A DNA stretch of 30,213 nucleotides. Source: a virus. Below are positions 1 through 30,213 of this stretch, in pieces; positions within the stretch are counted from its first letter, which is position 1, and every line of letters begins with the position of its first letter. The notes beneath the pieces are model-generated. The model worked only from the letters and a program-made list of their open reading frames with translations, did no database searches and had not been told where the DNA came from. The position numbers and the translations under genes were made by a program. The stretch lies in the IMG/VR virus record IMGVR_UViG_3300036715_000563, positions 1-30,213 of that record. The stretch is one strand, 5' to 3'.

Positions 1-2
1 CC

Positions 3-305
3 GGAACCCCGTTCCTATACAGGAAGCTAACCTCGGACAAGTACCACGAGTTCCTTAGCGCCTGTGTTGAGCAGGAGGATGTAGCGACGTTTAACAGTTG
101 TCTGGACTTGGTATGGGTAGCGATCAGTTACATGCACTCACGAGGCTGGGACGTACCCCGTGGATGGGCAGAGATTGAGCGCAGTAACCTAGACAAAATC
201 TGCCCAGAGACGCTATCCGTTCGGCACCGCAGTGACGGTAAAATTCTACCGCCTGACGGATGGAAGCCACCAGAACTTAATTTTATATTGGAGAAATTGA
301 GATGA
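3..305 (+). CDS. MazG-like / phosphoribosyl-ATP pyrophosphohydrolase-like protein, C-terminal part
   Basis: The frame is open from the left edge, so the start lies outside the window; about 100 residues are visible. The segment after residue 34, LDLVWVAISYMHSRGWDV, followed by an EIERSNLDK motif, matches the C-terminal helices of the all-alpha NTP pyrophosphohydrolase superfamily (MazG/HisE type), where an acidic LxD helix helps bind Mg2+ and a conserved 'hRSNxxK' segment follows. Such enzymes hydrolyse (d)NTPs to the monophosphate and pyrophosphate; phage copies are proposed to clean or reshape the nucleotide pool. The metal-binding ExxE helix expected upstream is partly cut off. The stop codon overlaps the next start (ATGA). 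An internal TTG at 108 is not needed as a start because the frame continues upstream. Family assignment is by motif recognition only. Confidence 0.7.
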   Translation, partial: GTPFLYRKLTSDKYHEFLSACVEQEDVATFNSCLDLVWVAISYMHSRGWDVPRGWAEIERSNLDKICPETLSVRHRSDGKILPPDGWKPPELNFILEKLR

Positions 306-892
306 ACGAATTTAACTTAGAGCGTGCTATAGCTGGTGAGCCTATTGAGACAGTAACAGGAAATCCAGTAGAGCTTATAGCCTATCGACCTACTGCGGAG
401 GCGTGCAAGCAACTCATCGTGCAGGTGGGAACTGATATACTAATGTATCATGCAAACGGAAGATACCCCAGCCGAGCTACCAATTGTTATTTTGACCTTC
501 GCATGAAGTCAATAGTAAAACAGATTGACTGGACTAAGCTGCCCGTTGATACGATTTTGGTGGTTAACGAGCATATTGTTAGGTACTTCAAGGAGCTTAG
601 AGATGGGAAGTTGTATTGTTTTTCTGGTGGCAGGACATCCATATCAGACAGTGAACAGGCAGCAATTCTAACTGCTGTATGGGAAGTACAAATTGCACAA
701 GACCAACCGTGGACTATCTGGCAAGGCGGTGATTGCCCACTACCTGACGGGCTGGCGTTTGAGTATATGATTCATGGTGACCCAGGGCAGGCAATAGTTT
801 GTACAGAAAGCGCAAGTGCATATTTGTGGCAGCCTAAGCTTATTTACGCATACAGACTGACAGGCAAGGTACTGGACGGGTGGAAGCCATGA
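302..892 (+). CDS. conserved phage protein of unknown function (196 aa)
   Basis: ATG start overlaps the upstream stop as ATGA, so translation is probably coupled. The N-terminus (FNLERAIAGEPIET) and the IDWTKLPVDTILVV segment near residue 75 resemble a widespread phage family with the pattern 'F.le.a.aG.pi.t..G..v..' followed by 'idW..mpvdt.v.V'; no function is established for that family. There are no membrane segments or signal peptide. The gene is visibly richer in A+T than the replication genes further right, like the rest of the 300-2,600 cluster. Its stop again overlaps the next start (ATGA). Confidence 0.75.
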   Translation: MNEFNLERAIAGEPIETVTGNPVELIAYRPTAEACKQLIVQVGTDILMYHANGRYPSRATNCYFDLRMKSIVKQIDWTKLPVDTILVVNEHIVRYFKELRDGKLYCFSGGRTSISDSEQAAILTAVWEVQIAQDQPWTIWQGGDCPLPDGLAFEYMIHGDPGQAIVCTESASAYLWQPKLIYAYRLTGKVLDGWKP

Positions 893-999
893 AAAAGTTT
901 CTACTTATCCTGTTCCGCATGTCTCTGCTTCTTTTTTACTTGGTAATAGTATTTTCCCCTTTGACAGTCATTGCGCATTTTGCACCTAAATACTGGTAG
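889..999 (+). CDS. 36-residue single-pass membrane protein
   Basis: ATG at 889 overlaps the preceding stop as ATGA and the frame ends in TAG at 997-999. The peptide begins MKKFLLILFRMSLLLFY and continues with an aliphatic stretch up to residue 31, with two Lys at the N-terminus and an Arg at 10, giving one transmembrane helix. No family is recognised. Overlap with the upstream gene and the hydrophobic composition support it as a real micro-gene rather than chance; many phages encode such peptides early, sometimes to modify the host envelope, but nothing here shows a role. Confidence 0.55.
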   Translation: MKKFLLILFRMSLLLFYLVIVFSPLTVIAHFAPKYW

Positions 1000-1010
1000 A
1001 GGCAAAGAGT

Positions 1011-1526
1011 ATGAATGAGACTAAAAGATATTATCCATCTGACATGCAATTAAATTTAGGTCAGCCTCGTGTCGTATTTACAGAACACCCAAATGGGCAT
1101 TTATGTATGTACGAAGACGTTGAACTAACAGTGAAGCGCAACAAAGAGCTTGAACAGCGCAACAAAGAGCTAGAAGCAGAGCTTAAGCGACTGCGTGAGC
1201 ATGTTGATTCATTATCCTGTGGCGTATCACGCGAGGCGTGGCACGATACAGCGTGGAGCTTATTACAGAGCAGGGCGATAGAAGACGGTGAAATAATGAA
1301 AGTCAATATTCATACAATCCGCACCGTATTCAATGCAACTTATGATGCGCTTGCAGGTTCTGCGCTGACAAAACCAAATCCAGCACAAGAGATGCCATCC
1401 GAGCTGATTGAATGGGCTAATAGCTGGCAAGAAGATGATAGCGATATGCCTGCCTATCTAATTGGATATAACGACATGGCGCATTTTGTAAAATCACAAC
1501 TTGAAAAAATGAAAGGTGGTGTGTAA
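1011..1526 (+). CDS. coiled-coil phage protein, unknown function (171 aa)
   Basis: The frame starts at ATG 1011, 11 bases after the micro-gene's stop, with only a weak purine-rich sequence upstream. Residues about 35-68 form a charged coiled coil containing a direct repeat (RNKELEQ RNKELEA). The C-terminal part has the pattern 'IEWANSWQEDDSDMPAYLIGYNDMAHFVKSQL', shortened here to IEWANSWQEDD and YLIGYNDMAHFVKSQL, which looks like a small helical domain. The stop overlaps the next start as TAATG. No known family could be assigned; probably an early accessory protein. Confidence 0.7.
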   Translation: MNETKRYYPSDMQLNLGQPRVVFTEHPNGHLCMYEDVELTVKRNKELEQRNKELEAELKRLREHVDSLSCGVSREAWHDTAWSLLQSRAIEDGEIMKVNIHTIRTVFNATYDALAGSALTKPNPAQEMPSELIEWANSWQEDDSDMPAYLIGYNDMAHFVKSQLEKMKGGV

Positions 1527-1708
1527 TGCCAATGGCTAATAGGGATGCAGTTGTTTACACAGAAATACCCTGTGATAAGTGTAAAGAACAGCCAACTACA
1601 AGATGGTATGGGCATACAAGCGTAAGGTTATGTAGTAATCCTGCTTGCTATGAGCATTATGACAATCTTTATAGAGAGATGGTGGAAGAAGATGATGAAG
1701 AAGGATGA
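1526..1708 (+). CDS. small Cys-pair protein, zinc-ribbon-like (60 aa)
   Basis: Starts in a TAATG overlap with the upstream stop. Two cysteine pairs, CDKC near residue 17 and CSNPAC near residue 36, with His at 29 and 43, are spaced as in a small zinc ribbon. The C-terminal tail is highly acidic (EEDDEEG). A second in-frame Met at codon 3 is an alternative start. The function is unknown; the zinc binding is inferred from Cys spacing only. Confidence 0.6.
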   Translation: MPMANRDAVVYTEIPCDKCKEQPTTRWYGHTSVRLCSNPACYEHYDNLYREMVEEDDEEG

Positions 1709-1871
1709 CCCACCAGAGTACGAGGCTAAACCCACGAAAGTGAGCATCCTAATCGACTGCCGCCAGTGCAAACTATTTATCTGGAAGCGAATGTCTTGTG
1801 CTGCAACGTATTCATGCGTAAACGGAAGTCAATACAAGCCGAGCAACTTTATTCAAATTTTTAGAGAGTAA
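1692..1871 (+). CDS. small Cys-rich protein overlapping the previous gene (59 aa)
   Basis: The chosen start is ATG 1692 (a second ATG is at 1695), because GGTGGAAGAAG directly upstream can serve as ribosome binding site; the open frame extends further left, but only as overlap with the previous gene. The protein carries CRQC and CAATYSC motifs, that is four Cys that could bind one metal ion. It overlaps the upstream gene by 17 bases in another frame. No family recognised. The neighbouring 60-residue protein also has two Cys pairs, so the two could act together, but this is only suggested by adjacency. Confidence 0.5.
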   Translation: MMKKDDPPEYEAKPTKVSILIDCRQCKLFIWKRMSCAATYSCVNGSQYKPSNFIQIFRE

Positions 1872-1876
1872 CATTT

Positions 1877-2305
1877 ATGAAAGTAAAAATGACTGTCGAC
1901 GAGGCATTAGAGTTTGCAGATGAGTTGGCGCAAGAGACGACCTTTCAGGAAGAATCGCAAGGATGGCGAGTAGTGTGTGCAATACTTGCTTTGGAGGTTA
2001 GGCGAATACGCGAACTTAAATCATCATTTGTAGACAAAGAGCAGGATTTTATTGTGTTAGATAGTAAGCTAGAAGGTTTGTTACTCCAAAATGAATTGCA
2101 GAGAAAAGAACTGGCTAGGGAAGTAGAGGTTGGAATGAAGTTAACTAGACTAGAGAAACTTCAGAAGATTCAGGACGAGGTAGAGGAATTTATTGCCGCA
2201 CACGAGCTGAAAACCCATCACTACTTATCGGACAAGGAAATAATAGCCGAGTTTAGTATGTACAGAAAGAAGCACGTGAGAGAAGCGATTAACAACCTGA
2301 GATAA
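1877..2305 (+). CDS. coiled-coil protein of unknown function (142 aa)
   Basis: ATG 1877 follows the previous stop by 5 bases. Most of residues 40-110 read as charged heptads with Leu/Ile/Val (for example LQRKELAREVEVGMKLTRLE), a typical long coiled coil. The C-terminal segment (SDKEIIAEFSMYRKKHVREA) looks like a separate small helical module. No catalytic or binding motif is visible and no family is recognised. Confidence 0.6.
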   Translation: MKVKMTVDEALEFADELAQETTFQEESQGWRVVCAILALEVRRIRELKSSFVDKEQDFIVLDSKLEGLLLQNELQRKELAREVEVGMKLTRLEKLQKIQDEVEEFIAAHELKTHHYLSDKEIIAEFSMYRKKHVREAINNLR

Positions 2306-2315
2306 GGAAACCATT

Positions 2316-2345
2316 ATGGCCCACGAGGAACGGAATAAATTATGA
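2316..2345 (+). other. nine-codon mini-ORF resembling the leader and N-terminus of the 2562 gene
   Basis: AAGGAAA followed six bases later by ATG opens a nine-residue frame, MAHEERNKL, then TGA. The same arrangement (AAGGAAA, short spacer, ATG, then MAHE) occurs at the start of the 54-residue gene at 2562. It may be a decayed duplicate start, a leader peptide, or chance. It is recorded because of the similarity, not as a proven gene. Confidence 0.3.
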
Positions 2346-2358
2346 AAGGTAACGTAAT

Positions 2359-2544
2359 ATGGTTAGAACAATAGCATTAGTCTTGTTAGTAGCAAGCATC
2401 GCATTGCTGTACTCTATGTATCGTAATATTCCGGATTATGCGCGAGAATATTTAGAGATATTTTCTAAAATGGTATTAACATTAGCCTTGTCTACGGTGG
2501 TGGCGGCGTCTATCTACTACCTGATCACCGGGGGCATTAAATAA
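2359..2544 (+). CDS. small two-helix membrane protein (61 aa)
   Basis: ATG 2359 has GAAAGG 9-14 bases upstream. The protein shows two hydrophobic segments, about residues 3-20 (IALVLLVASIALLYSMY) and 37-56 (MVLTLALSTVVAASIYYLI), separated by a short charged loop (RNIPDYAREYLE). This is the layout of a small inner-membrane protein. It is far from the lysis cassette and on the other strand, so a holin role is not indicated. Family unknown. Confidence 0.6.
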   Translation: MVRTIALVLLVASIALLYSMYRNIPDYAREYLEIFSKMVLTLALSTVVAASIYYLITGGIK

Positions 2545-2561
2545 CCTACAAGGAAATAGCT

Positions 2562-2726
2562 ATGGCGCATGAATCATGGAAGTTAGTAGGCGGATACGAC
2601 GAAGCCCAGCGCTTGGAAATGAAGCGCGAAGCAGACGAGTATCGCCGCCGCGAGTTGCAAGAGGAACTCGACAACGATAAACGAAGTGAGGAGGAAGACT
2701 ATGCCAAGCCTACCGAGCACAGCTGA
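2562..2726 (+). CDS. small charged phage protein (54 aa)
   Basis: ATG 2562 is preceded by AAGGAAA at a good distance; the frame ends in TGA at 2724-2726. The peptide begins MAHESWKLVGGYDEAQRLEM and then becomes a strongly charged helix (KREADEYRRRELQEEL), ending in an acidic tail. It overlaps the next gene by 26 bases. No family could be named. The good binding site and tight packing support it as real. Confidence 0.55.
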   Translation: MAHESWKLVGGYDEAQRLEMKREADEYRRRELQEELDNDKRSEEEDYAKPTEHS

Positions 2727-3192
2727 ACGCATACACCACAGGTACACTATCGCGCAGGGCAGACGCCAGCAGATACTCGACGCACTTAACACCAACATAG
2801 AGGACGGTCGAGTCGTCCCTATGAAGGCTAGAGATATACGGGAGAAGCTAGACCCATACATAGCGCAGATACACCACATCTTAGTGGGCATGGAGGAACT
2901 GGGGGAAGTATCACGCACAAGTTCTGGCTACTTACCACTGAAGGACACCACCGCCGAACCTGTGGGGGTACTTAAAATAGGCAGGGATACCCCAAAGAAA
3001 AGAAAAGGCACGCGTGGTACAGTGCCCCGAGAGCGTATAATACCCCAGATGTCAGACCCAGTACCGCCGGGGTGTGTGCGTAGCGTGATACACGTGTGTA
3101 GCCAGACCGAGTCGAAGCCGACAGAGCCTAGGAGCAGACGAAATATTAGGCATGACGCCAGCGGCGCAAGTCTTAGCAGTGTTTATTGGTGA
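2701..3192 (+). CDS. winged-helix-like DNA-binding protein, putative (163 aa)
   Basis: The start is ATG 2701, because GAGGAGGAAG sits just upstream; an upstream in-frame GTG (2686) would bury that site. Residues about 20-80 (RQQILDAL, then KARDIREKLDPYIAQIHHIL, then MEELGEVSRTSSGYLPL) have the order helix, recognition helix pair, and wing expected of a winged helix-turn-helix. The segment after residue 85 is basic and low in complexity and could bind nucleic acid non-specifically. The last ~30 residues look less protein-like than the overlapping +1 frame (see finding). It may be an early regulator; no operator was seen. Confidence 0.55.
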   Translation: MPSLPSTAERIHHRYTIAQGRRQQILDALNTNIEDGRVVPMKARDIREKLDPYIAQIHHILVGMEELGEVSRTSSGYLPLKDTTAEPVGVLKIGRDTPKKRKGTRGTVPRERIIPQMSDPVPPGCVRSVIHVCSQTESKPTEPRSRRNIRHDASGASLSSVYW

Positions 3193-3211
3193 TTCACAAC
3201 AGGAGAGCAAC

Positions 3212-3442
3212 ATGAGATTACATACGTTACACTACACAGCAAAAGAAACAAACGGGTTAAAGGTAGAATGGTTCGGCACCGAACGCGAGGCGATACAGCG
3301 CCGGGGGGAACTGTTTGCATCGGGTGTTTGCGTGGGACTTAAACGCCAGCAGATGATATACCCAGTCGACGTGCCGACGAAGAAAGAAGACTTACTGGAC
3401 TGGTTGCGTGATCAGGAAGCACAACGCGATGCACGTGGTTAA
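3212..3442 (+). CDS. small phage protein of unknown function (76 aa)
   Basis: ATG 3212 has ACAGGAGAG upstream at a good distance; an alternative in-frame ATG at 3152 would add 20 residues (MTPAAQVLAVFIGDSQQESN) but has a poorer binding site. The protein begins MRLHTLHYTAKETNGLKVEW and has a segment, TEREAIQRRGELFASG, that resembles small phage proteins that read as one beta-hairpin plus helix. The C-terminus is a charged helix. No function is recognised. Confidence 0.6.
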   Translation: MRLHTLHYTAKETNGLKVEWFGTEREAIQRRGELFASGVCVGLKRQQMIYPVDVPTKKEDLLDWLRDQEAQRDARG

Positions 3443-3451
3443 GGGTACATC

Positions 3452-3664
3452 ATGGACGGATTAGATAAGGCCGCGGACCCGATAGACCACTCAGCCAATA
3501 TGCAGGCGAAGATGGACCAAGCGCAGGTAGACATTATCCGTAGGGAGGCGCAGAAGCCTATACCTACGTCTAAGGTATGCCTGTATTGCGCAGAACCAAC
3601 AGAAGCAGGAGCACGATGGTGCGGTGGGTTCTGCCGGGATATGTGGCAGTCAGGTAGGAGGTAG
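3452..3664 (+). CDS. C4 zinc-finger protein, DksA/TraR- or DUF2116-like (70 aa)
   Basis: Residues 43-61 carry CLYCAEPTEAGARWCGGFC, a CxxC-x10-CxxxC arrangement followed by RDMWQ. This resembles two small zinc-finger groups: phage DksA/TraR-like proteins, which bind the RNA polymerase secondary channel, and DUF2116-type fingers ('rfCs..Crd.w'). The N-terminal helix with MDQAQVDIIRREAQ fits the TraR type, while the WCGGFCRDMW end fits the second. The protein lacks a recognisable acidic tip on a coiled coil, so a transcription role is only one option. Confidence 0.6.
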   Translation: MDGLDKAADPIDHSANMQAKMDQAQVDIIRREAQKPIPTSKVCLYCAEPTEAGARWCGGFCRDMWQSGRR

Positions 3665-3668
3665 CACA

Positions 3669-3899
3669 GTGGTAGATATTTTATGGTCGCGGGAGCGCAC
3701 CCAGCACCGCCAAGAAGTTGCCCGCATACTGCGGGAGATTACGAGAGGGGCTGTCACGGAAGTAGACCTAGCCGCACTACACAATTTCTGCATGGTATCG
3801 TTGCAGCTACAGCACAAGATAAACCGCAACACGTGGAAGGCGGCAGAGCGAGACGCGCTAACGATAGCGTTCCTGCGCGACGTCGTAGAGGACGTGTAG
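3669..3899 (+). CDS. small helical phage protein of unknown function (76 aa)
   Basis: A GTG start at 3669 is chosen because TAGGAGGT lies 6-8 bases upstream; the longer frame from 3624 would overlap the zinc-finger gene with no binding site. The protein reads VVDILWSRERTQHRQEVARI at the start and is helical and charged throughout, with LHNFCMVSLQLQHKIN in the middle. It ends at TAG, and the promoter at 3901 begins immediately after, so it is the last gene of the leader cluster. Family unknown. Confidence 0.55.
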   Translation: MVDILWSRERTQHRQEVARILREITRGAVTEVDLAALHNFCMVSLQLQHKINRNTWKAAERDALTIAFLRDVVEDV

Positions 3900-3900
3900 G

Positions 3901-3929
3901 TTGACATAGAGTGGTATATAAGGCATAAT
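3901..3929 (+). promoter_or_regulatory. sigma70-type promoter P1
   Basis: TTGACA (3901-3906), a 17-base spacer and CATAAT (3924-3929) give a near-consensus promoter 30 bases before the ATG at 3959. It starts one base after the TAG of the previous gene. It shares an extended sequence with the promoter at 10812 (GGTTGACATAGA, then AAGG.ATAATAG, then CTAACT and a GGGAGA binding site). It probably drives the DUF3310-polymerase operon using host RNA polymerase. Confidence 0.75.
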
Positions 3930-3958
3930 AGCAGTTCTAACTAGAGGGAGAAGTAAAG

Positions 3959-4477
3959 ATGAATATCGCAGAATGCACATTCAGCATCGGGGAGACCCAA
4001 GCAAACATCGACGGTTCATACACCGCAACGATGGCAGCGCAGATAACTACACCAGAGGGTGTGTCGTGTATACGCAAGTCGGCGGTAGAGTTCCCCGCAG
4101 GCAGCCGCGCTATGGCTGAGGCAATTCGGGATGCGGCTGCTACGGGAATGGTATATAAAAAACCAGCAATGAGCGACGAAGTGGACGAGCTTATCAGTAC
4201 GCTTGAGGAAATGTTACACGGCCCTGCCGAGAGTATAAGCCCCGAGCCTACGTCAGCAAAGGATAGACAAGTAGGTGGTGACCACTATAAAAAGCTGGGC
4301 ATGTATCAACCTTGGGAGGTGCTAGAGCATTGGCTAACACCCGAGGAGTTCCGTGGGTATATGAAAGGCACAGCCATTGCGTACCTAGCCCGCGAGAAAG
4401 ACAAGGGCGGCGACACAGACATATCCAAGGCAACGCATACCCTACAGGGGTTTCTCGAAACACTGACTAAGGAATAG
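3959..4477 (+). CDS. DUF3310-containing protein (172 aa)
   Basis: The C-terminal part, residues about 100-168, matches DUF3310: RQVGGDHYKKLGMYQPWEVL, then a YMKGTAIAYLAREKDKGG segment and a final KATHTLQ helix, corresponding to the 'QvGGdHY...iqPwevi...GNaikYlaRyk.KgG..Dl.KA.hyl' pattern known from many phages and often called SaV-like or nucleotide-kinase-related without firm proof. The N-terminal 90 residues are separate and not recognised. The gene is the first behind promoter P1 and has the binding site GAGGGAGA (3944-3951). Its role in phage DNA metabolism is inferred from its position next to the polymerase. Confidence 0.8.
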   Translation: MNIAECTFSIGETQANIDGSYTATMAAQITTPEGVSCIRKSAVEFPAGSRAMAEAIRDAAATGMVYKKPAMSDEVDELISTLEEMLHGPAESISPEPTSAKDRQVGGDHYKKLGMYQPWEVLEHWLTPEEFRGYMKGTAIAYLAREKDKGGDTDISKATHTLQGFLETLTKE

Positions 4478-4479
4478 CC

Positions 4480-6360
4480 ATGGATATTGTGACGTTGGAC
4501 TTCGAGACGTATTACGGGGCAGACTTCACACTATCTAAGCTAACCACAGAAGCCTACGTGCGTGACCCTCGATTCGAGGTTATCATGTGCGGGGTTAAGC
4601 GGAACGATGAGCCTGGGTACTGGGTGGATGCACCAGATGTAGCAACACATTTGCAGGCGATGAACCTTGAGAACCACGGTGTGCTGGCACACCATGCCCA
4701 CTTCGATGGACTGATACTATCCCACCACTATGGTATTAAGCCGAAGGCGTGGTTCGATACACTGTCCATGGCACGGGCTATTCACGGCGCTAACGGTGGA
4801 TTGTCACTGGCAAAGTTAGCAGAGCGATACGGGATAGGCGCCAAGGGCAATGAGGTAATACATGCTAAAGACCTGCACAGGAAGGACTTTAGCCCAAGTA
4901 CCATAAAGAAGTACGGCGCGTACTGCGTACAGGATTGTGACTTGGAGCGTGCGCTGTTCCTCCAGCTTATTCCACACTTCTGCAAGGGGGAATTAAAGCT
5001 GATCGACCTGATGGTGCGTATGTTTACGGAACCAGTGCTACAGATAGACGCACCTATGCTGGAGGAGTACGCGCAAGATATTCGGGCGGAGAAGGTTTCA
5101 CTGCTACTGCAGGCTGGCATACAGCTTACGGATGTAATGAGCAATGATAAGTTTGCCCTAGCATTGCAGAACCTTGGGGTAGTACCACCGCTCAAGGTTA
5201 GTCTGACCACTGGCAAAGAGACGTACGCTTTTGCTAAGACTGACCCTGCAATGGAGGCACTGGCGGAGCACCCAGATGAAGTAGTGCAGGCGCTTATCGC
5301 CGCTCGGCTGAAGAACAGGTCAACCATTAACGAGACCCGAGCACAGCGCATGATCGACATGATTAAGCGTGGGCCCGCCCCAGTATACCTAAAATACTAT
5401 GGCGCATCAGGAACAGGCCGAGCTTCGGGTGGCGACAAGATGAACTGGCAGAACTTCGGCAGGGGAGGTAAGTTACGCAAGTCAGTTATGGCACCGCCAG
5501 AACATGAGATTGTGGTAGGGGACTCATCCAACATCGAGGCACGGGTGCTGGACGTATTGGCTGGGCAGGAAGATGCTGTGCAGGTGTATAGGGATAATGA
5601 TGCCGGTGTCGGACCCGATACCTATTGCGTGCTTGCAGGTAAGATATACCATAGGGTAGTTACCAAGGCAGATAAGGATGAGCGGCAGCTAGGCAAAGTC
5701 GCTAAGCTAGGTCTAGGGTATGGCATGGGCGCGGTGAAGTTTGTTTCAGCAGTCCGCGCTATGGCTAGGAAAGTAATTAGCGAGGACATGTCAGCGTCCG
5801 TGGTATCGGTGTACCGAAATACCCACCCGCACGTCATCATGCTGTGGAAACGGGCGGAAGATTCACTCAAGTGGATACAGAAGGGTGTTGAGGGTCAGGC
5901 TATCGACCCTATGGGGATAGTGGTAACGTGTAAGGAAGGGATACTATTGCCTAACGGCATGAAGATTCGCTACCCAGACTTGAAGTTCAAGCCTAAAGCA
6001 TTCGGCATGGACGTCCCAGATGCAGGCTGGACGTTCTGGAATGGCAAGACCAGAGAGAAAATATACGGCGGTAAGATAGTTGAGAACATTGTGCAAGCGC
6101 TGGCTCGTATCGTCGTTATGGACCAGACCCTAGTGATCGCTGAATGGTGCGCTAAGAAGGCATCCACAGCCACCGCAGGGCAGGAATACCGAGTCGTGTT
6201 ATCAGTCCACGACGAGGTAGTATCAGTTGTACCAACGCAAGACGCGGTGGAGTGTTTGGAGTTTACTAACTGGGCACTGCGTCAACCGCCTAAGTGGATG
6301 CCAAACCTGCCACTATTTTCAGAAGGTGGTATCGGCGCTCGCTACGGCGACGCTAAATAA
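4480..6360 (+). CDS. polA-like: family A DNA polymerase with 3'-5' exonuclease (626 aa)
   Basis: This is the replicative phage DNA polymerase. The 3'-5' exonuclease motifs are LDFET (D7, E9), AHHAHFD (D76; the usual Asn is His72) and YCVQD (Y148, D152). In the polymerase domain, motif A is GDSSNIEARVL with D348; the O-helix (motif B) is RQLGKVAKLGLGYGMG with R402, K406 and Y414; motif C is HDE at 577-579. All catalytic acids are present. There is no 5' nuclease domain, and the length fits compact phage PolA enzymes. Position 410, equivalent to E. coli Phe762, is Leu (see finding). ATG 4480 follows the upstream stop by two bases with AAGGA as binding site; the stop overlaps the next possible ATG. 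Confidence 0.95.
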   Translation: MDIVTLDFETYYGADFTLSKLTTEAYVRDPRFEVIMCGVKRNDEPGYWVDAPDVATHLQAMNLENHGVLAHHAHFDGLILSHHYGIKPKAWFDTLSMARAIHGANGGLSLAKLAERYGIGAKGNEVIHAKDLHRKDFSPSTIKKYGAYCVQDCDLERALFLQLIPHFCKGELKLIDLMVRMFTEPVLQIDAPMLEEYAQDIRAEKVSLLLQAGIQLTDVMSNDKFALALQNLGVVPPLKVSLTTGKETYAFAKTDPAMEALAEHPDEVVQALIAARLKNRSTINETRAQRMIDMIKRGPAPVYLKYYGASGTGRASGGDKMNWQNFGRGGKLRKSVMAPPEHEIVVGDSSNIEARVLDVLAGQEDAVQVYRDNDAGVGPDTYCVLAGKIYHRVVTKADKDERQLGKVAKLGLGYGMGAVKFVSAVRAMARKVISEDMSASVVSVYRNTHPHVIMLWKRAEDSLKWIQKGVEGQAIDPMGIVVTCKEGILLPNGMKIRYPDLKFKPKAFGMDVPDAGWTFWNGKTREKIYGGKIVENIVQALARIVVMDQTLVIAEWCAKKASTATAGQEYRVVLSVHDEVVSVVPTQDAVECLEFTNWALRQPPKWMPNLPLFSEGGIGARYGDAK

Positions 6361-6374
6361 TGGGGGAGTATAGT

Positions 6375-6572
6375 ATGGACACAAACGCACAAGACAGTGG
6401 TATACACGGACCAGAACTAGTCCACATGGCAGAGAAATTATTAGCGGCATATAACGCCCTTGCCGCTGAACGAGGGATAGCCAATACAACAGAGGCGCGT
6501 TTGGCAAACGAGCTACGCACTAAAATCGCGGAGACTCGTGAACTGTATGGTATGCAGAAAGGGGGTGTGTAA
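6375..6572 (+). CDS. small helical protein of unknown function (65 aa)
   Basis: The start ATG 6375 is chosen because GGGGGAG lies 8 bases upstream; an ATG at 6360 in the same frame overlaps the polymerase stop but uses that site as coding sequence. The protein has two helices (ELVHMAEKLLAAYNALAAER and TEARLANELRTKIAETRELY). No family recognised. It sits in the polymerase operon and ends in a TAATG overlap with the next gene. Confidence 0.6.
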   Translation: MDTNAQDSGIHGPELVHMAEKLLAAYNALAAERGIANTTEARLANELRTKIAETRELYGMQKGGV

Positions 6573-6766
6573 TGGCGTTTTTCCTAGAGAGCACCCGTAA
6601 GCCTGGACTGCGGTATAGGGTAGCTAAGCTGGATAAGGCTACCATGCGAGCCACTCTGGTCGGGGAGTTGAACGTACCGTTTGAGCGCGTGCTGGATGCG
6701 GCGTCGCTCGAGAAGTATGGCTACAAAATAGTGAAGGTGCCCGATGAGGCTGTGGCTGAAGCATAG
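6572..6766 (+). CDS. small protein of unknown function (64 aa)
   Basis: Starts in a TAATG overlap behind AAGGGGGTG. The sequence (MAFFLESTRKPGLRYRVAKL, then ATLVGELNVPFERVLD) suggests a small beta-rich fold, similar in style to the next gene product (HIYEVLAYNPVTHVGTIQG). The two adjacent proteins may be distant relatives, both being short proteins with a 'xYxV...D/P..t..a.l.G..' order, but this is weak. Function unknown. Confidence 0.6.
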   Translation: MAFFLESTRKPGLRYRVAKLDKATMRATLVGELNVPFERVLDAASLEKYGYKIVKVPDEAVAEA

Positions 6767-6938
6767 CACCGACCACACGCACATATACGAGGTGCTGGCG
6801 TACAATCCAGTTACCCACGTAGGTACAATCCAAGGTAAACTAGGCGTGTATGAGACACCGTTGTGGCCATACATGTTGAAGCGAAGTGGATATACCTACG
6901 TTACGGAGAACGATCATGCCCAGCAGCCCATCGTATAA
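6744..6938 (+). CDS. small protein of unknown function (64 aa)
   Basis: ATG 6744 lies inside the end of the previous gene (23-base overlap) and has AAGGTG upstream. The peptide begins MRLWLKHSTDHTHIYEVLAY and continues as a likely beta-sheet protein. No motif is recognised. It overlaps the start of the HNH gene by 23 bases, giving a chain of three overlapping small genes. Confidence 0.55.
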   Translation: MRLWLKHSTDHTHIYEVLAYNPVTHVGTIQGKLGVYETPLWPYMLKRSGYTYVTENDHAQQPIV

Positions 6939-7182
6939 GCGCGACTATACACAAGAGACAAAAACTTCCCATGCTCGTGGGGAGAAACCAAAGACCGTGC
7001 TACGCAACAAAGCCCGGCGGCTCATGCTTAAAAAAGGCATGGTAAAGCCCGGCCAAGATGTAGACCACAAAGTGCCATTGAGCAAAGGCGGAACAAACAG
7101 CCCAAGCAACTTACGCGCCCGTGCCCCCACAGCAAACAGAGGGTACCCGCGTAACCCAGATGGGTCAATGAAGGGAAATTAA
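6916..7182 (+). CDS. small HNH endonuclease (88 aa)
   Basis: The HNH core is visible at residues about 48-80: VDHKVPLSKGGTNSPSNLR, with the catalytic DH pair, the central Asn and a downstream TANRGYPR segment. This is the compact phage HNH type, which nicks or cuts DNA using one divalent metal ion. The start ATG 6916 has GGAG at 9-12 bases upstream; an earlier ATG at 6886 lacks a good site. HNH proteins of this size accompany terminases in many phages, but here it is among replication genes, so a role in recombination or as a free-standing homing nuclease is equally possible. Confidence 0.8.
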   Translation: MPSSPSYKRDYTQETKTSHARGEKPKTVLRNKARRLMLKKGMVKPGQDVDHKVPLSKGGTNSPSNLRARAPTANRGYPRNPDGSMKGN

Positions 7183-7866
7183 ATGAAGCCGTTAGCGTGG
7201 AGTCATAGCGCACTGAACGACTTTATAACCTGCCCTAAAGCGTACTTCCACAAGCGCATCGCTAAAGATGTACAGGATGTGCCGGGAGAAGCGGCAACGT
7301 GGGGCGACAGGGTGCATAAGGCGTTCGAGGGGTATTTGAAAGGGGTTAGTAGTGCCGAAGTAGAGATACGACTCGACCCCGAGCTGGAGATATATAAAGG
7401 ATATCTGGATGAGATAGCCGCCCGTCCGGGGGTAATGTATGTCGAGCAACAGCTGGCGATCAACAAACAGCTGGAACCGTGCGGCTGGTTCGATAAGGAC
7501 GTGTGGATGCGGGGCATCATTGACGTACTACATGTAGATGGAGACACTGGCACGGTGCTCGACCACAAGACAGGCAAGCCAAAGAATGACCCGAGGCAAC
7601 TCAAACTATTCGCGTTGTTGGTGTTTATCCACCATCCGGAAGTACAGGTTTGTAACTCGGAGTTTCAATGGCTGAAGTTCGGTACTACTGATAGCGCACG
7701 GTATTTGCGTAGCCAAGAAGCGGAACTGTGGCGGGAGATGCTACCGGACCTACTACGGTATCGTACGGCGTTCAAACTGGAAGTGTTTAACCCTAGACCA
7801 TCAGGGTTGTGTAATGGGTGGTGCCCGGTGAAGCAGTGCCAACACTGGAAACCGAAACGTAACTGA
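7183..7866 (+). CDS. PD-(D/E)XK nuclease, Cas4/RecB-like with predicted Fe-S cluster (227 aa)
   Basis: The protein begins WSHSALNDFITCPKAYFHKR, the start typical of RecB/AddB/Cas4-type nucleases. The active-site motifs are GIID (D114) and LDHKTGK (D127 and K129). Four Cys are placed as in Cas4 and AddB: C17 near the N-terminus and C210, C214, C219 near the C-terminus, predicted to hold a 4Fe-4S cluster. Such phage enzymes resect DNA ends for recombination. ATG 7183 follows directly on the HNH gene stop. The gene is followed by a 119-base gap that holds the minus-strand RNA unit. Confidence 0.9.
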   Translation: MKPLAWSHSALNDFITCPKAYFHKRIAKDVQDVPGEAATWGDRVHKAFEGYLKGVSSAEVEIRLDPELEIYKGYLDEIAARPGVMYVEQQLAINKQLEPCGWFDKDVWMRGIIDVLHVDGDTGTVLDHKTGKPKNDPRQLKLFALLVFIHHPEVQVCNSEFQWLKFGTTDSARYLRSQEAELWREMLPDLLRYRTAFKLEVFNPRPSGLCNGWCPVKQCQHWKPKRN

Positions 7867-7869
7867 GCC

Positions 7870-7904
7870 AAAAAATCCCCGCCGAACCGTGAGGTAAGGC
7901 GAGG
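7870..7904 (-). terminator. intrinsic terminator on the minus strand
   Basis: Read on the minus strand, CCTCGCC (7904-7898) pairs with GGCGGGG (7883-7877) through seven pairs including one U-G, then a 2x2 mismatch, then ACC/GGT closing a TCAC loop. ATTTTTT follows at 7876-7870. On the plus strand the U-G pair becomes a C-A mismatch and the run is A6 upstream of the hairpin, so the signal is oriented for minus-strand transcription. Confidence 0.7.
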
Positions 7905-7930
7905 CAAAGGACTCAACGAGGGAGATGAGT
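7870..7930 (-). ncRNA. candidate ~61-nt phage small RNA
   Basis: Promoter and terminator spacing predicts an RNA from about 7930 to 7870 on the strand opposite to all neighbouring genes. It would fold into a 5' hairpin (ACTCA 7930-7926 paired with TGAGT 7915-7911, loop UCUCCCUCGU) and the terminator hairpin with a U6 tail. It has no room for a protein. The C/U-rich loop resembles an anti-Shine-Dalgarno sequence. Transcription is predicted from sequence only. Confidence 0.5.
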
Positions 7931-7936
7931 GCTTCA

Positions 7937-7965
7937 ATTAGAGCATATCCCGTCGCGTCTGTCAA
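7937..7965 (-). promoter_or_regulatory. minus-strand sigma70-type promoter
   Basis: On the minus strand TTGACA (7965-7960), a 17-base spacer and TCTAAT (7942-7937) form a near-consensus promoter; the TG-C just before the -10 box adds an extended -10 element. It lies entirely in the gap between two plus-strand genes and points at the terminator 33 bases beyond its -10 box. It does not share the extended sequence of the two plus-strand promoters. Confidence 0.6.
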
Positions 7966-7985
7966 AAATGTAATGGAGTATTAAC

Positions 7986-8300
7986 ATGACCCCCGAAGGT
8001 AAAGTAAAAGAGCAGGTGAAGAAGTTACTCAAAGCATACGGTGCGTATTACCACATGCCAGTACAGAACGGGATGGGGTCGCCTACACTCGACTTTATCT
8101 GCTGTCTGAATGGCAGGTATATAGCTATAGAAACTAAGGCCCCCGGCAAACTTGCTACCGTCCGCCAGCAGAAGACCATGGAGGAGATATGTGTAGCCGG
8201 AGGCACGGCGCTAGTAATAGATGGCTCGGCGGAACACCTACGCCAGCTACAGGACTGGCTGATATATGTTACAACTACCGATAAGTTGAGCGCACCATGA
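7986..8300 (+). CDS. VRR-NUC domain nuclease (104 aa)
   Basis: This is a stand-alone VRR-NUC protein, a PD-(D/E)XK nuclease of the type found in phages and in FAN1, which acts on branched or flapped DNA. The visible motifs are the N-terminal helix (EGKVKEQVKKLLKAYGAY), PTLDFI with D36, and IAIETKAPG with E49 and K51, followed by the QQ-containing helix (RQQKTMEEI). The length is normal for the phage form. GGAG at 9-12 bases upstream supports ATG 7986. Its stop overlaps the helicase start (ATGA), so the two are probably translated together, as VRR-NUC/SNF2 pairs often are in phages. Confidence 0.9.
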   Translation: MTPEGKVKEQVKKLLKAYGAYYHMPVQNGMGSPTLDFICCLNGRYIAIETKAPGKLATVRQQKTMEEICVAGGTALVIDGSAEHLRQLQDWLIYVTTTDKLSAP

Positions 8301-10810
8301 TAATCCACGAAGAATCAAACTCTATCCTGCTACGGATAAAGAACCCAGAACTGATACGCAAAGTGCTCCCTAAGCATGTACGGGACATATCGGTACAGGG
8401 GCACAACCTGCAGGTGCGGCATGATTTGGACGCCGTAAAAGTCCTGCGTAATCTGGGCATCAAGGCGCCCAGCCCGATACGTACTCAGTACAACTGGCCG
8501 GGTAGGTTCGTACCGTTTGAGCACCAGAAAACCACGGCGGAGTTCCTGACGTTCTATAGTAAGGCGTTCGTGCTAAATGAAATGGGCTGTGTAGACGCTA
8601 ACACTGAGTACCTATCCCCCACTGGATGGCGACGCATATCAGACTACGACGGCGGGGAGGTCACGCAGTACGACAAGGACACGGGCGAAGGCTCTTTTGT
8701 GCAACCTACCGAATACGTCAAGTATCCGTGCAAGGAGATGATACGGTTCAAAACTACCCGGGGGGTGGACCAGCTACTAAGCGCAGAGCACCGAGTAGCC
8801 TACGTCGCATCCACGGGGGGGTTCATGGTAAAGTCTGCACAGGAGATAGAGACCGCGTATCGCAAGTCCAAGCGAGGCTGGGCAGGGCGGTTCATAACCA
8901 CGTTCGCCGGGAGCGGTGGGGAGGGAGTACCCCTCAATGACGCAGAATTACGGGTGATGGTTGCCGTAATTGCAGATGGGCACTTCGGGAAGGCGACGCC
9001 ATGGTGTGTAGTACGATTGAAGAAGCCGCGCAAAATAGCACGGCTTCGGGAGCTGTTAAGCAATGCAAGCATAGAGTACGTGGAGACCCAACCCGATTAC
9101 TCAGGCGCCGAAGGGTTCAGCGTGTTCAAGTTCTACGCACCTGCTCGGGAAAAAGAGTTCGGGGAGCGGTACTGGCAGGCTACCCCCGCACAGCTACAAG
9201 TGGTGGCGGACGAGGTGTGGCGATGGGACGGGGCAGTTCGGAAAGCGGGTGGGGTAGACTTCTACTCAACCTCCAAAGCGTCTGCAGATTTCGTACAGTA
9301 TTGTTTTTCCGCAGTGGGGAGAACAGCCACGATGTCATGCACCCCGCGTCAGAAATACAAGGACCTGTATGTTGTCCACGTGCAGGCAAGTGCCAAGTTA
9401 CGCTACCTGAAGGGGGCAACCACAGCGGGGGCGAAGAATAATAACGTGTGGCGGGAGGCATCGCCGGACGGGTTCAAGTATTGCTTCGAGGTGCCCAAGA
9501 CGTTCCTCGTTATGCGTCGTAACGGGTGCGTGTTCATAACCGGAAACACATCGAAAACAGCCAGTGCGCTGTGGGCAGCGGACTACCTCATGCGTATCGG
9601 CAAGATACACAAGGTGCTGATTATATCGCCGCTGTCCACGCTCGAACCAGTATGGCAGCAGGAGATTTTCGATGTGCTCATGCACCGCTCTAGCGTGCTA
9701 CTGCACGGGGCGCGGGATAAACGGTTTGACCTTTTGGCGTCCGATGCAGACTTCTACATAATAAACCCTGACGGGGTGGGGATCGTCGCAGATACGGTTC
9801 GTAAGCGCCTTGACATCGACTTGGTTATTATTGACGAGGCTGCTGCGTACCGTAACGGCACCACAAAACGATATAAAGACCTGCTGAAACTGCTACGCCC
9901 TGACGTTAGACTGTGGTTGATGACGGGCACTCCATGCCCGAACGCCCCGACCGACGCATGGGCGCTGGCGAAGCTGGTAAACCCCACGAAGGTGCCGCAA
10001 TACTTCACCTCGTGGAAGCGGCAGACCATGATGCAGATTACCTCGTATAAGTGGGTGCCGCGCCCAGACTCGTACGATATGGCGTTCCAGGCAATGCAAC
10101 CGGCTATACGGTTCAAGAAGTCAGAGTGTCTGGACTTGCCACCAGTAACGTACGAAAACCGCACGTGTGAGCTATCACCGGAACAGAAGCAAGCATATAA
10201 GGAAATGAAGAACTACATGGCGGCTGAAGCCTCTAGTCACCAGATCACTGCGGTCAACGCGGCAGACCAAGTGGGTAAGCTGCGGCAGATACTATGTGGT
10301 GCGTTCAAGAACCCAGATACCGAGGAATACGTAGCTATGGACCATGCGCCGCGATTGAAGGTGTTGCTAGAGTGCATACAGGATGCAGGGGCGAAAGTGT
10401 TGGTGATAGTTCCATACAAGGGCATCATCAACATACTAAAGGAGGAAGTAGAGAAGCACTACACCTGCGACATTCTGAACGGCGACGTGTCGCGTACTAA
10501 GCGTACCGAGATTATTACTCGGTTCCGCCGCGAGACCGACCCGCACGTACTGCTGTGCCACCCGAAGGTAATGGCACATGGTCTGACACTTACCGAGGCC
10601 GATATGGTGGTGTTCTATGCGCCCATATACTCGAACGAGGAGAGCCAGCAAGTCATGGACCGAATCAACCGTCCGGGGCAGAAGCTAAAGATGACAATTG
10701 TTCGTATAGGGGGTGCGACGCTGGAGTGGAGTATCTACGCAATGGTTGAAGGCAAACGCCTGTCGCAGGAAAGCATACTTGAGCTATATAAAAAAGAATT
10801 GGAGGTATAG
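8297..10810 (+). CDS. SNF2-family helicase/translocase, interrupted by an intein (837 aa precursor, 517 aa mature)
   Basis: After removal of the intein (residues 98-417) the protein is a compact SNF2-type superfamily 2 ATPase. The rejoined Walker A loop reads NEMG-TSKTASALW; the usual second Gly of GTGKT is Ser here. Motif II is IIDEAAAYRNG (D513, E514), motif III LMTGTP at about 540, and the C-terminal RecA domain carries the motif V/VI region MAHGLTLTEADMVVFY and QQVMDRINRPGQ with the arginine finger. Such phage proteins are thought to move on duplex DNA or remodel forks and recombination intermediates. The start overlaps the VRR-NUC stop. Promoter P2 follows the stop directly. Confidence 0.93.
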   Translation: MIIHEESNSILLRIKNPELIRKVLPKHVRDISVQGHNLQVRHDLDAVKVLRNLGIKAPSPIRTQYNWPGRFVPFEHQKTTAEFLTFYSKAFVLNEMGCVDANTEYLSPTGWRRISDYDGGEVTQYDKDTGEGSFVQPTEYVKYPCKEMIRFKTTRGVDQLLSAEHRVAYVASTGGFMVKSAQEIETAYRKSKRGWAGRFITTFAGSGGEGVPLNDAELRVMVAVIADGHFGKATPWCVVRLKKPRKIARLRELLSNASIEYVETQPDYSGAEGFSVFKFYAPAREKEFGERYWQATPAQLQVVADEVWRWDGAVRKAGGVDFYSTSKASADFVQYCFSAVGRTATMSCTPRQKYKDLYVVHVQASAKLRYLKGATTAGAKNNNVWREASPDGFKYCFEVPKTFLVMRRNGCVFITGNTSKTASALWAADYLMRIGKIHKVLIISPLSTLEPVWQQEIFDVLMHRSSVLLHGARDKRFDLLASDADFYIINPDGVGIVADTVRKRLDIDLVIIDEAAAYRNGTTKRYKDLLKLLRPDVRLWLMTGTPCPNAPTDAWALAKLVNPTKVPQYFTSWKRQTMMQITSYKWVPRPDSYDMAFQAMQPAIRFKKSECLDLPPVTYENRTCELSPEQKQAYKEMKNYMAAEASSHQITAVNAADQVGKLRQILCGAFKNPDTEEYVAMDHAPRLKVLLECIQDAGAKVLVIVPYKGIINILKEEVEKHYTCDILNGDVSRTKRTEIITRFRRETDPHVLLCHPKVMAHGLTLTEADMVVFYAPIYSNEESQQVMDRINRPGQKLKMTIVRIGGATLEWSIYAMVEGKRLSQESILELYKKELEV
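8588..9547 (+). mobile_element. intein with LAGLIDADG-type homing endonuclease domain (320 aa)
   Basis: The in-frame insert begins at Cys98 (CVDANTEYLSPTGW, block A), has SAEHRV (block B) near residue 170, and ends with block F/G, YCFEVPKTFLVMRRNGCVF then ITGN with Asn417; the +1 residue is Thr418. The penultimate residue is Gly rather than the usual His. Between the splicing blocks lie two endonuclease motifs, VMVAVIADGHFG with D227 and VWRWDGAV with D311, so both acidic residues are present and the nuclease may be active. It interrupts the Walker A loop between MG and TSKT, a site that can work only after splicing. Boundaries are given by the block consensus. Confidence 0.92.
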
Positions 10811-10811
10811 G

Positions 10812-10841
10812 TTGACATAGACACGAAATACAAGGTATAAT
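10812..10841 (+). promoter_or_regulatory. sigma70-type promoter P2
   Basis: TTGACA (10812-10817), an 18-base spacer and TATAAT (10836-10841) lie 24 bases before the ATG at 10866, immediately after the helicase TAG. It shares with P1 the leading GGTTGACATAGA, the AAGG.ATAATAG block and CTAACT plus a GGGAGA binding site, so both are copies of one promoter type. It likely drives the 10866-12882 operon. Confidence 0.8.
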
Positions 10842-10865
10842 AGTCACACTAACTGGGAGAACGAG

Positions 10866-11282
10866 ATGAGCGAAACATCTGGAATTGCTATCCACACGGA
10901 TAAGCTACTGAAAGCGTATATCAAAATACGCGATCAGAAAACGGAGGAGTCCCGAGTTTGGGGTGAACGGGAAGCTAAGCTAAACGGCGACCTAAAGGCG
11001 ATTGAGTTAGAGCTGCTTCGGCGCTCGCAAGAGGAGGGGGTGACAGGGTACAAAGTAGCAGGGGTAGGAACAGCGTTCCAAGCAACAACTACCAAGGTGT
11101 CTATTGCAGACGACGTGGTGTTCTACCAATTCGTGAAAGATACCGGCGACTTAGATTTCCTAGAGCGCCGAGTGTCCTCGAAGCATGTAACAGAATATAT
11201 GGCAGCCAACGACGGACGGTTGCCTCCGGGTATCAACACATTCCGCGAGCTTAATATGCGGATTCGACGAGGAGATAAGTAA
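10866..11282 (+). CDS. conserved phage protein next to replication genes (138 aa)
   Basis: The N-terminal 55 residues form a helical hairpin (LLKAYIKIRDQKTEESRVW, then ELLRRSQEEGV), followed by a beta segment (GTAFQATTTKVSIAD) and a C-terminal helix ending in PPGINTFRELNMRIRR. This order, with a 'lPpGin' motif near the end and a basic tail, is that of a widespread phage family of unknown function that usually lies beside single-strand binding or exonuclease genes. It starts behind P2 with GGGAGA as binding site and ends in TAATG overlap with the exonuclease. A recombination accessory role is inferred from context only. Confidence 0.75.
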   Translation: MSETSGIAIHTDKLLKAYIKIRDQKTEESRVWGEREAKLNGDLKAIELELLRRSQEEGVTGYKVAGVGTAFQATTTKVSIADDVVFYQFVKDTGDLDFLERRVSSKHVTEYMAANDGRLPPGINTFRELNMRIRRGDK

Positions 11283-11818
11283 TGGCAAAGGCTTCACAGG
11301 TAATGGTCGACCTTGAGACCATGGGGAAGAATAGCAATTCCGCTATCATATCCATCGGCGCTTGTAAGTTCGACCTCAATGGCGATGCTATAGGTGAGAA
11401 GTTCCACCTAGTAGTTGATTTGGAGTCTAGTATTCGGACGGGGGGTGTACTGGATGCGTCCACGGTTATGTGGTGGATGCAACAGTCGGATGCGGCTAGA
11501 GCGGTGTTTAATGCCAAGCGAGCGTATGACATCAACGCAGCCCTAGGCGAGTTTACCGCGTGGTTCGGCCCGAAGTCGCTACCCACTTGGGGTAATGGGG
11601 CTACCTTCGACAACGTAATACTCCGTAGCGCGTACGATAGAGTAGGCATAGCACCCCCGTGGGCGTACTGGGATGACCGGTGCTACCGCACAATGAAGAA
11701 TATGGCGCCTAGTGTGCCATTGGTAAAACAAGGCGTGGCACACAACGCACTTGACGATGCAATACAACAGGCTATGCACTTGCAGGCCATCACTAAACAC
11801 TTAGGAGTAAAAGCATGA
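11282..11818 (+). CDS. DEDD-family 3'-5' exonuclease (178 aa)
   Basis: The motifs of a DnaQ-like (DEDDh) exonuclease are present: VDLETMG with D10 and E12, GNGATFDNVIL with D110, and HNALDDAIQQ with H154 and D158/D159. The overall pattern, with IISIGACKFD and WWMQQSDAAR between motifs, matches the phage group related to Rv2179c and the exonuclease domain of RecE-type proteins. It would degrade DNA or RNA from the 3' end with two metal ions. It overlaps its neighbours by TAATG upstream and ATGA downstream and is translated with the SSB-like protein. Confidence 0.88.
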   Translation: MAKASQVMVDLETMGKNSNSAIISIGACKFDLNGDAIGEKFHLVVDLESSIRTGGVLDASTVMWWMQQSDAARAVFNAKRAYDINAALGEFTAWFGPKSLPTWGNGATFDNVILRSAYDRVGIAPPWAYWDDRCYRTMKNMAPSVPLVKQGVAHNALDDAIQQAMHLQAITKHLGVKA

Positions 11819-12882
11819 ATACAGCATTAGTAGCGATTGATTCCACAGCAGTGGCCCCAGCATACGCTGACGCATTTTTCAGGGAAGAAGGTAACGTCGC
11901 CGCGAAAGTCACCATCCCAAGCCTGTCGTTCAAAGGCAAGGTATGGCGTGTATCCCTAGACGGTAGCGAGACTGTCCTGACCCGCAAGAACCAAGATGGC
12001 GAGGATGAGCCGACACCTATCGTCAAGATGGTGGTGCTCAACTTCTTGAAGTCACGTAGCCGTGCGTACTATGAAGGCGCGTATGAGGAAGGCAAAGCAG
12101 CAGCTCCGCGCTGTGCATCCATCGACGGTGTTGCCCCTGACGCATCCGTAGCCGAGCCTATGAGTTCTACCTGCGCGTCATGCCCCATGTCAGTTAAAGG
12201 CTCTAAGGTCAACGACAGTGGCAAGGCCACAGTTGCTTGCGCCCAGAACAAGCGATTGGTCGTAGTACCATCGGCCAAGTTGGACTTCCAGCCATTGCTG
12301 TTACGTCTCGCCCCTACGTCTATGTGGGACAAAGACAACAAGGAAAACGAGGCTAAAGGCTGGTTTGCTTGGGACCAATATGTGGACTGGCTGCGCACTA
12401 AAGGCGTTAACCACACGGCTAAGGTAGTCACAAGCATCAAGTTTGACTCCCGCGTCGCCTACCCTAAGTTGCTATTCAAGGGCGCTGGCTGGTTAGATGA
12501 GGCAAGCATGAACGCGGCGGCAAAGGTCTGGAACTCCGAAGCCGTGACCGATATCCTGAATGGCAAGGAGTTTGCCGCAGTAAAGCCAGTCGGTAGCGAA
12601 GGTATAGCCCCAGAAGGTGACGATGACGAGGCAGCACCGGCACCAGCACCTACGCCAGCACCTGCGCCAGCACCTGCGCCTAAAGCTAAGGCCGCACCTA
12701 AACCTAAGCCAGCGCCAGTAGCACCGGCACCAGTTGCGGCAGTTGATGATGACGACGAAGGTGGCGACATATTCCAACCAGCGGCGGCACCAGCACCAGC
12801 ACCCATAACAATGACAACAACACCAGCACCAGCCACAGTAGCTGCAGGCTTGGCAGGTTTAATGGCTGAGTGGGACGACTAA
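11815..12882 (+). CDS. putative single-stranded DNA-binding protein, SSB-like (355 aa)
   Basis: The N-terminal 250 residues carry SFKGKVWRVSLDGSE and other beta-rich segments that could be an OB-type fold, plus Cys at about 99, 120, 123 and 141 (including TCASCP) that could bind zinc. Residues about 270-315 and 322-345 are Pro/Ala linkers (for example APAPAPTPAPAPAPAP) interrupted by the acidic run DDDDEGGD; the protein ends LMAEWDD. A disordered linker ending in a short acidic tip is the arrangement of SSB and of T7 gp2.5, where the tip recruits replication proteins. The position between exonuclease and primase-helicase supports this. Homology to a named family was not recognised, so function is inferred from organisation. 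Confidence 0.55.
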   Translation: MNTALVAIDSTAVAPAYADAFFREEGNVAAKVTIPSLSFKGKVWRVSLDGSETVLTRKNQDGEDEPTPIVKMVVLNFLKSRSRAYYEGAYEEGKAAAPRCASIDGVAPDASVAEPMSSTCASCPMSVKGSKVNDSGKATVACAQNKRLVVVPSAKLDFQPLLLRLAPTSMWDKDNKENEAKGWFAWDQYVDWLRTKGVNHTAKVVTSIKFDSRVAYPKLLFKGAGWLDEASMNAAAKVWNSEAVTDILNGKEFAAVKPVGSEGIAPEGDDDEAAPAPAPTPAPAPAPAPKAKAAPKPKPAPVAPAPVAAVDDDDEGGDIFQPAAAPAPAPITMTTTPAPATVAAGLAGLMAEWDD

Positions 12883-12900
12883 AAGTAACTTAGACTAACC

Positions 12901-12919
12901 TGGGGGCTTCGGCCCCCCA
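12901..12919 (+). terminator. UUCG hairpin, possible terminator
   Basis: GGGGGC (12902-12907), a TTCG loop and GCCCCC (12912-12917) form a very stable GC stem closed by a UUCG tetraloop, 18 bases after the SSB-like gene stop. The following sequence (ACTTATTG) is only weakly U-rich, so it may terminate partly, or set the 3' end of the mRNA and give differential expression of the downstream genes. Confidence 0.55.
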
Positions 12920-12937
12920 CTTATTGAGGGGAATACA

Positions 12938-13285
12938 ATGCCACGCACACTAGACCGAGACACCATCGACACGATTAACAACGTACATAAACAGCAGAGC
13001 GACCGAGTAGCCCCTGCGCTGGGGCACGAGATGATAGCTGCTAACCTGCCACTGCTTGGGGTAGCCGCCCTACTTCGCGTATCCGCCCCTACCGCACTCC
13101 GGTGGATGAAGGGTGAGACCACGCCGAAAGAAGTTTACCACCGAAGCATACGCAAGCTAACAGCCATGATACGCAGAGCCAAGCGGGATAAGGTTGTGCC
13201 GCTAACAGGGTCATACCCACAGCGAATGTTAAAGCTACAGGAACTGGTGGCTACATATCGAACAGCCCCCACGGACGACAATTAA
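12938..13285 (+). CDS. helix-turn-helix DNA-binding protein (115 aa)
   Basis: Residues about 33-60 contain the helix-turn-helix LLGVAALLRVSAPTALRWMK followed by GETTP, the form of MerR/XRE-like single-domain regulators in which a second helix reads DNA. The rest is helical and basic (IRKLTAMIRRAKRDK), suitable for DNA contact. GAGGGG upstream supports ATG 12938. It sits between the terminator-like hairpin and the primase gene, so it may regulate the module locally or assist replication initiation. No operator was identified. Confidence 0.65.
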   Translation: MPRTLDRDTIDTINNVHKQQSDRVAPALGHEMIAANLPLLGVAALLRVSAPTALRWMKGETTPKEVYHRSIRKLTAMIRRAKRDKVVPLTGSYPQRMLKLQELVATYRTAPTDDN

Positions 13286-13287
13286 GA

Positions 13288-13317
13288 TTGACCACGGGGT
13301 AGGTAGGGGAGGACAAT
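13288..13317 (+). promoter_or_regulatory. weak promoter-like sequence
   Basis: TTGACC (13288-13293), 18 bases and GACAAT (13312-13317) lie in the 56-base gap before the primase-helicase gene. Both boxes deviate from consensus and the extended P1/P2 sequence is missing, so this is only a candidate promoter. Confidence 0.25.
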
Positions 13318-13341
13318 ACCTCTCTCACGGCGGGGGAACTA

Positions 13342-16311
13342 ATGGGAAATATAAGCACACAACAATTTTTTGACCAGATACTACCAACCAACGGGGTGAT
13401 CGCAATAGCCACCCCATTCAAAATTCCAGGAACGGAAATAACGACCTACACACACCAAAGTTTTGACAGCACCAGTGCCCTCCTGTCCGCAGTAACGAAG
13501 TCCCTATGGGAGCATAAGGACGTGTTCTTCGCGCTAGGCTCGTTCAAAGAAGCCAAAGTCTGGAACCCTAATGTGCTGGACAAGCGCACTGGGGAGCTTG
13601 GCAAGTTTGAGTTCCGTACTCAGGCTAACGGGCTTGCGATGAAGTGTTTTTTCCTTGACCTTGACGTAAGCGCCAGCGCTACAGATAACAAGCACTTCCC
13701 CACCAAAGCCGCAGCCATAATCGCGTTGCGGGACTTCTGCAAGAAGCTAAAGATGCCGAAGCCGATGGTGGTAGACAGTGGTGGTGGATACCACGCGTAC
13801 TGGCCACTGACCGAAGAAGTGCCGACAGCCGAATGGCGGGTGGCGGCAGAGCAGTTTAAGTCTATCTGTATACATGAGCAGCTACCCATCGACCCATCGG
13901 TACCAGCGGATTCTGCGCGGGTTCTACGGGTTCCAGGCACAGCCAATTTCAAACAGGCTAATGCTCGTATGGTTACCATACAGAACGCTGCACACGGTCC
14001 ATACGCGTTTGAGATGTACGCGGCGTTGTTTGGGCGGTACGTAGAGGAGCACAATGTAACGGTTACGGCGCGTAAGAGCAGTACGCCTGCGCTACGCGGG
14101 GCGACAGCAGATGCGTTCGGTAGCAACGTAGGGGCAACCAACAACCCGGGCAACTTCGACCGCATTGTTTTTCACTGTGAGCAAATGGCCAATCTGCAGT
14201 ACACCCGAGGTGCAACTGCTGGATATGAGCTGTGGCGTGCGGGCTTAGGGGTAGTCAAGTTCTGCGAACCACAACGGGAAGCAGCGTTATCCATATCTGA
14301 TCAGCATGGCGAGTTTAACGAGCAGGACACCATGTGGCGTATGGACAACTGGACTACACCGCCGACCACCTGCGCTAAGCTGGATGCAGAGAACTCCGGC
14401 GTGTGTGGCAATTGCCCACACTGGCAGAACATAACGACCCCAGTGCAGTTAGGTAGGGAAGTTAAGGCAGCACCAGCACCCACCATAAACGTCACCGATG
14501 AAGATGGGGATACTGTAGCCATAGAGTTGCCGTCGCCGCCCATGCCGTACCGCCGCACAGATGGAGGCAGTATCGTAATGGTGAGCGAGGACTCTGACGG
14601 CAGGCCAACGTATGTTCCAGTATGTCCAAACGACCTGTACCCGATTCGCATACTGCGGCAGACCGGCGTAGACAACGTAGTCAACGAGAACAGTGTATGG
14701 CGTATCCACCTAGACCGCATGCCAGCACCAGTAGACGTTCGCATCGAGCAGGGGCTATTGAGCGATGCTAGGTCACTCCACAAGGTATTACTAAGCAACG
14801 GGCTGTACCTGTTGCCAACTGAAGCGAAAGAGACACAACAATATATGAGCGCATACATTAGGCACCTAAGCCAGCAGGCAGACCGCGAGAAGATATACGA
14901 ACGCATGGGCTGGCACGACGACCACGCATCCTATGTAATAGGCGGGGTGGTAGTCCACAAGGGGGGCAACGTCACCAAGCACGAGATTAGCCAGAACGTA
15001 ACATCCATCACCCGCGATGGCATGCACACGGTTGGAACCATGCAGGGCTGGCAGGATGCCATGAAGTTCTACCTCAAGCCTAATAGCGCCGCGCATCGTA
15101 TGTTCCTGTACGCCAGCTTCGGTGCGCCGCTGCTCCACATGACAGGGCACAAGGGCGTACTGCTATCCGCGACGGGCGATTCCGGTCGGGGTAAGACAAC
15201 TGCGGCACGGGCTAACCACTCCGTGTGGGGTCACCCAGACGCCCTCATGATTAACGGTAACCGAGATGGGTCAACCCAGAACGCAATGCTGTCCATCATA
15301 TCCTGTATCCATTCGTTGCCGGTAAGCATTGATGACACCACCGACCAAGACCCAGAAGTCATGGCCCGCCTCATGCTGAACTTCACACAGGGCAAAGACA
15401 AGTCCCGTATGTCTGGGCATGAGCATAACGGACAGATGCGCGGCTGGGAAACCATCGGAATACTAACCACGAACGCCGACGACGTTACCCGCATTTCCTC
15501 CCGCAGCAGTGGCGCGGAACCACACCTCATGCGTATTATCCCGGTGCCGTTCGAGAATATGGTCACCAGTACCGAAACGAAGATTGAGGCCGATCAGTTC
15601 CTGCTCGGTATGAACACCAACTATGGGCACGCAGGTATCACATATATGCAGTACGTCATGCCTCGCTACGCAGCTATAGAGACGCGTGTGCGGGACGCAA
15701 TGGCCAATATAGACCGCGCAGTACAGGCGGACAGTTCGGAGCGCTTCTGGACCGCTGGGGTGGCCGCCATTTACGTTGGCGCCCTGCTGGCTCAAGAGAG
15801 TGGTGTGCTGGTAGACTTCCCAATAGAGGACGACCTACAGTGGATGCTGAACCACATCGGCAATCTACGGGTCGGACTGGTTGAAGCCCGGGTAACTCCA
15901 GTGGATATACTTAACCAGTACCTAGAGGCCAGTATCGGCAATACTCTGGCAATGTCCGCGAAGTCCACCACTAACATTGATAACGTGGCACTGCACCCAC
16001 ACTACACCCTTAGCGTGCGGCATGACTTGGACCTTGGGGTAATCCACGTATCCAGAGCTGCGATATCCGAATACTGCACCAAGACCGGGGCTAACTTCCG
16101 CAAGGTCGAAGCTGAACTGGTAGCGGCACGAGTTGTCACCAACAAGAATGCACAGAAGGTCTTGGGGGCGGGAACCAATTACGCCAAGGGGCAGGTACGT
16201 TGCTGGGTGGTGGACGCTACAGCAATTAACGGTGGCGCAGTTGGTGCTGCTAAGATAATCCCTACGCTCAACACTGTAGTCCCAATGCGGCAGAAAGGGG
16301 CGGCAGCATGA
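13342..16311 (+). CDS. primase-polymerase and DUF927/superfamily 3-like helicase fusion (989 aa)
   Basis: The N-terminal domain has the motifs of an archaeo-eukaryotic type primase: LDLDVS (D106, D108), SGGGYHAYW (H151) and a later RVLRVPGTANFK segment. A Cys-rich linker at about 343-360 (CAKLDAENSGVCGNCPHW) could be a zinc element. The C-terminal half is a DUF927-type P-loop ATPase: TGDSGRGKTT (Walker A, K618), SIDDTT (Walker B, D664/D665) and ILTTNADDV (sensor). One polypeptide would thus make primers and unwind DNA at the phage fork, replacing DnaG/DnaB-type genes, none of which is seen here. GCGGGGG upstream supports ATG 13342. Its stop overlaps the next start (ATGA). Confidence 0.88.
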   Translation: MGNISTQQFFDQILPTNGVIAIATPFKIPGTEITTYTHQSFDSTSALLSAVTKSLWEHKDVFFALGSFKEAKVWNPNVLDKRTGELGKFEFRTQANGLAMKCFFLDLDVSASATDNKHFPTKAAAIIALRDFCKKLKMPKPMVVDSGGGYHAYWPLTEEVPTAEWRVAAEQFKSICIHEQLPIDPSVPADSARVLRVPGTANFKQANARMVTIQNAAHGPYAFEMYAALFGRYVEEHNVTVTARKSSTPALRGATADAFGSNVGATNNPGNFDRIVFHCEQMANLQYTRGATAGYELWRAGLGVVKFCEPQREAALSISDQHGEFNEQDTMWRMDNWTTPPTTCAKLDAENSGVCGNCPHWQNITTPVQLGREVKAAPAPTINVTDEDGDTVAIELPSPPMPYRRTDGGSIVMVSEDSDGRPTYVPVCPNDLYPIRILRQTGVDNVVNENSVWRIHLDRMPAPVDVRIEQGLLSDARSLHKVLLSNGLYLLPTEAKETQQYMSAYIRHLSQQADREKIYERMGWHDDHASYVIGGVVVHKGGNVTKHEISQNVTSITRDGMHTVGTMQGWQDAMKFYLKPNSAAHRMFLYASFGAPLLHMTGHKGVLLSATGDSGRGKTTAARANHSVWGHPDALMINGNRDGSTQNAMLSIISCIHSLPVSIDDTTDQDPEVMARLMLNFTQGKDKSRMSGHEHNGQMRGWETIGILTTNADDVTRISSRSSGAEPHLMRIIPVPFENMVTSTETKIEADQFLLGMNTNYGHAGITYMQYVMPRYAAIETRVRDAMANIDRAVQADSSERFWTAGVAAIYVGALLAQESGVLVDFPIEDDLQWMLNHIGNLRVGLVEARVTPVDILNQYLEASIGNTLAMSAKSTTNIDNVALHPHYTLSVRHDLDLGVIHVSRAAISEYCTKTGANFRKVEAELVAARVVTNKNAQKVLGAGTNYAKGQVRCWVVDATAINGGAVGAAKIIPTLNTVVPMRQKGAAA

Positions 16312-16574
16312 ACGAGCCAGTACAGTACGAGAAGGTACCCTACATAGCTGACTGCATACAGTGGAGGGGGGACAACGCGGAGGCTGTCATTGCCTTGCTA
16401 CCCGAAGATGCGAAGGCGTCAGTATCCACCATATACCTAACCATCCGATACCGAGATGGGATAACCACGTTAGTACCTGGGTGGTGGGTAGTCCGCGGGC
16501 AGAATGGGGAAGTGAAGTGCTACGACGACGCAACACTCCACGTTAAGTATCGCCCCGTGGTATTTGGGCGATAG
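16308..16574 (+). CDS. conserved small phage protein with PGWWVVRG motif (88 aa)
   Basis: The pattern IQWRGDNAEAVIALLP, then a beta segment, LVPGWWVVRGQNGEV and a C-terminal VKYRPV matches a common phage family ('aiqWtGdN..evl.fl...a.pGdwivrg..Ge...c....F...Y.pv') whose function is unknown. It overlaps the primase stop by ATGA and is the last gene of the plus-strand module, facing the convergent virion genes across the hairpin at 16585. Confidence 0.8.
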   Translation: MNEPVQYEKVPYIADCIQWRGDNAEAVIALLPEDAKASVSTIYLTIRYRDGITTLVPGWWVVRGQNGEVKCYDDATLHVKYRPVVFGR

Positions 16575-16584
16575 ATTTTGCTAG

Positions 16585-16610
16585 ACTACACGCCGGTTAT
16601 TGCGTGTAGT
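16585..16610. terminator. perfect 9-bp hairpin between convergent modules
   Basis: ACTACACGC (16585-16593) is complementary to GCGTGTAGT (16602-16610) with an 8-base loop. It lies between the plus-strand stop (16574) and the minus-strand genes, and the minus gene's TAA (16599-16597) falls in the loop. U-runs are short on both sides (TAAATT on plus; CTAGCAAAAT on minus), so bidirectional termination is likely from position rather than from a classic U tract. Confidence 0.55.
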
Positions 16611-18549
16611 TAAATTGCTCAGCGCTAGACGAACTCTGACCTGCGCTAACGCTGTTCGAGTAGGATATACCGGCGGAGTTCGAGACACTGGATGTTAGCC
16701 CGCCGTGTAAATTCACCGCCGACAACGCAGACGCCGCCAACTGGGCTGACACCGTTGCCCCCGCTTTTGTTGCTTCTACCAAGAGTGTTACCTGCTGAAT
16801 CAGCGTCTGTATGTTTGCCTTTGCCGCCTCGATGCGCACGTCAGCGGCAGCTACGGCAACATCGGATTCAGCTTTGTACACGGTTGCTTCCGCGTTGACA
16901 CGGGACGCCTCACCTTGAGTCTTGCTCTCGAACGCCCGGGTTTCAGCATCGAAGACGCTAGTTATCGCGCCTACTCGGGCAACTTCTGCATCCACCTCTA
17001 CCCGGTACGCCTCAGTACGCGACTTAAATAAATCCATCGGCACTTCCTGACCTACCTTAATCTCAGCGTTTTGTACTGCTACCTGTGCATCTACGAATGC
17101 CCTAAACCCATTCACTTGGCTGCCGTAGGCGTCCGCTTGCGCCTTAAACACGTCGACCTTAGATACCTCAGCGCGTACCTGAGTGGCGTACGCATCATAC
17201 TCCGCAGCCTTAGCGCGTACTGTTTCTCCATAGGCTCCGACCTGTGCAGCGTAAGAATCTATCTGCACCTTGTTCGCGCCTGCGACGGCGTTAGCAGCCT
17301 CTACTTGGGCGCGGAACACATCGACGAGGGCCTGTGCCGCAGACACTTCAGTACGGTATATGTCTACGCGTTGCGAATTTAGCGTACCGATTAGATGCTG
17401 ACCCTCCAGCTGAGCCTTATATATCTCCAGCTTGGTTAGCTCGGCCTGTATCGCAGCTCGATAGACCTCTACCTGAGCTGCGTATGCCTGCACTTCTTCA
17501 CGGTAGCGCCCTACTGTCTCGCGGTAGATATCTATAGCTACTTGCTGTGAGAAACGTGCGACGTCAAATGCACGCTGCGCAATTTGGTTGGCGTAGGTTA
17601 TAAGCCCTTCCTCCACCTTCCACGCTTGCTCGAACGCAAAGCGGCGGTTAGACTGCTCAAGGTCTGCCTGCTTAATCATTACATCACGGGACAGTGTACT
17701 GCCAGCATTTTGGGCGTCCTGTGTGGCTGCCAGAAGCTCGGTAGACATTGCGCCCGGAGGTTTTCTGAACCCGCGTGTTGCGAACGAGCGTAGCACCTCC
17801 TGCGCTTTGCGTAGTGAGTTCGTAGTCTCACGCGCACGCCCCTGGTCCCATATCGCCTGTTCCACAGCTGGACTTAACCCCGTAGCCGCGCCGTTCACCC
17901 AGAGCAGTAGCTGTGCGCGTAGGTCGGTAAGCAACCCCGAGGTGTACGTGGTATCTGCGAAACTGAAAATGTAGTCAGGAGCTAGTGGCGAGTCTGGCAG
18001 CACCGCAGTAAATGTAGGCAATGTGAGTAGCGGGGTAACCGGCACATCCACCCCAAGTAAATCAGGCACTTCTGGCAGTGTTAGCGGCTGCTCGGCGGGG
18101 ATGATTACGTCCGCGAGGGTAGGTACCGAAGGTAGTTGAGCGGATAGCGGCGCGGGCACGGCTATGTCTAGGTTTACAACAGGTACCTCAGCAGTGAACT
18201 CAGGTGCTCCACCAACGTCCAGAGGAGCTACGGTCGCTAACTCCGGCTCTACCGGTACAGCAGGTAAATTTAGTGTTGTGCCTGTTGGGTCGGCAGGGGG
18301 GTTTGTTGGAATATATGGGTGGATGACCTGTGTAACAGGCCCAAGCTCATCCGAAACGATAGGCAGATTCGCCAACCCAGCGGTAACCTGCGCCAAACTA
18401 TCTATAAAGTTTTCCGCGTCTGTAAATGCCGCATCGGCGTATCCTGTCGCTCTGCTCCAGCCGTTGACCACCAGCTGGGAGGTCATATTATCCTTATCCG
18501 TTATCGGGACAAAAGCTAAGGGGTCTATGGTGGGTAGCGTTAGTGGCAT
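16597..18549 (-). CDS. long coiled-coil virion protein, probable tail/internal protein (650 aa)
   Basis: The start ATG 18549 has AAGGA upstream. The N-terminal 190 residues are rich in short Pro motifs (LPTI, LPAVP, LPEVPD, LPSVPTL). From about 270 to 590 the sequence repeats Ala/Tyr/Val-rich heptad- and 11-residue-type units such as VQAYAAQVEVYRAAI and VDVFKAQADAYGSQV, forming a very long coiled coil. The tail is Ser-rich (SNSVSAGQSSSS). Proteins of this build occur next to tail genes in podoviruses and are thought to be structural. It is the last gene of the minus-strand module; a filament- or fibre-like role is inferred. Confidence 0.7.
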   Translation of the reverse strand: MPLTLPTIDPLAFVPITDKDNMTSQLVVNGWSRATGYADAAFTDAENFIDSLAQVTAGLANLPIVSDELGPVTQVIHPYIPTNPPADPTGTTLNLPAVPVEPELATVAPLDVGGAPEFTAEVPVVNLDIAVPAPLSAQLPSVPTLADVIIPAEQPLTLPEVPDLLGVDVPVTPLLTLPTFTAVLPDSPLAPDYIFSFADTTYTSGLLTDLRAQLLLWVNGAATGLSPAVEQAIWDQGRARETTNSLRKAQEVLRSFATRGFRKPPGAMSTELLAATQDAQNAGSTLSRDVMIKQADLEQSNRRFAFEQAWKVEEGLITYANQIAQRAFDVARFSQQVAIDIYRETVGRYREEVQAYAAQVEVYRAAIQAELTKLEIYKAQLEGQHLIGTLNSQRVDIYRTEVSAAQALVDVFRAQVEAANAVAGANKVQIDSYAAQVGAYGETVRAKAAEYDAYATQVRAEVSKVDVFKAQADAYGSQVNGFRAFVDAQVAVQNAEIKVGQEVPMDLFKSRTEAYRVEVDAEVARVGAITSVFDAETRAFESKTQGEASRVNAEATVYKAESDVAVAAADVRIEAAKANIQTLIQQVTLLVEATKAGATVSAQLAASALSAVNLHGGLTSSVSNSAGISYSNSVSAGQSSSSAEQFNYTQ

Positions 18550-18573
18550 ATTATTAGTTCCTTGTGTTTAGCG

Positions 18574-19887
18574 TTATGCTGATACTTCGGTCTTGAAGAT
18601 AGCTACCCCATACGCATTCTGTATAGGAGGGTTGGTTAGCGCTTGGAGTGCCGGTGCGAGCGTGGTCGCATTCCATTGGGTAGCCGGTTGGGTGACTATC
18701 GGGGTTACTGAACTGCAAGTACCTACCAGTATTTTACCACTATCAGACACCGCGAACACCTCAGAGCTAGTCACGCCCGGCTCAGGGTTTATCCCTGCTG
18801 GCAGTTCTAATCTTTGTAGCCCGGTAGCCTGTGTCCAAACCCCGGCGAAATCATCAGCTAATACAGCCACGATAGAGCCGTCGTACGAAAATGCTGTAAC
18901 TTGGCTATATCCGGCGGCTATCCCTAACTCATGAGCGTGTCCGTCTGCTGTCCAGATGATGGCCCGGTTGTTAGTTCCATCGGCGGCGTATGCGTTCCCC
19001 CCAATTAACTTACCATCGCCGGAAATTGCGAACGCAAAGCTATGCGCCGCCCCCGAGGGCATGTCCATTTCCTGAAACCCCGTTGCCGCAGTCCAGCGAA
19101 AAACGCTGTGGTAAGTGTCTGTGATCCCCTGCCCGAGCGCAGAGAGAAACTCACCAGTAGCGGATACCGCCATTACCGCTCCGTCCGAGGATAACCCTCG
19201 GCAGTACGCGTCGGAACCGCCGATGGGGGAGTAGTTTGGCGCCCCTAGATTCTCCCCCCCTGTCTCAATCGTCCAACGAAAAACATTGATTGTGGGTTGT
19301 CCGGTATATGTATGCACACTACCCCGCCCATCGCCAACTATTATCTTACCGTTGTGAGAGACCCCCCGCGCAGCACCATCCGCTATCCAATACTGCATCT
19401 GCAGCACCTGCACCATATCTTTCTTCTTGCGGTCCCATAGCACGGGTTGATTATAGTCTTGGCCTACTATTATAGACCCGTCACCAGATATGGCGTAGGC
19501 TACGCCGGGCACTGTGGCGTCTGCTAGTCGGGGTAGTACCACCTGCTTGCCTCCGTTATGCCAGTACACGGGTGCGCTCCATCCTGTCACCGGGTCTACG
19601 TCTGATCCCACTATTACTGTATTCCACTGAGTGGTGTGGTTGGCTTCTGCAGTGACACGGGGGTTAGGTACGAATGGTGCGTCTATGCGTATGGTATCGT
19701 GCCCAAACGTAGATGCAACGGTGATTACTGTGCCATCTGGCATCTGTACCCTGCGAGACAACTGCTGGAGTTTACTGAACTCCATGGACTTCTTCAGGAT
19801 GTCGAGTTGCAACGTCGCCTCGCCAGTATACGCCCTCGCCAACGCTGCGTCGCCTGTGTACCCTTTACGTAGCGATATACTAGCCAT
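18574..19887 (-). CDS. HAF-repeat tail protein, probable beta-propeller (437 aa)
   Basis: Start ATG 19887 is chosen because GGAAG lies 6-10 bases upstream; an earlier start at 19932 would overlap the previous gene further. After an N-terminal helical section (residues 1-60), the protein shows repeats of the HAF type: AISGDGSIIVGQ, SHNGKIIVGDG, SSDGAVMAVSATG, ISGDGKLIGGN, SYDGSIVAVLAD, SDSGKILVG, each followed by a VFRWT/IIWT/VWT strand. HAF-family repeats occur in secreted and autotransporter proteins and are predicted beta-propellers. It probably decorates the tail and contacts the host surface. The start overlaps the upstream gene stop by 8 bases. Confidence 0.75.
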   Translation of the reverse strand: MASISLRKGYTGDAALARAYTGEATLQLDILKKSMEFSKLQQLSRRVQMPDGTVITVASTFGHDTIRIDAPFVPNPRVTAEANHTTQWNTVIVGSDVDPVTGWSAPVYWHNGGKQVVLPRLADATVPGVAYAISGDGSIIVGQDYNQPVLWDRKKKDMVQVLQMQYWIADGAARGVSHNGKIIVGDGRGSVHTYTGQPTINVFRWTIETGGENLGAPNYSPIGGSDAYCRGLSSDGAVMAVSATGEFLSALGQGITDTYHSVFRWTAATGFQEMDMPSGAAHSFAFAISGDGKLIGGNAYAADGTNNRAIIWTADGHAHELGIAAGYSQVTAFSYDGSIVAVLADDFAGVWTQATGLQRLELPAGINPEPGVTSSEVFAVSDSGKILVGTCSSVTPIVTQPATQWNATTLAPALQALTNPPIQNAYGVAIFKTEVSA

Positions 19888-22048
19888 TGCTGTCACTTCC
19901 GCCCACTCGCCGGGTAAGTGCGCTGAACGCAATATCTACCGAGTTTAGCTCGAACTCCGCCCCATCCACGTTCTGAATCTCGAACTGCCAGTATCGGGCG
20001 TTCAAACCTTTGCCGACTTGAACGCGCCGGTTGTATAAGCCTGCGGCTCCTGTCGACGCGAGGGTGTAATCATAGGTACTATTGTCACAGGTCGTAACTC
20101 GCAGCAGTAACTCACCGTCGGTACGATACCCCACATACATGTTGTCTACGCGTTTGATGTGGGTTGTGCCGAAGTCTGTAATCCCGAGGCGAGCTACGGC
20201 ATCTATCGGTGCACCCGCGTCATTCGCCCCTGCCAACGCGAAAATACCCGCATCGCTCGCCCCGAGGTAGACCCCATTGAACTTGGCGAAACTGTTGAAA
20301 GGGTAGTTCGTATATGTGCTCAGCGCTTGGCTCTCGGTGTGCATCACAATTGCCGAGAAGTTCGCACCAGTGGACTCGTGCCCGGTTGCCGTCGCTAGTA
20401 TAAGGGGCAATGCCACTGTCGTGCTAGTTCCTTCTGCACGCAAGTATCCAGCTGACGTTTCTATATATAGCGGTAGCGTAACTGTGGACGAGGCCAATAC
20501 ACCAGTGTAGCCCTGCGCCGCCAATAGCATGCGCGATAGTGACGCAGTTGACGCTCCTTGGACGCCTACTACACCTGTACCCAGCGATACGATCTGCGAC
20601 AGCGTCCATGCTGAGGTCCCGACCAGTTGGGTGATTGCTGTCGATGCGGGTACGATATACTCAAGGTAAGCGGCAGAAGAACCAACCTGCCCTACTGCCC
20701 CAGAACCACTCGCAGAGATATTCTGTAGCACTGCGTTAGATACGCTGAGGGAACCACCTACGCCAGTAATATACTGTGACTCAACATCGCTGTACCCAGC
20801 TGCGCCCGCAAATGCTATGCCTGAAGCGATGATATTTGGGATAGATTGCGTCACCTGATACACATTAGTTACGCTACCCCCTGCCCCCGTGCCAGCGGCT
20901 GTGATTCCTTGCAGATAAATAGCTGGCGATGAGTCAGCTGTGCCATAGGCAGTTATATAGGATAAAGTCGCCGCGCTGTCCCCGCTTAGGGTGCTACCAG
21001 TACCTGCCGCAGTGGGGGTTAGTAGCGTCGCCGCACTATCCCCGTATTGGGGTGGTAGCAGCGGCCCTGCCGTAGTGATGTTCTGTAGGGTACCCGCACT
21101 AGTACCGACCAAGCCTGATATTATGTTCTGCAGCGTGGCCGAGCTGTCCCCCGAAGCTGGCGAGGGGATAATAGTAGCCGTAGACGTCGCCCAAGTAATA
21201 CCATCCGAGCTAACTACGGCATACTCCGCGCCATTGGCATACGATACCGCGCAGAATACCGTGCCGTTCCATATTATGTCTGTCCAGTACGCGTATGTTG
21301 GCAGCGAACCCTGTGTCCATGTGACACCGTCGGGGCTGGTTGCGTATGCGTTACGCGCACCATTACCGACGGCAGCGACGGTGCAAAATATGGTGCCGTT
21401 CCACGCGATGGCGTCCCAGTACCCGACTGGCATCGTGGTATATAGCGTCCACGTGATACCGTCGGGGCTGGTTGCGACATTGCTCGAATAGTATCCTGGG
21501 ATGGAGAATACCGTGCCGTTCCACGCGATAGCGCACCAGCCGGTAGTTGCTGGTAACGTCTGCTGTGTCCACGTGATACCGTCTGGACTGGTAGCGGCTA
21601 TAGTTGAGTTGTAGCTAACAGCACAGAATACTGTGCCGTTCCATGCTAGGGTGTACCAGTTTGCGGTTGCTGGTAGTGTCCGTTGTGTCCACGTGATACC
21701 GTCGGGGCTGGTAGCGGCTATATCTGAGTAGTAGCTAATAGCACAGAATACCGTTCCGTTCCACGCTACGTCGTACCAGTCCGTGTTTGCCGGTAGTGTA
21801 CGTTGTGTCCAGTGAACGCCGTCCGGGCTAGTCAGTGCTATATTTGTGCCATCAGCTACAGCACAAAATACAGTGCCATTCCACGCAATAGAGCGCCAGT
21901 TCTGGGATACTGGCAGCGTGTTTCGTATCCAGTTAGTACCATCCGAGCTAGTCGAGGCATAGCTGGTACCGAAGTCTACGGAACAAAATACGGTACCGTT
22001 CCACGCTACCGAGCGCCCATACACGGTGGGGGGGATTATGACTGGCAC
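19880..22048 (-). CDS. tail protein with N-terminal seven-repeat propeller and conserved C-terminal virion domain (722 aa)
   Basis: GTG start at 22048 has TAGGAG 8 bases upstream. Residues 12-293 are seven tandem repeats of 38-44 residues with the core AWNGTVFCAV and SPDGITWTQRTLP, a variant of the Asp-box pattern; seven units fit a closed beta-propeller. Residues about 295-560 are a different Gly/Ala/Thr-rich repeat region (GDSAATL, LQNITAAGTG and similar). The last 155 residues (FNSFAKFNGVYLGASDAGIF, ITDFGTTHIKRVDNMYVGYR, GLNARYWQFEIQNVDGAEFE) match a domain common to podovirus tail proteins. This suggests a tail-anchored C-terminus with an exposed propeller; receptor binding is inferred. 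Confidence 0.78.
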   Translation of the reverse strand: MPVIIPPTVYGRSVAWNGTVFCSVDFGTSYASTSSDGTNWIRNTLPVSQNWRSIAWNGTVFCAVADGTNIALTSPDGVHWTQRTLPANTDWYDVAWNGTVFCAISYYSDIAATSPDGITWTQRTLPATANWYTLAWNGTVFCAVSYNSTIAATSPDGITWTQQTLPATTGWCAIAWNGTVFSIPGYYSSNVATSPDGITWTLYTTMPVGYWDAIAWNGTIFCTVAAVGNGARNAYATSPDGVTWTQGSLPTYAYWTDIIWNGTVFCAVSYANGAEYAVVSSDGITWATSTATIIPSPASGDSSATLQNIISGLVGTSAGTLQNITTAGPLLPPQYGDSAATLLTPTAAGTGSTLSGDSAATLSYITAYGTADSSPAIYLQGITAAGTGAGGSVTNVYQVTQSIPNIIASGIAFAGAAGYSDVESQYITGVGGSLSVSNAVLQNISASGSGAVGQVGSSAAYLEYIVPASTAITQLVGTSAWTLSQIVSLGTGVVGVQGASTASLSRMLLAAQGYTGVLASSTVTLPLYIETSAGYLRAEGTSTTVALPLILATATGHESTGANFSAIVMHTESQALSTYTNYPFNSFAKFNGVYLGASDAGIFALAGANDAGAPIDAVARLGITDFGTTHIKRVDNMYVGYRTDGELLLRVTTCDNSTYDYTLASTGAAGLYNRRVQVGKGLNARYWQFEIQNVDGAEFELNSVDIAFSALTRRVGGSDSNG
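21170..22015 (-). repeat. seven tandem ~120-bp coding repeats
   Basis: Seven consecutive units of 114-132 bases encode the propeller repeats. Units three and four (about 21536-21775) remain very close at the DNA level, with shared stretches such as GTCCACGTGATACCGTC and CCGTTCCACGC, so copy number could change by recombination. Confidence 0.85.
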
Positions 22049-22080
22049 TTATACGCTCCTATCGCGAGATAAAGATCGCA

Positions 22081-22854
22081 TTACAGTGTTGGCAGGGTGC
22101 GAGTCCACGTAGAAATCGTCGTCGTTGCAGTCGCTGCTAGCGAGGTACTGCTCAGGTTTAGCTCAGCTCCAGAGGTTGCGATTGCACCATCTTCACGGTT
22201 GTACTTAGCAGCGTTATCCGCGGCACCTGTGTCCGACACACTACCGTACATACGATACCAGCCCGCTGTGCCGGACACCCCGTTTACCCCCGTCCATGAT
22301 TGCGAGCTGAGCTTAGATAGTACCGCACTAGCAGCTGCGCCGAAAAACAATCCGTTTATCCCAGCTACACCGCCTGACATATTAGCCACGGACGTTGTGA
22401 TTGTGGTGGATGTAGCTGCCACTACGAAGCCGTTAGGATTTACCCCTGTACCCGGCCGCGCGGTAATGGTTATTACCGCTCCGCTCGATGCTATATCATA
22501 GTCAACTGCTGACTGATAGTTTTCACACTGCGCAGCAACGTCAGACGCTGTCTGGGTTAAGGAGGTGTTGAATGGTACTGAGGTACCGAGGATATTCACA
22601 CCGTTAACAGAGATTGAGTCTACCGACCCTGCGGCACCTGCAGTGAGGGTAACAGAACCACTCGCCAAAACTTCGTTAGTAATCGCCGCGCTGTTATTGG
22701 TGATGGTACACAGTAGCGTTCCAGTTACCGCCGAGTCAGCGTTAGCTGGCTGTGCGCCCGTGTATATCTCGATGCGGCCACCTTGGAGCGCCTGTTTAAG
22801 TGAACCTTTTGCAGCCATAAAGTTGCGGATTGCGGTGCTGTAACGTAATGCCAT
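22081..22854 (-). CDS. conserved phage virion-associated protein, function unknown (257 aa)
   Basis: ATG 22854 has AGGAGA upstream and is preferred over an earlier start at 22944 that lies in the upstream gene. The N-terminus (LRYSTAIRNFMAAKGSLKQA, then RIEIYTGAQPANADSAVTG) matches a family seen widely in tailed-phage tail regions. Internal segments (VTLTAGAAGSVDSISVNGVN, VITITARPGTG) are beta-rich and the C-terminal part (WYRMYGSVSDTG, NREDGAIATSG) is conserved in the same family. A tail or decoration role is likely from the operon; no biochemical function is known. Confidence 0.72.
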   Translation of the reverse strand: MALRYSTAIRNFMAAKGSLKQALQGGRIEIYTGAQPANADSAVTGTLLCTITNNSAAITNEVLASGSVTLTAGAAGSVDSISVNGVNILGTSVPFNTSLTQTASDVAAQCENYQSAVDYDIASSGAVITITARPGTGVNPNGFVVAATSTTITTSVANMSGGVAGINGLFFGAAASAVLSKLSSQSWTGVNGVSGTAGWYRMYGSVSDTGAADNAAKYNREDGAIATSGAELNLSSTSLAATATTTISTWTRTLPTL

Positions 22855-22864
22855 GGTAATTCTC

Positions 22865-24088
22865 CTAGTAGTTTGAAACTGCGATAAATCGGTTTGGGCC
22901 GTCTTGGAACTGGGCCGCGCCGCGCCCGGATGCTGAGAACCCATAGCGGGTTCGAGTTAAGTTTTTTATTTCCAGTGAAGGCATGCCAACGCACAGACCC
23001 TGCGTCGTTAACCATACTGGTAGGGGTCTAGCCCCAGCGGAGTCGTCACCGAACAGCGAGCCATCGACATAATCTAGCGCCCCAATGACGGCGCCATAGT
23101 CCGTCTTCGGGATATACTGAAAAGCGTCTGGGTCACTACCCACCAGCACGCCGCAACTACGATCAGTTCCAACGAAGAAACCGCTGTCCGTACCTGACTT
23201 ATCCTCCATTGTCGCGAGTAGTGAAATTCGTCCATCGAGCTGCATGTAATTACGCAGGTCAAATAGCTCTAGCGCGTAGGGTTCGGAGAAATATAGGGTG
23301 TCGTCTACCGCCACGAACAGACGCCCGTGGTAGTACGCGATAAGCTGCCCTGCTGGTGGCGGCCCCATAAACTGGTTCATCAGCGGCGTGTTTAGCTCGG
23401 ACGTATCGTTCTGGTAGTCTGCGCTGAGGGTGGCATTATCGAGCACCAGAGCAAGGTACATGACCTCGCCGTTCGGCGTCGACAGGTACACCCCCTTACT
23501 AACAACGTCAGGGTCTGTCGAAACCGGCAGCGCGAACACTAAGCCGGAGCCAGCTCCGAGGGTGACCACCTGCGCTATGGATGCTCCAGACTCCTGCCCG
23601 TCGCGTCGGAAGTACGTCATGGTAAATTGGTAGGTACCGGCGGGCATATTGCCCACGGTCACTTCGGGGTAGGGCATCTCAGGGACTAGCATCCCCCAGG
23701 TACGGGACGCCCCGTTCTCCACGATGCCGGTCTGCTCGCCGTTAGTGAAGTAGATTCTATCGCCCTCCGCAACGTAGCTCATGAACAGCCCTGCAGTTAG
23801 GCCGTCGCGCAGTACAGAGGCTGAATAGGATGCGTCGAGCTGGTTAAGCTGGCTCCCAGAAACAAAGAGGGCAATCGAACCGCCCGCCCACAGGGAGTGA
23901 GCTGCACCTGCCCGGACGCTAGTGTACCCGTTGCGGCGAGACATCCTGCCACTGGTGTCGATATCTATGTTCTGTGCGACCGCCAAGTCGCCCGGATTGA
24001 AGCGGTCAGGGTCGACGTTGTTACGCAGTCCGGCGAAGTTCGTATAGAACCCGGATGGTGAACTGCGTACTTGAGTGTCGACCGCCAT
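22865..24088 (-). CDS. tail protein, beta-rich (407 aa)
   Basis: ATG 24088 is chosen because GGCGGAG lies about 8 bases upstream; a longer start at 24109 is possible. The N-terminus (NFAGLRNNVDPDRFNPGDLA, then DTSGRMSRRNGYTSV) is typical of a podovirus tail protein family in which these lines precede a propeller-like body; here further strands (RIYFTNGEQTGIVENG, YYHGRLFVAVDDTLYFSEP, GFFVGTDRSCGVLVG) follow the pattern. It is in tight order with the other tail genes. A role in the tail tube or nozzle is inferred from family context. Confidence 0.68.
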   Translation of the reverse strand: MAVDTQVRSSPSGFYTNFAGLRNNVDPDRFNPGDLAVAQNIDIDTSGRMSRRNGYTSVRAGAAHSLWAGGSIALFVSGSQLNQLDASYSASVLRDGLTAGLFMSYVAEGDRIYFTNGEQTGIVENGASRTWGMLVPEMPYPEVTVGNMPAGTYQFTMTYFRRDGQESGASIAQVVTLGAGSGLVFALPVSTDPDVVSKGVYLSTPNGEVMYLALVLDNATLSADYQNDTSELNTPLMNQFMGPPPAGQLIAYYHGRLFVAVDDTLYFSEPYALELFDLRNYMQLDGRISLLATMEDKSGTDSGFFVGTDRSCGVLVGSDPDAFQYIPKTDYGAVIGALDYVDGSLFGDDSAGARPLPVWLTTQGLCVGMPSLEIKNLTRTRYGFSASGRGAAQFQDGPNRFIAVSNY

Positions 24089-24118
24089 AGTATCTCCGCC
24101 TCGCTCCAAATGCTTCGG

Positions 24119-24127
24119 ATTATATCA
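24119..24127 (-). promoter_or_regulatory. possible extended -10 promoter
   Basis: On the minus strand TGA-TATAAT (24127-24119) is a consensus extended -10 box located at the end of the Rz gene and 31 bases before ATG 24088. No matching -35 box is present at the usual distance, so it is only a weak candidate for separate expression of the tail genes downstream of the lysis cassette. Confidence 0.25.
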
Positions 24128-24608
24128 GACTATTACCTTGGATAAAGTCTATCAAAGTATTTAATCTTGCGGCGCAGGTTTCGTAGTCTTTGTTGACATC
24201 TGCGACCCAGTAAGCGATGTCTGTATCTGAGGCAGATGCGCCGGCATCTTCTGCAGTAGGTTTGCTGGGGGTGGTACCAATTCGTGCTGTGTCGCCGGGC
24301 TGCAGCAAGCGGACAGCATCAGAACCGAGACAGAGCCTGCCAGTAGTGTATTTCGGGACATATTTGATAACCTCCACGGTTTTAGTGATGATAGTACCCT
24401 CGGCCACGGCTAGGCGACCGGAGAGCGCGTTGTTAAGTGCTACGTACTTGGCCACATTCGCAGCGTGAGCTTTATCTGCGACGACCTGCGCTGCATCCGC
24501 CTTGGCCTGCACGTGTGCCTCACCCTGTAGGTAACCGAAGCTGAACACGATCATAGCTGCAGCGGCTGCGATGAGTATGCGGTATGGTAGGGGTATTAGG
24601 TTAAGCAT
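24120..24608 (-). CDS. Rz: inner-membrane spanin subunit, Rz-like (162 aa)
   Basis: The N-terminus has one transmembrane helix (residues about 8-26, YRILIAAAAAMIVFSFGYLQG) followed by a periplasmic Ala-rich helical region (AKADAAQVVADKAHAANVAK) and a Thr/Pro-rich C-terminal part. With the nested lipoprotein this forms the spanin complex that fuses inner and outer membranes in the last step of lysis. ATG 24608 overlaps the endolysin stop, with GGGAGAA upstream. Sequence similarity between Rz proteins is low; identity rests on topology and the embedded Rz1. Confidence 0.85.
   Translation of the reverse strand: MLNLIPLPYRILIAAAAAMIVFSFGYLQGEAHVQAKADAAQVVADKAHAANVAKYVALNNALSGRLAVAEGTIITKTVEVIKYVPKYTTGRLCLGSDAVRLLQPGDTARIGTTPSKPTAEDAGASASDTDIAYWVADVNKDYETCAARLNTLIDFIQGNSLI
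24161..24361 (-). CDS. Rz1: outer-membrane spanin lipoprotein, Rz1-like (66 aa), nested in Rz
   Basis: It is encoded wholly inside Rz in another frame and has its own strong binding site (GGAGG, 9 bases before ATG 24361). The signal peptide MSRNTLLAGSVSVLMLSAC ends in a lipobox LSAC with Cys19 as the lipidation site; the mature part is Pro-rich (VPPPANL), as usual for Rz1. It would sit in the inner leaflet of the outer membrane and bind Rz across the periplasm. The nested arrangement is the lambda type. Confidence 0.88.
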   Translation of the reverse strand: MSRNTLLAGSVSVLMLSACCSPATQHELVPPPANLLQKMPAHLPQIQTSLTGSQMSTKTTKPAPQD

Positions 24609-25077
24609 TAGTTTCTCCCATGCACTGTTTATACTCGGTCTGCCGACGGAGCGTAAGCCCCTTCAATGGCTTGCCGTGGAACTTGTCCCAGACCAGTATC
24701 TGCTGGCAGGCACCCGCGTAGTCCTGCTGGTTTAGCTTGCGCACCAGCGTCGAGTTACAGAAGGCACCATGACCTATATTATAAGTCAAGTCTACGTACG
24801 CGTCGTATTCGTACTGGTACAACGGTACCTTAACGCAGTTCTTAATCGCGCCCTCAAACTTCTGCACACTGGCTAAAGACCTAGCTAGCGCTACTGGCGG
24901 GGTGGTATGGTCACCCATTTTTACGCCGTCCGTTGTGCCAAACCCGATAGTTGGTACGTCGCCTTTGACTGGGATGACTGCGGTGTCAGTGTAGCCTTCG
25001 TGCATGACAATCCCCACCAGTGCAGACGCGGACAGAGTCAACCCAGCGATGGCGTTCCGAGTACGTGGTTGTATCAT
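24601..25077 (-). CDS. SAR-type endolysin, glycoside hydrolase 24 family (158 aa)
   Basis: The start is ATG 25077, which overlaps the stop of the 22-codon ORF as ATGA; longer frames from 25110 or 25152 run through that ORF. Residues 9-25 (AIAGLTLSASALVGIVM) are a weakly hydrophobic Ala/Gly/Ser-rich segment, the mark of a signal-anchor-release helix that lets the enzyme leave the membrane when it is depolarised. Catalytic candidates follow directly: E27 (HEGY), D40 (KGD) and T48/T49 (TIGFGTT); the distance from E27 to T49 is longer than in T4 lysozyme. The rest (YEYDAYVDLTYNIGHGAFC, LVRKLN) is typical of this muramidase family. Confidence 0.88.
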   Translation of the reverse strand: MIQPRTRNAIAGLTLSASALVGIVMHEGYTDTAVIPVKGDVPTIGFGTTDGVKMGDHTTPPVALARSLASVQKFEGAIKNCVKVPLYQYEYDAYVDLTYNIGHGAFCNSTLVRKLNQQDYAGACQQILVWDKFHGKPLKGLTLRRQTEYKQCMGETNA

Positions 25078-25142
25078 TTCCACACCCATAGCCAGAGCGC
25101 GATGGCGCATGCCCCTACAGTTAAGAACGCGCACATGCTCAT
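25074..25142 (-). CDS. 22-residue membrane micro-protein between holin and endolysin
   Basis: ATG 25142 overlaps the holin stop as ATGA and TGA (25076-25074) overlaps the endolysin ATG as ATGA. The peptide, MSMCAFLTVGACAIALWLWV plus WK, is one hydrophobic helix with three Trp near its C-terminus and a terminal Lys. A GGGGTGA sequence precedes it by 8 bases. Size and placement suggest a lysis accessory (holin modulator or pinholin-like peptide) or a translational relay to the endolysin. It is too short for homology arguments; the double ATGA overlap is the main evidence. Confidence 0.55.
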   Translation of the reverse strand: MSMCAFLTVGACAIALWLWVWK

Positions 25143-25357
25143 GGCGCGTCACCCCGCATCTTTGGCTGCGCTACTAATCTGGCTGCAAACGCTCCACCGA
25201 CGACGATGAAGCTCAAGGCAGCGAACAGGTTAGGTGGCACTACATCCGTAAATTGCGGCAGGATTACCTCTGCGCCAGACAGCAGGCTCGCCAGCAACAT
25301 CAGCCGGATGCTCCATGCTTTTTTCAGTATCAACTTCCAGTCAGCTACGAGTTGCAT
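25139..25357 (-). CDS. holin, DUF7940-like (72 aa)
   Basis: Two hydrophobic segments are present, residues about 17-36 (SIRLMLLASLLSGAEVILP) and 43-62 (NLFAALSFIVVGGAFAARLV), with the N-terminus WKLILKKAWS typical of small proteobacterial phage holins of this class. Holins form lesions in the inner membrane that trigger lysis; with a SAR endolysin the lesion may only need to depolarise the membrane. AGGAG at 8 bases upstream supports ATG 25357. It is directly upstream of the micro-protein and endolysin. Confidence 0.85.
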   Translation of the reverse strand: MQLVADWKLILKKAWSIRLMLLASLLSGAEVILPQFTDVVPPNLFAALSFIVVGGAFAARLVAQPKMRGDAP

Positions 25358-25386
25358 AGTATCTCCTATTTAGCAATACGTTAATT

Positions 25387-26514
25387 CTAGTTATCCGTCT
25401 CGATATACAAAGACGAAATATCCAACCCTACCGCCAACGCAGTTGCGTTGTTGCTCCTCCAAAATCGAGGTGCCAACAGCGTAGTGCTGATAGGTGTCTG
25501 TACGCCCGGTGTAGCTGGCGTGATGACGCCTGCAGCACTATACGCTGTTCCGATGCGGTCAACTTGGTACGCGACTGTACCGTTCAGATTATTTGACGCG
25601 AACAGGGTCAAGTCATACATCTGCCCGCCGCTTGCCCCTGCCGCCAGCATAGGGGGGAAGTTAGTGCCTAGCGCTATCGCAGTCTGCGCTGCAGACCCCC
25701 CGTACACAATATATAGCTGGGTCGAGTCTGTCGACAGTTGTGCTATGCCGATACTGTTCGTCAATGTGTTTGGCTCGACGTTAGTTGGCGCTGCGACACT
25801 TGACGAAATCCCGACAAATGCGCGTGCTCCAGCCACTGCTGCTGCATCAGAAAATCCGAACCTGAATACCGCAAATACGCCCCCTAGCCCAGTCCCGTCA
25901 CCAGTAGTATATGCCGCGGTCGCCCAATACCTACCCCCTAGAGAGCCCGCAGTAGCGGCTGATACCGAGCCGTTCCGTATCGAGCGCGTAAACCCATTCG
26001 TTGTGGTTACCGCGCGTGCGGTATCTGTGCCTACTACTGTGGGTAGTGCTATACCATATACCCAGCCTGCGCCAGAATTAGAGGTAACCGCCCCTGCCAC
26101 GGGGGAATACACCCCCAGTTTATTCGCGAATAGCGAAGCCTGCAACGCTGTGATATTCCCGCCCGAATACATCACCGAAGGGAATTGCCGTGCCCCCACA
26201 TCCCTGCCTATAAGCTTTAACTTACCTGTTGATGGCGCTACAGGTGACGCACTACTCGCAAGCATCAGGTCGCCATTATCTATAGATAGGTTAGCCGCCC
26301 CACCCATTGCCCCGGAATTGTTGTACTGTACCTGCCCTGAACTACCAGCCGGCGCTGCCGTTGCAGTTGGCGTCGACCACGCGCCGTCACCACGAAGGAA
26401 CGTAGAGGTAGACGCCGCACCTGTACCGAGAGCAGCGGGCGTGAGTGTGTCCACTGATGCTATCTGCGCCAGCGACCCGGATGAATTGACGATGAGGGGT
26501 TTAACAGCGGCCAT
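25387..26514 (-). CDS. tail fibre/spike protein (375 aa)
   Basis: The N-terminus (GTGAASTSTFLRGDGAWSTP, then GSSGQVQYNNSGAMGGAANL) is the fibre-type sequence found at the start of many phage fibre and appendage proteins, where 'FLRGDGaWs' units form repeated strands. The C-terminal 250 residues are a beta-rich, Ala/Gly/Thr-rich domain with no obvious motif, likely the receptor-interacting part. Start ATG 26514 is 7 bases after the previous stop and has only a weak binding site, so coupling with the upstream fibre gene is likely. Confidence 0.75.
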   Translation of the reverse strand: MAAVKPLIVNSSGSLAQIASVDTLTPAALGTGAASTSTFLRGDGAWSTPTATAAPAGSSGQVQYNNSGAMGGAANLSIDNGDLMLASSASPVAPSTGKLKLIGRDVGARQFPSVMYSGGNITALQASLFANKLGVYSPVAGAVTSNSGAGWVYGIALPTVVGTDTARAVTTTNGFTRSIRNGSVSAATAGSLGGRYWATAAYTTGDGTGLGGVFAVFRFGFSDAAAVAGARAFVGISSSVAAPTNVEPNTLTNSIGIAQLSTDSTQLYIVYGGSAAQTAIALGTNFPPMLAAGASGGQMYDLTLFASNNLNGTVAYQVDRIGTAYSAAGVITPATPGVQTPISTTLLAPRFWRSNNATALAVGLDISSLYIETDN

Positions 26515-26520
26515 GACCCA

Positions 26521-27288
26521 TTAAGCCAATAATATTGGAAGCTCTGATTGGAAATTTAGTGCGGTTGCCGACAGCGCAAAACCCACCACTTGAACAGACT
26601 GCCCTGATGTAGTCGGCGCTGCCGACACAGACTTACCCGCTGCTGTTGCAGATAGGAATTGTCTGCCTGGAGTTAGACCCGTACACTGCGTATTTGTGCC
26701 TTCAAAGTACACGGTTGCAGCTGCGGAAGACGCAAACGCTGCCAGCACAAAACCATGTGCCTCTTTACCAGAAACAGAGCCGTCAGCCTTGCGCACGTTT
26801 GCTGTGCCAGCATTATTCCATACGTTTACCAAGTCGCCTGCCGATAGCGCTTCCGACGCTACGAGTGCAGCTGTATCCGCACCTACACCAACCGGAAGAA
26901 CTGTCGAATCGAGTCGCCCTGATGCGTCCAACTTTGCAATTTTATTGGCAGCAGAAGTCACAGTCGCGTTAAGGATGGTGTCGTCGAGAATGCCAGACGC
27001 ATTTAGTGCTGCTAACTTACCAGAGTCGCCAGCGCCAGCGGAAGTGGTCTTAGAATTGACGATAGTGGAGTCAAGAATACCGCTTGAATTTAGCAGCGGG
27101 ACTTTAGCTGCGTCACCAGCGCCAGCGGAGGTGTTTTTGGCGTTGATTAGCGTAGGGTCAATAATGCCGTTCGCTGTCGTTGCTACAAGTTTACTCGCGT
27201 CACTCACACCCGCAGAGGTGCTGATTGATGCCACTTCGGTTAGTGCTCCGGCGTTATTTGTTACTACTTTTTGAGATAGGGCACCCAT
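26521..27288 (-). CDS. repeat-containing tail fibre protein (255 aa)
   Basis: AGGAG upstream supports ATG 27288. The N-terminus (SQKVVTNNAGALTEVASIST) resembles that of the next fibre (VKPLIVNSSGSLAQIASVDT), so the two proteins share an attachment segment. Residues 24-132 are tandem 29-residue repeats (TSAGAGDAAKVPLLNSSGIL). The C-terminal domain (ALSAGDLVNVWNNAGTANVR, then GLTPGRQFLS) is related in layout to the end of the collagen-like protein at 27298. It is probably part of the tail fibre assembly; the exact role is unknown. Confidence 0.72.
   Translation of the reverse strand: MGALSQKVVTNNAGALTEVASISTSAGVSDASKLVATTANGIIDPTLINAKNTSAGAGDAAKVPLLNSSGILDSTIVNSKTTSAGAGDSGKLAALNASGILDDTILNATVTSAANKIAKLDASGRLDSTVLPVGVGADTAALVASEALSAGDLVNVWNNAGTANVRKADGSVSGKEAHGFVLAAFASSAAATVYFEGTNTQCTGLTPGRQFLSATAAGKSVSAAPTTSGQSVQVVGFALSATALNFQSELPILLA
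26893..27219 (-). repeat. tandem 87-bp coding repeats in a fibre gene
   Basis: Three full 29-codon units and one shortened unit encode TSAG(A/V)xD...L..SGI(L/I)D.T..N. At DNA level units two and three share blocks such as CCAGCGCCAGCGGA, so expansion or loss by recombination is possible. Confidence 0.8.
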
Positions 27289-27297
27289 TTGCTACTC

Positions 27298-27858
27298 CTA
27301 TAAAATAATGATTGGGGACTGAATGTTGATAAACATCGAGGTTGCCGCTACTGGGAAACCTACGATCAGGGTAAACACCGCTGGTAGTGCTGGCGGCGTC
27401 TGTGTTAGATGCCCATCTGTTGACAGGTAAACTGGTGTGTCAAGTATCCAATTCCATGTTGGCTCTACTAACTCGCCAAAATTCTGTATGTAGGCGGTAG
27501 CGCTAACGTCAGCTGCCCCCGTAGTCATCCCCAACACTCTGTTGGCGTGCGTGACATTATCATTGCTCGCGTACATAGCCCCGCCTGTAGAGTCCAAGGT
27601 AACCATTCTATGCCCACTTAGTGCTATAGACGCGGGATACGTGTATATACCATCCCCCGGTGGTCCTGGGTCCCCGGGGATACCCTGAATACCCTGCTGG
27701 CCATCTAGCCCGCGTGGACCTGGAGCCCCTTGGCCGCCTACTGCTACGACAACGGTTTCTACGACCGCTATTGGCACAACCTGAACAGCCGCTACCTCTA
27801 CCCCAGATGTTACTGGGGCTTCGACGGCTACTACTTGCTGGCTGACCACATCGACCAT
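27298..27858 (-). CDS. collagen-like tail protein (186 aa)
   Basis: Residues about 43-70 are a Gly-X-Y run (GAPGPRGLDGQQGIQGIPG, then DPGPPGDG), the sequence of a collagen-type triple helix, preceded by a Val-rich segment and followed by a beta-rich C-terminal domain (GHRMVTLDSTGGAMYASND, ILDTPVYLSTDGHL). Phage collagen-like segments trimerise fibre proteins. The C-terminal domain resembles in layout the end of the 255-residue fibre. ATG 27858 is 3 bases from the previous stop. Confidence 0.78.
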   Translation of the reverse strand: MVDVVSQQVVAVEAPVTSGVEVAAVQVVPIAVVETVVVAVGGQGAPGPRGLDGQQGIQGIPGDPGPPGDGIYTYPASIALSGHRMVTLDSTGGAMYASNDNVTHANRVLGMTTGAADVSATAYIQNFGELVEPTWNWILDTPVYLSTDGHLTQTPPALPAVFTLIVGFPVAATSMFINIQSPIIIL

Positions 27859-27860
27859 AA

Positions 27861-28154
27861 CTACTTCATGCCTCGTACGCTAGTCTCAAGCACCTCGGTA
27901 CGTCGTGCCAAGTCATCTATGCGTAGCGTAGTTAGCGCCAGGTCACGGTGGGCATCATTCTGCGTATACTGCGCCGCTCTAAACTCTGTAACCATTGCTG
28001 TTAGCGCGTCCATCTTGGCTGACTGTGTAGCGGCCCACCAAATAGCCCCCGCGCTCTGTATCAATAGCATAGCTATTAAGGCAATGGGTATTTCCTTACC
28101 GACATGCCATCTATCGTCGCGTCTGTTCTCTGTGCTATCTGCAACATCGTCCAT
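27861..28154 (-). CDS. membrane protein with coiled coil (97 aa)
   Basis: AGGGGAT precedes ATG 28154. Residues 22-44 are a transmembrane helix (IPIALIAMLLIQSAGAIWWA) flanked by charged residues; the C-terminal 50 residues form a coiled coil (MDALTAMVTEFRAAQYTQND, then LRIDDLARRTEVLE). This architecture, one helix plus coiled coil, occurs in small phage proteins of the XhlA/hemolysin-like type and others located near fibre and lysis genes. A lysis role is possible but not shown. Confidence 0.6.
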   Translation of the reverse strand: MDDVADSTENRRDDRWHVGKEIPIALIAMLLIQSAGAIWWAATQSAKMDALTAMVTEFRAAQYTQNDAHRDLALTTLRIDDLARRTEVLETSVRGMK

Positions 28155-28178
28155 GCTATCCCCTATGTTTGTGGCTGA

Positions 28179-28793
28179 TTACTTGACTACTTCTGCACTG
28201 ACGATAAACACCCCGTCTATCAGGGGGGTAACTATCTCGCCAGCCACACCGTTTACCAGCGTGGCTACTACCATCTCCATGCCATACACGTAGCTACCAA
28301 CAGCGAGTGCTGCAGACTGCGTGGAGGTGATATTGAGGGTAATGGTCTTGAGTACGTTATCTATAGTGATACCACCGTTCTCAGTGGTGAGCTGGAGAAC
28401 GCTCGTGGTATCAGCTATCTTGTTTTTGATGTACAGCCGAGCTGTGTAGCTGGTCATATCGACTGGGAGGTTGTAAACCAGCACGCCGCCAGATACATAC
28501 GCGCTGTACCCAAGGGCGTTAGTATCGTTGAAGCTAACTGTACTCGCGTCTATCACGGTGGTCGCGTGGTAGTCTTTACTTTTTGGCGGGGTGTTCAGCG
28601 CGTTAAGCTGCTTCATCCCCTGCACTGACTGCACCGCCGCCCGCCAACCGTCTGGAATGCCGTGAGCTGCTGAGGTTATCCGCACCGGTGCGGACTGCGC
28701 TATCGCTGTGATAGGTGCGTATACAACTGTGGAAGATTCCCAGCGCAGCACTCTGCTAAACGTGCTTCCTTGCTTTATGTTAAAGTCCGTCAC
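28179..28793 (-). CDS. tail/baseplate protein, beta-rich (204 aa)
   Basis: A GTG start at 28793 overlaps the previous stop as GTGA. The N-terminus (FNIKQGSTFSRVLRWE) and later segments (PVRITSAAHGIPDGWRAAV, then DASTVSFNDTNALGY) match a phage tail protein layout that combines a baseplate-type N-terminus ('i.qG.tf...l.w', as in BppU-like proteins) with an inserted 'PvrItsaaHGlpdG' repeat domain. The last part (MTSYTARLYIKNKIADTTSV) resumes the outer module. It is probably a connector of fibres to the tail. Confidence 0.65.
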   Translation of the reverse strand: MTDFNIKQGSTFSRVLRWESSTVVYAPITAIAQSAPVRITSAAHGIPDGWRAAVQSVQGMKQLNALNTPPKSKDYHATTVIDASTVSFNDTNALGYSAYVSGGVLVYNLPVDMTSYTARLYIKNKIADTTSVLQLTTENGGITIDNVLKTITLNITSTQSAALAVGSYVYGMEMVVATLVNGVAGEIVTPLIDGVFIVSAEVVK

Positions 28794-30213
28794 TGGCTTA
28801 TCCCCGTATTTGCATATCCATAGTCTTGCTGGATTTGCGGTAAGTTGCGTATAGGTGCCATGATACCAGTACCTGAGATTTGTGCAACTGCCCGCGCTGC
28901 TGCCCGCTTAGCTAATACCGAGCTTAGGTCTATAGCGTAGCTCGGGGCGTTGTGATTGTGTGCCTCTATTGCTGCTGCAGTCTCTGGGGTCATGTTGCCC
29001 GTACGCTCAATTTCGATGGCTGCACGGTTGCCCAGCTGCGCCTTGGTCTTGTTCATAGCTGCGTTGGTAAGCTGGAACGACCGGGTCGCCTCTGATTGCT
29101 CAGCTTTCTTGGATGGGGTAAACCCTAGCCCTTGGGTTACTACATCTGTCCATGATGGGTCTACCGGGATAGTATTGCCGTTGGACGTAGCGGTGTACCC
29201 GTCGGTACCAATGTTGGCTGCCTTGGCTACGTTTCTCAACGCGAGCGGAAGCCCAGCAGCAAGCCCACCCATGACATCCCCGTTAGCGATCATGGTGCCA
29301 CCCTTATAGATATCCAGAGCGCTACCTACAGCTGGACCTAGCAGGCCAGTTGAACCATCCTTTATCTTATCGAGGAAGTCCCGGCGGTCTGTCATGAACT
29401 GCGACCCTGGGATAATAGTCTGCAGGCCAGCACGCCCAGACGTCTCTACGCCAACGGCACGGGTAGCACCACGTGCAATTATCTCCCCTAGGTCTTTACC
29501 CGCCCAGCTATCTATCCAATTGCGATACATATTCTGTGTATCTACTGGAGGGTCATCGTCACCGCCACCTATACTCCCTATCGCGTTGGCTAAGGCGAAC
29601 GCAACGCTGGCCAGTGGCATGCCCATAGTGCCTGCGAGGATGCCGGAAGTGGCGAATACTCCTGCCAGCTGCTTGCGTGCCACTGCCTTATACGCTGCAC
29701 GTTCCCCAGCGCTTCCTAGGGTCTTATTGTCTATCACTGAGTTAACTGCCAGACGAGCCAGCAGTTCCGTTACTTGGAACGCGTAGTTCTGGAACGAGCT
29801 TACTAACGGAGTCCACTTACCGAGAGCGCCGTGTCTACCCAAAATCCGCGCAGTGTTGCTGTCAGAGTAGTCCAACTGAGTCTCGCCCGTAACATCAACC
29901 CCAGCAGCGATTGCGCGGGTGGTCGCCTTATCCAGCGCGTCTCCGGTCAATTTCTTGCCGTTACTACTCCGCTCCATGCTCAGATTGTATCCAGCTAGGC
30001 CAGCTGTCAGACGGTTCATAAGCTCAGAGTAGTGACTAAATACGCCCAGAACCTTAGCTCCGGTTGCGATATTCGCCTCCATCTGTGAGTTACCGCCTTT
30101 CGCCAATCTGCCTACTTCGTTAGACTGCGACCGCTCTAGCTGGCCACTGGCTAGTAGGTGGCGGATAAACTGCTCCTCACCGGGGGTCAGCTCTAAACCT
30201 TCATACACCAGTT
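28790..30213 (-). CDS. giant internal virion protein, C-terminal part (partial)
   Basis: The frame is open to the right edge, so the gene begins outside the window; at least 474 C-terminal residues are present (a GTG at 30208 is internal). Helical, Ala/Gly-rich segments such as FATSGILAGTMGMPLASVAF and the acidic loop GGGDDDPPVDTQ, then WIDSWAGKDLGEIIARGATR, are like the ends of very large phage ejection proteins that carry polyvalent-protein-associated domains. Such proteins enter the cell with the DNA in podoviruses. Enzymatic domains would lie in the missing part. It ends in a GTGA overlap with the next gene. Confidence 0.65.
   Translation of the reverse strand, partial: LVYEGLELTPGEEQFIRHLLASGQLERSQSNEVGRLAKGGNSQMEANIATGAKVLGVFSHYSELMNRLTAGLAGYNLSMERSSNGKKLTGDALDKATTRAIAAGVDVTGETQLDYSDSNTARILGRHGALGKWTPLVSSFQNYAFQVTELLARLAVNSVIDNKTLGSAGERAAYKAVARKQLAGVFATSGILAGTMGMPLASVAFALANAIGSIGGGDDDPPVDTQNMYRNWIDSWAGKDLGEIIARGATRAVGVETSGRAGLQTIIPGSQFMTDRRDFLDKIKDGSTGLLGPAVGSALDIYKGGTMIANGDVMGGLAAGLPLALRNVAKAANIGTDGYTATSNGNTIPVDPSWTDVVTQGLGFTPSKKAEQSEATRSFQLTNAAMNKTKAQLGNRAAIEIERTGNMTPETAAAIEAHNHNAPSYAIDLSSVLAKRAAARAVAQISGTGIMAPIRNLPQIQQDYGYANTGISQ

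Follow-up and report, generated by a model that had tools for sequence, protein, structure and literature searches.

What function resides in the largest gap between the replication genes of this virus, and is it carried by an RNA read against the direction of those genes? The window, meaning the whole stretch of DNA analysed here, comprises the 30,213 bases of a virus record. Its replication genes run rightward up to position 16574, whereas the genes for virion and lysis proteins read in the opposite direction, from the window end back to 16597 (late genes 16597-30208, minus strand). On the plus strand, the replication operon encodes a DUF3310 protein, a family A DNA polymerase, an HNH-like protein, a PD-(D/E)XK exonuclease, a small endonuclease (PHROG 93), an SNF2 helicase, an Rv2179c-like exoribonuclease and a DUF927 primase/helicase-like protein. 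The small endonuclease, whose gene was named VRR-NUC in the first-pass annotation, has no Pfam or NCBIfam match. Between the exonuclease and endonuclease genes lie 119 bp (7867-7985), and the list of open reading frames bears out that this is the largest gap between replication genes. As for the flanking gene content, the SNF2 helicase (8297-10807, plus strand) is extended by an additional N-terminal half, which matches a PHROG family annotated as PhoH-like and, weakly, one annotated as ribonucleotide reductase; the helicases of L015 (L numbers denote loci from viral contigs) and of the isolated phages Rollin and RHph_TM3_14A are shorter. The record end probably truncates the late gene at 28790-30208 (minus strand); this gene matches the NCBIfam PLxRFG (tail-700) domain and PHROG families, among them one with the annotation DarB-like antirestriction.

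The first-pass annotation had read the gap as a self-contained small-RNA unit on the minus strand, and all of the elements named for it are present in the sequence: TTGACA-N17-TCTAAT with an extended -10, followed by a predicted ~61-nt RNA that folds into a 5' hairpin and a U-run-ended terminator (Table 1). By consensus match the promoter scores 11/12; its -10 hexamer has a C at the second position, so that the usually essential A is missing, which is offset by the TGn extension. The terminator, CCUCGCC-UU-ACC-UCAC-GGU-UC-GGCGGGG-AUUUUUU, is oriented as claimed, since its U-G pair and U-run are confined to the minus strand and the plus-strand fold is bulged and lacks a U-run. The predicted RNA lies outside every codon and outside the ribosome-binding site of the endonuclease gene, and its fold has a z score of -3.95, with equally stable folds in 0/200 shuffles.

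Table 1. Positions of the predicted small-RNA unit and neighbouring features in the window, and composition of the corresponding units at related loci
Feature	Position	Strand	Details
Promoter and leader of the DUF3310-polymerase genes	3901-3958	+	TTGACA-N17-CATAAT
PD-(D/E)XK exonuclease gene	7183-7866	+	immediately before the gap, read along the operon; stop 7866
Intrinsic terminator (predicted)	7870-7904	-	7-bp stem and inner 3-bp stem, A then six U's; adjoins the exonuclease stop
Predicted small RNA, ~61 nt	7870-7930	-	start placed 6 nt after the -10; end at the U-run
5' hairpin (predicted)	7911-7930	-	ACUCA-UCUCCCUCGU-UGAGU, C-rich loop exposed
Extended -10, TGC-TCTAAT	7937-7945	-	hexamer TCTAAT at 7942-7937; 17-bp spacer from the -35
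Antisense -35 box, TTGACA	7965-7960	-	identical hexamer in L056, L059 and L210
Small endonuclease gene (PHROG 93)	7986-8300	+	ATG 7986, downstream of the gap; ribosome-binding site ~7974 outside the predicted RNA
L056 unit		-	TTGACA-N17-CATAAT; strong terminator ends at the exonuclease stop
L059/L015 unit		-	TTGACA-N17-CACAAT; strong terminator ends at the exonuclease stop
L210/L009 unit		-	TTGACA-N17-GACAAT; strong terminator ends at the exonuclease stop
L062 unit, fifth and weaker			TTTACA-N17-TACAAT inside the next gene; terminator at the corresponding place

Such a combination seldom arises by chance. When the gap sequence was dinucleotide-shuffled 5000 times, a promoter matching at least 10/12 consensus positions appeared in about 1% of cases, and a promoter of this quality together with a terminator in 1/5000. 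No promoter-terminator unit was found on the plus strand of the gap, and elsewhere in the window the minus strand has no promoter that reaches 10/12. A generic consensus scan overlooked the unit, because it accepts only promoters with A as the second base of the -10 and only terminators with loops of 3-8. On the plus strand, a perfect sigma-70 promoter (TTGACA-N18-TATAAT, 12/12) follows directly behind the helicase gene at 10812-10841, within the replication operon.

Among near relatives, the gap is almost unchanged in the contigs behind L001-L003, L022 and L024-L027. Positions 7931-7965 are identical, and the 95 nt of promoter and predicted RNA differ at one position in L025 and at one in L027, so that the whole RNA, including its hairpin, is kept. 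At fourfold degenerate sites of the neighbouring genes, 77/491 (15.7%) and 70/447 are changed (1/95 against 77/491, p = 6e-6; 1/95 against 70/447, p = 7e-6), and by these substitution counts purifying selection acts on promoter and RNA. Conservation extends to the plus-strand promoter of the DUF3310 gene and its leader, with 2 changes in 54 nt in L025, indicating that short control regions are commonly under selection here.

Further relatives were sought among approximately 290 loci from viral contigs, scanned by exonuclease, small endonuclease and helicase. L056, L059/L015 and L210/L009, whose exonucleases are ~49-57% identical to that of the window or, for L210, to that of L056, carry a unit at the matching place and on the matching strand. 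Together with the window clade, strict units are thus present in four lineages, all on the minus strand and with the -35 box 95-121 nt beyond the exonuclease stop, and in each locus the promoter of the unit is the sole minus-strand promoter of at least 10/12. Shuffling gave a unit in 0/5000 cases each for L056, L059 and L210, and in 5/5000 for L062, where the 5' hairpin of the RNA shows complementarity to the region in which the downstream gene starts. The predicted RNA folds of the lineages have z scores of -2.4 to -5.2, and their terminator hairpins are strong yet unrelated in sequence; the RNAs are too divergent for confident alignment. A search of 1.97 Mb of loci on both strands yielded 10 distinct forms of the strict unit; six of them are variants of this locus, and the other four are isolated single cases, all on the plus strand. 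The expectation that related phages would retain promoter boxes and hairpin while the bases between them vary was thus borne out, with 1/95 positions changed in near relatives and three distant lineages keeping boxes, strand, position and a terminator.

The distribution of the unit is nevertheless patchy. L055 (exonuclease 57% identical, within the best-supported clade), L057, L058 and most other exonuclease relatives are without it, and the unit is therefore dispensable or has been gained more than once. On the exonuclease tree the carriers cluster, with 4 changes against a shuffled mean of 6.6 (as low in 4/500 shuffles), but do not form one clade; losses or repeated gains must therefore be assumed. 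A nucleotide search of isolated phages gave no match, and protein searches gave distant relatives only, the exonuclease matching best in Rhizobium phages (36%). In RHph_TM3_14A and Xp15, the genes annotated behind the exonuclease overlap and leave no gap. A first scan of prokaryote genomes returned nothing and a second gave three distant loci, all without the unit. Two arrangements elsewhere in these contigs were also noted. In L009, a leader of ~30 nt (CCAGCTRTAGGTGTCAACTAATTATGAGGAGA) is duplicated before two neighbouring genes (4310-4341 and 4565-4596), and the first copy contains the antisense -35 box. L157 (IMGVR 3300014962_000024) has a sense-strand promoter-terminator unit (1014-1115, plus strand; TTGACA-N16-TAATAT with a strong terminator) behind the apparent end of a DNA polymerase gene; its RNA likewise exposes CUCCC and is possibly another small RNA at a different place.

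The conservation of boxes, strand, position and terminator strongly supports the proposed minus-strand unit, and on this comparative evidence the gap very probably holds a selected, oriented small-RNA unit. What the unit does is less certain, and it is with about even confidence that we take its main function to be antisense regulation of its own operon in an OOP-type manner, for which we infer transcription, pairing with the mRNA and the regulatory outcome. A sigma-70-type (host) promoter would drive a terminator-ended RNA of ~61 nt leftward against the rightward replication operon, with its 3' end just outside the exonuclease coding sequence. Being perfectly complementary to the exonuclease-endonuclease leader, the RNA could pair with it through its hairpin loops and lower the stability or translation of the endonuclease-helicase half. 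A possible outcome would be RNase III cleavage or reduced expression of this downstream half, comparable to the action of OOP RNA on cII. In addition, the C-rich 5' loop may cover Shine-Dalgarno sequences at other points of the operon, that of the DUF3310 leader among them. Since antisense complementarity to the other strand is automatic, the design of such an RNA would be kept while its sequence is free to change.

Alternatively, the RNA may act in trans, its C-rich loop masking Shine-Dalgarno sequences of phage mRNAs (the DUF3310 leader and others) or host mRNAs, with the antisense location being incidental; we regard this as rather unlikely. The first-pass annotation had pointed to such a target, describing the loop as a mimic of an anti-Shine-Dalgarno sequence that is complementary over 8 bases to the binding site of the DUF3310 gene. 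The match is real: with both strands searched, GAGGGAGA occurs in the window only at 7918, in the gap itself, and at 3944-3951, in the DUF3310 leader. As to a specific target, the match goes no further than generic complementarity, since an equal match to at least one of 26 leaders is reached by 8.2% of 10-nt loops after shuffling and by 8.9% of random 10-mers built around a CTCCC core; it is thus weak evidence for a candidate pairing site. The DUF3310 leader sequence AGAGGGAGAAGTAAAGATG is, however, unchanged in the three near relatives compared despite the exchanged N-terminus of the gene, and for this reason a loop-DUF3310 interaction may still take place. The exchange itself is seen at 3959-4180 of the window in comparison with L025, L026 and L027, where the first part of the DUF3310 coding sequence differs as if a cassette had been swapped behind the start codon. 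The anti-Shine-Dalgarno character of the loop also stands in part: in predicted folds, CUCC is unpaired in the 5' part of the RNA in all five lineages (the window, L056, L059, L210 and L062), but this largely follows from C-rich composition (product of shuffle frequencies ~0.01), and the recurring exposed CUCC is only suggestive as independent evidence. No target gene recurs among the lineages, although in L059, whose contig starts at the polymerase, the relevant leader may simply be missing. Because complementarity to the RNA's own mRNA is automatic, the exonuclease-endonuclease junction is no less plausible as a site of antisense action than the DUF3310/polymerase leader is as a target.

A third reading, which we consider improbable, holds that the act of transcription matters and not the RNA, the convergent antisense promoter interfering with operon transcription or aiding a nearby start of replication, as proposed for lambda pO. 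It is indeed promoter and terminator that are conserved across lineages. In lambda, transcription from pR is damped by the convergent pO and replication suffers when pO is lost, whereas the oop RNA itself seems to matter little (PMC3985674). Near relatives, however, conserve the entire RNA, hairpin included, the GC skew has no switch at the gap, and no origin features were identified. It is very improbable that the gap instead serves the plus strand, as a short leader ORF or a Shine-Dalgarno-like landing site between genes: the gaps do contain purine-rich, Shine-Dalgarno-like stretches followed by ATG, with a 19-codon ORF from ATG 7925 in the window, but the minus-oriented promoter and terminator would then be a coincidence in four lineages, and a leader peptide was rejected since the peptides do not resemble one another among lineages and both within-clade changes inside the ORF alter residues. 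Equally hard to credit is a hairpin that merely stops leftward read-through from the late genes, which do run toward the operon, since the junction between the converging early and late genes, 8.7 kb away, already has terminator-like hairpins for both directions, and such a role would not account for the constant position of a promoter in four lineages; this candidate was rejected as well. The junction hairpins, TCGCCC..GGGCGA and CTACACGC..GCGTGTAG, lie at 16550-16620, one for each direction.

Returning to antisense regulation within the operon, a broader proposal would be a phage small-RNA family that is kept by design and position and not by sequence. Each member, an antisense unit of promoter, C-rich anti-Shine-Dalgarno hairpin and terminator inside the replication operon of a group of uncultured phages, would provide feedback on the translation of replication genes and perhaps of host mRNAs; we put this forward tentatively and think it doubtful in this full form. 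Phage small RNAs are hardly known outside a few model systems, partly as sequence homology finds them poorly. The RNA described here is recognisable across lineages by its anatomy (strand, place, promoter boxes and terminator) despite full replacement of its sequence, and it sits at replication genes. If transcribed, it would represent a compact, testable regulator of phage replication and offer a search rule for more.

In Rfam, the predicted RNA has no match above the gathering threshold, and the best permissive match (E = 4) is irrelevant. Three known systems invite comparison. The mycobacterial C-rich-loop small RNAs B11 and 6C have C-rich stem-loops able to pair with G-rich 5' UTR regions (B11: PMC10470900). 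The feature of this class, an unpaired C-rich loop able to pair with Shine-Dalgarno sequences, is predicted in the five lineages and partly explained by composition; B11 and 6C are host-encoded, whereas the window RNA is phage-encoded, lies antisense in an operon and has a predicted loop pairing. Lambda PreS is likewise encoded by a phage and is regarded as a small RNA that aids phage replication (review PMC12197685). In contrast to the window locus, which lies inside the replication operon, PreS is Hfq-dependent and acts on host dnaN. Closest in layout is lambda OOP RNA (pO-tO), a short leftward RNA running from its own promoter to its own terminator against a rightward operon with replication genes (PMC3985674, PMC5869508). 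The overlap of OOP RNA with the 3' coding region of cII amounts to 52 bases (PMC5869508), and OOP RNA acts on cII through RNase III cleavage or reduced expression (PMC3985674, PMC5869508). The window RNA, by contrast, lies wholly in the gap (7870-7930, the exonuclease stop ending at 7866) and overlaps no codon. It has no relation to OOP in sequence, gene or phage group, no cII, O or P genes are seen in the window, and its neighbours are the PD-(D/E)XK exonuclease, the PHROG 93 endonuclease and the SNF2 helicase. It is therefore not a member of the OOP family, lacking both the overlap with a coding 3' end and the homology and cII/O/P context, but may still work like OOP. With its own opposite-strand promoter, recognised by consensus match, and its own nearby terminator predicted on the same strand, the window unit most likely belongs to the phage antisense small RNAs, a known kind.
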